A DNA stretch of 50,547 nt from Thiobacillus denitrificans (GTDB taxonomy: Bacteria; Pseudomonadota; Gammaproteobacteria; Burkholderiales; Thiobacillaceae): NCBI GenBank assembly GCA_020725005.1, contig DYFW01000005.1:1-50547 (forward strand). Reading direction: 5' to 3'. The notes beneath the pieces were generated by a model. The model did not search any database. It had not been told where the DNA came from and saw only the letters and a list, made by a program, of their open reading frames with translations. Numbering within the stretch: position 1 is the stretch's first letter; the number at the start of each line of letters is the position of its first letter. Position numbers and translations under genes: made by a program. Below, piece by piece: positions 1 through 50,547 of this stretch.

Positions 1-2362
<2,362 letters not shown>

Positions 2363-2378
<16 letters not shown>

Positions 2379-3511
2379 CTCCGGTACGCGTCGTCGGCGC
2401 CGGGCCGGTCGGCGCGGTGTGCGCGCTCGCGCTCGCGCAGCAGGGCGTGCCGGTCTGCGTGCTCGAAGCGCAGCCGGAAACCGCGCGTGGCGACTCGCGC
2501 ACGCTGGCGCTCGCGCAGGGTTCGCGCCTGATACTCGAACGCCTCGGCGTGTGGAGTCGGCTCGCCGACGTCACGCCGATCACCCGCATCCACATCTCGC
2601 AGCGCGGCGCGCTCGGCGTGACGCGCCTGGACGCCGGGGACCTGAATGTTCCGGCGCTGGGCTACGTGCTGTCGTATGCCGAGCTCGCCGCCGCGCTGAA
2701 GCAGGCGCTGCGCGACGCCGACGTCGCGGTCGAGTACGGCATCGCGGTTGCGCGCATCGGAGCGTCGGCAGCGGCGGCGGAGCTTGCCACTGCCGACGGC
2801 CGCACGCTCGCCACGCCGCTCGCGGTCGTCGCCGACGGCGGCCGCGGTGACGACGCCCCCCAGCCCAGATTCGAGCGCGACTACGACCAGATGGCCGTGG
2901 TCTGCGACGTGCAGACGGAATTGCCGCATGCCGGCCAGGCCTTCGAGCGCTTCACCCCGGACGGCCCTGCGGCACTGCTACCAAAAGGCGACCGCTACGC
3001 CCTCGTGTGGACGGCGGCGCGCGCCGATGCCGAGCGCATCGCCGCGCTGCCCGACACGGCATTCCTCACCGCGCTGCAGGCGCATTTTGGCGGGCGCCGC
3101 GGGCGCTTCCTCGAAGCCGGCCCGCGCAAGACCTTTCCGCTCAAGCTCACCTGGACCGGCAGCGAAGCGGGGAACCGCGTCGTGCGCATCGGCAACGCGG
3201 CCCAGACGCTGCACCCGGTCGCGGGCCAGGGCTTCAACATCGGCCTCAGGGACGCCTGGGAGCTGGCGGCGCTCGCCGGCGACACCCCGGCGGATGCGCT
3301 CGGCGGCGCCGCCATGCTCGCCGCCTACGCGCGCGGCCGCCGTGCCGACGTCGTCGGCGGACTCGGCTTCACCGATTTCCTGGTGCGCACCTTCTCCAAT
3401 GATCTCGGTCCGCTGCGCCACGCCCGCGGCCTCGGCCTCCTGGCGCTGGAAGCCTTTCCGCCGGCGAAGCGCTTCGTTGCGCGGCGCATGATGTTCGGGG
3501 CGAACGGATGA
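2363..3511 (+). CDS. ubiH: FAD-dependent ubiquinone biosynthesis hydroxylase UbiH
   Basis: A 382-residue group A flavoprotein monooxygenase. The Rossmann motif VVGAGPVGAVCALALAQQG is at the N-terminus, and the second FAD/substrate region GQGFNIGLRDAWELAALA is near residue 290. UbiH hydroxylates a ring carbon of the ubiquinone precursor. The start at ATG 2363 gives an N-terminus just before the Rossmann motif and overlaps pepP by 16 bases. A much longer open frame runs upstream through pepP, but its translation there is arginine/alanine-rich shadow sequence. It sits directly before a second hydroxylase gene, which favours UbiH plus a UbiI/UbiF-like partner. Confidence 0.85.
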
Positions 3512-4665
3512 GCGTGGCGCGCTATCAGGCCGTCGTCGTCGGCGCCGGGCTGGTCGGCGCCGCCGCCGCGCTCGCGCTCGGCCGCCGCGGCGTGCGCGTC
3601 GCGCTGATCGAGCGCCAGCCGCCCGCCGTGCCTGACGCGGCCTGGGATCCCCGCATCTATGCCATCAGCCCGGCGAGCCAGCGTTTCCTCGAGGCGATCG
3701 GCGCCTGGCAGCGGCTGGAGGCAGACCGCGTCCAGCCGGTGTTCCGCATGGACGTCGCCGGCGACGCCGGGGGCGCGGTGCGGCTCGACGCCTACGAAGC
3801 CGGCGTGCCGCGCCTCGCCGCCATCCTCGAAAGCGGCCGCCTGCAGCACGCGTTGTGGCAGGCGATCGACGCCGGCGGCAGCGTGGCGCGCCACTGCCCG
3901 GCGGCGATCGCGTCGATCGAACGTGGCGAGGGCATGACGCGCATCGAACTCGACGCCGGCACGCTGCTGGAAACCGAGCTCGTGATCGGTGCCGACGGCG
4001 CGGCCTCGCGCATTCGCGACTGGGCGGGGATCGCGTCGACACGCACTCCCTATGGCCAGAGCGGCGTGGTGGCGAACTTTTCCTGCGAGCGTGCGCACCG
4101 CGGCACCGCCTTCCAGTGGTTCGCGGGCGGCGACATCCTCGCGTGGCTGCCGTTGCCGGGAACCCGGATGTCGATGGTCTGGTCTACTTTGTCGGCGCAT
4201 GCGGACGAGCTCGTGGCGTTGGATGCGCGGGCGCTGGTCGAGAAAGTGCGCGTGGCAGGGCACGACCGTCTCGGTGCGCTCGACTTGCTGACGCGGGCTG
4301 CCGCCTTTCCGCTGCGGCTGATCCGGGTCGAATCCGTCGTCGCGCCCGGCGTCGCGCTGATCGGTGATGCCGCGCACGGCGTGCATCCGCTGGCGGGGCA
4401 GGGCGTCAACCTCGGCTTCGGCGACGCCGAGGCGCTGGTCGAGGTGCTGGCGCAGCATCGCCGGGCACCCCTCGGCGACCTGCGCATCCTGCAGGCCTAC
4501 GCCCGCCAGCGCGCCGAGCCCGTGCTGCGCATGCAGGCGCTCACCCACGGCCTGCACCATTTGTTCGCTACGCCGCGCGCCGGATGGCTGCGCAACGCCG
4601 GGATGTCCCTCGTCGACCGTCTGGCGCCGATGAAAGCGGCGCTGGTGCGCGAGGCGATGTCCTGA
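3508..4665 (+). CDS. UbiI/UbiF-family ubiquinone hydroxylase
   Basis: A second 385-residue flavin monooxygenase paralogous to UbiH. It has VVVGAGLVGAAAALALGRRG at the N-terminus, the DPRIYAIS segment typical of ubiquinone hydroxylases near residue 50, and GDAAHGVHPLAGQGVNLGFG near residue 290. It probably hydroxylates a different carbon of the ring than UbiH. Betaproteobacteria vary in which of UbiI, UbiF, UbiL or UbiM they use, and sequence inspection alone does not tell them apart, so no symbol is given. The ATG overlaps the ubiH stop as ATGA, which indicates translational coupling. Confidence 0.85.
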   Translation: MSVARYQAVVVGAGLVGAAAALALGRRGVRVALIERQPPAVPDAAWDPRIYAISPASQRFLEAIGAWQRLEADRVQPVFRMDVAGDAGGAVRLDAYEAGVPRLAAILESGRLQHALWQAIDAGGSVARHCPAAIASIERGEGMTRIELDAGTLLETELVIGADGAASRIRDWAGIASTRTPYGQSGVVANFSCERAHRGTAFQWFAGGDILAWLPLPGTRMSMVWSTLSAHADELVALDARALVEKVRVAGHDRLGALDLLTRAAAFPLRLIRVESVVAPGVALIGDAAHGVHPLAGQGVNLGFGDAEALVEVLAQHRRAPLGDLRILQAYARQRAEPVLRMQALTHGLHHLFATPRAGWLRNAGMSLVDRLAPMKAALVREAMS

Positions 4666-4691
4666 TGATTTTTCCCACTGGAGCACTACGC

Positions 4692-5405
4692 ATGAAATTC
4701 CTCTCTCTCGCCCTGGCTGCCGGCCTCATGTTCGCTAGCGCCGCGCACGCCAACGAAGCGGCGATCCGCAAGGCGCTGACCGCGCAATTCCCCGGCGCGC
4801 AGATCGCTTCGGTGACGAAGACGCCCTACAGCGGCCTGTTCGAGGTCTATCTCGACGGCCAGCTGATCTACGTCGACGCCAAGGCGCAATACGTCTTCCT
4901 GGGCGACGTGGTCGACCTCAAGAGCCGCACGAACCTTACCCAGCAGAAGCTCAACCAGCTGCAGGCGGTGAAGTGGGACACGCTGCCGCTGCAGGACGCG
5001 CTGAAGACCGTGAAAGGCAAGGGCGAACGCCGCCTCGTCGTGTTCTCCGACGTCGATTGCCCCTACTGCCGCAAGTTCGAGGAAGAACTCGCCAAGGTCG
5101 ACAACATCACCGTCTACACTTTCCTCTACCCGGTCGAAGGCCTGCATCCCAAGGCGGTGCAGGCCTCGAAGCAGATCTGGTGCGCGCCCGACCGCAACAA
5201 GGCCTGGAACGACTACATCGACGACGGCAAGCTGCCCAGGAACGACGGCAAGTGCGCCAACCCGGTCGACGCCACCATCGCGCTCGGCCAGCGCCTGCGC
5301 ATCAACGGCACGCCCACGCTGATCTTCGCCAACGGCCAGCGCGTGCCGGGCATGGTGCCGGCCGCGCAACTCGAGCGCCTGCTCGCAGCCAACGCCAGGC
5401 AATGA
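4692..5405 (+). CDS. dsbC: Periplasmic thiol:disulfide isomerase DsbC
   Basis: A 237-residue secreted protein. The Sec signal peptide covers residues 1-20 with likely cleavage after AHA. An N-terminal dimerisation domain follows (to about residue 75), then a thioredoxin-fold domain with the active site CPYC at residues 123-126 and the cis-proline segment INGTPTLIF near residue 206. E. coli DsbC has CGYC; the proline variant is seen in some other proteobacteria. The protein isomerises wrong disulfides in the periplasm, with electrons from DsbD. ATG 4692 gives the clean signal peptide; it follows the hydroxylase gene by 26 bases and may share its transcript. Confidence 0.9.
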   Translation: MKFLSLALAAGLMFASAAHANEAAIRKALTAQFPGAQIASVTKTPYSGLFEVYLDGQLIYVDAKAQYVFLGDVVDLKSRTNLTQQKLNQLQAVKWDTLPLQDALKTVKGKGERRLVVFSDVDCPYCRKFEEELAKVDNITVYTFLYPVEGLHPKAVQASKQIWCAPDRNKAWNDYIDDGKLPRNDGKCANPVDATIALGQRLRINGTPTLIFANGQRVPGMVPAAQLERLLAANARQ

Positions 5406-5834
5406 GCCTGCGTCCGGGAATGCGCGCCATGTCAGCGACGACTTTGTCTGGGCGATCCGCCCGGCGCCTTGCTTGCCTCGCCCTGGCCTGAGTGGTGACG
5501 CGCAAGCCGGCATTGTGCCGGGCTCGGTGATCGCACATCCGCGCGGCGTTGCCACGCTTCCTGGACAGGGCGTGGATAGGGGAGGATGGTGACGGGAAAT
5601 TCGAGTTCGAAAGTTTCGGATCAATAATCCTGCGTCCCGAAACGCAAGCAAGCATCAAAAAAATTCTGGGTTCCACGTGATTTCCTGCGGGTTCCTCGCC
5701 GCCGTTTTTTTCGTGCTGGATGCGCTCGGCCACGGCATCGTCCGTGCTGCATACAAGCGCTCGGCGGTTTTGCCCCGGCTTGTGGGCCGGAGTGGGCCCG
5801 CATGCTATTCGAATTTGAATCCGCGAAAAAAAAA
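5406..5834. other. Intergenic region between dsbC and soxB terminator
   Basis: I see no convincing gene in this ~430-base stretch. Open frames here are short, antisense or of shadow-like composition, and no RNA gene, repeat or sigma-54-type promoter was recognised. The last part is AT-richer than its surroundings and leads into the hairpin at 5835-5850. Confidence 0.5.
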
Positions 5835-5856
5835 GGGGGCCTGAGCCCCCTTTTTT
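5826..5856. terminator. Bidirectional rho-independent terminator after soxB
   Basis: A perfect GC stem, GGGGGC at 5835-5840 and GCCCCC at 5845-5850 with a CTGA loop, is flanked by nine A on the left and six T on the right. Read from the minus strand it follows the soxB stop (5875) by about 20 bases and ends in a run of T, so it should stop soxB transcription. The right-hand T run would also stop plus-strand readthrough from dsbC. Confidence 0.9.
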
Positions 5857-5874
5857 ACTGCCGTGACGCCAGCC

Positions 5875-7617
5875 TCAGGACACGCCGCCCTTGTAGTCGG
5901 CGATGCCCGGGTTGTTCTTGCCGATGCCGACGATCTTCGGCTCGTTGAGGACGACCTTCTTGATCGTCTTCTTCGAGGCGAGGAATTGTTCGACGACGTC
6001 CCAGATCGGGGTGTCCTTGACGGGGGCCGCCACCGATGCCCAGCCCGCGACCTTGTAGTTTTTCTTCGGATCGATCGGCTTGCCCTTCAGCATCATGTTG
6101 GTGATGCGGCTGCCGATCCTGGCGTTCGGGTTGATCGTGTACTGCAGGCCGCCGACGCGCACCATGTCGCCGCCCTGCTGGTAGTACGGGTCGGGGTTGA
6201 AGATGTTGTCGGCGACGTCTTCCAGGATGGTCTTGATCATCTCGCCGCTCATTTCGTTGAGCGTGGTGCCGGGGTAGGTCAGCGCCATCTGGTCCATCAT
6301 GCGCTCGTAGGTGATGGTCTCGCCCGGCAGGAGGCTGGTGCCCCAGCGCACGCCCGGCGAGAACGAGATCTCCGCGCCCTTGACTTCCATCAGCGCGTCG
6401 CAGATGAGCTGGTCCCACGTGCCGTTGAAGTTGCCGCGGCGGTACAGCAGTTCCTCGGTGACGGCGAGCGGCTTGCTGAGCTTGGATTCGTAGGGCGCGC
6501 GCACCTTCTTGATGTATGCACTCATCGCCGGATCGGCCGGCAGCAGGTTGGAGAACACCGGCAGCAGGCGGTAGTTGAAGCTCTGCACCTTGCCGCCGCG
6601 AACGTCGAAGTCCATCACGCCGAGGAACTTGCCGTTGGAGCCGGCGTTGGTGACCAGCGTGGTGCCGCCGCGGGCGTTCTTGACCGGTACCGGGCGCGGC
6701 ATGCCGTCGTGGGTGTGGCCGCCGAAGATCGCGTCGACGCCGTGGATGCGCGACGCCATCTTGAGGTCGACGTCCATGCCGTTGTGCGACAGCACGACCA
6801 CGACCTGCGCGCCCTTGGCGCGCGCCTCGTCGACCCATTTCTGCAGGCTGTCGTCGCGGATGCCGTAGCTCCAGTCGGGGATCAGGTAGGCCGGGTTGGC
6901 GATCGGGGTGTAGGGGAAGGCCTGGCCGATCACGGCGATCTTGACGCCGTTCTGCTCCTTGATGACGTAGGGCTTGAACACCTGGTCGCCGAAATCGTTG
7001 GTGACGATGTTCTGCGCGACGAAATCGACGCCGGCCTTCTTGAAGTCCTTGTTGACGACTTCCAGCATGCGGTCGGCGCCGAAGGTCGCTTCCCAGTGCG
7101 GCGTCATGATGTTCACGCCGAGCTGGATGCAGGCGTCGACCATGTCCTGCGCGTTGGTCCACAGTGAAGTGGCGGAGCCCTGCCAGGTGTCGCCGCCGTC
7201 GAGCAGCAGCGCGCCGGGGCGCTGGGCGCGCAGCATGTCGACCAGCGTCTTCAAGTGGGCAAAGCCGCCGACCTTGCCGTAGACCCGGGCGGCTTCGGTG
7301 AAGTCGAGGTAGCTGAAGGCGTGGGCCTCGGCGGTGCCGGGCTTGATGCCGAAATGCTTCAGCAATTCCTGGCCCACGATGTGCGGCACCTTGCCGCGTG
7401 CGGGGCCCACGCCGATGTTGACGTTGGGCTCGCGGAACCAGATCGGCATGAGCTGCGCATGGCAGTCGGTGAAATGCAGGAACGAGACATTGCCCTTGCG
7501 GGGCACGTTGTACAGGCCGGGGTCATTGCCAGCCAGGGCGGACTTGCTGTCGATCGCCATGCCGGAGGCGGCGGCGACGGCCAGCAGTTGCAGAAACTCG
7601 CGGCGGTTCATGTGCAT
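5875..7617 (-). CDS. soxB: Thiosulfohydrolase SoxB of the Sox sulfur-oxidation system
   Basis: A 580-residue periplasmic enzyme of the 5'-nucleotidase-like metallophosphatase fold. SoxB hydrolyses the terminal sulfate from the thiosulfonate on the SoxYZ carrier. A twin-arginine-type leader (RREFLQL near residue 5) is followed by metal-site segments HFTDCHAQL, DGGDTWQGSATS, LSHNGMD and GGHTHDGMPRP. The C-terminal domain is complete. No soxXYZA or soxCD gene is in the window, so soxB stands alone here with its own terminator. A LysR gene is upstream in the same orientation, 140 bases away, and could be its regulator. ATG 7617 and ATG 7611 are both possible starts. Confidence 0.95.
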   Translation of the reverse strand: MHMNRREFLQLLAVAAASGMAIDSKSALAGNDPGLYNVPRKGNVSFLHFTDCHAQLMPIWFREPNVNIGVGPARGKVPHIVGQELLKHFGIKPGTAEAHAFSYLDFTEAARVYGKVGGFAHLKTLVDMLRAQRPGALLLDGGDTWQGSATSLWTNAQDMVDACIQLGVNIMTPHWEATFGADRMLEVVNKDFKKAGVDFVAQNIVTNDFGDQVFKPYVIKEQNGVKIAVIGQAFPYTPIANPAYLIPDWSYGIRDDSLQKWVDEARAKGAQVVVVLSHNGMDVDLKMASRIHGVDAIFGGHTHDGMPRPVPVKNARGGTTLVTNAGSNGKFLGVMDFDVRGGKVQSFNYRLLPVFSNLLPADPAMSAYIKKVRAPYESKLSKPLAVTEELLYRRGNFNGTWDQLICDALMEVKGAEISFSPGVRWGTSLLPGETITYERMMDQMALTYPGTTLNEMSGEMIKTILEDVADNIFNPDPYYQQGGDMVRVGGLQYTINPNARIGSRITNMMLKGKPIDPKKNYKVAGWASVAAPVKDTPIWDVVEQFLASKKTIKKVVLNEPKIVGIGKNNPGIADYKGGVS

Positions 7618-7757
7618 CGGTTACACCTCTCTCACTAATATGCGCTTGGAGCATTATGCGTTCCGGGTAGCGCTTGGAAAATAGTTAATTGAGTCTATGC
7701 ATGCCGGGGCGTTCTGGCGGCGGGCACGCGTCTGGCAGCGGTCGGCCGGGGGGGGGC

Positions 7758-8615
7758 TTAACCGCCGCGCCCACGCTCCTCCCGCGCGAGTTCCCGCAGG
7801 CCCGCCAGCGCGACCGCCAGCGTCGCGCTGGGGCTGTCGCGTGGGAATACCATCCACGCCGGCAGTCGTAGCGTGGGGCTGTCGGGAATCTGCCACAGAC
7901 GCCCGGCGTCGAGGTACTGGCGCACCAGGCGCTGCGGGAAATAGCCGCTGCCGCCATAGGTGAGCAGTTGCTGCACGCCAAGCCAGCCGATGTTGGCGAC
8001 GAGCGCGGGCGGGCCGACTTCGGGGTGGTGGTCGCTGAAGAGGGCGTGGAATTCCGGCCCCCAGTCGATATGGATGTAGCCGGGATCGGGCCAGCCGCGC
8101 GCGAGGTCGCTGGTCACCAAGAGCAGGGTCTCGTCGAACAGCGCCTCGACGACAAGCCCGGGGCGCGAGGTGGGGGTGTACATCACGCCGATGTCGACGC
8201 TGCCTTCGATGAGGCCCTGCATGATGTCGGCCTCGAAGCCGATCTCCAGGCGCAGCGACACGTCCGGCGCCGCCTTGCGCATCCATGCCACCCAGTGCGG
8301 CAGGAAACCTTCCCACACCGCGATGCGGCCCGACAACGTGAGCACGTCGTGAAAACCCTGCGGCAGGCCGACGTCGTGGCGCGCCTGTTCGACCGTGCGC
8401 ACCAGGTGCTTGGCGTGGCGCAGGAAGCGTTTGCCCGCCGGGGTGAGTTCGGCGCCATTGCGGCCGCGCTGGAACAGGCGTGCGCCGAGCAGGGTTTCCA
8501 GATTGTGGATGCGCGCGCTCACCGTCGACTGCGTGACGTGCAGGCGGCTCGCGGCCGCGACGAAATTTCCGGTGGCGGCGACGGCGAGGAAGGTGCGGGC
8601 GAGTTCGGTGTCCAT
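7758..8615 (-). CDS. LysR-family transcriptional regulator
   Basis: A 285-residue LysR protein. The N-terminal winged helix-turn-helix reads LARTFLAVAATGNFVAAASR then LHVTQSTVSARIHNLE, and a periplasmic-binding-like effector domain follows (about residues 90-285). It is transcribed divergently from the DsrC-like gene across about 100 bases, the usual geometry for a LysR regulator and its target, and lies upstream of soxB in the same direction. A role in sulfur metabolism is an inference from these neighbours. An inverted repeat with a T-N11-A core at 8619-8635, directly before its start codon, may be its own binding site. Confidence 0.85.
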   Translation of the reverse strand: MDTELARTFLAVAATGNFVAAASRLHVTQSTVSARIHNLETLLGARLFQRGRNGAELTPAGKRFLRHAKHLVRTVEQARHDVGLPQGFHDVLTLSGRIAVWEGFLPHWVAWMRKAAPDVSLRLEIGFEADIMQGLIEGSVDIGVMYTPTSRPGLVVEALFDETLLLVTSDLARGWPDPGYIHIDWGPEFHALFSDHHPEVGPPALVANIGWLGVQQLLTYGGSGYFPQRLVRQYLDAGRLWQIPDSPTLRLPAWMVFPRDSPSATLAVALAGLRELAREERGRGG

Positions 8616-8618
8616 ATC

Positions 8619-8635
8619 TATCGGTTTTTTCGATA
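8619..8635. promoter_or_regulatory. Candidate LysR operator between the regulator and the DsrC-like gene
   Basis: Inverted repeat TATCG-N7-CGATA containing a T-N11-A core (8621-8633), the general form of LysR-type binding sites. It lies in the AT-rich divergent gap, four bases from the LysR start codon, which suits autorepression. I cannot tell which flanking gene it mainly controls. Confidence 0.45.
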
Positions 8636-8721
8636 TTAAATACCAAAATTAATCGCTGGATAGATATATTAGTGATCCCTAAACTACGGCCATCCCATCC
8701 CTGCAACGAGAGGAGACCGTG

Positions 8722-9060
8722 ATGAACCCGATGACCGACCCCCTGGCCGTGCTGCCCGAGCGCGATGCCGAGGGCTATCTCGTCGAGCCGGGTGACTGGA
8801 ACGAGGATGTCGCCCGTGTGCTTGCCCGCGAGGAGCAGATCGCGCTGACCGACGACCACTGGGACGCGATCCGCTTCATGCGCGACTATTACGACGAACA
8901 CCAGATCGCCGCCGACGCGCGCTTCGTCATCAGGCACCTGTCGGAACGCTTTGGCCGCGACGCGCAGAAGAAGCTGTTCGAGCTCTTTCCTTACGGCTAC
9001 GTGAAGCAGGCGTGCAAGATCGCCGGCATGAAGCGCCCGCGTGCCTGGAGCACGGGTTGA
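8722..9060 (+). CDS. DsrC/TusE-family sulfur-carrier-like protein lacking the penultimate cysteine
   Basis: A 112-residue DsrC-fold protein. Family segments include GYLVEPGDWNEDVARVLA, HWDAIRFMRDYYDEH and the C-terminal arm LFPYGYVKQACKIAGMKRPR. In DsrC the arm carries two cysteines ten residues apart; TusE keeps only the last one. Here the upstream cysteine (Cys98) is present, and the position of the final one holds Trp109, followed by STG. It therefore should not act as an ordinary TusE sulfurtransferase; a regulatory or sulfur-binding role is possible. ATG 8722 has AGGAG six bases upstream; an adjacent GTG at 8719 would add one residue. The stop overlaps the next gene. Confidence 0.85.
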   Translation: MNPMTDPLAVLPERDAEGYLVEPGDWNEDVARVLAREEQIALTDDHWDAIRFMRDYYDEHQIAADARFVIRHLSERFGRDAQKKLFELFPYGYVKQACKIAGMKRPRAWSTG

Positions 9061-9767
9061 GGCGGGTGCGCAAGCTGGCCTATTCGGTCTCCGAGCGCGA
9101 ACACTGGATTTCCGCGCTCGGGGGGGTCGTCGCCATCCTCGCCGTGGTGTGGGTCGGGCAGACCTGGCTGGATGGCCACGGCGGCGTGCTTGCCACAGCG
9201 TCGATGGGGGCCTCGGCGGTATTGCTGTTCGCCGCGCCGCACGGCGCGCTGTCGCAGCCGTGGCCGGTGTTCGGCGGGCACGTGGTGTCGGCGCTGATCG
9301 GCGTGAGTTGCGCGCGCTGGCTCGGCGGCGATCTCATGCTCGCTTCCGCGCTCGCGGTCGGTCTGGCGATCGCCGCCATGTACACGCTGCGTTGCCTGCA
9401 CCCGCCGGGCGGCGCCACTGCGCTCTACGCGGTGCTCGGCGGCGAGGCCGTGCACGCGCTCGGCTACGGCTACGTGCTGAGCCCGGTGCTGCTGAATGCG
9501 GCGGTGCTGCTGGGCGTCGCGATCGTCTACAACTATCCCTTCGCCTGGCGGCGCTATCCGCAGGTGTGGCACCGCGCCGCCGCGGCCGACGAGCCGGCCG
9601 AGAAGCACATGATCCCGCACAGCAGCCTGGTCTACGCGCTTTCCCAGATCGACACCTTCGTCGACGTCAGCGAGGAAGACCTGCAGCGCATCTACGCGCT
9701 GGCGCTGGCCGGCGTCCCGGCGACCGCATCCGAAGCTGCAGCGCTACCGGCTGGACCTCGGGCTTAA
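9057..9767 (+). CDS. HPP-family integral membrane protein
   Basis: About 236 residues with four to five hydrophobic helices and the family hallmark LHPPGGATAL near residue 120. HPP proteins are inner-membrane proteins; some cyanobacterial members have been linked to nitrite transport, but the function here is not known. There is no CBS domain. I start it at TTG 9057, which overlaps the stop of the DsrC-like gene as TTGA; GTG 9066 is an alternative. The overlap suggests one transcript for the two genes. The 3' end overlaps the ZIP gene by four bases tail-to-tail. Confidence 0.8.
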   Translation: MRRVRKLAYSVSEREHWISALGGVVAILAVVWVGQTWLDGHGGVLATASMGASAVLLFAAPHGALSQPWPVFGGHVVSALIGVSCARWLGGDLMLASALAVGLAIAAMYTLRCLHPPGGATALYAVLGGEAVHALGYGYVLSPVLLNAAVLLGVAIVYNYPFAWRRYPQVWHRAAAADEPAEKHMIPHSSLVYALSQIDTFVDVSEEDLQRIYALALAGVPATASEAAALPAGPRA

Positions 9768-10696
9768 CCCAGCGTCGTATCCAGCACCATCATGACCGCG
9801 AAGCCCGCCATCAGTCCGATCGTCGCCGGCGTCTGGTGGCCGTTGCGATGGGTTTCGGGAATGACCTCGTGGCTGACCACGAAGATCATCGCGCCGGCGG
9901 CGAGCCCCAGGCCGATCGGGTAGGCGAGCGCGAGGCCGCTGGCGAGGCCGACGCCGAGGAGCGCGCCGAGCGGCTCCATCAGGCCGCTCAGCGCGGCGAT
10001 GCCCACCGCGCGCGCCGGGGTGAGCCCCGCCGCCTTCAGCGCCATCGCGACCGCAAGGCCCTCGGGCACGTCCTGCAGCGCGATCGCGGTGGTGAGCGGC
10101 AGGCCGACGGCGAGGTCGGCCTGCGAGAACGCCACGCCGATGGCCATGCCCTCGGGCAGGTTGTGCAGCGCGATGGCGAACACGAACAGCCATACCCGTG
10201 AGACACGCCCGCAACCGGCGCCGCAGGGGCCGCCATGTTCGTGCGCGTGCGGCGTGAAGCGGTCGAGTCCGAGCATGAGCAGCACGCCGAGCGCAAGCCC
10301 GGCGACGACCGTGAGCGCGCCGGCGTAGGCGCTGCCGGTGAGCGTCTCGCCCGCGTCGAGTCCGGGCAGGATGAGCGAAAAGGAACTCGCCGCCAGCATC
10401 ATCCCAGCGGCCAGTCCCAGCATGGTGTCCTCGGTGCGTGCCGACAGGCGGCGCAGAAAGAGCGCCGGCAGCGCACCCACTGCGGTGGCGGCAAAGCCGG
10501 CGCCGCCGCCGAGCAGCGCCAGGCGCAGCGCCGCGCCGGTCTCGCCGGCCGTCACGCGCCACAGGCTCGACGCGAGCAGCAGCGCCACCGCCGCGAGCGC
10601 GAGCGCGAGGCCGAGCGTGGTGAACGGATGCGCCTGCGCCTGCTGCATCCAGGCGGCGCGCCAGGTGGCCGGGGTATCGGGGTGGGTGAGGTCCAT
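9764..10696 (-). CDS. ZIP-family metal transporter
   Basis: A 310-residue ZIP (zinc/iron permease) protein of the GufA/ZupT type with about eight membrane helices. It has a histidine-rich cytoplasmic loop (TPHAHEHGG) before helix IV, the metal-path motifs ALHNLPEGMAIG and ALQDVPEGLAVA, and SHEVIPETHRNGH near the C-terminus. It should move divalent metal such as zinc into the cytoplasm; specificity is not readable from sequence. ATG 10696 is preferred over an upstream ATG at 10741 because it starts just before the family-like part. A decayed relative lies at 26430-26925. Confidence 0.88.
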   Translation of the reverse strand: MDLTHPDTPATWRAAWMQQAQAHPFTTLGLALALAAVALLLASSLWRVTAGETGAALRLALLGGGAGFAATAVGALPALFLRRLSARTEDTMLGLAAGMMLAASSFSLILPGLDAGETLTGSAYAGALTVVAGLALGVLLMLGLDRFTPHAHEHGGPCGAGCGRVSRVWLFVFAIALHNLPEGMAIGVAFSQADLAVGLPLTTAIALQDVPEGLAVAMALKAAGLTPARAVGIAALSGLMEPLGALLGVGLASGLALAYPIGLGLAAGAMIFVVSHEVIPETHRNGHQTPATIGLMAGFAVMMVLDTTLG

Positions 10697-10772
10697 GCTG
10701 TCCTTGTCGTCTGTCGGCGGTAGTTGCCGGCCGATGCACATTGCGCAGGCAGCGCCTGCGGCCTGCGGGAGA

Positions 10773-11333
10773 TTATCCGCCAGGCGGCCCGTGGTGCAGG
10801 GCAGGGCCGCTTCCGGCGGCGCGTGTCAGCGCCATCCAGTAACGGTGCGGATAGTCGCGCGCCGGGTCGTTCACCGGCAGGCATGCGAGGCCGCGGGCGG
10901 CGAAGAAGCCGATCGCGTCGGCCTGGGCCTTGACCAGCAGGCCGTCGTATCCCGCTGCCCGCGCAGCATCGGCCACGGCGTCGAGCAGGCGGCTGCCGAT
11001 ACCGGCGCGCTGATGTGCCGGGTCGACGTAGAGGCCGTGCAACAGCAGGCCGCGTTGCCCTGCGGGCGTGTCGAGCGGTTCGGCTTCATCCCGCATGGCG
11101 ACGCCGACGAGCGCGCCCCGCGCATCCTCGGCGACGACGCCCGCCATGTGCAGCAGATCGTGAGGGTGGTAGCGGTAGCACGGCAGGGCGAGGCGCTTGA
11201 CGCGCTCGGCGAGTGCCCAGCCCATCACCGCGCGCTCGACGACGGCGTTGGCCGCCGTAAGATCGGCAACGGCCAGAGTGCGCAGGCGCAGGGAGGCGGG
11301 CTGCGCGTGGGCTGGCGTTCTTGGCGCGTTCAT
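10773..11333 (-). CDS. GNAT-family N-acetyltransferase
   Basis: A 186-residue acetyltransferase of the GCN5 fold. The acetyl-CoA loop is visible as LYVDPAHQRAGIGSRLLDAV (about residue 110), followed by the fold's last helix and FFAARGLACLP. The substrate is unknown. The start ATG overlaps the stop of a 23-codon gene as ATGA, so its translation probably depends on that short frame. It belongs to the minus-strand run katG, DUF3846-like gene, micro-ORF and this gene, which hints at a role linked to stress, but that is only context. Confidence 0.82.
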   Translation of the reverse strand: MNAPRTPAHAQPASLRLRTLAVADLTAANAVVERAVMGWALAERVKRLALPCYRYHPHDLLHMAGVVAEDARGALVGVAMRDEAEPLDTPAGQRGLLLHGLYVDPAHQRAGIGSRLLDAVADAARAAGYDGLLVKAQADAIGFFAARGLACLPVNDPARDYPHRYWMALTRAAGSGPALHHGPPGG

Positions 11334-11401
11334 GCCGGATCCAGGCCTTCGAAGCCGCCGCCGAGGCGCGCGAGCGCCGCGTAGAAATAGTGTCCGATCA
11401 T
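11330..11401 (-). CDS. 23-residue micro-protein coupled to the GNAT gene
   Basis: A short frame reading MIGHYFYAALARLGGGFEGL then DPA. It has a strong Shine-Dalgarno (AAGGAGACG, a few bases before the ATG at 11401), and its stop overlaps the GNAT start as ATGA. The GNAT gene itself has no equally good ribosome site, so this frame is probably translated and couples ribosomes into it. I do not recognise the peptide. It may be a functional micro-protein or only a leader. Confidence 0.6.
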   Translation of the reverse strand: MIGHYFYAALARLGGGFEGLDPA

Positions 11402-11416
11402 GGTCGTCTCCTTGTT

Positions 11417-11716
11417 TCAGAGAAACTTGATGCGCTGGCGCAGTGCATCGGGATCGATCGTGGCGTCGCACAAGCGGTCGCCGTCCTGGCCGACGATGAC
11501 AGCGACGCTGGCTACCGGTATCAGGGTATCGACCTGGAAGCGCCCGCCGCTGCCGCGCAGGAAGCAGGCCTCGTCGAAGAACAGGCGGTCGCCGGCGTCG
11601 CCGACCGCGTCGGATTCGAGCGTGTCGTAGCCGACGCGGCGCGCGATGTCTTCATGCGATTGAACGTCGATTACCTCGATGCTGCGGCTGTCGGGTTGTA
11701 TCAGGAGGGCTCTCAT
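11417..11716 (-). CDS. DUF3846-like small protein
   Basis: A 99-residue soluble protein. Its sequence pattern (MRALLIQPDSRSIEVIDV..., then GYDTLESDAVGDAGDRLFFD, then a hydrophobic ...ASVAVIVG strand) resembles the DUF3846 family of small proteins with unknown function. The assignment comes from recalled family pattern, not a search. It starts 63 bases after the katG stop, behind a strong hairpin, and ends 15 bases before the 23-codon gene, so it may be a low-level downstream part of the katG transcript or have its own promoter. Confidence 0.65.
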   Translation of the reverse strand: MRALLIQPDSRSIEVIDVQSHEDIARRVGYDTLESDAVGDAGDRLFFDEACFLRGSGGRFQVDTLIPVASVAVIVGQDGDRLCDATIDPDALRQRIKFL

Positions 11717-11742
11717 GGGCTTGTCCGTTCTTGGTGGGTTGG

Positions 11743-11779
11743 GAAACCGCCCCCGCCCGCGATGGGCAGGGGCGGGGTT

Positions 11780-11781
<2 letters not shown>
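11743..11781 (-). terminator. Strong hairpin at the katG stop codon
   Basis: A long GC-rich inverted repeat with arms starting GAAACCGCCCC and ending GGGGCGGGGTTTC around a GCGAT loop. It overlaps the katG stop at 11780. There is no clear T run on the minus strand, so it may attenuate transcription or protect the katG mRNA 3' end instead of acting as a full terminator. Confidence 0.55.
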
Positions 11782-14038
<2,257 letters not shown>

Positions 14039-14086
14039 TCATGAGTAATCTAGAACGGTTTTATTGACATCATCGAACGGTGACGC

Positions 14087-14265
14087 ATGACGCCCCAGGA
14101 ATTGAAATACCTCGTCGCGCTCGCCGATCACGGCCATTTCGGCCGTGCCGCCGAAGCCTGCTTCATTACCCGGTCGACGCTGTCCATGCACGTCGAGGAA
14201 CTGGGGATTTTGTCGGCGTGACGTCGTTGGAACGCAGCGTCAAACGCACCGGCAGAATCCATGGC
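14087..14265 (+). pseudogene. oxyR remnant, frameshifted and truncated
   Basis: The first 40 codons read MTPQELKYLVALADHGHFG then RAAEACFITRSTLSM, which closely match the start of the intact OxyR at 26994. Near 14205 one base appears to be missing: the match continues in another frame as DFVGVTSLERSVKRT, equivalent to DFLGVTLFDRSLKRV of the intact copy. In the original frame a stop comes at 14221. Beyond about 14265 no OxyR-like sequence is recognisable, so the effector domain is gone. It lies divergent to katG. Residue-level similarity is still high, which suggests fairly recent decay. Confidence 0.8.
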
Positions 14266-14446
14266 CCCGCCCGGCGTGCTGGCCTACTCGGCTGTCGCCG
14301 TTCTCCGCCTTCGTGGATGCGAGCGAGGACGACTCGCAACGCAGCCACCTGCTCGCAACGCATCCCCAAGGTAGGTGAAGCCGCTGGCGCTCCATCTACA
14401 ATTCGAATCTCGATCTGAAATTCACGCGGTGCGTCCGCGCGCGGCC

Positions 14447-16795
14447 ATGCACGAAATCACCCGCCCGACCGCCTTCGGTGCGCCGGGCATTGCGCCTACT
14501 TGGGCAAGCAGCAACAAGGACCTGGTAGGCACTGCCTTGGGTTCCTCGCGCGTGTGGTATACGCTTGGCCACGGGATCGTCAACGAGGTCTACTACCCGC
14601 GTATCGATATCCCGCAGATCCGCGACCTTGGCTTCATCGTCGGCGACGGCGCGGGCTTCTGGGTCGAGGTCAAGCGGCTCGGCAACCATGATTTTTCGGT
14701 GCCCGCGCCAGGCGTCCCGCTCGCCACCCTTACGCACCGCCATCCACGTTTCACGCTCGCCCTCTCGATCTGCCCGGACGCCGCGCGCGACGTCCTGCTG
14801 ATCGATGCGGCGCTCGAAGGCGACGCCGGGCTGTCGACGTATGTCCTGCTCGCGCCGCATCTGGGCGGCAGCGGGCGCGACAACCGCGCGTGGGCGACGC
14901 GCTACCGCGGCGAGCATGTGCTGTGGGCCGAGCAGGGGCCGTTCGGCCTCGCCCTGGTGGCGAAAACCCCGGCCGGCGACGATGCGCTGGCCGCCGGTTC
15001 GGCCGGCTACGTCGGCGCGTCCGACGGCTGGCAGGATTTCCACGCCAACGGCCGCATGGCCTGGTGTTTCGAATCGGCCGGGCCGGGCAACGTCGCCCTG
15101 ATGGGACGGCTCGCGCCGCGCGCCACCCTGGCGCTGGGCTTTGCCGCCACCAAGCAGGCGGCCGCCACGCTCGCGCGCAGCGCGCTCATGCAGCCGTTCG
15201 AAGCGCACCGCGCGGCACAGCAGGCGGCGTGGTCGGCCTGGCACGCACAGTGCGCGTACCGCGCGCCGCCGCCCGATCTGCCCGATGCGCTGCGCGCGCT
15301 GTGGGCATGGTCGGCGCAGGTGCTCAAGACCCACGCGGACAAGACGTTTCTCGGCGCGATGGTCGCCAGTCTCTCGGTGCCCTGGGGCAACCGCGGCGAG
15401 GAACGCGGCGGCTACCATCTCGTCTGGCCGCGCGATCTGGTCGAATCGGCGCAGGCGCTGCTGGCGCTGGGCGGCGCCGGCGAAGCACGCGAGGTTCTCG
15501 CCTATCTCGTCGCCACACAGAATGCCGACGGCCACTGGCACCAGAACCAGTGGCTCGGCGGCAAACCCTACTGGCAGGGCATCCAGCTCGACGAAACCGC
15601 GTTTCCCGTATTGCTGGCCGCGCAGCTTGCCGAGCGCGATGTGCTCCATGGCATGCCGGTGGAGGATTGCGTGCGCCGCGCGCTGGTCTTCCTGATTTCG
15701 CACGGCCCCGCCAGCCCGCAGGACCGCTGGGAAGAAGACGCCGGCGTCAACGCCTTCACGCTCGCCGCGTGCATTGCCGCGCTGGTCGCCGGCGCCGCGC
15801 TGCTGCCCGACTCCGAACGCGGCCTGCCGCTCGCGGTGGCCGACTACTGGAACGCCCGACTCGAAGACTGGTGCGTGGCGCGCGATACCGCCATTGGCCG
15901 CGCGCACGGCGTCGCCGCCTACTACGCGCGCGTCGCACCGGCGGACATCGTGTGCGACGACCGCGCCATGCAGCGCGCCTTGCCGGTGAAGAATCACAGC
16001 GACGGGCTTGCGCCGGCGGCGGGCGAGCAGGTTGCGCTGGATTTTCTGCACCTGGTGCGGCTGGGCCTGCGCCGCGCCGACGATGCGCTGATTGCAGACA
16101 GCGTGAAACTCGCCGACGCGCTGCTGCGCACCGATACGCCTGTCGGCCCGGTGTGGCACCGCTACACCGGCGACGGCTACGGCGAGCACGACGACGGCAG
16201 CGCGTTCGACGGCACCGGGCGCGGGCGCGGCTGGCCGCTCTTGACCGGCGAGCGCGGCCACTACGCGCTCGCCGCCGGCGACGACCCGCTCCCATTCCTG
16301 CAGGCGATGGCGGCAATGGCGCAGCGCGGTTTGATTCCGGAACAGGTGTGGGACGCGGCGCCCGTCGGCCGCATGCAGCCTGGTCGGGCCACCGGCGGAG
16401 CGATGCCGCTGGCGTGGGCGCACGCGGAGTTCGTCAAGCTCGCCGCCTCGCGCGCGGTCGGCCATCCGGTCGACCGCATCGATGCCGTGTGGGCGCGCTA
16501 CCGGGGCGCGCGCCCAGAGGCAGGCGTATGGGTGTGGACCCCCGCCGCGCCCTGCGCGCGCCTGCCGCGCGGCCGCGACTTGCTGATCGTGCTGCCGGTG
16601 CCCGCCCGCCTGCACCTTGGCCACGACGGCTGGCGCGACGCCCGCGATGTCGAATGCGTGCCGCTGGGGCTGGGTTGCTACGGCCTGAACCTCGACGCAC
16701 CCACGCTCGCCGCGTACGCCAGCCTCGATCTCACCTGGCAGGACACGCGCGACGGACGCTGGCACGCCGCGCAGTATGCCGTCGCGCTGGACTGA
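14447..16795 (+). CDS. GH15-family glucoamylase / glucan 1,4-alpha-glucosidase
   Basis: A protein of about 782 residues with the two-part structure of bacterial glucoamylases. An N-terminal beta-sandwich (to about residue 270) is followed by an (alpha/alpha)6 barrel. Barrel motifs include GGYHLVWPRDLVESAQALLA, HWHQNQWLGGKPYWQGIQLD, the general-acid segment DRWEEDAGVNAF and the general-base segment WPLLTGERGHY. It should release glucose from alpha-1,4-glucans. No signal peptide is seen, so an intracellular role such as glycogen turnover is more likely than starch degradation outside the cell. ATG 14447 is chosen; ATG 14375 would add 24 residues of low family likeness. No other glycogen gene is nearby. 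Confidence 0.88.
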   Translation: MHEITRPTAFGAPGIAPTWASSNKDLVGTALGSSRVWYTLGHGIVNEVYYPRIDIPQIRDLGFIVGDGAGFWVEVKRLGNHDFSVPAPGVPLATLTHRHPRFTLALSICPDAARDVLLIDAALEGDAGLSTYVLLAPHLGGSGRDNRAWATRYRGEHVLWAEQGPFGLALVAKTPAGDDALAAGSAGYVGASDGWQDFHANGRMAWCFESAGPGNVALMGRLAPRATLALGFAATKQAAATLARSALMQPFEAHRAAQQAAWSAWHAQCAYRAPPPDLPDALRALWAWSAQVLKTHADKTFLGAMVASLSVPWGNRGEERGGYHLVWPRDLVESAQALLALGGAGEAREVLAYLVATQNADGHWHQNQWLGGKPYWQGIQLDETAFPVLLAAQLAERDVLHGMPVEDCVRRALVFLISHGPASPQDRWEEDAGVNAFTLAACIAALVAGAALLPDSERGLPLAVADYWNARLEDWCVARDTAIGRAHGVAAYYARVAPADIVCDDRAMQRALPVKNHSDGLAPAAGEQVALDFLHLVRLGLRRADDALIADSVKLADALLRTDTPVGPVWHRYTGDGYGEHDDGSAFDGTGRGRGWPLLTGERGHYALAAGDDPLPFLQAMAAMAQRGLIPEQVWDAAPVGRMQPGRATGGAMPLAWAHAEFVKLAASRAVGHPVDRIDAVWARYRGARPEAGVWVWTPAAPCARLPRGRDLLIVLPVPARLHLGHDGWRDARDVECVPLGLGCYGLNLDAPTLAAYASLDLTWQDTRDGRWHAAQYAVALD

Positions 16796-16816
16796 GCCGG
16801 ACTGTCCCGGCGGCGA

Positions 16817-18316
16817 TCAGCCGATTTTCACCGGCACGAACAGGCGCTGGCCGTTGCGCTGGATGAGCAACGCGACCGACTTGCCCGCGCCGGCGACGGC
16901 ACGCTTCACCGACTCCACGCTGTCGGCCTTGCGGCCGTTGACCGCGACGATCACATCGCCGGGTTGCACCCCCGCGCGCGCCGCAGGGCCCTGCACGTCC
17001 TCGACGACGAGCCCCGCTTCGACGCCGGCCGCGCGCGATTCCTCCGGCGCCAGCGGACGCAGGGCCAGCCCCAGCCGCGCCTTGCCAGCGGCGTCGCCGG
17101 ACGCGGTCTTGACGGGCTGCTCGCTGGCGTTGCCGAGGGTGACGCGGATTTCCTCGCGCTGGCCGTTGCGCCAGATGTCCAGTACCGCGCTCTTGCCCGG
17201 CGCGGCCTGGCCGACCAGCGCGGGCAGGTCGCCCGATTCGACGATGGGCTGGCCGTCGAAGCCGCGGATCACGTCGCCCGTCTTCAGCCCCGCCTTGTCG
17301 GCGGCGCTGCCCGGCTCCACTTGCGCGATCAGCGCGCCTTCGGGTTTGGGCAGCTTGAACGAATCGGCGAGCGCCTGGTTCACTTCCTGCACCGTCACGC
17401 CTAGGCGCGCATGGGTGGCGTGGCCGGTGGCGACGATCTGATCCTTGATGCGCACCGCGAGATCGATGGGAATCGCGAACGACAGCCCCTGGTAGCCGCC
17501 CGAGCGGCTGAAAATCTGCGAGTTGATGCCGACCACCTCGCCGCGCGCATTGAACAGCGGCCCGCCGGAGTTGCCGGGGTTCACCGCCACGTCGGTCTGG
17601 ATGAAGGGGACATAGCTGTCGTCGGGCAGCGAGCGGCCCTTGGCGCTGACCACGCCGGCGGTGACGCTGTTCTCGAATCCGAACGGCGAGCCGATGGCGA
17701 GCACCCATTCGCCTACCTTCAGATCGCGCGGGTTGCCGAGCGGCAGCGTGGGCAGGTTCTTCGCGTCGATTTTCAGCACCGCGATATCGGTCTTGTCGTC
17801 GCGCCCCAGCACCTTGGCCTGGAATTCGCGGCGGTCGGTGAGTTTTACCGTGACTTCGGACGCGCCGCGCACCACGTGCGCGTTGGTGAGGATGAGACCG
17901 TCCGCGCTGACGATGAAACCGGAGCCCTGGCCGCGCAGCATCGGCTGCCCGCGCGGCACGGCGAAGTTGGGACCGAAGCCGGGGCCGCCGAAGCGCTTGA
18001 AGAACTGGAACAGCGGATCGTCCGGGTCGAGGCCGCGCGGCAGCGCGGCGGCGCTGTCCTCACCGTCGTCGCCTGCGGCCGTGCCGGTGACGCTGATGTT
18101 GACGACGGCCGGGCCGTAGCGCTGCACGATGGCGGTGAAATCGGGGGCGCCGGCGAAAGGCGCAAGCTGCGGCGCGATCGCCGCCGGCGCGCTCGCTGCG
18201 GTCGCGGTGGCGTGCGCTTGACTGCCGATCAACCAGGCCGCGCCGCCGCCGCCGAGCGCGCCGGCGGCGACGAGAGCAAGGACGAGGCGAGTGGGGGAAA
18301 GGGTCAGATTCGACAT
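16817..18316 (-). CDS. Periplasmic serine protease of the DegP/HtrA (MucD) family
   Basis: A 499-residue envelope protease. An N-terminal signal/anchor segment (residues 8-33) precedes a trypsin-like domain with the catalytic His in LTNAHVV, Asp in DKTDIAVLKID and Ser in NPGNSGGPLFN. Two PDZ domains follow (about 290-375 and 410-495), each with the carboxylate-loop style ending ADKAGLKTGDVI or RAGVQPGDVIVAVNG. It degrades misfolded periplasmic proteins. It is the last gene of a minus-strand run led by a DUF1269-type gene with a sigma-54-like promoter, 99 bases after the CcoQ-like gene, so it could also have its own promoter. DegQ or DegS-like naming cannot be settled here. Confidence 0.93.
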   Translation of the reverse strand: MSNLTLSPTRLVLALVAAGALGGGGAAWLIGSQAHATATAASAPAAIAPQLAPFAGAPDFTAIVQRYGPAVVNISVTGTAAGDDGEDSAAALPRGLDPDDPLFQFFKRFGGPGFGPNFAVPRGQPMLRGQGSGFIVSADGLILTNAHVVRGASEVTVKLTDRREFQAKVLGRDDKTDIAVLKIDAKNLPTLPLGNPRDLKVGEWVLAIGSPFGFENSVTAGVVSAKGRSLPDDSYVPFIQTDVAVNPGNSGGPLFNARGEVVGINSQIFSRSGGYQGLSFAIPIDLAVRIKDQIVATGHATHARLGVTVQEVNQALADSFKLPKPEGALIAQVEPGSAADKAGLKTGDVIRGFDGQPIVESGDLPALVGQAAPGKSAVLDIWRNGQREEIRVTLGNASEQPVKTASGDAAGKARLGLALRPLAPEESRAAGVEAGLVVEDVQGPAARAGVQPGDVIVAVNGRKADSVESVKRAVAGAGKSVALLIQRNGQRLFVPVKIG

Positions 18317-18415
18317 GGAAACTCCTGTGCGGGTAAACGATACGAACTTGCCCGTGCCCGGCAGGCCACGGGCCGCATGCTGCTCCGACCGGGCGCGCCG
18401 TGCACCGGTTCCCGG

Positions 18416-18559
18416 CTATTCCGCGAAGGGAATGTCGCCGTCCTTGCGGTAACTGGCGCGCGCCGACGGGCGGAACACCCAGGCCGCGATCGCCAGCAGC
18501 AGTAGCGGCGGGCCGACGAACCAGCCGTAGTCGCGTATGAAAGCAATGAACGTGTCCAT
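18416..18559 (-). CDS. 47-residue CcoQ/FixQ-like membrane peptide
   Basis: A single-helix protein beginning MDTFIAFIRDYGWFVGPPLL, followed by AIAAWVFRP and the tail YRKDGDIPFAE. A membrane helix followed by a basic stretch and an IPF motif is typical of CcoQ, the small subunit of cbb3 cytochrome oxidase. No ccoN, ccoO or ccoP gene is nearby, so it is an orphan here. GGAGAAAAC lies a few bases before the ATG. It starts 12 bases after the lipoprotein frame and precedes the DegP-type gene, probably on the same transcript. Confidence 0.7.
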   Translation of the reverse strand: MDTFIAFIRDYGWFVGPPLLLLAIAAWVFRPSARASYRKDGDIPFAE

Positions 18560-18571
18560 GGAGTTTTCTCC

Positions 18572-18955
18572 TCAGTGCCAGGGGCCGGGCCAGCCGTAGG
18601 GCCCGCCGCCATACCACCAGCCACCGTCGAAGGTCCAGCGGTTCCAGTCCTGATAGCGCTGATCGCGGCGCGCCGCGTCGAGATACTCTTCTGCATGGCG
18701 TCGATCACCGGGCCGGGCACGCCCTTGTCGCGCAGGTCGGCGAGCTGGCTCGCGGACAGGCGATAGACCGTGCCGGAGGCGCGCATCTTGGCGACGATGG
18801 CGTCGGCCGGCACGCCTTCCTGCGCCAGCGCGACGATTTCCGGCACCGAAACGAACGCGCGCCGGTTTTTCTCCGCCCAGCGACGCACAGCCGCCGGCGA
18901 AGAGCGCGGGCAGCACCGCCAGCGCGAAGTGGGGGAAGGAGCGTCTCGGGTTCAT
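18572..18955 (-). pseudogene. Envelope lipoprotein gene with two compensating frameshifts
   Basis: The frame starts with a lipoprotein signal (RRSFPHFALAVLPALFAGGC) at ATG 18955 and ends with RDQRYQDWNRWTFDGGWWYG then GPYGWPGPWH. The middle (about 18690-18875) is shadow-like in this frame, but in the next frame it reads SVPEIVALAQEGVPADAIVA, RLSASQLADLRDKGVPGPVI and DAMQ, a well-formed helical repeat. One extra A in the AAAAA run near 18875 and one missing base near 18695 would restore a single ~127-residue protein. As it stands the gene still reads through with about 60 altered residues. Sequencing error is a real alternative. Ribosome site GAGGA precedes the start. Confidence 0.65.
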
Positions 18956-18975
18956 GGCATTTTCCTCGCGCGGGT

Positions 18976-19473
18976 TCAGGACACGGCTTCGACGGGTTTC
19001 AACAGGCTGCGCGCGGCGTCCACCTCGGCCTGGGTGCCGTGAACGAAAAGCAGGTAGCGGTCGGCTTTCAAGTCGCGCTCGTACTTGATCGCGTCTTCCT
19101 TCGACATGCCCAGACCGACCAGTCCGGCGCCCAGCGCCGACAGGCCGCCCACCAGCACCGCCCCTTCCAGTGCGCCCGCCAGCAGGCTGGCGATGGCGCC
19201 GGCGGCGGCGAGCGGGCCGAAGCCCGGCACCCAGTAGAACGCGCCGCCGAACAGCAGACCCCACAGCCCGCCCCAAAAGGCGCCGATGCCGCCCCAGGTC
19301 TTCATGCGGTCGCCGGTGGTGTAGAAACCGACTGGGTGCTCCTCGCTGCGGTAGCCCTTGCCGATGATCGACAGGCGTTTGATGTCGAAGCCGCTGCGTT
19401 GCAGGGCTCGGACGGCGGTTTCGGCGGCGTCGTGCGTGTCGTACACGCCGATGACTGAATTGAGGTCTTTCAT
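18976..19473 (-). CDS. DUF1269/general-stress-protein-like membrane-associated protein
   Basis: A 165-residue protein. Residues 1-60 resemble the general stress 17M-type fold (VIGVYDTHDAAETAVRALQR, SIIGKGYRSEEHPVGF). A long glycine/alanine-rich hydrophobic segment follows (GGIGAFWGGLWGLLFGGAF and ALEGAVLVGGLSALGAGLV), and a short alpha/beta end. Such proteins are often stress-induced; the molecular role is unknown. ATG 19473 has AAGGAGACC just upstream. It leads a minus-strand run with the lipoprotein (20-base gap), CcoQ-like and DegP-type genes, and carries a sigma-54-type promoter about 60 bases upstream. Confidence 0.75.
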   Translation of the reverse strand: MKDLNSVIGVYDTHDAAETAVRALQRSGFDIKRLSIIGKGYRSEEHPVGFYTTGDRMKTWGGIGAFWGGLWGLLFGGAFYWVPGFGPLAAAGAIASLLAGALEGAVLVGGLSALGAGLVGLGMSKEDAIKYERDLKADRYLLFVHGTQAEVDAARSLLKPVEAVS

Positions 19474-19501
19474 GATGGTCTCCTTGAAAAATCGGAACGG
19501 C

Positions 19502-19519
19502 GGTGGACGCGTGTCCACC
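19502..19519. repeat. Inverted repeat in the leader of the DUF1269-type gene
   Basis: GGTGGAC-N4-GTCCACC, seven-base arms, lies just downstream of the predicted sigma-54 start site. It may be an operator or a leader hairpin. Confidence 0.4.
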
Positions 19520-19531
19520 TGTCCGGTGCAT

Positions 19532-19547
19532 TGCAGGCCTCATGCCA
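19532..19547 (-). promoter_or_regulatory. Sigma-54-type (-24/-12) promoter of the DUF1269-degP run
   Basis: On the minus strand TGGCATG-N4-CTGCA, with GG and GC exactly ten bases apart as sigma-54 RNA polymerase needs. It differs from the consensus TGGCACG-N4-TTGCW at two positions. The expected start is near 19521, giving a leader of about 48 bases before ATG 19473. It lies 3.8 kb from an NtrC-type activator gene. Confidence 0.6.
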
Positions 19548-19553
19548 GTCCTG

Positions 19554-19566
19554 CAACTGATTGATT
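19554..19566 (-). promoter_or_regulatory. IHF-consensus-like site upstream of the sigma-54 element
   Basis: AATCAATCAGTTG on the minus strand fits the IHF consensus WATCAANNNNTTR at all fixed positions. It lies seven bases upstream of the -24 element; DNA bending by IHF often assists sigma-54 activators. It overlaps the dyad TTGATTTTCAA at 19561-19571, which could instead be a regulator site. Confidence 0.4.
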
Positions 19567-19595
19567 TTCAAGAAAACGCTACCTCCCCCAGGCAC

Positions 19596-19624
19596 GGCGC
19601 GCGGGGGTATTCCCCCGCCGCGCC
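19596..19624. repeat. GC-rich hairpin in the 19.5-19.7 kb gap
   Basis: GGCGCG plus CGGGGG pairs with CCCCCG plus CGCGCC around a TATT loop, with one bulged C. There is no T run on either side. It may be an mRNA structure or a factor-dependent stop; no gene covers it. Confidence 0.35.
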
Positions 19625-19714
19625 GGGGCGAATGCGCCGTGCCTGCCGCCGGTTTGACAAGCACGCCGCGCGGCACCGACACTCACACCGATCCCAACCG
19701 CGTCCGTCACCGCC

Positions 19715-20459
19715 ATGTCCCCTCCCTGGCTGCTGCATCTCGCGCGCGCCTGGACCGGCGGGCGCAACGTGGCCGACGAATGCTTCGCCGCCGACGGCGT
19801 GTGGACCGATCTCAGCCTGGTCGTCGAGGGCGAGGCCGCCGGCGTGCTGGCGCAGGGTTTCGAGCGCGACTGGCGCTTTGCGGTACGCGCGCCGGCCGCG
19901 GCGCAGGCGGCGCCGGCCACGGGCACCCGCCTCGCCGTGCTGCATTCGGGCCCCGACCAGCCGGGCGATCCCCTGCACGACGTGCTGTTCACCGCCTGCT
20001 ACACGGCGCGCCGCCGCCGTCGCTATCACCCCATATCTCGTGCCCGACGAGGCCCTGCTGCAGGCGTTGTGTCTCGCCGCACGGCGCGGTGTCGCGATGC
20101 GCCTGATCCTGCCGGCGCGTTCCAACCACCGTCTGGCCGACTGGGTGCGCGCGCGGGCGCTGCGCGAGCTGGCGGCCAGCGGCGCCGCCGTCCGCCTGGT
20201 GCCGGGCGCAATGGTGCACGCCAAGGCGCTGCTGTTCGACGACACGCTCGGCATCGTCGGCTCCGCCAATCTCGACATTCGCAGTCTCTTTCTCAACTTC
20301 GAGCTGGTGCTGCTGCTGCGCCAGGCCGCCGACATCGCTGCGCTCGATGCCTGGTGCGCGCGGCTCGACGCGCGCGCAATCGATGCCCGTCTGCCGCCCG
20401 CCGGCGCGCTGCGCGAAGCCACCGAAGGGCTGGTGCTGCTCGCCGCCTTCCAGATCTGA
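19715..20459 (+). pseudogene. Cardiolipin synthase-like phospholipase D, 5'-truncated and frameshifted
   Basis: The second half of a PLD-type cardiolipin synthase. The start corresponds to the point just after the first HKD motif (WTGGRNVADECFAADGVWTD). The whole N-terminal half and a recognisable first HKD are missing. Near 20020 the frame shifts: an extra base in the CGC/CCG run separates LFTACYTARRR from VAITPYLVPDEALLQ. The second motif is intact as HAKALLFDD then GSANLDIRS. A working enzyme needs both motifs, so this copy is very probably dead. The frameshift alone could be sequencing error, but the missing half could not. Confidence 0.75.
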
Positions 20460-20527
20460 AACGGGGGCAAAGTCACCGAACCGCCCGGTGAATTTCCCCC
20501 GCGCGCCGGCCGGCGGATTTTCTGCGC

Positions 20528-20543
20528 CCCTGATTTTTCAGGG
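20528..20543. promoter_or_regulatory. 16-base palindrome upstream of the yfdX promoter
   Basis: CCCTGA-TTTT-TCAGGG, eleven bases upstream of the -24 element. A TTGATTTTCAA dyad sits at a similar distance from the 19.5 kb promoter. It could be an activator or co-regulator site. A second, longer-spaced inverted pair GAATTTCCC (20490) and GGGAAATTC (20541) overlaps it. Confidence 0.4.
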
Positions 20544-20553
20544 AAATTCGAAT

Positions 20554-20569
20554 TGGCACGTCCCCTGCT
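20554..20569 (+). promoter_or_regulatory. Sigma-54-type (-24/-12) promoter of yfdX
   Basis: TGGCACG-N4-CTGCT, one mismatch from TGGCACG-N4-TTGCW, with GG and GC exactly ten bases apart. The expected start is near 20580, 38 bases before ATG 20618. Sigma-54 promoters need an NtrC-type activator, and such a gene follows at 23372. Confidence 0.7.
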
Positions 20570-20617
20570 GAAAGCGGATCGGCACACCCGTGCTTGACCG
20601 ATTCCAAGGAGACCGAC

Positions 20618-21880
20618 ATGAATGCATCGTTGAAACCCGTTGTCCTGTTGTTGACCGCCGCGCTTTCGAGCAGCCAGTTCGCTTGGGCGGCGGCGCCCGA
20701 TTCGCGCATCAGCGAAGACATCACCGTGACCCCTGGGCGCGCGATCAGCCGCGCCGACGAAGCCGCGATCTCGCGCGTGGCGCTGAGAACGATGAACCGC
20801 ATCGCCGATGCGCGTGCGGCGATCGCCCGCAAGGACGAGGCGGCGGCGCGCGAGCAGCTCAGGCAGGCGGATACCCTGCTCGACATCATCGAAGCGGCGC
20901 TGCCGACGACCCGGGTGCGCGACCAGATCCGGCTCGCGCAATCGAAACTGCAATACGACCAAACGAGCGAAGTGCGCCCCGACCTGGTGCCGATTTACAG
21001 CGCGCTCGACGAGATCGAGGACTTCGCCAACGCGCCCGTCGCCCGCGCGCATCTCGACCACGCCCAGGCCAAACTGAAAGCCGGCGACGCGGCCGGCGCG
21101 AAAACCGAACTCGAGGCAGTGGACGCCGCACTCCTGTATCAGGAAGTCGATCTGCCGCTGGCGGCGACGCGCCGGTTCGTCCACGCCGCCCAGGCCGAAC
21201 TGGCGCGCGGCAACCTCAAGCTCGCCGGCGATCACCTGCGGGCGGCGCAGGACAACGTCGTCTACTACACCGCTTTCGTCGATGAACCGCTGGTGCCCGC
21301 CAAGGCCAACCTGGCCCGCGCACAAGCCAATCTCAAGGCCGGCCGCGTCGACGCCGCGCGCGCCGACGTGCAGCGCGCCGTCGCCCAGCTCGACCGCGCC
21401 GCCGCCCGCGCTGACGCGAACGTCAAGGCCGACGTGCAGGCTTTGCAGAAGGACGCGCAGGCGCTCGAACGCAAAATCGGCCAGGGCGGCGACAAAGCCG
21501 AAAGCGACGCCGCACTGTTGTGGAATCGGACGCGCGCGCTGGCCGAGCGCGCGATGGACTACACCGCCACCGGCTGGAGCCGCCTGCGCGCCGGCAGCGA
21601 GCTGAAGAAAAGCCTGATCGAGGCGAAACTCCATGCACGCTACGCCGACATCGACGCCTTCGTCGGCAGCGACCCGGCACGCGCGCAGACCGACCTGGGC
21701 GAGGTCGCGCGTTATCTGGAACAGGCGCGCGGCGTGAAGGAAATCGCCCCCGACACCGCGCAGCGCATCGGCGATTTGCAGCAATCCCTGGCGGCGATGC
21801 GCCAGCCCGGCAAGCCGCTCGACCACGCCGACCTCGACGCGCTGACGCTGCGCATCGGCCAGACCCTCCGTTCGCTGTGA
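20618..21880 (+). CDS. YfdX-family periplasmic protein, long form
   Basis: A 420-residue secreted helical protein. The signal peptide ends around FAWA. Alanine-rich helices follow with YfdX-like segments such as VDLPLAATRRFVHAAQAELA, HLRAAQDNVVYYTAF and LARAQANLKAGRVDAARADV. E. coli YfdX is about half this length, so this is a long or duplicated form. YfdX in E. coli is periplasmic and under the EvgAS acid/drug-stress system; the function is not established. ATG 20618 has AAGGAGACC upstream. It is followed after 52 bases by a kinase/regulator pair, which may control it. Confidence 0.8.
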   Translation: MNASLKPVVLLLTAALSSSQFAWAAAPDSRISEDITVTPGRAISRADEAAISRVALRTMNRIADARAAIARKDEAAAREQLRQADTLLDIIEAALPTTRVRDQIRLAQSKLQYDQTSEVRPDLVPIYSALDEIEDFANAPVARAHLDHAQAKLKAGDAAGAKTELEAVDAALLYQEVDLPLAATRRFVHAAQAELARGNLKLAGDHLRAAQDNVVYYTAFVDEPLVPAKANLARAQANLKAGRVDAARADVQRAVAQLDRAAARADANVKADVQALQKDAQALERKIGQGGDKAESDAALLWNRTRALAERAMDYTATGWSRLRAGSELKKSLIEAKLHARYADIDAFVGSDPARAQTDLGEVARYLEQARGVKEIAPDTAQRIGDLQQSLAAMRQPGKPLDHADLDALTLRIGQTLRSL

Positions 21881-21932
21881 GGCCGCGCCGCGCGCTTGCC
21901 GCATGAAAGCCGATCCGGTACAACCCGAGCGC

Positions 21933-23371
21933 ATGAAAAACGTTTTCGTGCGCTCCATCGCCTTCCCCGCCTTGCTCGCCGCGGGCGTGGCGGTGCTCGC
22001 GCTCGGCCTGATGCTGGCTTCGCTGGGGCGCAATCTGGCCCAGCTCGCGCCGCTGCAAACCCACCTTGCGGCGATGCAGCGCGTGCAGACGCAAAGCCTG
22101 GCCATGCAATACGCGCTGACGCACACGCTGAGCGCCGACCGCCCCGTGCCGGCGGCGGCGCTGGCCGATCTGCGCGGCGAGGTCGCCGCGCTTGCCCGCG
22201 ACAGCGATCTGCTCACCCCGGAAGCGCGGGTGAATCTGCAGCGCGCGCAAGCCACGCTGGCCTCGTCCGTCCTGCCGGCGCGGACGGTGCTGCAAGACGG
22301 GCTGACGTTCATGCACGAAGCGCTCGCCGCCGAGAGTCGGGCGCACGATGCGCTGCTGAAGTCCGTGATGCAGCGTGCGCAGCTCGAATTCCGCCTTGCC
22401 GCCGCCGTGCTCGCGCTCATCGCCGCGGGCGGCGGCGCTGGCTTCTGGCTGCTGCGGCGCCGCGTGCTCGACCCGCTGCGCGATCTCGACGGCCTCATGC
22501 AGCGGCTGGCGAAACACGATTTCGCGCGGGTGGAAACGCGCCGCGCCGACAGCCTGCTGGCGCCCCTGCTCGAACGCTACAACGACATGGTCACGCGGCT
22601 GGCCGAACTCGAAGCCGCGCAGACGGCGCGGCAGGCGAGCCTGGAGGCCGAGGTGCGCAGCGCCAGCCGCGAACTGCTTGCCTACAACCGCAGCCTGGCC
22701 GAAGCCGACAAGCTCGCCGCGGTCGGCGAGCTCGCCGCCGGCGTCGCCCACGAACTGCGCAACCCACTCGCCGGCGTCGCGCTCGCGCTCGCCAACCTGC
22801 GCCACGACCTGCCCGAGGGCGAAGCGCGCCAGCGGCTCGACGCGGTCACCGCCGAGCTCAAACGCATGAGCGGGCTGGCCAACGCGCTGCTCGACCAGGC
22901 GCGCCACGCGCCCGAGGCCGCGCGCCGTATCGAACTCGCCGTGCTGGTACGCGAACTGCTCGCGCTGGCGCGCTACCAGGTCGCACCGGACATCACACTC
23001 GAACAGCACATCGAGCCGGCGATCGTGTGCCTGCTGCCGCCCGATCGCCTGCGCCAGGCCCTGCTCAATCTGGTGCTCAACGCCGCGCAGTCCTTGCCCG
23101 AACGGGGCACGATCCGTGTCGTCGCCGCGCGCGAGGGCGGCGTGCTCGCGCTCGCGGTCGAGGACGACGGGCCGGGCTTCCCCGACACCCTGCTGCGGCA
23201 GGGCGTGACCGCGTTCTCCAGCCAGCGTGCCGGCGGCACCGGTCTCGGGCTGGCGGCGGTGCGCCGCTTCGCGCTCGACCTCGGCGGCACGCTTGCCCTC
23301 GACAACCTTGAGCCGCACGGCGCGCGCGCGCGCCTGCGCCTGCCTTGCGCACCCTCTGCCGCGGAAACGCC

Positions 23372-23375
<4 letters not shown>
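21933..23375 (+). CDS. Membrane sensor histidine kinase
   Basis: A kinase of about 480 residues. Helix 1 (residues 8-30) and helix 2 (about 155-175) enclose a periplasmic sensor of about 120 residues with no named fold. A HAMP-like linker and coiled coil follow. The H-box is AGVAHELRNPLAGVALALAN, and the ATP domain has N-box LNLVLNAAQSL, G1 DDGPGFP and G2 GGTGLGL. It should phosphorylate the regulator whose start overlaps its stop as ATGA. I chose ATG 21933 because it precedes the first helix; ATG 21903 would add ten residues. The signal is unknown. Confidence 0.9.
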
Positions 23376-24748
<1,373 letters not shown>

Positions 24749-24800
24749 ACTGAATTTCAAAGTCTCACAAAGAGGACAGGAGCTGATACGGGGGTTTCTC

Positions 24801-24825
24801 TTGTCCTCCTTGTAAAAGCGGACAA
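24801..24825. repeat. Inverted repeat TTGTCC-N13-GGACAA
   Basis: Six-base arms just downstream of the regulator gene and about 215 bases upstream of the sigma-54-type element at 25040. A second inverted pair, GAGGACA (about 24770) and TGTCCTC (about 24802), overlaps it. This could be an upstream activator site for the SQR-like gene, but I have no matching copy at the other promoters. Confidence 0.35.
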
Positions 24826-24826
24826 C

Positions 24827-24903
24827 CCGTAGGTCGGCAACACTTTGCCGACATCCCTGCGTTCCGCTGACGGCTGTGGCGGCAAGGTATTGCCGCCCTA
24901 CGG
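24827..24903. repeat. REP/BIME-like pair of inverted palindromes
   Basis: The outer ends are CCGTAGG and CCTACGG in inverted orientation. Each is attached to a perfect hairpin: GTCGGCAA-CACT-TTGCCGAC at 24833-24852 and GGCGGCAA-GGTA-TTGCCGCC at 24878-24897. Two inverted units of this form resemble the mobile repetitive extragenic palindromes found between bacterial genes. No transposase of the REP-associated type is in the window. Apart from this and the inverted repeat before it, the 24749-25030 gap shows no gene. Confidence 0.6.
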
Positions 24904-25039
24904 CTACGCTCACCGCCGCGCATCCCATGAAATCCACCGGCGCATTTACGCCACGCCGTCTGGTTCCTATCCCCCGAATCGCCTGGCCGATGCCGCTTTG
25001 GGTGGCGATTTTCCCTGTTTCTTCAAGCGGTTGTCTATC

Positions 25040-25055
25040 TGGCACGCGGCATGCT
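25040..25055 (+). promoter_or_regulatory. Sigma-54-type (-24/-12) promoter of the SQR-like gene
   Basis: TGGCACG-N4-ATGCT, one mismatch from consensus, GG and GC ten bases apart. The expected start is near 25066, 37 bases before ATG 25103, nearly the same leader length as yfdX. Confidence 0.6.
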
Positions 25056-25102
25056 CAAACCCGGTTGAGCGCGACTGTCGTCGCGCACGCTAGGAGAAGA
25101 CC

Positions 25103-26422
25103 ATGGCCACCTACTCGAGTGCAGCACGTTCGACCGACCCCCGTCCCCACGTCCTGGTGCTGGGCGGCAATTTCGCCGGTCTGGGCGCGGCGCAGAAAAT
25201 CCGCCACTACGCCGGCGACGCCGTGCGCATCACCGTGATCGACCGCAAGTCGCGCCTGCTCTACGTGCCGAACATTCCGCTGGAGGTGTTCGAGAACCGC
25301 AACCCGGCGGAAAATCTTTTCATGGACATCGTCGGGCCGCTCGCGGCGGACGACATCGGCTTCATCCGTGCCGAAGTGCAGGCCATCGACCCGATCGCGC
25401 AGACCGTGACCTGGGTACCGTGCGAGCGGCCCGGCTCGGCGAGCGAAACGCAGGACTACGACTATCTGGTGATCGCGCTCGGCAACCGGCTCGCGTTCGA
25501 CCGCATCGAAGGATTTGCCGAGTACGGCCACAGCGTCACCGACACGTTCCAGGGCGAGAAACTGCGCCGTTACCTGCACGAAGCGTATCGCGGCGGGCCG
25601 ATCGCGATCGGCTCGGCGCGTTTCCACCAGGGCGACGGCGCGAATGGCTTGCAGCCCTATCCCGGCGGATCGATTCCCGCCGCGCTCGCCGCCTGCGAGG
25701 GCCCGCCGGTCGAGGTGATGCTGTCGATGGCCGACTGGCTCCAGCGGCACGGCAAGGGCGGGGCGGACAAGGTGACAGTGTTCACGCCGGCGAACCTGAT
25801 CGCCGAGGACGCGGGCGAGAAGGTCGTCGGCGAACTGCTCGGCATTGCCGGCAAGATGGGTTTCCACTATCTCAACAACACGCAGGATATCAAGCGCATC
25901 ACCCGCGGCGGCATCGAGTTCGCCGACGGCCGCACGGTCGAAGCCGAGCTGAAGATCGTGTTTCCCGATTGGCGCGCGCACGATTTCCTGCGCGGGCTGC
26001 CCATCGCCGACAGCGAGGGCTTCATCGTCACCGATCTTGCGATGCGCAACCCGAAGTTTCCTGCGGTCTTCGCCGCCGGCGACGCGGCCGCCGTGACCGT
26101 GCCCAAGCTCGGCGCCATCGGCCACCAGGAATGTGACCTGGTCGGGCGCCAGATCGCCTTCGACCTCGGCCGCATCGACGAGGACATGGCGGCGAAGCGG
26201 CTCGAACCGGAAGTGCTGTGCATCGGCGACATGGGCAGCGGCCGCGCCTTCTACATCCGCTCCAATAGCTGGTTCGGCGGCAACACGCAGGTGCTGAAAA
26301 TGGGGCGGCTGCCGCATTTCCTCAAGATGCGCTACATGGATTTGTTCTACCGCAACCACGGCAAGGTGCCTGACTGGGGGCTCGACGCCGCCGAGTTGAT
26401 GGCCGAAGGCCACTTCGGCTGA
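25103..26422 (+). CDS. SQR-like FAD-dependent pyridine nucleotide-disulfide oxidoreductase
   Basis: A 439-residue flavoprotein. An N-terminal FAD fold (VLVLGGNFAGLGAAQKIRHY), a segment LLYVPNIPLEVFENRNP near residue 57 and the second FAD motif FAAGDAAAVTVPKLGAIGHQ near residue 330 place it with the sulfide:quinone reductase/NDH-2 group. It has four cysteines (in VPCERPG, AACEGPP, HQECDLV and VLCIGD). I cannot align them confidently with the redox cysteines of true SQR, so sulfide oxidation is only possible, though it would suit a sulfur oxidiser. C-terminal amphipathic helices may bind the membrane. A sigma-54-type promoter precedes it, and the start has AGGAGAAGACC. Confidence 0.75.
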   Translation: MATYSSAARSTDPRPHVLVLGGNFAGLGAAQKIRHYAGDAVRITVIDRKSRLLYVPNIPLEVFENRNPAENLFMDIVGPLAADDIGFIRAEVQAIDPIAQTVTWVPCERPGSASETQDYDYLVIALGNRLAFDRIEGFAEYGHSVTDTFQGEKLRRYLHEAYRGGPIAIGSARFHQGDGANGLQPYPGGSIPAALAACEGPPVEVMLSMADWLQRHGKGGADKVTVFTPANLIAEDAGEKVVGELLGIAGKMGFHYLNNTQDIKRITRGGIEFADGRTVEAELKIVFPDWRAHDFLRGLPIADSEGFIVTDLAMRNPKFPAVFAAGDAAAVTVPKLGAIGHQECDLVGRQIAFDLGRIDEDMAAKRLEPEVLCIGDMGSGRAFYIRSNSWFGGNTQVLKMGRLPHFLKMRYMDLFYRNHGKVPDWGLDAAELMAEGHFG

Positions 26423-26429
26423 GGGTGCA

Positions 26430-26925
26430 CGATGCACGGAGAATCCACGAAACCGCCGACGAGCCTCAGGATAATGGCCTGCTCGTGGCCCTTGCGGTAG
26501 GTTTCGAAAATGATCTCGTGCAACACCACGCGAATCACCCCGCCCGCGGCGAAACCGAGACCGGCTGGATGGAGCGTGGCGCGGCCGGATGTGAACAGCC
26601 CCCGACGTTGGCGCCGTGCGGTTCGGCCAGGGCCGTGAGCGCGTCCGCGCTGGCGGCCTGCCACGGCGCGTAGGCGATCATGCGCGGGGCCAGCGCAACG
26701 ACCAGGTTTTCGGGAATGTCCTGAATGGCGATGGCGGGGTCGCGCGTCACGCCACCGCAAGATCGTTGCCGGGAAATCCCACGCTGATGGCATGCCTTCG
26801 GGGAAGTTGTGCGGCGCGATCGCAGACACCCTCAACCGGACGCGGCGCACGTGCACCCCGTCCGGACCTTGGCGGCCCGACTGCGCGTGCTCGTGCGGCG
26901 CGCCCCTATCGGTCAGCATCAGATA
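26430..26925 (-). pseudogene. ZIP-family transporter remnant
   Basis: Minus-strand pieces in different frames match the intact ZIP protein at 9764-10696. They are DRGAPHEHAQSG and VSAIAPHNFPEGMPSA (motif HNFPEG), then AIAIQDIPENLVVALAPRMI in another frame, then ALAEPHGANVGG, and finally LGFAAGGVIRVVLHEIIFET with YRKGHEQ. The order is that of the second half of a ZIP protein, with at least two frame changes and no N-terminal half. It lies between the SQR-like gene and oxyR, divergent to oxyR. It is clearly non-functional as written. Confidence 0.8.
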
Positions 26926-26993
26926 TAGCGCCTCGGCGTCTGGCCCAATGAATGGTCTAGAATTTCCCAGCCGAGGAAACCGAAAGAATCCGC

Positions 26994-27899
26994 ATGACCC
27001 TGCAGGAACTCAAATATCTGGTGGCGCTGGCCGACCACGGCCATTTCGGCCGCGCGGCCGAGGCGTGCTTCATCACGCAGTCGACGCTGTCGACCCAGAT
27101 CAAGAAGCTGGAGGACTTCCTCGGCGTGACGCTGTTCGACCGCAGCCTCAAGCGCGTCACGCCGACGCCGATCGGCCGCGAGATCCTCGCCGCCGCGCGC
27201 AACATCGTCGAGGAGGCCGAGCGGATCCGCGAACTCGCCAAGCACGCGCAGGACCCGATGACGCGCACGATCCACCTGGGCGTGATCCCCACGCTCGGCC
27301 CCTACTACCTGCCGCACGCGCTGACCCTGGTGCACAAGAAACATCCTGGCCTGCGGATGCTGCTGCGTGAGGAGATGACGCCGCAGATCCTCGAGCACCT
27401 CGTCGACGGCAGGCTCGACGCCGGCCTGCTGGCGCTGCCGGTGACCGACGATGCCTTGCGCGTCGAGCCGCTGTTCTACGAGCCGTTCTTCGCCGCGCTG
27501 CCTGCGGGCCATGCCCTGGCGGCGCGCAAGGAACTGAAGGTCGCCGACCTCACGAACGACAAATTGCTGTTGCTCGACGAAGGCCACTGTCTGCGTGACC
27601 AGGCACTCGACGTTTGCGGCAGCGGTTCGCGTGGCCGCGAGGAGGTGCGGGCGACCAGCCTCGAAACGCTCCGGCAGATGGTCGGCATGGGGCTGGGCGT
27701 GACGCTCTTGCCGGCGCTGTCGATCGACGCCGGTCCGCGCGTCATCAAGAAGACGGTCGAGATCCGGCCGTTCAAGTCGCCGTCGCCGGGGCGAACCATC
27801 GGTTTGGTGTGGCGCAAGCGAGCACCGTTTCCCGAAACCTTCGAGCGGCTCGCCGCCACGCTCAAATCCAGTTTGCCCGTTGGTGTGGAGCCTGTTTGA
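26994..27899 (+). CDS. oxyR: Hydrogen peroxide-sensing regulator OxyR
   Basis: A 301-residue LysR-family regulator. The helix-turn-helix is in residues 1-60 (RAAEACFITQSTLSTQIKKL). The effector domain has the two redox cysteines at Cys199 and Cys208 in GHCLRDQALDVCG, at the same residue numbers as E. coli OxyR. Oxidation links them and turns on peroxide-defence genes; katG in this window is a likely target although its own adjacent oxyR is broken. The stop overlaps the start of the DUF202 gene, so the two are co-translated. Confidence 0.93.
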   Translation: MTLQELKYLVALADHGHFGRAAEACFITQSTLSTQIKKLEDFLGVTLFDRSLKRVTPTPIGREILAAARNIVEEAERIRELAKHAQDPMTRTIHLGVIPTLGPYYLPHALTLVHKKHPGLRMLLREEMTPQILEHLVDGRLDAGLLALPVTDDALRVEPLFYEPFFAALPAGHALAARKELKVADLTNDKLLLLDEGHCLRDQALDVCGSGSRGREEVRATSLETLRQMVGMGLGVTLLPALSIDAGPRVIKKTVEIRPFKSPSPGRTIGLVWRKRAPFPETFERLAATLKSSLPVGVEPV

Positions 27900-28264
27900 T
27901 GTCTGATCTCAACGATCCCCGCGTGTTCTTCGCTGCCGAGCGCACGCTCATGGCGTGGAACCGCACTGGTATCACCCTCATGGCGTTTGGCTTCGTGCTG
28001 GAACGCTTCGGCCTGTTTCTGCACATGCTGCATCCGAGCGCCGGCGGGGCCGGGCGGGACTGGTCGTTCTGGATCGGCGTCGCCTTCATCGGCCTGGCGC
28101 TCGTCGTCATGGGCTTTTCCATCGTGCAGTTCAGGCGGGTGCTGCGTACGCTCAGGCCGATCGAGATTCCCGCGCGCTACTGCACCTGGGGCGGCATTGC
28201 GATGAATATTTCGGTGATGTTTCTCGGCATGGCGCTGCTGGCCTACCTCTTCTCGGAGCTGTAG
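27899..28264 (+). CDS. DUF202 (YidH-type) inner-membrane protein
   Basis: A 121-residue protein with three hydrophobic helices (about 22-42, 58-78 and 98-118) and the conserved start DPRVFFAAERTLMAWNRTGI of the DUF202 family. Its function is unknown; members are often found beside stress or regulatory genes. The ATG at 27899 overlaps the oxyR stop by one base. It probably forms a two-gene operon with oxyR. Confidence 0.85.
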   Translation: MSDLNDPRVFFAAERTLMAWNRTGITLMAFGFVLERFGLFLHMLHPSAGGAGRDWSFWIGVAFIGLALVVMGFSIVQFRRVLRTLRPIEIPARYCTWGGIAMNISVMFLGMALLAYLFSEL

Positions 28265-28357
28265 GCATCGACCCCGCCTGCCACGCCAGCGTGGCGTGCA
28301 TGGCATCGTGGCTGCGACGGCTGGACGCGTCAGCGGCGCCCAAGTAGAATCCGCCGC

Positions 28358-28514
28358 GTCATTGGGGAGTAGTCGCCCGCGGCGGTACGGCGGGGCATGC
28401 GTCAACAGACTTGGCCGCCTGGCCGTGGCGCATGCAGCCCTCGCTTTTCAGCGAGGCAGGCCTGGCAAGACCTTTGACCCGATCGCCCCGGCTGGCCGGC
28501 GTGGCGATCGGGTC
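28358..28514 (+). ncRNA. yybP-ykoY manganese riboswitch with expression-platform hairpin
   Basis: The family's conserved blocks are present: GGGGAGTAG at about 28364 and GGCAAGACCTTTGACC near 28465-28480. A closing stem can form between GTCATTGG (28358) and CCTTTGAC (28471-28478). The next hairpin has perfect 12-base arms, GACCCGATCGCC (28476-28487) and GGCGATCGGGTC (28503-28514), and its left arm shares GAC with the aptamer stem, so the two folds compete. There is no T run, so control may act on translation or Rho. The downstream gene is an UPF0016 manganese-exporter type, the usual partner of this riboswitch. Confidence 0.85.
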
Positions 28515-28542
28515 ATCGCGTGAAACCGGCCCGGAGCTTCAA

Positions 28543-29118
28543 TTGGACGCATTTCTCATCTCGACCGGCGTGGTTGCGCTGGCCGAAGTTGGCGACAAGA
28601 CGCAGCTGCTCGCCTTCCTCTTGGCTGCGAAATTCCGCAAGCCCGTTCCCATCATCCTCGGCATCCTCGTCGCCACCCTAGCCAATCACGGTCTGGCGGG
28701 CGCGCTCGGCGCGTGGGTCACCACGCTGTTCGCGCCCGAGGTACTGCGCTGGGTGCTGGGCTTGTCGTTCATCGCCATGGCGGTGTGGATCCTGGTTCCC
28801 GACACCCTCGACGAAGGCGACGCCCGGCTGGTGCATTGGGGCGTGTTTGGCACCACGGCCGTCGCCTTCTTCCTCGCCGAAATGGGCGACAAGACCCAGA
28901 TCGCGACCGTGGCGCTGGCGGCGCAGTACGGGGATTTTCTCCGGGTGGTCGCCGGCACCACGCTCGGCATGCTTATTGCCAACGCGCCGGCGGTGCTGCT
29001 GGGCGATCGCGCCGCCCACCGCATGCCGGTGAAGCTCGTGCACGGCGTCGCCGCGGCGATCTTTGCGGGTCTCGGCGTGGCGGTGCTGTTCGGTATCGGC
29101 GAGGGCTACGGTTTCTGA
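28543..29118 (+). CDS. UPF0016/GDT1-family manganese exporter
   Basis: A 191-residue membrane protein with six helices and the twin signature motifs ALAEVGDKTQLL (about residue 18) and FLAEMGDKTQIA (about residue 115), duplicated as in all members. The family exports Mn(II), and in some organisms Ca(II), from the cytoplasm. The start is TTG 28543 with GGAG eight bases upstream; the open frame before it runs through the riboswitch and is not coding. Regulation by manganese through the upstream riboswitch is expected. Confidence 0.9.
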   Translation: MDAFLISTGVVALAEVGDKTQLLAFLLAAKFRKPVPIILGILVATLANHGLAGALGAWVTTLFAPEVLRWVLGLSFIAMAVWILVPDTLDEGDARLVHWGVFGTTAVAFFLAEMGDKTQIATVALAAQYGDFLRVVAGTTLGMLIANAPAVLLGDRAAHRMPVKLVHGVAAAIFAGLGVAVLFGIGEGYGF

Positions 29119-29125
29119 CGCGGCG

Positions 29126-29530
29126 TTACAGCAGCGCAGCCAGCGCGGCGTAGCGCGCCAGCTTGCCGAGCGTCACCAGCACCAGGAAAACCGGCACGCC
29201 GACGCGCAATGCGCCGGCGACCAGGCACAGCGGATCGCCGACCACCGGCAGCCAGGCGAACAGCAGGCTCGGCCGGCCCCAGCGCGCGAACCAGCGCTCG
29301 GCGCGCGCCATGCGGGCTTCGGTCTTGACGCTGCGGCGCGCCACCGCGACGCGGCCGAAGCGGCCCATGCCGTAGGTGATGAGGCTGCCGAGCACGTTGC
29401 CGGCGGTCGCGGTCACGACGGTCGCCAGCGGATCGGCGCCCTGGTGCAGGCGGTAGAGCAGCAAGGCCTCGGAGCCGCCGGGGAACAGCGTCGACGACAG
29501 GAGCGCCGAACCGAACAGGGCCCAGTCCAT
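29126..29530 (-). CDS. YqaA/DedA-family membrane protein
   Basis: A 134-residue inner-membrane protein of the SNARE-associated (DedA-like) superfamily, short YqaA type. It shows STLFPGGSEALLL in a re-entrant region, then NVLGSLITYGMGRF and RWGRPSLLFAWLPVVGDPLC. YqaA proteins have no settled function; DedA relatives take part in membrane homeostasis and lipid flipping. It ends eight bases from the exporter stop, tail to tail, and begins four bases after the stop of the DUF3617 gene. Confidence 0.82.
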   Translation of the reverse strand: MDWALFGSALLSSTLFPGGSEALLLYRLHQGADPLATVVTATAGNVLGSLITYGMGRFGRVAVARRSVKTEARMARAERWFARWGRPSLLFAWLPVVGDPLCLVAGALRVGVPVFLVLVTLGKLARYAALAALL

Positions 29531-29534
29531 GCCC

Positions 29535-29972
29535 TCAGCGCGGCGTGCAGTCGCCGTTGCGCTGCGCGCGCACGATCTGGGTAAAGTCTTCCTGGCCCGG
29601 GCGCGCCGGCACGTAGCGGCCGGTCATGCGGATTGCGTAGCCGCTGGCATCGCGCCGGCCTTCGGCGTGGCCGACCATGCGCGCGGGGCCGGCGGTGTCG
29701 CAAGTGAAGTCGTAGCGCACGCTGTCGCCGTGCTGCTGGAACTGGCTGATCGCGCAGAAACGCCCGGTTTCGCTCACCGCGTAGGCGCTGCCGTAGGCGA
29801 TCTCGCCGGCGGCGAGGCACAGGCGGTGGGCGCGCACGGGCAGCTGTAGCGCGGTGCGCGGCATCACCAGTTGCAGCGTGACGGTGTAGAGGCCGGGCTG
29901 CGGCGCGGCCGCCGACGCCGCGGCGGGCAGGGCGGCCAGAACGAGCAGAAGGCGGCGACAGGACGGATGCAC
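29535..29972 (-). CDS. DUF3617-type secreted protein
   Basis: A 145-residue exported protein: signal peptide residues 1-22 (RLLLVLAALPAAASA), then a small domain beginning PGLYTVTLQLVMP. It has three cysteines, and the segment YDFTCDTAGPARMVGHAEGR is typical of DUF3617. Function is unknown. It precedes yqaA by four bases, so both should be on one minus-strand transcript. Confidence 0.75.
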   Translation of the reverse strand: MHPSCRRLLLVLAALPAAASAAAPQPGLYTVTLQLVMPRTALQLPVRAHRLCLAAGEIAYGSAYAVSETGRFCAISQFQQHGDSVRYDFTCDTAGPARMVGHAEGRRDASGYAIRMTGRYVPARPGQEDFTQIVRAQRNGDCTPR

Positions 29973-30104
29973 ACGGGGCTCCAGGAGGGGGCTTCAAGTG
30001 TTGCACACCGAGATGCCGGAATCGATGGATTGATGACGTCAATCGCACATGTGGAAACAATCTGTTGGATTGGATAATCGCTGTTCTCTAATATTGCATT
30101 CGTC

Positions 30105-30125
30105 TTGATTGACATCGTAAATCAA
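30105..30125. promoter_or_regulatory. Inverted repeat / FNR-like site before rubrerythrin
   Basis: TTGATT-N9-AATCAA in an AT-rich leader. The left part also reads TTGAT-TGAC-ATCGT, eight of ten fixed bases of the FNR/ANR box TTGAT-N4-ATCAA. It lies 18 bases before the rubrerythrin ATG, which would suit repression more than activation. Confidence 0.35.
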
Positions 30126-30142
30126 TAGAACAGGAGCCCATC

Positions 30143-30616
30143 ATGCAGAACACGTCGTCCCCGACCATCCAGAATCTCGAAGCCGCCTTCGCCGGCGAAT
30201 CGATGGCCCACATCAAATACCTGTGGTTCGCCCGCCAGTGCCGCAAGGCGGGCGACGAGGCCACTGCCCGCGTGTTCGAGGACACCGCCGCGCAGGAAAT
30301 GCAGCACGCCTTCGGCCACGCCGAACTGCTGTTTGCCGACGAGACGATGACGCCCGCCAAGTGCCTGCAGTACGCGATCGACGGGGAGACCCACGAGTAC
30401 ACCGAGATGTACCCGAAATTCAGGCACGAGGCGATGATCGAGGGCAATAGCGCCGCGGTCGCAGAGATCGACGCGCAGATCGCCGAATCGAAGGAACACG
30501 CCGACAGGTTCCGCGCCGTGCTGGAAAAGGCCGCCAAGCGCTTCGCCGCGCTGGCCAAGGTGGAAGAGAAGCACGCGCGCCACTACCAGGCGCAGAAGGA
30601 CGCGATCGCGGCCTGA
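30143..30616 (+). CDS. Rubrerythrin, ferritin-like domain only
   Basis: A 157-residue four-helix diiron protein. Carboxylate/histidine ligands are visible in [32 protein letters not shown] and the C-terminal EEKHARHYQ. The C-terminal rubredoxin domain of classical rubrerythrin is absent, but a separate rubredoxin gene follows immediately, then a rubredoxin reductase. Together they can carry electrons from NADH to reduce hydrogen peroxide in the cytoplasm. AGGAG lies upstream of ATG 30143. Confidence 0.9.
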
Positions 30617-30660
30617 ACGCGCGACACCCCGATAGAATCTCGTCAATGAAAGGAAATGAA

Positions 30661-30834
30661 ATGAAAGTCTGGCAATGCATCGTGTGCGGTTACATCTACG
30701 ACGAAGCGCAGGGCGATCCGGAACACGGCATCGCGCCGGGCACGCGCTGGGAAGACGTGCCCGATGGCTGGGCATGCCCCGAATGCGGCGTCGCCAAGGC
30801 CGACTTCGACATGGTCGAAGTGACCGCCGTCTGA
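30661..30834 (+). CDS. Rubredoxin
   Basis: A 57-residue rubredoxin with both iron-binding pairs, [16 protein letters not shown] at the start and [13 protein letters not shown] near residue 40. It is normal length. ATG 30661 is chosen because the AAAGGAAATG before it is a good ribosome site; ATG 30646 would add five residues. It passes single electrons, probably from the reductase encoded next to the rubrerythrin encoded before it. Confidence 0.93.
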
Positions 30835-30895
30835 TCACAAGCCGTACCGGGAGGCGCGCGAGGCGTCTCCCGCAACCTCGATTCTGGAGTGTGTC

Positions 30896-32032
30896 ATGTC
30901 CCCCATCGTCATCGTCGGTTCCGGGCTCGCCGGCTACACCCTGCTGAAAGAAATCCGCAAGCGCGACGCCGGTATTCCCATCACGCTCGTCACCGCCGAT
31001 GACGGCGCCTTCTATTCCAAACCCAACCTGTCGAACGCCTTCGCCACCGGCCGCACGGCCGCGGCGCTCGTCAGCGCCGACGCGGAGAAGATGGCGGCCG
31101 AGCAGAAGGCGACGGTGCTGACGCACACGCGCGTCACCGCGATCGACCCCGCGCGCCAGCGCATCCGTACCGGAACCGGCGTGCTGGAATACGGCAAGCT
31201 GGTGCTCGCGCTCGGCGCCGACCCGTTCGCGCACGGACTGACCGGCGACGGCGCGGCTGACGTGCTGACGGTCAACAATCTCGCCGATTATGCCAATTTC
31301 CGGGCCGCGCTCGAGGGCAAGCGGCGCGTTGCCATTCTTGGCGGCGGCCTCATCGGCTGCGAGTTCGCCAACGACCTCGCGCACGCCGGCTTCGAAGTCG
31401 ACGTGGTGCACCTGGGCGACTGGCCGCTCGAGCGCTTGCTGCCGGTCGAAGCGGGCCGGCGGCTCGCCGACGCGCTCGCCGCGCTCGGCGTCACCTGGCA
31501 TTTCGGCCGCACCGGCAGAAGCGTCGATCGCAGCGGCAGCGGCTATACGCTCACCCTCGACAACGGCGAGACGATCGCGGCGGACGTGGTGCAGTCGGCG
31601 ATCGGCCTCAAGCCGCGCACGCAACTGGCGCAGGCCGCCGGCATCCAGACCGGCCGCGGCATCCAGACCAACGCGCTGCTCGAGACCAGCGCGCCGGCGG
31701 TGTACGCGATGGGCGACTGTGCCGAGGTCGAGGGCCAGAACCTGCCCTACGTGCAGCCTTTGCTGTTGCAGGCGCGCGCGCTCGCGGCGACGCTCACCGG
31801 CACGCCCACCCCGGTGGTGTATCCGCCGATGCCGGTGATGGTGAAAACGCCCGCGCACCCGGTCGTCGTGCTGCCGCCGCGCACCGGCACGGCCGGCCGC
31901 TGGCAGGTCGAGAGCCACGAAGGCGGCGTGTACGCCCGCTTCCTGGACGAAGCGGGACGCTTGCGTGGGTTTGCGCTTACCGGCAGCGAGACGGCGCGGC
32001 GCAACACGCTGCTGAAGGAACTCGCGGCCTGA
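30896..32032 (+). CDS. Rubredoxin-NAD(+) reductase
   Basis: A 378-residue FAD/NAD(P)H oxidoreductase. FAD motif IVIVGSGLAGYTLLKEIRK at the N-terminus, NAD motif RVAILGGGLIGCEFANDLAH near residue 145, and second FAD motif VYAMGDCAEVEGQNLPYVQP near residue 265. A rubredoxin-binding C-terminal domain follows. It reduces rubredoxin with NADH. The rubrerythrin-rubredoxin-reductase gene order makes a complete peroxide-reducing chain likely. A C-terminal extension relative to other pyridine nucleotide reductases is as expected for this group. Confidence 0.88.
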   Translation: MSPIVIVGSGLAGYTLLKEIRKRDAGIPITLVTADDGAFYSKPNLSNAFATGRTAAALVSADAEKMAAEQKATVLTHTRVTAIDPARQRIRTGTGVLEYGKLVLALGADPFAHGLTGDGAADVLTVNNLADYANFRAALEGKRRVAILGGGLIGCEFANDLAHAGFEVDVVHLGDWPLERLLPVEAGRRLADALAALGVTWHFGRTGRSVDRSGSGYTLTLDNGETIAADVVQSAIGLKPRTQLAQAAGIQTGRGIQTNALLETSAPAVYAMGDCAEVEGQNLPYVQPLLLQARALAATLTGTPTPVVYPPMPVMVKTPAHPVVVLPPRTGTAGRWQVESHEGGVYARFLDEAGRLRGFALTGSETARRNTLLKELAA

Positions 32033-32038
32033 GTCTTA

Positions 32039-32440
32039 CTACCCGGGACGCAGCGCGTCGATGAGCGGGCAGCTCACCGCGCCGCGCCGGCTGGCGCAGC
32101 GCTCGATGAGTTGCGTCAGCACCGTTTCCATGCGTTGCAGGTCCTGCAGCCGTTGACGCACGTCGGCGAGCTTGTGCTCGGCGATCGCACGGGCTTGCGA
32201 GCACTGGGTGCCGTCTTCGAGCGTCAGCAACTGCGCGATCTCGTCGAGCGTGAAACCGATGCGTTGCGCCGCCTTGATGAACCGCACCCGCGCGACGTCG
32301 GCGTCGGCATAGCGGCGTATGCCGCCAAGGGGTTTTTCCGGCGCCATCAAAAGGCCGAGCCGCTGGTAGTAGCGGATCGTCTCCACGTTGACCCCGGCCT
32401 TGCGCGCCAGCGTGCCTATGGTGAGCGTCCGGTGGGTCAT
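32039..32440 (-). CDS. merR: Mercury-responsive regulator MerR
   Basis: A 133-residue MerR protein. N-terminal winged helix ([20 protein letters not shown]), a dimer coiled coil, and the three mercury-binding cysteines at Cys80, Cys115 and Cys124, matching the spacing of classical MerR. It is divergent from merT and binds the operator at 32469-32484, repressing without Hg(II) and activating with it. Its stop lies six bases beyond the rubredoxin reductase stop, tail to tail. Confidence 0.93.
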
Positions 32441-32462
32441 TCCTGCCTCCTCAAAATTCCGC

Positions 32463-32494
32463 TTGACACCGTAGTATGGTACGGCATCTACGCT
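32463..32494 (+). promoter_or_regulatory. mer operon promoter and MerR operator
   Basis: The -35 box TTGACA at 32463-32468 is followed by the dyad CCGTA-N6-TACGG (32469-32484), as in Tn501-type mer promoters. A weak -10 (TACGCT or CTACGC) lies after an over-long spacer of 19-20 bases. The long spacer is the hallmark that makes MerR distort DNA to activate. Confidence 0.85.
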
Positions 32495-32523
32495 TGCGGC
32501 ACTTCATCTTGAAAGGAGATGCC

Positions 32524-32880
32524 ATGTCGCAAGAGAAAACTGGCCGTTTGCCGCTCATCGGCGGCGCCATCGCCGCCGTCGCAGCCTCGCTGTGCTGCGT
32601 CGGCCCCCTGGTGCTGGTCATGCTGGGGGTCGGCGGCGCCTGGGTAGGCAACCTCGCCGCGTTGGAACCCTTCCGCCCGTATTTCCTGGGCGCGGCCCTC
32701 ATCGCGCTCGTCTTCGCCTGGAAAAAAATCTATCGCGCGCCGGCCGCGGCCGCCTGCACGCCCGGTTCCCTGTGCGCCCTGCCGCAGACCAACCGGCTCT
32801 ACAGAGTGCTGTTCTGGATCGTGGCCGTGCTCATCGCGGCAGCTTTCGTCTTCCCCTACCTTGCCCCGTTGTTCTATTAA
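32524..32880 (+). CDS. merT: Mercuric ion transport protein MerT
   Basis: A 118-residue inner-membrane protein with three helices. The first helix has the paired cysteines ASLCCVGPLVLV, and a second pair lies in the cytoplasmic loop (ACTPGSLC), the path along which Hg(II) passes from MerP to MerA. ATG 32524 has AAAGGAGATG upstream. It is followed by merP after 15 bases. Confidence 0.92.
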   Translation: MSQEKTGRLPLIGGAIAAVAASLCCVGPLVLVMLGVGGAWVGNLAALEPFRPYFLGAALIALVFAWKKIYRAPAAAACTPGSLCALPQTNRLYRVLFWIVAVLIAAAFVFPYLAPLFY

Positions 32881-32895
32881 TCAAGGAGTCTCGTC

Positions 32896-34823
<1,928 letters not shown>

Positions 34824-34841
34824 GGGAACCCTGCCGGATCC

Positions 34842-35282
34842 TCAGCAGGTTTCGCACGAATCGACCGGCAGGCCACGTGCGATCCAGCCGGGGCCGGCCG
34901 GACTGCCGGCCATGCCTTCGGGGATATGGTAGACGTTCGTAAAGCCGGCATCCTGCAATGCCTTCTGCATTCGGGTGGTGCGGTTGCCGGTGCGGCAGAT
35001 GAGCGCGATCGGCGCGTCGCGCCTGCCGTCGAGCGCGGCGCCGACCTCGCGTACGAAGCCTGCCACGCCCTGCGGATGGACCATGTTGATGCGCAGGGCG
35101 CCCGCGGCGACGCCGGTCTGGCGCCACTCGTCCGGGCGGCGGATGTCGATCAGCGTGAGTTTGCCGGCCCTGGCTTGCGCGAACGCCTCGGGCGCGCTGA
35201 GCGTGGGGCCGCTTTCGGCCGAGCAGCCGGCGAGTAGCATCAGGGCCAGGGTGGCGGCCGCAAACAGGGGAGGGATGGACAT
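34842..35282 (-). CDS. Rhodanese-domain lipoprotein
   Basis: A 146-residue protein: lipoprotein signal with lipobox LLAGC at residue 20, then one rhodanese domain with the active-site loop LICRTGNRTTRM (catalytic Cys). The C-terminus ends in SCETC, two extra cysteines that could form a disulfide or bind metal. Rhodaneses transfer sulfane sulfur; a periplasmic, membrane-anchored one suits a sulfur oxidiser but its substrate is unknown. It converges on merA with an 18-base gap. Confidence 0.85.
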   Translation of the reverse strand: MSIPPLFAAATLALMLLAGCSAESGPTLSAPEAFAQARAGKLTLIDIRRPDEWRQTGVAAGALRINMVHPQGVAGFVREVGAALDGRRDAPIALICRTGNRTTRMQKALQDAGFTNVYHIPEGMAGSPAGPGWIARGLPVDSCETC

Positions 35283-35383
35283 GCATGGCTCCAGTATCGT
35301 GAGAGGGGCGAAGGATAGTTCGCCGGCCCGCCGGGAAGTTCCCCGCGCTTGATGCGCCGGCGCGGCTTGGGCGACAATGCCGC

Positions 35384-35746
35384 ATGGATATTTTCCGCGT
35401 ATTCCATCTGCACTGCGCGCGCCGCCTGCCGGCGCTGCCCGCCACCCATCCCTGCTCGCGCCTGCACGGCCATACGTTCCGGATCGAGGTCACCGTCAGC
35501 GGCGAGCTCGACCCGGTGCTGGGCTGGGTGACCGACTTCGCCGACATCGAGGCGGCCTGGCGGCCGGTCCACGACACGCTCGACCACCGCACCCTCAACG
35601 AGATCGCGGGGCTGGAGAACCCCACCAGCGAAGGCCTGGCGATATGGCTGTGGCAACGGCTGCAGCCGGACTTGCCGGGGCTGTCTCAGATAAGCGTCAT
35701 GGAAACCCATGACGCCGGCTGCGTCTACCGCGGTCCCGGCCGCTGA
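35384..35746 (+). CDS. 6-pyruvoyl-tetrahydropterin synthase / QueD family protein
   Basis: A 120-residue T-fold enzyme. Zinc-binding histidines are visible in FHLHCARRL and RLHGHTFRIEV, the catalytic cysteine segment is HPCSRLHGH, and the end has METHDAGCVY. QueD makes carboxy-tetrahydropterin for queuosine; the family also includes pterin synthases, and which activity applies is not certain. No other queuosine gene is nearby. Confidence 0.82.
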   Translation: MDIFRVFHLHCARRLPALPATHPCSRLHGHTFRIEVTVSGELDPVLGWVTDFADIEAAWRPVHDTLDHRTLNEIAGLENPTSEGLAIWLWQRLQPDLPGLSQISVMETHDAGCVYRGPGR

Positions 35747-35826
35747 CATTCGTTCTTCTCCCGCGGCGGGCAGCCGGTGCTGTTGCGCTATGCTGGAAAA
35801 GGCAATAGCCGGATTCCAGCCTTTCC

Positions 35827-38511
35827 GTGCACATCCAGAGCCTCACCGTCGAAGAAGCCCTCGCCAGCCTGCACACCTCGGCGGCGGGCCTGACTGCCGC
35901 TGAAGCGCAGCGCCGGCTGGCCGAGTTCGGCCCCAACCGCCTCGAGGAAGTGGCGCGCGAGCCGCTGCTTTTGCGATTAGCCCGCGAATTCACCCACTTT
36001 TTCGCCCTCGTCCTGTGGGTGGCCGCGGCGCTGGCGTTTTTCGCCGAGGCCTTCGACCCGGGCCAGGGCATGGCGAGGCTGGGGATCGCGATCGTCGGCG
36101 TCATTCTCGTCAACGGGGTGTTTTCCTTCTGGCAGGAATACCGGGCCGAGCAGGCCGTCGCGGCGCTGCGCCAGCTGCTGCCGCAACGCGTGGTGGTGCT
36201 GCGCGACGGCGAGACCGTGGAACTGCTCGCCGGCGGGCTCGTGCCCGGCGACATCGTGCTGCTGGAAGAAGGCGACAACGTGCCGGCCGACTGCCGCCTG
36301 ATCGAGGCCTTCGGCCTGCGCGTCAACAGCGCGACGCTCACCGGCGAGTCGCTGCCCCAGGCCTTCGATGCCGAGCCGCATGCGGAGGCGCCGCCGCTCG
36401 CCGCGCGCAACCTCGTGCTCGCCGGCACCTCGGTCGTGTCGGGCCGCGCGCGCGCGGTGGTCTACGCCACGGGCATGCGTACCGAATTCGGGCGCATCGC
36501 GCATCTCACGCAGACCGCCGGGGCGGTGGCCTCGCCGCTGCAGCGCGAGATCACGCGGCTGTCGCGCCTCGTCGCTGTCCTCGCCACCGGGCTCGGTGGC
36601 GTGTTTTTCCTCGTCGGCCAGGCGCTCGGCATGCCGTTCTGGGAAAACCTGCTGTTCGCCATCGGCATCATCGTCGCCAACGTGCCGGAGGGGCTGCTTC
36701 CCACGGTGACGCTCTCGCTCGCGATGGCGACACAGCGCATGGCGAAGCGCAATGCGCTGGTGCGGCACCTGCCGGCGGTGGAGGCGCTCGGCTCGACCAC
36801 GGTGATCCTGTCCGACAAGACCGGCACGCTGACCCAGAATCGCATGTCGGTGCGGCGGCTATGGCTGGGCGGCCGCTTCTACACGCCCGACGACCTCGCC
36901 TCGCCGCCGCCGGCGGGCGAGGCGCGCGCGCTGTTCGTCAACGCCGCGTTGTGCCACAACCTCAAGCAGGTCGCCAACCATGGGCGACTCGCCTGGGAGG
37001 GCGACCCGATGGAAATGGCGCTGGCCGAAATGGGCCGGCGCGTGGCAGGCGCACTCGACGGCTACGCGCGCATCGGCGAAATCCCTTTCGACACCGACCG
37101 CAAGCGCATGTCGGTGGTGGTCGCCACGCCCGGGGGACGCATGCTCTACTGCAAGGGCGCGCCCGAAACCGTGCTCGGCGTGTGTGACCGGGTGCTGCTC
37201 GAGGGCCGGGCGGTGCCGCTCGATGCCGCCATGAAAAGCCGCGTGCTGGCGGCGGAAAACGAGATGACCGGGCGCGGCCTGCGCGTGCTCGCCTTCGCGC
37301 ACGGCGCGCCGGATGCCGGCGCGGCGGACGGCGGCCTGCCCGCCACCGAGCGCGGCCTCACCCTGTCCGGCCTGGTCGGGCTGGAAGATCCGCCGCGCCC
37401 CGAGGTGCCGGCGGCCATCGCACGCTGCCGCACGGCGGGCATCCGCGTCATCATGGTCACCGGTGACCATCCGCACACCGCGTTGGCCATCGCCCGCGAG
37501 ATCGGCCTGGTGGAAACCGCCGCGCCGGTCGTCATCGGCGGCGACACGCTGCGCCGCCTGTCGCCGGCCCAGCTGCAACTGGCGCTGGACGCGCCGGAAA
37601 TCCTGTTCGCGCGCGTCGGCGCCGAACAGAAAATGCATCTAGTCGAGGCGCTGCAGAAAAAGGGCGAGATCGTCGCCGTCACCGGCGACGGCGTCAACGA
37701 TGCGCCGGCGCTGAAAGCCGCCGACATCGGCATCGCCATGGGGCGCACCGGGACCGATGTCGCCAGGGAGGCCGCCGACATGGTCCTGCTCGACGACAAC
37801 TTCGCGAGCATTGTCGCCGCCATCGAGGAAGGCCGCGCGGTGTTCGACAACCTGCGCAAGTTCCTCACCTACATCCTGTCGTCGAACATCCCCGAGATCG
37901 TGCCGTATCTCGCCTTCGTGCTGTTCCGCATCCCGCTGCCGCTGACCGTCATCCAGATCCTGGCGGTCGACCTGGGGACCGACATGCTGCCCGCGCTGGC
38001 GCTCGGCGCCGAGAAGCCCGATCCCGAGGTGATGCGACGCCCGCCGCGCGCGCGCAGCGAGCGGCTGCTGTCGTGGAAGCTGGTCGCCCGCGCCTACCTG
38101 TTCCTCGGTGCGCTCGAGGCGGCGGCCGCGATGACGGTCTACTTCCTCGTCCTCACCGCCGCCGGCTGGCAATACGGCGAAACGCTGGCGAGAAACGCGC
38201 CGCGCTACCTCGAGGCCACCACCGCCTGCCTGGTGGCCATCGTGCTGACGCAGGTGATCAACGTCTTCCTGTGCCGCCATTCCTTGAAATCGGCATTTTC
38301 GTTCAGTCTTCTCGGCAATCCGCTGATCCTCGCCGGCATCGCCGCGGAACTGGGTCTGCTGTTGTTCATCGTCTACACGCCGGCCGGCAACTGGCTGTTC
38401 GGCACGGCGCCGGTGGGCGCGTCGGTGTGGAGCACGGCGCTGGGGCTGGCGCTGCTGATGGGGATGCTGGAGGAAGCGCGCAAGGCGTGGCTGCGACGCC
38501 GGTCGCGCTGA
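35827..38511 (+). CDS. Cation-transporting P-type ATPase (P2 type)
   Basis: An 894-residue ion pump. The N-terminal cation-ATPase domain comes first, then an actuator loop with TLTGESLP and the membrane motif IVANVPEGLLPTVTLSLAM. The phosphorylation site is SDKTGTLTQNRM, the hinge MVTGDHPHTALAIAREIGLV then VTGDGVNDAPALK, and a C-terminal membrane domain follows. The PEGLL motif places it in the P2 group (Ca, Na/K-like), not with heavy-metal P1B pumps, as there is no CPx. The ion is not readable. The start is GTG 35827 with only a weak ribosome site. Confidence 0.9.
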   Translation: MHIQSLTVEEALASLHTSAAGLTAAEAQRRLAEFGPNRLEEVAREPLLLRLAREFTHFFALVLWVAAALAFFAEAFDPGQGMARLGIAIVGVILVNGVFSFWQEYRAEQAVAALRQLLPQRVVVLRDGETVELLAGGLVPGDIVLLEEGDNVPADCRLIEAFGLRVNSATLTGESLPQAFDAEPHAEAPPLAARNLVLAGTSVVSGRARAVVYATGMRTEFGRIAHLTQTAGAVASPLQREITRLSRLVAVLATGLGGVFFLVGQALGMPFWENLLFAIGIIVANVPEGLLPTVTLSLAMATQRMAKRNALVRHLPAVEALGSTTVILSDKTGTLTQNRMSVRRLWLGGRFYTPDDLASPPPAGEARALFVNAALCHNLKQVANHGRLAWEGDPMEMALAEMGRRVAGALDGYARIGEIPFDTDRKRMSVVVATPGGRMLYCKGAPETVLGVCDRVLLEGRAVPLDAAMKSRVLAAENEMTGRGLRVLAFAHGAPDAGAADGGLPATERGLTLSGLVGLEDPPRPEVPAAIARCRTAGIRVIMVTGDHPHTALAIAREIGLVETAAPVVIGGDTLRRLSPAQLQLALDAPEILFARVGAEQKMHLVEALQKKGEIVAVTGDGVNDAPALKAADIGIAMGRTGTDVAREAADMVLLDDNFASIVAAIEEGRAVFDNLRKFLTYILSSNIPEIVPYLAFVLFRIPLPLTVIQILAVDLGTDMLPALALGAEKPDPEVMRRPPRARSERLLSWKLVARAYLFLGALEAAAAMTVYFLVLTAAGWQYGETLARNAPRYLEATTACLVAIVLTQVINVFLCRHSLKSAFSFSLLGNPLILAGIAAELGLLLFIVYTPAGNWLFGTAPVGASVWSTALGLALLMGMLEEARKAWLRRRSR

Positions 38512-38519
38512 GGTGTCTT

Positions 38520-39752
38520 TCAGCCCGACCAGAGGCTGTCCAGGTTATTGATGCCCCAGGTCGCCGCATCCTCGCGCCCGACGATTTTGTCGGATGCGCC
38601 GGGATGCGCCAGGTCGATCACTTCCGGCACGAGGTAGCTCCGCGACCGGGTTGAATAGAAAACCTTCACGCGCGGGGCCAGCAGCGACTTGCCCGATTGC
38701 TCGAGAACCACCGCGAGGCGGCCGGAGGCGAGCTTCACCAGCGAGCCGGTCGGATAGATGCCGATGCTTTTGACGAAGCCCTGGAATATTTTCTCGTCGA
38801 AGTGGCCGTTGCTCCACTCGGCCATCTTGCGGATCGACGCGGCCGGGTCCCAGCCCGCCTTGTAGGGGCGGTTCGACGTGATCGCGTCGTAGACGTCGCA
38901 CACCGCGCCCATCTTGGCGAAGCGCGTGATCTGCGCGTCGGTGAGCCGGTCCGGATAGCCGGTGCCGTCGACTTTCTCGTGGTGATGCAGGCAGACGTCG
39001 AGCACGATCTCGCTCGCGCTGCCGCCTTCGACCAGCAACCGGTGGCCTTCGACCGGGTGGTTCTTGATGATGCGGAATTCCTCGTCGGTGAGCTTGCCCG
39101 GCTTGTTCAGCACCTTCATCGGCATTTTCGCCTTGCCCAGGTCGTGCAGCAGGCCCGCCATGCCGGCCTCGCGCACGTCCGCCTCTTCCAGTCCGAGCTG
39201 GCGGGCGAGCGAGACCATCAGCGCGCACACCGCGACCGAATGCATGTAGGTGTAGTCGTCGGCGGTCTTCAGCCGCGCGAGGCTGATGAGCGCGCCCGGG
39301 TTGCGCATCACCGAGGACGAGATTTCCTCGACCAGCTCGCCGGCCGATTCCGCGCTCACCGCCTTGCCCATGCGCACTTCCTGGAACATCGAGACGACCG
39401 CGTGCCTGGCACGGGCGACGATCATCGCGGCGCGCTTGAGTTCCTCGTCCAGCGACGTCGCCTGGACGGCCGCGGCAGGCTGCGGCCGGGGGGCAGGGCG
39501 GTCGAGTTCGGCTTCCATCAGCATCGCGGTCACCGCCTGCTCGGTCTGCTGTGGGGGCGGCCCGGGCACGTCCAGGCCCTTGGCGGTGTCGATCCAGACT
39601 TCGGTGATGCCGCTGTCGATGATGCGGCGGATGTCGTCTGGATCCTTCAGGACGAACTTGCTGCGCCAGAACGGATGCTCCATCCACGAGCCGCACAGCT
39701 CGTCCAGATGCATTCCCAGTTGCAGGTCCTTGGCCTTGATTTTTTTGCGCAC
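38520..39752 (-). CDS. HD-GYP domain cyclic-di-GMP phosphodiesterase-like protein
   Basis: A protein of about 410 residues. An N-terminal DUF3391-like segment (KIKAKDLQLGMHLDELCGSW) precedes an HD-GYP domain with HSVAVCALMVSLARQ, LLHDLGKAKMP, the segment HHHEKVDGTGYP and DVYDAITSNRPYK. HD-GYP proteins of this form cut cyclic-di-GMP to GMP; all core motifs are present. A short beta-rich tail follows. I set the start at GTG 39752, where family-like sequence begins; no ATG is in frame near it, and upstream codons look like shadow of the methyltransferase region. Confidence 0.85.
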   Translation of the reverse strand: MRKKIKAKDLQLGMHLDELCGSWMEHPFWRSKFVLKDPDDIRRIIDSGITEVWIDTAKGLDVPGPPPQQTEQAVTAMLMEAELDRPAPRPQPAAAVQATSLDEELKRAAMIVARARHAVVSMFQEVRMGKAVSAESAGELVEEISSSVMRNPGALISLARLKTADDYTYMHSVAVCALMVSLARQLGLEEADVREAGMAGLLHDLGKAKMPMKVLNKPGKLTDEEFRIIKNHPVEGHRLLVEGGSASEIVLDVCLHHHEKVDGTGYPDRLTDAQITRFAKMGAVCDVYDAITSNRPYKAGWDPAASIRKMAEWSNGHFDEKIFQGFVKSIGIYPTGSLVKLASGRLAVVLEQSGKSLLAPRVKVFYSTRSRSYLVPEVIDLAHPGASDKIVGREDAATWGINNLDSLWSG

Positions 39753-39856
39753 GGTGTCATGTCGGATCAGGCGGGGTGCGTACAGTGTAAATGAATCATC
39801 CCGGCTGCACGCACCTGCCTCGATCCAAAGCAGGACACCGATTATCGCATCGTCGC

Positions 39857-40711
39857 TCAGGCGCGGGTCGCGGCAACCTCGAGATATTCGGCTTCGATCG
39901 CGGTCTCGCCTTCGCGTGCGTGGTTGTGCTCCGACCACAGCTGTTCCAGGTCGCTGCGCAGCGCGGCCTGCTGGTCCGGGTCGAGTGCGGCGAAGGCCCG
40001 ATTGGCCGGGCCGTAGTAGCTGCGGAAGAACTCGACGACCCCGGAGGGGGGAAACGGGTAGCGGATCGGGTAGCGCTGCCGCGTCAGTCGCAAGGTCTCC
40101 GTGCGCTCGCCCAGGCGTTCGCGCACGGTGGCCTCGTCGCCCCACAGGACGGGCGAGGGCATGCCGGTCGGCGGCGGGACGTGCCGGCCGATGGTATTGA
40201 ACATCTGGCCGATGAATCCGCCGGGCGTCCAGTTGCCCATGACGATGCGGCCGCCAGGGCGGCATACGCGCACGAGCTCGGCCGCCACCTGTTCAGGGCG
40301 GGGGGCGAACATGGCGCCGATCAGGCTGAACACGAGATCGAAGGCGGCGTCGTCATACGGGAGGTCCTCGGCATCGCCCTCCTCGAAGCGGATCGCCAGT
40401 CCTTCCGCCTGCGCGCGGGCCCTCGCCTGCGCGATCAGGTTGGGGGCGATGTCGACCCCCGTGACGGCGGCGCCCGCCCGTGCAGCCGGGAGGGCGAGCT
40501 GGCCCGCGCCGCAGGCGACATCGAGCACGCGCTCGCCCGGAGCGATCCGCAGGCGGGTAAAGAACTCCATTGCTCCCGGTTCGAGGTAGCGGGCGAAATG
40601 ACCGTAGTCGCCGGCCATCCACATCGCCTTCAGCCGTGACTTGAGCGCTTCCATTTCGGGCGAGAGGCTTGCGTCCCTCTCGTGGCGGCGGGGTGCAATC
40701 TGCATGTCCAT
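39857..40711 (-). CDS. SAM-dependent class I methyltransferase
   Basis: A 284-residue soluble methyltransferase. The SAM motif I is [20 protein letters not shown] near residue 62, followed by [12 protein letters not shown] and [11 protein letters not shown], then [14 protein letters not shown]. The substrate is unknown. It starts just downstream of the gene for the membrane/HMA-like protein on the same strand, three bases away, so both are likely on one transcript. Confidence 0.85.
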
Positions 40712-40714
40712 TTT

Positions 40715-40948
40715 TCACATCCCGATCAGTTGCGCATGCAGGCCGCGCTCACGGAAGGCGTGCAGGATGCCGGATGCGCGTGCGGCCGCCGAGTCGTAGA
40801 CGACCACCATCAAATGGTTCTGGTTGGGCCGCCGTCCCACCGAGATGACGCCTTGATCCCGGCGGATGTCCTGTTCAAGCTCGTCCAGGGTGGCGTCGTC
40901 GACGGTTTCGTTGATATGGACGACGACTTCGTTCAGCGGGGTGTTCAT
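40715..40948 (-). CDS. Possible separate 77-residue HMA-like protein from an internal start
   Basis: It begins MNTPLNEVVVHINETVDDAT at ATG 40948 with AGGAGAG about six bases upstream, a better ribosome site than many true genes in the window. The fold pattern is that of a small metal-transfer domain, but no CxxC is present. It lies in the same frame as the longer membrane protein gene, so both products are possible. Confidence 0.5.
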   Translation of the reverse strand: MNTPLNEVVVHINETVDDATLDELEQDIRRDQGVISVGRRPNQNHLMVVVYDSAAARASGILHAFRERGLHAQLIGM

Positions 40949-41398
40949 GATGTTCTCTCCTGGGTTGTGCGCGTGCTGCGAGCGCTCGAATGTTTCGGGA
41001 AGGCCCTGCATCACGCTGCCCCTGACCGGCGCAGAGAGGAAGGTCCTCCGCAACAGGCCGCCCGACAGGGGTTCGCGCCGGTTCCACGGCAGCAGCGAGA
41101 GACAGCGCGCGAGGGTGCAGTAGCCGAACAGCACCTGCGCCGGGGTGCCGACAGCGGGCAGCCAGAACAGCCAGTTCATGGGCGCCCACAGCGCGAGCAT
41201 CAGCATCGCCGTGTAGGCCAGACGCACCTGCACCGGAAATGCGCCGAAGCTGCCATGCCGCAGCCGGAAATGCACGACCTGGACGACGCTCAGCGCGGTG
41301 GCCAGGTAGAAGGCCTCGAACCGCCCGGCCAAGCCTGCGATCAGCAGCACCGACGTCACCGCCCAGTACCACCAGCTGATTTCACGGTAAAGCATCAT
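40715..41398 (-). CDS. Membrane protein fused in frame to an HMA-like C-terminal domain
   Basis: A 227-residue frame. Residues 1-125 contain about four membrane helices (SWWYWAVTSVLLIAGLAG, AYTAMLMLALWAPMNWLFWL). The last 77 residues (VVVHINETVDDATLDELEQD, then HLMVVVYDSAAARASGILHA) resemble a heavy-metal-associated fold without the metal cysteines. A strong ribosome site, AGGAGAG, lies before an internal ATG at 40948 exactly at the start of this second domain. It may be two proteins made from one frame, or a fusion. The N-terminal family is not recognised. It is divergent from an AraC gene. Confidence 0.7.
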   Translation of the reverse strand: MMLYREISWWYWAVTSVLLIAGLAGRFEAFYLATALSVVQVVHFRLRHGSFGAFPVQVRLAYTAMLMLALWAPMNWLFWLPAVGTPAQVLFGYCTLARCLSLLPWNRREPLSGGLLRRTFLSAPVRGSVMQGLPETFERSQHAHNPGENIMNTPLNEVVVHINETVDDATLDELEQDIRRDQGVISVGRRPNQNHLMVVVYDSAAARASGILHAFRERGLHAQLIGM

Positions 41399-41496
41399 GG
41401 TGCTTCCTCCCGAAGGTGTCTGGCTAGGCCAGTGCAGGTTTACGGCCTATCGTTAACGGGCCAGGTATCAGGCTAGCAACGCTGGAGACAGAGGCC

Positions 41497-42507
41497 ATGA
41501 CCGAAACGCAAGGAGTTATGCCCGAAACGCCGAACCCGAGCGCGCCGGACCTGCTGTCGGATCTGCTCGGCAGCATGCATCTTTCCGGCGTGGTGCTGTT
41601 CAGCGTGGTATTCCGCGAACCCTGGGCGCTGGTCACGCCCGAAGCCTGCCAGCTGCCGCGTCTGCTACCTTTCTTCACCGAACACATCATCCCGTTCCAT
41701 ATCGTGGCCGAGGGCGCCTGCTGGCTGGAGCTGAAGGACGGCGAGCGGGTCAGGCTGGAGGCCGGCGATGCCGTGCTGCTGCCTTACGGCGACACGCACG
41801 TCCTGGAGGGGCGCGATGGCGCCAAGCGGGTGCCGGTCGAACAACTGCTGCCGCCGCCCCCCTGGCCCGACGTGCTGCTGATCGAACACGGTGGCGCCGG
41901 CACGCGCACCCAGATCGTCTGCGGCTTCCTGCAGTGCGACGAACTTCTGTTCCATCCCCTGCTGCGCCATCTGCCCGCGTTGATGACGGTCAGCCCCGGC
42001 CGCACCCCGGTCGACGAGTGGCTCGCCGGCACCATCCGCCACACCGCCCGAGAGGCCACCCGGGCCGCCCCGGGCGGCCGTTCCATGCTGCCGCGCCTGG
42101 CCGAACTGATGTTCGTGGAAATTCTGCGCACGCACATGCAGTCCCTGTCGGCGGACGAGGTGGGCTGGTTCGCTGCCGCCAACGACCCGGTGGTGGGCAG
42201 CGCGCTGAAATGGCTGCACACGGCGCCGCTGGAAGACTGGAGCGTGGAGCGGCTGGCACGCCGGGTCGGGGTGTCGCGCACCGTGCTGGCTGGGCGCTTC
42301 AGGCATTTCCTCGACATGCCGCCCATGCGCTACCTGACGGTATGGCGCCTGCAGCTCGCGGCCCAGCACCTGAAGGCGACGAGCATGCCGCTGAAAGGCA
42401 TCGCCGACCAGGCCGGCTACGATTCCGAAGCGGCGTTCAGCCGCGCCTTCAAGCGCCATTTCGGCCTGCCGCCTGCCGGCTGGCGGCGCCGCCAGGCGCT
42501 GGACTGA
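41497..42507 (+). CDS. AraC-family regulator with cupin-type sensor domain
   Basis: A 336-residue regulator. The N-terminal part has a cupin-like strand set (PFHIVAEGACWLELKDGERV then LEAGDAVLLPYGDTHVLEG). The C-terminal double helix-turn-helix is of AraC type (WSVERLARRVGVSRTVLAGR, then GIADQAGYDSEAAFSRAFKR). It belongs to the group that often controls neighbouring dehydrogenase or metabolite genes. It is divergent from the membrane/HMA-like gene, which is a plausible target. The effector is unknown. Confidence 0.88.
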   Translation: MTETQGVMPETPNPSAPDLLSDLLGSMHLSGVVLFSVVFREPWALVTPEACQLPRLLPFFTEHIIPFHIVAEGACWLELKDGERVRLEAGDAVLLPYGDTHVLEGRDGAKRVPVEQLLPPPPWPDVLLIEHGGAGTRTQIVCGFLQCDELLFHPLLRHLPALMTVSPGRTPVDEWLAGTIRHTAREATRAAPGGRSMLPRLAELMFVEILRTHMQSLSADEVGWFAAANDPVVGSALKWLHTAPLEDWSVERLARRVGVSRTVLAGRFRHFLDMPPMRYLTVWRLQLAAQHLKATSMPLKGIADQAGYDSEAAFSRAFKRHFGLPPAGWRRRQALD

Positions 42508-42522
42508 CAGGGCGCCGGCGGC

Positions 42523-42539
42523 CGCACCAATTTGCGGCA
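42523..42539. promoter_or_regulatory. Weak NtrC-like site upstream of the ybiB promoter
   Basis: CGCACC-N5-GCGGCA with an AATTT core compares with NtrC consensus TGCACC-N5-GGTGCA. The left arm is good and the right is partial. It lies about 96 bases upstream of the -24 element at 42635. Confidence 0.4.
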
Positions 42540-42634
42540 TGCTCTCCCGCCCGTGCACTGCAACTGAGCGGGTCGCCGGTTGCGTATCGGCCAGCCCGCC
42601 GCCAATCCTTTGAATTCACGACACTGTGCGCTTC

Positions 42635-42650
42635 TGGCACAGACCCTGCA
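42635..42650 (+). promoter_or_regulatory. Sigma-54-type promoter of the 71-codon gene and ybiB
   Basis: TGGCACA-N4-CTGCA, one mismatch in the -12 element, with GG and GC exactly ten bases apart. The expected start is near 42661, just before the AAGGAG ribosome site (42663) and ATG 42674. The leader would be very short. Confidence 0.6.
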
Positions 42651-42673
42651 GGTGTATTGGGGAAGGAGTCAAC

Positions 42674-42889
42674 ATGTCTGTCGTTTCACCTGATTGCTGT
42701 CATGGGAGTGCCGGCCACGGAGTGCGGGTCGAAGTCGACGCCGGGAAGATGGTCCGGGCGCGCGACGAGCGCCCGCTTCGGCCTTGCCGCGCACTGGCGC
42801 GCTCGCATGTTCGTCTCTTGAAGCGGGTGCGTGGCTTGCGCGCTGCGCTCACCAACCGACGGGTTGCCGGCACAGGGGATGCGGCATGA
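42674..42889 (+). CDS. 71-residue protein of unknown function before ybiB
   Basis: It begins MSVVSPDCCHGSAGHGVRVE and is rich in arginine further on. AAGGAGTCAAC gives a strong ribosome site, and the stop overlaps the ybiB start as ATGA, so ribosomes probably pass from it to ybiB. I do not recognise a family, and the arginine-rich part looks poorly conserved-like. It could be a genuine small nitrogen-regulated protein or only a coupling leader. Confidence 0.5.
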   Translation: MSVVSPDCCHGSAGHGVRVEVDAGKMVRARDERPLRPCRALARSHVRLLKRVRGLRAALTNRRVAGTGDAA

Positions 42890-43851
42890 GTTACGCAACC
42901 CTGATACGGCAGATCGAAGCGGGCGAGGGCATGGGCTATCTCGATGCGCGCGCGCTGCTGGCGGCGCTGCTCGATGGCGGGGTGCCCGAACTGGAGACTG
43001 CGGCGTTCCTGGTGGCGTTGCATCAGCACGACCCGGGGGACGATGCCTGGCTGGGCATGCATGCGGCGCTGGCCGAACGCCTGCCGGATTTTTCCGCGCC
43101 GCATGGCCCGTTCCGCACCGTGGTGTTGCCCACCTATCACGGGGTGCACACACGTCCCCACCTCACCCCCTTGCTGGCGTTGCTGCTCAGAAACTTTGGT
43201 ATCCCGGTGCTGATCCACGGCGTGCTCGATGGCGGTGGCGGCACCGCGGCTGCGTATGTGCTGCGCGAACTGGGGGTGATGCCCTGCGGTTCGGTGGCGC
43301 AAGTCAATGCAGCGCTGCGTGATGACGGGCTGGCGTTTGCGCCGGTCGCTTTGCTGAACCCCGGACTGGCGAGTCTGCTGGCCTTGCGCTCGCGTCTCGG
43401 GGTTGACCACTTGGCGACACGGCTCGCAGTGTTGGTCGACCCCCTTGGCGACACCTCGCTGCGGGTGACGCCAGTGGCGGAAGCAACCGACCTCTCCGAC
43501 GTGACCCGGGTGCTGCAGGCACTGGGAGGGCATGCCCTGTTGCTGCATGGATGTGAAGGCGAGGCGTTCGCGGATCCGCTCAAGCGGCCGGACATGTTGC
43601 TGGTGCAGGAAGGGGAGGTGCAATGCGTGTACGAATCGCAATCGACGCCGACCCTGTCCGATGCGCTGCCGGCGGTCGATGCACGCTCCACCGGTGCCTG
43701 GACCGCCAGCGTGTTGCGCGAGCACCTGCCACTGCCGCTGCCAATTCGCAACCAGCTGGCGGTGTGCCTGTATGCGTCGGGTTATACGGACGATCTGAAC
43801 CAGGCGCGCGCGATCACCGCAATCAACGGTTTCGGGAAAGTGGCTGCGTAG
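42886..43851 (+). CDS. ybiB: YbiB/TrpD2-type protein (anthranilate phosphoribosyltransferase fold)
   Basis: A 321-residue protein of the glycosyl transferase family 3 fold. The segment VVLPTYHGVHTRPHLTPLLA, then GIPVLIHGVLDGGGGTAAAY and LRSRLGVDHLATRLAVLVDP match the YbiB/TrpD2 group, which has the TrpD fold but binds nucleic acid and lacks anthranilate activity in E. coli. Its position before nirB, with a similar sigma-54-type promoter, suggests co-regulation with nitrate assimilation. ATG 42886 overlaps the stop of the 71-codon gene. The exact role is unknown. Confidence 0.8.
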   Translation: MSYATLIRQIEAGEGMGYLDARALLAALLDGGVPELETAAFLVALHQHDPGDDAWLGMHAALAERLPDFSAPHGPFRTVVLPTYHGVHTRPHLTPLLALLLRNFGIPVLIHGVLDGGGGTAAAYVLRELGVMPCGSVAQVNAALRDDGLAFAPVALLNPGLASLLALRSRLGVDHLATRLAVLVDPLGDTSLRVTPVAEATDLSDVTRVLQALGGHALLLHGCEGEAFADPLKRPDMLLVQEGEVQCVYESQSTPTLSDALPAVDARSTGAWTASVLREHLPLPLPIRNQLAVCLYASGYTDDLNQARAITAINGFGKVAA

Positions 43852-43876
43852 CTCCGGTGCACGATAGAGATATCCG

Positions 43877-43891
43877 GCACCGACATGGTGC
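43877..43891. promoter_or_regulatory. NtrC binding site upstream of nirB
   Basis: GCACC-N5-GGTGC (part of GGCACCGACATGGTGCA) fits the NtrC consensus TGCACC-N5-GGTGCA at all inner positions. It lies about 77 bases upstream of the -24 element, a standard enhancer distance. A further half-site GGTGCAC is near 43856. Confidence 0.7.
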
Positions 43892-43967
43892 ATGACGAGT
43901 CGGCGGGCTTGGCGGGAGGATAAATAAACCCAATTCAAAACAATGAATTATAAAAGCTTTGCCAAGT

Positions 43968-43983
43968 TGGCACAGCGATTGCT
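43968..43983 (+). promoter_or_regulatory. Sigma-54 promoter of the nirBD-nas operon
   Basis: TGGCACA-N4-TTGCT, an exact match to the sigma-54 core TGGCAC-N5-TTGCW. The expected start is near 43994, 65 bases before ATG 44059. With the NtrC site upstream this predicts induction under nitrogen limitation. Confidence 0.85.
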
Positions 43984-44058
43984 TGGATAGTAAACATCAG
44001 ACCAGATGCAACGGCGTATCTCGGTCATCACTTTTGGTTTTTTGTGTGGAGTGGTGAA

Positions 44059-46530
44059 ATGGATATGAGCGTGCCCCGGGCATCCGGTCCCCGATTGAAA
44101 CTCGTCGTCGTCGGCAATGGCATGGCCGGCATGCGTACGCTGGAGGAACTGCTGAAGGCGGCCCCCGGCCTGTACGACGTCACCGTGTTCGGCGACGAGC
44201 CGCATCCCAACTACAACCGCATCATGCTGTCGCCGGTGCTGGCGGGCGAGCAGACGATCGAGCAGATCGTGCTCAACAGCCGCGACTGGTATGCCGAGAA
44301 CGGCATCACGCTCTTCGCCGGCAAGAAGGTGGTGAAGATCGATCGCCGGGCGCGCTGCGTCGAGGCGGACGACGGCACCCGCGCGCCCTACGACCGCCTC
44401 CTGCTCGCCACCGGGTCCAAGCCCTTCATCCTGCCGGTGCCTGGCGCCGACCTGCCCGGCGTGATCGGTTTCCGCGACATCGCCGACGTCGACGTGATGA
44501 TCCGCGCCGCCTCGCAATACCGGCACGCGGTCGTCATCGGCGGCGGTCTCCTGGGGCTGGAAGCGGCCAACGGCCTGAAGCTGCGCGGCATGGACGTCAC
44601 CGTCGTGCACATCGGCGCCTGGCTGCTCGAGCGGCAGCTCGACGAGCCGGCGGCGCGCCTGCTGCAGAAGAGCCTGGAGGAGAAGGGGCTCCGGTTCCTG
44701 CTGCAGACGCACACCGCGGAACTGGTGCGCGCCGACACTGGTCGCGTCGGCGCGGTGAAGTTCAAGGATGGCGGGACCATCCCGGCCGACCTCGTGGTGA
44801 TGGCGGTCGGCATCCGCCCCAACACCGAACTCGCCGAATCGGCCGGCCTGCACTGCCATCGCGGCGTCGTCGTCAACGACACCATGCAGACCTTCGACCC
44901 CCGCATCTATGCGGTCGGCGAGTGCGTCAACCATCGCGGCGTCGCCTACGGGCTGGTCGCGCCGCTGTTCGAGCAGGCCAAGGTGTGCGCCAACCATCTC
45001 GCCGAGCACGGCGTCGCGCGCTACCAGGGCTCGATGACCTCGACCAAGCTCAAGGTCACCGGCATCGACCTGTTTTCCGCCGGCGATTTCGCCGGCGCGG
45101 AAGGCACCGAGACCCTGGTGTTCTCCGACGCCGCGGCGGGCAGCTACAAAAAGCTGGTGCTGAAGGACAACCGCCTGGTCGGCGCCTGCCTCTATGGCGA
45201 CACGCTCGACGGCGCCTGGTATTTCGACCTGCTGCGCGAAGGCACCGACGTGTCGCAGTTCCGCAAGACCCTGCTGTTCGGCCAGCACCACGTCGGCGAT
45301 TCCGGCCACGGCCCCGCCGAGCGCGTCGCCGCCTTGCCGGACACGGCCGAGATCTGCGGCTGCAACGGGGTGAAGAAGGGCGACATCGTGGGCGCCATCT
45401 GCAGCAAGAAGCTCTTCACCCTCGACGAGGTGCGCGCCCACACCAAGGCCTCGGCTTCGTGCGGTTCGTGCACCGGACTGGTCGAGGCGCTCCTGGCCCA
45501 CACCGTGGGCGGCGACTACTCTGCCGCGCCGTCGAAGAAGCCGCTGTGCGGCTGCACCGACCACAGCCACGACGAGGTGCGCGCCGCCATCGTCGCGCAG
45601 CAACTGAAAACCCTGCCGGAAGTCATGCGCCACCTCGACTGGAAGACTGCCGACGGCTGCAGCAAGTGCCGTCCCGCGCTCAATTACTACCTCCTGTGCG
45701 CGTGGCCGACCGAGTACCGGGACGACGCGCAGTCGCGCTACATCAACGAGCGCGCCCACGGCAACATCCAGAAGGACGGCACGTTCTCGGTGGTGCCGCG
45801 CATGTGGGGCGGGCTGACCAATCCGAAGGAACTGCGCGCGATCGCTGACGTCGCCGAAAAGTTCAAGGTGCCCGAGATGAAGGTCACCGGCGGGCAGCGC
45901 ATCGACCTCTTCGGCGTGAAGAAGGAAGACCTGCCGGCGATGTGGGCCGATTTGTCTGCTGCAGGCTTCGTTTCCGGCCACGCCTACGGCAAGGCGCTGC
46001 GCACGGTGAAGACCTGCGTCGGCAGCCAGTGGTGCCGTTTTGGTACCCAGGACTCGACGGGCTTGGGCGTGAAACTGGAAAAAATGACCTGGGGCTCGTG
46101 GATGCCGCACAAGTTCAAGCTCGCGGTGTCCGGGTGCCCCAGGAACTGCGCCGAGGCGACGATCAAGGATTTCGGCGTGGTGTGCGTCGACTCCGGCTAC
46201 GAATTGCACGTCGGCGGCAACGGCGGCATCAAGGTGCGCGTCACCGATCTTTTGTGCAAGGTGGAGACCGAGGCGGAAGTGCTCGAATACTGCGCCGCCT
46301 TCACCCAGCTGTACCGCGAAGAGGCGCACTACCTCGAACGCACCGCGCCGTGGGTCGAGCGCGTGGGCCTGGCGCACGTCAAGGCGAAGGTCGTCGTCGA
46401 CGCGGCCAACCGCAAGGCGCTCGCCGAGCGTTTCCGTATTTCGCAGCAGACCGCGCAGATCGACCCGTGGAAGGCGCGTGCCGAAGGCGAGGCGCGCCAC
46501 GAATTCACCCCGATCACCGCCCTGGTATGA
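44059..46530 (+). CDS. nirB: Assimilatory nitrite reductase NAD(P)H large subunit
   Basis: A subunit of about 823 residues. In order: FAD fold (VVVGNGMAGMRTLEELLKA), NAD fold (AVVIGGGLLGLEAANGLKLR), and two BFD-like [2Fe-2S] segments (ICGCNGVKKGDIVGAICS and ADGCSKCRP). A ferredoxin-like half domain and the sirohaem/[4Fe-4S] domain follow, with WCRFGTQDSTGLG and SGCPRNCAEATIKDFGVVCV. It reduces nitrite to ammonium with NADH together with NirD in the cytoplasm. ATG 44059 has GGAG eight bases upstream; ATG 44065 is two codons on. First gene of the operon. Confidence 0.95.
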   Translation: MDMSVPRASGPRLKLVVVGNGMAGMRTLEELLKAAPGLYDVTVFGDEPHPNYNRIMLSPVLAGEQTIEQIVLNSRDWYAENGITLFAGKKVVKIDRRARCVEADDGTRAPYDRLLLATGSKPFILPVPGADLPGVIGFRDIADVDVMIRAASQYRHAVVIGGGLLGLEAANGLKLRGMDVTVVHIGAWLLERQLDEPAARLLQKSLEEKGLRFLLQTHTAELVRADTGRVGAVKFKDGGTIPADLVVMAVGIRPNTELAESAGLHCHRGVVVNDTMQTFDPRIYAVGECVNHRGVAYGLVAPLFEQAKVCANHLAEHGVARYQGSMTSTKLKVTGIDLFSAGDFAGAEGTETLVFSDAAAGSYKKLVLKDNRLVGACLYGDTLDGAWYFDLLREGTDVSQFRKTLLFGQHHVGDSGHGPAERVAALPDTAEICGCNGVKKGDIVGAICSKKLFTLDEVRAHTKASASCGSCTGLVEALLAHTVGGDYSAAPSKKPLCGCTDHSHDEVRAAIVAQQLKTLPEVMRHLDWKTADGCSKCRPALNYYLLCAWPTEYRDDAQSRYINERAHGNIQKDGTFSVVPRMWGGLTNPKELRAIADVAEKFKVPEMKVTGGQRIDLFGVKKEDLPAMWADLSAAGFVSGHAYGKALRTVKTCVGSQWCRFGTQDSTGLGVKLEKMTWGSWMPHKFKLAVSGCPRNCAEATIKDFGVVCVDSGYELHVGGNGGIKVRVTDLLCKVETEAEVLEYCAAFTQLYREEAHYLERTAPWVERVGLAHVKAKVVVDAANRKALAERFRISQQTAQIDPWKARAEGEARHEFTPITALV

Positions 46531-46547
46531 CACTCCGAGGAACTGAC

Positions 46548-46892
46548 ATGAAGATGAACGAAAACTGGATTCCGATCGGCCGCCTGGACGACATTCCGCG
46601 CCAGGGCGCCCGGGTCGTCGTCACCTCTGCCGGCGATATCGCCGTGTTCCGCACCGCCGACGACGAGGTGTTCGCGCTTGCCGACCGCTGTCCGCACAAG
46701 GGCGGCCCGCTGTCGCAGGGCATCGTGCACGGCAAGCGCGTGGCCTGCCCGCTGCACGACTGGAAGATCAACCTCGACACCGGCCTTGCCGCCGCGCCCG
46801 ACGAAGGCTGCGCCGCGCGCTACCCGGTGCGGGTGGCGGACGGGCAGGTAAGCCTGTCGCTGATGCCGGAACAAGGCTGCCCGGGCCGCTGA
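46548..46892 (+). CDS. nirD: Nitrite reductase small subunit NirD
   Basis: A 114-residue Rieske-type protein with the cluster ligands DRCPHKGG and VACPLHDWKI. It partners NirB. ATG 46548 is preferred because GAGGA lies six to seven bases upstream and the reading then starts MKMNENWIPIGRLDD; an ATG at 46527 overlapping the nirB stop would add seven residues. Confidence 0.93.
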   Translation: MKMNENWIPIGRLDDIPRQGARVVVTSAGDIAVFRTADDEVFALADRCPHKGGPLSQGIVHGKRVACPLHDWKINLDTGLAAAPDEGCAARYPVRVADGQVSLSLMPEQGCPGR

Positions 46893-46926
46893 TCGCCGCA
46901 ACCCGGCCCCATCGAAAGGAATTCCC

Positions 46927-49131
46927 ATGCTGTTCGGACGTACCAGGAAGAACCCCGTCAAGATCGCCGACAAGGGCGTCGTGGAATGGAAATACGCCGC
47001 CTGCGGCTACTGCTCGACCGGCTGCTCGATCGAGGTCGGCCTCAACGCCGAAGGCAAGCCCGTGGCCTCGCGCGGCGTGGCCGACGCCGACGTCAACCGC
47101 GGCAAGCTGTGCCTGAAAGGCATTTTCGAGCACGAGCTGTTCGATTCTGCCGGGCGCGGCACGCAGCCGCTGATGCGGCCGCGCTGGCACGAGCCGTGGC
47201 AACCCGCCAGTTGGGACGCCGCGCTCGACAAACTCGCCGACGAGATCCGTCGCATCCAGGCGAAATACGGCCGGGATGCCTTCGCTATCATTTCCACCGG
47301 GCAGATGCTCACCGAGGAGTTCTACACGCTCGGCAAGCTCACGCGCGGACTCATCGGCACCAACAACTACGACGGCAACACCACGCTGTGCATGGCGTCG
47401 GCGGTGTCGGGCTACAAGCGCAGCTTCGGCTCCGACGGCCCGCCCGGCTGCTATGAGGATTTCGAGCACACCGACTGCCTGATCGCCTGGGGCTCCAACC
47501 TGCCCGAGCAGCACCCGATCATCTACTGGCGCCTGAAAGAAGCGCAGGAGAAGCGCGGCTTCACGCTCATCGTGGTCGATCCGCGCGTGACCATGCTGGC
47601 GCAGAACGCGCACCTGCACTTGCCGATCACGCCGGGCACCGACGTCGTGCTGATGAACGCGATGATGCACGTGATCTTCAAGGAGAACCTGCACGACCAG
47701 CGCTACATCGACGCCAACACCACCGGCGTCGAGGCGTTGCGCGCCGAGGTCGAAAAATATGATCCGGTCACCGCGTCCCGGATATGCGGCATCGACGAGG
47801 ACACCATCCGCGTCGTCGCGCGCACCTTCGCCAGGTCGAAGGCGGCGATGCAGATCTGGACCATGGGCATCAACCAGTCGACGCACGGCTCCGACGGCGT
47901 GGTCGGCATCAACAACCTCGCGCTCATCACCGGCAACATCGGCAAGCCGGGCGGCACCTCGCTGTCGATCACCGGCCAGTGCAACGCCATGGGCACGCGC
48001 GAATGGTCGTCGTGCTCGGGCCTGCCCAACTACCGCTACCTGGAGAACCCCGCGCACCGCGAGGAGGTGGCGAAATTCTGGAACGTCGATCCGGAATTCT
48101 TCCCGAAGCAGCGGGGCATGTACCAGACCGATATCTACCAGGCGATGGAGGCCGGGCAGATCAAGGGGTTGTGGCTGATCGCCACCAACCCGTTGTCCTC
48201 GCTGCCCAATACCGCGCGCGTTCGCCGCGCCATGGAGCAGCTCGAGTTCTGCTGCGTGCAGGATTGCTACGTGGACACCGAGAGCGCGCAGTACGCCCAC
48301 GTCTACCTGCCCGCCGGCACCTGGGCCGAGAAGGACGGCGTGATGACGAACACCGAGCGCCGCATCAACCGCGTCAAGCCCGTCACGCCGCCGCCGGGCG
48401 AGGCCAAGCCCGATCTGTGGATCTTCAACCGGGTGGCCGAACGCTTCAACCGCGACGGCAGGGTGAAATTCCCCGAATCCGCTGCCGAGATCTTCCAGGA
48501 AATGGGTGAACTGTCGCGTGGCCGGCTGGCCGACATCTCCGGCATGGATCACGCGCTGATCGAGCGGCACCGCGGCATCCAGTGGCCGTACACGGCGGCG
48601 CAGCGCGAGCGCGGCGAGGCGCCGCCCAAGGGCGGCAAGCGCCTCTACACCGAAGACGGGACATTCTCCTACCCGGATGGACGCGCCCGGCTCATCCCGC
48701 TGCCCTTCATCGACAACAACGAGGTGCCGGACGAGATGTTCCCCATCTGGCTCAACACCGGACGCCTCATCGAGCACTGGCACGGCCGCACCAAGACCGG
48801 GAAGATCGGCAACAACAACAAGTACAGCCCGATCCCCTTCATCGAGATCAACCCCGCGCTTGCCGAGGAACTCGGCATCATGCGCGGCGAATACGTGCGC
48901 ATGGTGTCGCGCCGGGGCGACGCCATCGCCATGGCGCAACCCACCCAGCGGGTGCCCAAGAACATGGTGTTCCTGCCCTTCCACTTCCACGACTGCGCCA
49001 ACCGGCTGACGCTCGGCCTGCTCGACCCGCATTCGCGGCAGCCGGCGTACAAGCAGTCGGCCATCCGCATCGAGAAGATCGCCGATCAGGTCGCGGCGGC
49101 GAAGCTGTCGATGGAAATGCGCAAGTTTTGA
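46927..49131 (+). CDS. Molybdopterin nitrate reductase, NasA-like catalytic subunit
   Basis: A 734-residue bis-MGD enzyme. The N-terminal [4Fe-4S] motif is CGYCSTGCSIEVG with a fourth Cys in RGKLCLKG. Molybdopterin-domain segments include AIISTGQMLTEEFYTLGKLT, GYKRSFGSDGPPGCYEDFE and WTMGINQSTHGSDGVVGINN, and the C-terminal MGD domain has WLNTGRLIEHWHGRTKTGKI. There is no signal peptide, so it is cytoplasmic. It is shorter than typical NasA (about 850-900) because it lacks the C-terminal [2Fe-2S] domain. Its place after nirBD argues for nitrate as substrate. A four-cluster Fe-S/DmsC partner follows, so electrons likely come through that. Confidence 0.87.
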   Translation: MLFGRTRKNPVKIADKGVVEWKYAACGYCSTGCSIEVGLNAEGKPVASRGVADADVNRGKLCLKGIFEHELFDSAGRGTQPLMRPRWHEPWQPASWDAALDKLADEIRRIQAKYGRDAFAIISTGQMLTEEFYTLGKLTRGLIGTNNYDGNTTLCMASAVSGYKRSFGSDGPPGCYEDFEHTDCLIAWGSNLPEQHPIIYWRLKEAQEKRGFTLIVVDPRVTMLAQNAHLHLPITPGTDVVLMNAMMHVIFKENLHDQRYIDANTTGVEALRAEVEKYDPVTASRICGIDEDTIRVVARTFARSKAAMQIWTMGINQSTHGSDGVVGINNLALITGNIGKPGGTSLSITGQCNAMGTREWSSCSGLPNYRYLENPAHREEVAKFWNVDPEFFPKQRGMYQTDIYQAMEAGQIKGLWLIATNPLSSLPNTARVRRAMEQLEFCCVQDCYVDTESAQYAHVYLPAGTWAEKDGVMTNTERRINRVKPVTPPPGEAKPDLWIFNRVAERFNRDGRVKFPESAAEIFQEMGELSRGRLADISGMDHALIERHRGIQWPYTAAQRERGEAPPKGGKRLYTEDGTFSYPDGRARLIPLPFIDNNEVPDEMFPIWLNTGRLIEHWHGRTKTGKIGNNNKYSPIPFIEINPALAEELGIMRGEYVRMVSRRGDAIAMAQPTQRVPKNMVFLPFHFHDCANRLTLGLLDPHSRQPAYKQSAIRIEKIADQVAAAKLSMEMRKF

Positions 49132-49142
49132 GGAGCGAGATC

Positions 49143-50547
49143 ATGATCCAGAACCACAATCCGGTCGCCTACCATTGCGACAGCGAAGGCAGTGGCGGCC
49201 AATGCGGATGCCAGCCGAACCGGGTGCAGCCCACGCCGGCGGCATCCGTCTTCCCCTACCTGCGCGACGACGAACCGGCGTATGCCCGGCTCAACGATCC
49301 GCAGACGAAAACCGTCAACCGCTACGGCACGCCCATCGAAACCGTGCCCGAAGGGCATGCGCTGCGCGGACACAGCCTCAACATCAACGGCAACCCCGAG
49401 ATCGGCGCCAACCCCAACCGCTACAAGCAGCACGGCTTCTTCTTCAACGCCGACAACTGCATCGCCTGCCACGCCTGCGAGGCGGCCTGCTCGGAAAAGA
49501 ACGACAATCCGGCGCACATCGCCTTCCGTTCGGTCGGTTTCGTCGAGGGCGGCACCTATCCGGACACCCGCCGCCTCAACATCTCGATGGCGTGCAACCA
49601 CTGCGACAACCCGGTCTGCCTCAAGGGCTGCCCGACGCGCGCCTATACCAAGTTCGCCGAATACGGCGCAGTGCTGCAGGACCCGGACATCTGCTTCGGC
49701 TGCGGCTACTGCACCTGGGTCTGCCCCTACAACGCGCCGCAGCTCGACCCGGTCAAGGGCCAGGTCTCGAAATGCAACATGTGCGTCGACCGGCTCGAGG
49801 TGGGACTGAAGCCTGCCTGCGTCGCGGCCTGCCTCGGCAAGGCGCTCGATTTCGGCGTGATCGAGAACATCCCCGAGGGACGCACCCAGGCGAAGGCCGA
49901 GATCCCCGGCTTTCCGCGCACCGACATCACCCACCCCAACATCCGCTTCGAGCAGACGCGCAGCCTCCAGCGCGACATGGTGCGGCTCGACAGCGCGCCG
50001 CTGAAATACCACCGCGACGACGCCAGCGGCCGCTACCGGCCGGTGGTCGACCCCAAGCACGGCTTCACGCGGCAGTGGAACCTGAAAAAACTGCTCGGCT
50101 CGCACGAGAACGCGCACATCGCCTTCACGCTGTCGGTGCAGGCGGTGATGGGCGCCTTCCTGCTGCTGTCGGTCGGTGCCTGGCTGGGTTCGGAGGCGGT
50201 TGCCGATTTCATCGGCAGCGCCGCCTATCTGCCCACCGTCGCGGCGATGATCGCGCTCATGGCCTTCGGCCTCATCAAGCTCAACCTGCACCTGGGCAAA
50301 CCGCTGCGTTTCTACCGCGGCTTCAACAACTGGAGGCTGTCGCCGGTCAGCCGCGAGATCGCCGGCGTGTCGCTGTTCTTCGGCGGCCTGTCCGGCTACG
50401 GATTCTTCGCGCTGCTCCACGATCTGCCCTTCGCCGGCGCGTTGCAGACCGCCAGCGCCGTGGCCGCGCTCGTCGGGCTTGCCGTCGGCGGCTACTACAT
50501 GATCAAGCTCTACCGCATTCCGGCGCGGCCGTTCTGGGACCACTGGC
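49143..50547 (+). CDS. Fe-S/DmsC-like membrane anchor fusion, 3' end outside window
   Basis: At least 468 residues, open to the window end. Residues 1-30 carry three extra cysteines (YHCDSEGSGGQCGCQ). About 110-240 holds four ferredoxin-type cysteine sets (CIACHACEAAC, CNHCDNPVCLKGC, CFGCGYCTWVC, and CNMC...CVAAC), as in DmsB/NrfC. From about 325 there is a DmsC-like membrane domain with four visible helices (HIAFTLSVQAVMGAFLLLSV, YYMIKLYRIPARPFWDHW at the edge). It should pass electrons from quinol to the nitrate reductase encoded just before it. It starts 11 bases after the nasA stop behind GAGGAG. Without the end, the full helix count is unknown. Confidence 0.85.
   Translation, partial: MIQNHNPVAYHCDSEGSGGQCGCQPNRVQPTPAASVFPYLRDDEPAYARLNDPQTKTVNRYGTPIETVPEGHALRGHSLNINGNPEIGANPNRYKQHGFFFNADNCIACHACEAACSEKNDNPAHIAFRSVGFVEGGTYPDTRRLNISMACNHCDNPVCLKGCPTRAYTKFAEYGAVLQDPDICFGCGYCTWVCPYNAPQLDPVKGQVSKCNMCVDRLEVGLKPACVAACLGKALDFGVIENIPEGRTQAKAEIPGFPRTDITHPNIRFEQTRSLQRDMVRLDSAPLKYHRDDASGRYRPVVDPKHGFTRQWNLKKLLGSHENAHIAFTLSVQAVMGAFLLLSVGAWLGSEAVADFIGSAAYLPTVAAMIALMAFGLIKLNLHLGKPLRFYRGFNNWRLSPVSREIAGVSLFFGGLSGYGFFALLHDLPFAGALQTASAVAALVGLAVGGYYMIKLYRIPARPFWDHW

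Follow-up and report, generated by a model that had tools for sequence, protein, structure and literature searches.

Nitrate assimilation is taught as drawing its electrons on NADH or ferredoxin, and a locus of Thiobacillus denitrificans raises the question of whether an assimilatory nitrate reductase may be fed by quinol at the membrane instead. The window (the whole stretch of 50,547 nucleotides that was analysed, corresponding to an entire contig, C173) was inspected for open reading frames over positions 38000-50547 (Table 1). A sequence-only reading had described nirB, nirD and a NasA-like subunit followed by a DmsBC-like fusion gene, and NCBIfam and Pfam domain matches confirm this arrangement; that the catalytic subunit, here NasA2, has no [2Fe-2S] tail agrees with the Pfam scan, which shows no Fer2_BFD domain. 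The fusion protein is referred to as BC. The data set out below make it probable that NasA2-BC is a membrane-bound, cytoplasm-facing quinol:nitrate oxidoreductase for nitrogen assimilation, where we infer from sequence that nitrate is the substrate, quinol the donor, the two proteins form a complex and the role is assimilatory.

Table 1. Features at the nirB-nirD-nasA2-BC locus and the evidence for each
Feature	Coordinates	Strand	Basis
Relic of canonical ([2Fe-2S]-tailed) nasA	42520..42768	+	blastn/tblastn to same-genus loci
Sigma54-type (-24/-12) promoter core in former nasA leader	42635..42649	+	TGGCAC-N5-CTGC
YbiB-like protein	42886..43851	+	NCBIfam NF006005, 216.8 bits (cut-off 185); start inferred from conserved start
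Second sigma54-type core, TGGCACAGCGATTGC	43968..43982	+	76 nt upstream of nirB start
nirB, nitrite reductase large subunit	44044..46530	+	TIGR02374, 967 bits (cut-off 578)
nirD, nitrite reductase small subunit, Rieske type	46548..46892	+	TIGR02378, 103 bits (cut-off 74.65)
NasA2, 734-aa molybdopterin oxidoreductase, proposed nitrate reductase catalytic subunit	46927..49131	+	Pfam Fe4S4, Molybdopterin and MGD-binding domains
BC, DmsB-like four-[4Fe-4S] domain fused to DmsC/NrfD-like anchor	49143..50546	+	Fer4 domains and DmsC PF04976

The proposed membrane partner and its predicted orientation

The BC gene of the window is truncated by the contig end (50547) after 468 codons, whereas its relatives at 80 loci measure 588-645 residues between the aligned start and the stop. 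A search of the same assembly for the missing end, run without a positive control, gave no match. Contig C311 was considered for this role and rejected, as it shares a 55-bp overlap with contig C230, whose SoeC-like gene runs on into it; these two contigs carry SoeABC-like genes of the same genome, named by resemblance.

Conservation in BC was read from 41 of the 87 rows at hand (80 named loci, six relatives and the window), the named rows being trimmed at match ends. All 41 keep the 16 cluster cysteines for four [4Fe-4S] clusters, aligned with E. coli DmsB, and the equivalents of His65 and Glu87 of the E. coli DmsC quinol site are equally invariant (41/41). Replacement of His65 in E. coli DmsC blocks quinol oxidation (PMC8076601). 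In the structural model the complete membrane part, which is cut short in the window, adopts an eight-helix NrfD-like fold that carries the DmsC quinol residues, with a VIA Z of 23.6 to the NrfD-like subunit of alternative complex III and of 17.8 to PsrC; the Fe-S half of the model is of low confidence (pLDDT about 30).

The absence of a Tat leader from both proteins had also been noted, with a cytoplasm-facing complex as the expected consequence, and the sequences of relatives agree with both. As aligned, none of 34 NasA2 and none of 41 BC sequences has a Tat motif, while the same scan detected the controls (DmsA, two NapA proteins and a NapA-like protein of the same genome); after the frames had been extended upstream by as many as 80 residues, one of 62 NasA2 and one of 80 BC sequences gave a match, both ahead of the conserved start methionine. 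In BC, lysines and arginines average 10.3 on the Fe-S side versus 0.6 on the opposite side, with the same direction in 40/40 sequences (2 versus 4 in E. coli DmsC). Since Tat signals are absent and this pattern follows the positive-inside rule, the complex is predicted to lie in the cytoplasm.

Lineage and active site of NasA2

Of the 63 named loci whose NasA2 is nearly full-length, 27 were used; with the window and six relatives they supplied the 34 NasA2 rows of the quick tree and the active-site comparison. The bootstrap tree used 12 of these 34 and omitted the genome's own SoeA-like protein and the Streptomyces, Deinococcus and Burkholderia rows; in the quick tree, which includes the omitted rows, Streptomyces and Deinococcus could not be placed, and two changes were needed for the Nas label. 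Both trees were built without Bacillus subtilis NasC, cyanobacterial NarB and arsenite oxidase. Formate dehydrogenases (Fdh), NasA2, Nap and Nas each form a single group with 100% bootstrap, and Nap and Nas are united at 92/82, which places NasA2 beside Nap plus Nas if Fdh is taken as the outgroup. NasA2 is thus, by the sequences compared, a separate lineage outside Nas and Nap and apart from the formate dehydrogenases. The earlier label "NasA-like" stands as regards the nitrate-reductase active-site residues and has to be corrected as regards descent, the protein being a sister of NasA/NapA and not NasA proper.

Several observations might suggest a quinone-reducing formate dehydrogenase, or another formate enzyme, that lies beside nirBD by chance. 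The best NCBIfam match of NasA2 is the Fdh-alpha family TIGR01591 (549.6 bits, below the 666.25 cut-off), an FdhF from a CO2 reductase is its top PDB match by sequence, and the best PDB chain for BC is a four-cluster beta subunit as in FdhN-type enzymes, only beta-subunit and ferredoxin-type chains being found among the similar chains listed. This reading is nevertheless highly improbable, because three canonical nitrate reductases give the same sub-cut-off Fdh-alpha match (553, 584 and 478 bits, against 805 for Pantoea FdhF), and because the tree position and the gene neighbourhood of NasA2 also speak against it. So does the active site: the molybdenum-ligand Cys is followed by Met in 34/34 NasA2, 11/12 readable canonical Nas and 4/4 Nap rows, instead of the Cys/Sec-His of 4/5 Fdh rows; the nitrate-reductase residues (Cys-Met and the Asn at -4) are present in 34/34 NasA2, and, over the ten rows shown, NasA2 resembles nitrate reductases and not Fdh in its TGQ-x-NAMG-x-RE segment. 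By fold the two candidates tie (NapA Z 33.6, Fdh Z 32.9). NasA2 belongs neither to the DmsA lineage (dmsA_ynfE, 151 bits; cut-off 778) nor to the NarG type (TIGR01580, 47 bits; cut-off 1084), and lies below the curated NasC and NasA cut-offs (475 and 469 bits versus 1100 and 1000), as does the canonical NasA of the same-genus locus L045.

The substrate of a molybdoenzyme is not readable from sequence with certainty, and NasA2 has Thr two residues before the molybdenum-ligand Cys in 34/34 rows, a position that is Arg in every other row read; the natural substrate could then be another oxyanion or an N- or S-oxide (chlorate, selenate and others), with nitrate linked to the system by neighbourhood only. 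We regard this as barely credible, given the position of NasA2 beside NapA and NasA, an operon shared with nirBD and NarK-type transporters, and the fact that canonical nasA has given way to it in the window.

Fate of the canonical nasA and search for another donor

The relic upstream of the operon comprises the promoter and leader and the first ~36 codons of nasA (relic frame 42674-42889), with two of the three N-terminal cluster cysteines replaced and the remainder of the gene absent. By blastn it matches two same-genus loci, L045 (70% over 253 bp, E 8e-25) and L046 (73% over 147 bp), and gives no match to L048, whose stretch does not include the start of nasA; tblastn gives 51% over 37 aa. 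No canonical NasA was found elsewhere in the genome of the window. As far as these alignments tell, all that this genome retains of canonical nasA is thus a relic heading the NasA2 operon. In other genomes of the genus, the YbiB-like gene that follows the relic also belongs to this cluster. The NasA2-bearing relatives within the genus (G032, G047 and G034) also retain canonical NasA, which argues that the two are not simply interchangeable. The genome of the window also encodes Nap-like and Nar-like enzymes, with a NarG-like protein on contig C171.

No NasB/NasC-type reductase had been noted in the window, and, beyond the open reading frames read at 38000-50547, a search of the whole genome for BFD [2Fe-2S] domains agrees with this for NasB of the BFD type. 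The search gave four hits: NirB accounts for two, and the others fall in a NifU-like protein adjoining a NifS-like gene and in an 80-aa frame, so that no BFD-type NasB is seen. NasA2 might still reduce nitrate with electrons from NirB, ferredoxin or flavodoxin, BC being a separate sink or anchor: the FAD and BFD [2Fe-2S] domains of NirB could in principle serve another subunit, and in Paracoccus both NasC and NasB are described as fed from NADH (PMC6618116). Such an arrangement is very unlikely, however, as the canonical NasA scanned has a [2Fe-2S] tail that NasA2 lacks, and BC, with its full set of DmsB clusters and its quinol residues, adjoins NasA2 in 62 of 63 checkable loci.

Promoters, distribution and proposed physiological role

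The core TGGCAC-N5-CTGC, which is of the sigma54 (-24/-12) type, is identical in the old nasA leaders of L045 and L046; a third strict core in the window, at 20554, is unconnected with the NasA2 operon. In 43 of the 80 loci, for which nirB starts were extrapolated from alignments, a looser core (TGGYAY-N5-YTGC), expected in 3.6% of random stretches, lies no more than 400 bp ahead of nirB in 31, with 27 on the nirB strand; it is absent from the other 12, half of them methanotrophs.

The search for BC relatives gave 572 at E <= 1e-3, distant DmsB-like proteins included, of which the best 80 were kept (61-100% identity). Of the 368 other genomes sampled within the class, 59 (about one in six) have BC, and its carriers include tubeworm symbionts, sulfur oxidisers and methanotrophs, among them Sulfuricella sp. 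T08 and Methylomonas methanica NCIMB 11130, whose records are not labelled as metagenome bins. Upstream DNA was sufficient at 47 loci; nirB is present in 41 of these and without a match in six, and a NarK-type transporter is found in 26. Transporters of this type therefore lie near the system in relatives. For 50 of the 80 loci, a set with many metagenome bins that may be incomplete, the genomes were surveyed for NasA-type proteins, and 38 have no clear one besides NasA2 among the matches listed; in two of eight genomes, one a Cycloclasticus, NasA2 is the only PF00384 (molybdopterin oxidoreductase) protein found. Joint import of the whole nirB-nirD-NasA2-BC block was also considered, and is unsupported by the identities of NirD and of part of NirB.

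To our knowledge, the quinol-linked nitrate reductases described so far are respiratory, and the same enzyme might mainly be dissimilatory, acting like NarGHI and, with NirBD, in nitrate respiration or ammonification at low oxygen. In Beggiatoaceae, NirBD is described as working in assimilatory as well as dissimilatory pathways (PMC4914600). A mainly dissimilatory role is nonetheless unlikely in view of the sigma54-type cores ahead of nirB, the association with NarK-type transporters and NirBD, the occurrence in methanotrophs and in a Cycloclasticus with NasA2 as its only PF00384 protein, and the occurrence in genomes that already have Nap- and Nar-like enzymes, such as that of the window.

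In the assimilatory reading, which we prefer, the operon would be expressed from sigma54-type promoters, as expected for nitrogen-regulated assimilation, and NasA2 and BC would form one membrane-bound complex facing the cytoplasm. BC would take two electrons from quinol at its DmsC-type membrane site and pass them across the four [4Fe-4S] clusters of its N-terminal half and the [4Fe-4S] cluster of NasA2 to Mo-bisMGD, where nitrate would be reduced to nitrite; NirBD of the same operon would then reduce nitrite to ammonium with NADH. NasA2-BC would in this way replace or back up the canonical NasA fed by NADH or ferredoxin.

It is conceivable, if on balance doubtful, that NasA2 constitutes a third Mo-bisMGD nitrate reductase lineage next to NapA and NasA, one that turns nitrogen assimilation into a respiratory step conserving energy, with quinol oxidised at a DmsC-type anchor, nitrate reduced in the cytoplasm and the membrane possibly charged as by NarGHI; NADH would be spared in chemolithoautotrophs and methanotrophs reliant on costly reverse electron flow, and the genes may move between bacteria with nirB. 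A quinol-linked nitrate assimilation, as in the reading preferred above, would alter the energetics of growing on nitrate where NADH is expensive, and tie nitrogen uptake to respiration in many sulfur- and methane-oxidising bacteria.

Comparison with known systems

No description or biochemistry of this complex was found in searches of full-text literature, which covered few subscription journals, and it may bear another name there. According to a 2020 phylogeny (PMC7331816), four-cluster and membrane-anchor subunits accompany none of the members of the Fdh/NasA/AioA/NapA clade, a generalisation that NasA2-BC, as read here, contradicts. NasA2 shares with canonical NasA, NasC and NarB the cytoplasmic location, the lack of a Tat signal, the N-terminal [4Fe-4S] cluster, the Mo-Cys-Met signature and an operon with nirBD and a nitrate transporter. 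It differs from canonical NasA in being a separate lineage, at about 38-41% identity to those compared, without a C-terminal [2Fe-2S] domain, and its proposed partner is a dedicated DmsBC-type protein, in contrast to the NADH or ferredoxin donor of NasA, NasC and NarB.

BC resembles DmsABC of E. coli and other CISM enzymes in its four-cluster B part, its eight-helix DmsC-type anchor and the His65/Glu87 equivalents; NasA2-BC differs from DmsABC in the fusion of B and C, in a catalytic subunit from the NasA/NapA/Fdh side, in facing the cytoplasm and in having no Tat signal. The sulfite dehydrogenase SoeABC, which faces the cytoplasm, is likewise a molybdoenzyme with DmsB- and DmsC-like subunits; unlike NasA2-BC, it has another catalytic lineage and separate B and C genes, and it oxidises sulfite. 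SoeC is listed with His65/Glu87 in PMC8076601. The reaction proposed for NasA2-BC, from quinol to nitrate at a cytoplasmic catalytic site, is that of NarGHI. The latter differs in its NarG lineage, its haem b anchor NarI and its respiratory operon. In structural comparison NasA2 is closest to monomeric NapA of D. desulfuricans (Z 33.6 at 32% identity, a tie with Fdh), which has the same active-site residues; unlike NasA2, NapA is periplasmic and has different electron donors.

Gene content of the locus

Contig C173 is the entire window (50,547 bp) and belongs to a genome of 3.26 Mb in 388 contigs; its end truncates the reading frame of the last gene. The sequence-only reading had described, at the right end, nirB, nirD, a NasA-like subunit lacking a [2Fe-2S] tail and a DmsBC-like fusion, without a NasB/NasC-type reductase, and reading frames and domain scans bear out this gene content. 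The catalytic subunit (734 aa, hereafter NasA2) contains only Fe4S4, Molybdopterin and MGD-binding domains, whereas the canonical NasA of a same-genus genome carries an additional C-terminal Fer2_BFD domain. No BFD-type NasB partner is seen in the whole genome, also in agreement with that reading, since its four Fer2_BFD places are accounted for by NirB (two), a NifU-like protein and an 80-aa frame. The fusion protein (hereafter BC) unites a DmsB-like part for four [4Fe-4S] clusters with a DmsC-like membrane anchor. The window's BC has an N-terminal extension with extra Cys, absent from five relatives aligned, which may reflect either a misassigned start codon or an additional metal site. The AraC-family regulator upstream has a cupin domain and is nearest to the reactive-chlorine regulator RclR, under the RclR cut-off.

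Features of the window, with the operon at its right end in gene order, and of compared loci
Feature	Location	Strand	Remark
Strict sigma54-type core	20554	+	TGGCACGTCCCCTGC; far from the nirB-BC operon
AraC-family regulator	41497-42507		just upstream of the nasA relic
Canonical nasA relic	42520-42889		head of operon; leader and sigma54-type core retained
Strict sigma54-type core	42635		
YbiB-like gene		+	
Strict sigma54-type core	43968		76 nt before nirB
nirB		+	
nirD		+	
NasA2	46927-49131	+	
BC	49143-50546	+	
BC N-terminal extension	49143-49250	+	HCDSEGSGGQCGCQ
119-aa protein, L045 (same genus)	7351-7710		between BC and nirD
119-aa protein, L046 (same genus)	8218-8577		between BC and nirD
PhzF-like gene, L111 (Cycloclasticus)	6853-7773		between nirD and NasA2

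Identity of the catalytic subunit

The top NCBIfam match of NasA2 is formate dehydrogenase alpha, below cut-off; this match is not informative, because three canonical nitrate reductases behave in the same way and a true formate dehydrogenase exceeds the cut-off. Met comes directly after the Mo-ligand Cys in all 34 NasA2 rows aligned, 11 of the 12 readable canonical rows and all four Nap rows; at this place formate dehydrogenase rows have His (four of five) or Gln (one). Asn at position -4 (34/34) is as in nitrate reductases, and the TGQ-x-NAMG-x-RE segment matches the nitrate reductase pattern (ten rows displayed). Two positions ahead of the Mo-ligand Cys (Cys155 in the window protein), at residue 153, all 34 NasA2 rows have Thr, and all other rows read have Arg. 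In a carefully built tree (37 rows), formate dehydrogenases, NasA2, NapA and canonical NasA came out as separate groups, each with 100% bootstrap. Support for joining NapA with NasA is 92/82, which makes NasA2 the sister of this pair when the tree is rooted on formate dehydrogenases. A larger quick tree also recovered the NasA2 group and left Streptomyces and Deinococcus rows unplaced. By predicted fold, NasA2 is tied between Desulfovibrio desulfuricans NapA and formate dehydrogenases (Z 33.6 and 32.9, respectively). The label NasA-like stands for the active-site residues and fails for the placement, which is outside NasA; neither does NasA2 group with formate dehydrogenase, a non-nitrate enzyme. 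Its substrate is very probably nitrate.

Electron donor and side of the membrane

BC has a counterpart for each of the 16 cysteines of E. coli DmsB; these, and the residues aligned with His65 and Glu87 of DmsC, are invariant in 41 of 41 rows. In passages of a review, replacement of DmsC His65 is said to have stopped quinol oxidation, and both residues are listed for DmsC and SoeC (PMC8076601). The membrane half of BC was modelled as eight helices, with pLDDT mostly >90, and compares with the NrfD-like subunit of alternative complex III at Z 23.6 and with PsrC at Z 17.8; the Fe-S half is poorly modelled. Quinol would in all likelihood be the electron donor.

A Tat motif was found in none of 34 NasA2 and 41 BC rows, read from the aligned start, and the same pattern detects E. 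coli DmsA, two NapA and the NapA-like protein of the window's genome. With the upstream open frame added (up to 80 residues), matches appeared in 1/62 NasA2 and 1/80 BC, both before the conserved start Met. In the anchor loops of BC, K+R averages 10.3 on the Fe-S side (without the tail) and 0.6 on the opposite side, a bias with the same direction in 40/40 complete rows. In E. coli DmsC, which has its Fe-S partner in the periplasm, the loops have 2 on the Fe-S side and 4 on the other. Lack of a Tat motif and charge bias together indicate that the complex should almost certainly face the cytoplasm, as had been proposed.

Probable assimilatory role and history of the cluster

Strict sigma54-type cores number three in the window, against a background of 0.15 per window in shuffled sequence. 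Looser cores within 400 bp upstream of nirB occur in 31 of 43 loci, 27 of them on the nirB strand (background, 3.6% of 2150 random stretches taken from these loci); of the 12 loci without one, six are from methanotrophs. In 38 of 50 carrier genomes, many of them bins that may be incomplete, no clear NasA-type protein besides NasA2 was seen among the matches listed; of the others, 11 encode a clear canonical NasA and one gives a borderline match. The cultured carrier Sulfuricella sp. T08 is one in which no canonical NasA was seen, and it has a Nap-like protein. NasA2 is the sole PF00384 protein in two of eight genomes searched, a Cycloclasticus and a Pseudomonadales bin that may be incomplete; as a control, PF00384 does pick up the NarG-like protein of the window's genome. 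We take the latter, on contig C171, to be NarG-like from its N-terminus and neighbours, and MFS genes precede it. The same genome also encodes a NapA-like Tat protein, and its contigs C230 and C311, overlapping by 55 bp inside a SoeC-like gene, split a SoeABC-like operon.

Canonical nasA is the first gene of the cluster in three genomes of the same genus and in one further relative. In the window only a relic remains, with about 36 codons and two of three N-terminal cluster cysteines replaced; its promoter core is identical to that of L045 and L046, and the remainder of nasA is missing, ybiB coming next. Canonical NasA was not found elsewhere in the genome, which leaves NasA2-BC as the sole candidate seen there for an assimilatory-type nitrate reductase. 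Window NasA2 shares 87-90% identity with its counterparts in Sulfuricella, Thiobacillus and Rhodocyclales loci versus 67% with those of the three same-genus genomes, and trees agree. NirB fits this pattern partly, sharing 80-84% with loci L065, L092 and L093, 69-70% with the same genus and 67% with two Rhodocyclales loci, and ybiB and the leader are of the same-genus type. It is likely, from these identities, that NasA2-BC, perhaps with nirB, was imported behind the old nas promoter. Import of nirB-nirD-NasA2-BC as a single block is not supported by NirD, which shares 81% with L065, 71% with Sulfuricella, 61-64% with the same genus and 56-58% with L092 and L093.

From its genomic context NasA2-BC is read as assimilatory, a role that it would probably have; that cytoplasmic side, nitrate, quinol and assimilatory role all hold jointly seems reasonably likely.

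Distribution and comparison with known systems

BC orthologues were found in six of 99 other relatives searched (59-78% identity) and, at E <= 1e-100, in 59 of 368 other genomes sampled throughout the class (55-77%). In a named collection, the 80 best loci (61-100% identity to the BC of Sulfuricella) belong to Sulfuricella, Thiobacillus, Rhodocyclales, Sedimenticola, Thiotrichaceae, Chromatiaceae, tubeworm endosymbionts, Methylomonas, Methylobacter, Crenothrix, Cycloclasticus and others. Where 2.3 kb or more lies ahead of BC (63 loci), NasA2 immediately precedes it in 62, and coordinates give the same order in the remaining one (L076). Where this stretch reaches 7.5 kb or more (47 loci), nirB lies on the same strand in 41, nirD is matched in 32, a NarK-type transporter is present in 26 and a PP2C-protein kinase fusion in 23, neighbour families being determined on example loci. 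Presumably, this order resembles the transporter-kinase-nirB-nirD-nitrate reductase order of the Pseudomonas nas cluster. The 119-aa protein of two same-genus loci has two hydrophobic stretches and no Pfam match (L045 copy scanned), and in the Cycloclasticus locus L111 a MoxR-type ATPase gene directly follows BC.

Two plasmids carry other arrangements. In Deinococcus (NZ_CP026517.1) a 4Fe-4S protein, a Rieske protein and DUF6755 come after a NasA/NapA-like enzyme, with an MFS gene adjoining; this may be a further quinol-linked nitrate reductase, built differently. In Hymenobacter (NZ_CP095062.1) the C-terminal part of a 1171-aa nitrate reductase matches the N-terminal half of NirB, and this enzyme is perhaps a self-contained, NADH-fed assimilatory nitrate reductase.

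No description of a NasA2-BC-type complex was found in the full-text literature searched. Mention is made of nasA, nirBD or assimilatory nitrate reduction in passages on Thiomargarita (PMC4914600), Venteria (PMC5728499) and Endoriftia (PMC7787665, PMC9796809), which describe no such complex. The Paracoccus assimilatory enzyme is NADH-fed, according to a passage in PMC6618116, and one in Wells et al. 2020 (PMC7331816) states that the Fdh/NasA-NasC/AioA/NapA clade has no member with canonical four-cluster or membrane-anchor subunits. With E. coli DmsB/DmsC, BC shares the cluster cysteines and both quinol-site equivalents; NasA2-BC is a new combination of known parts.
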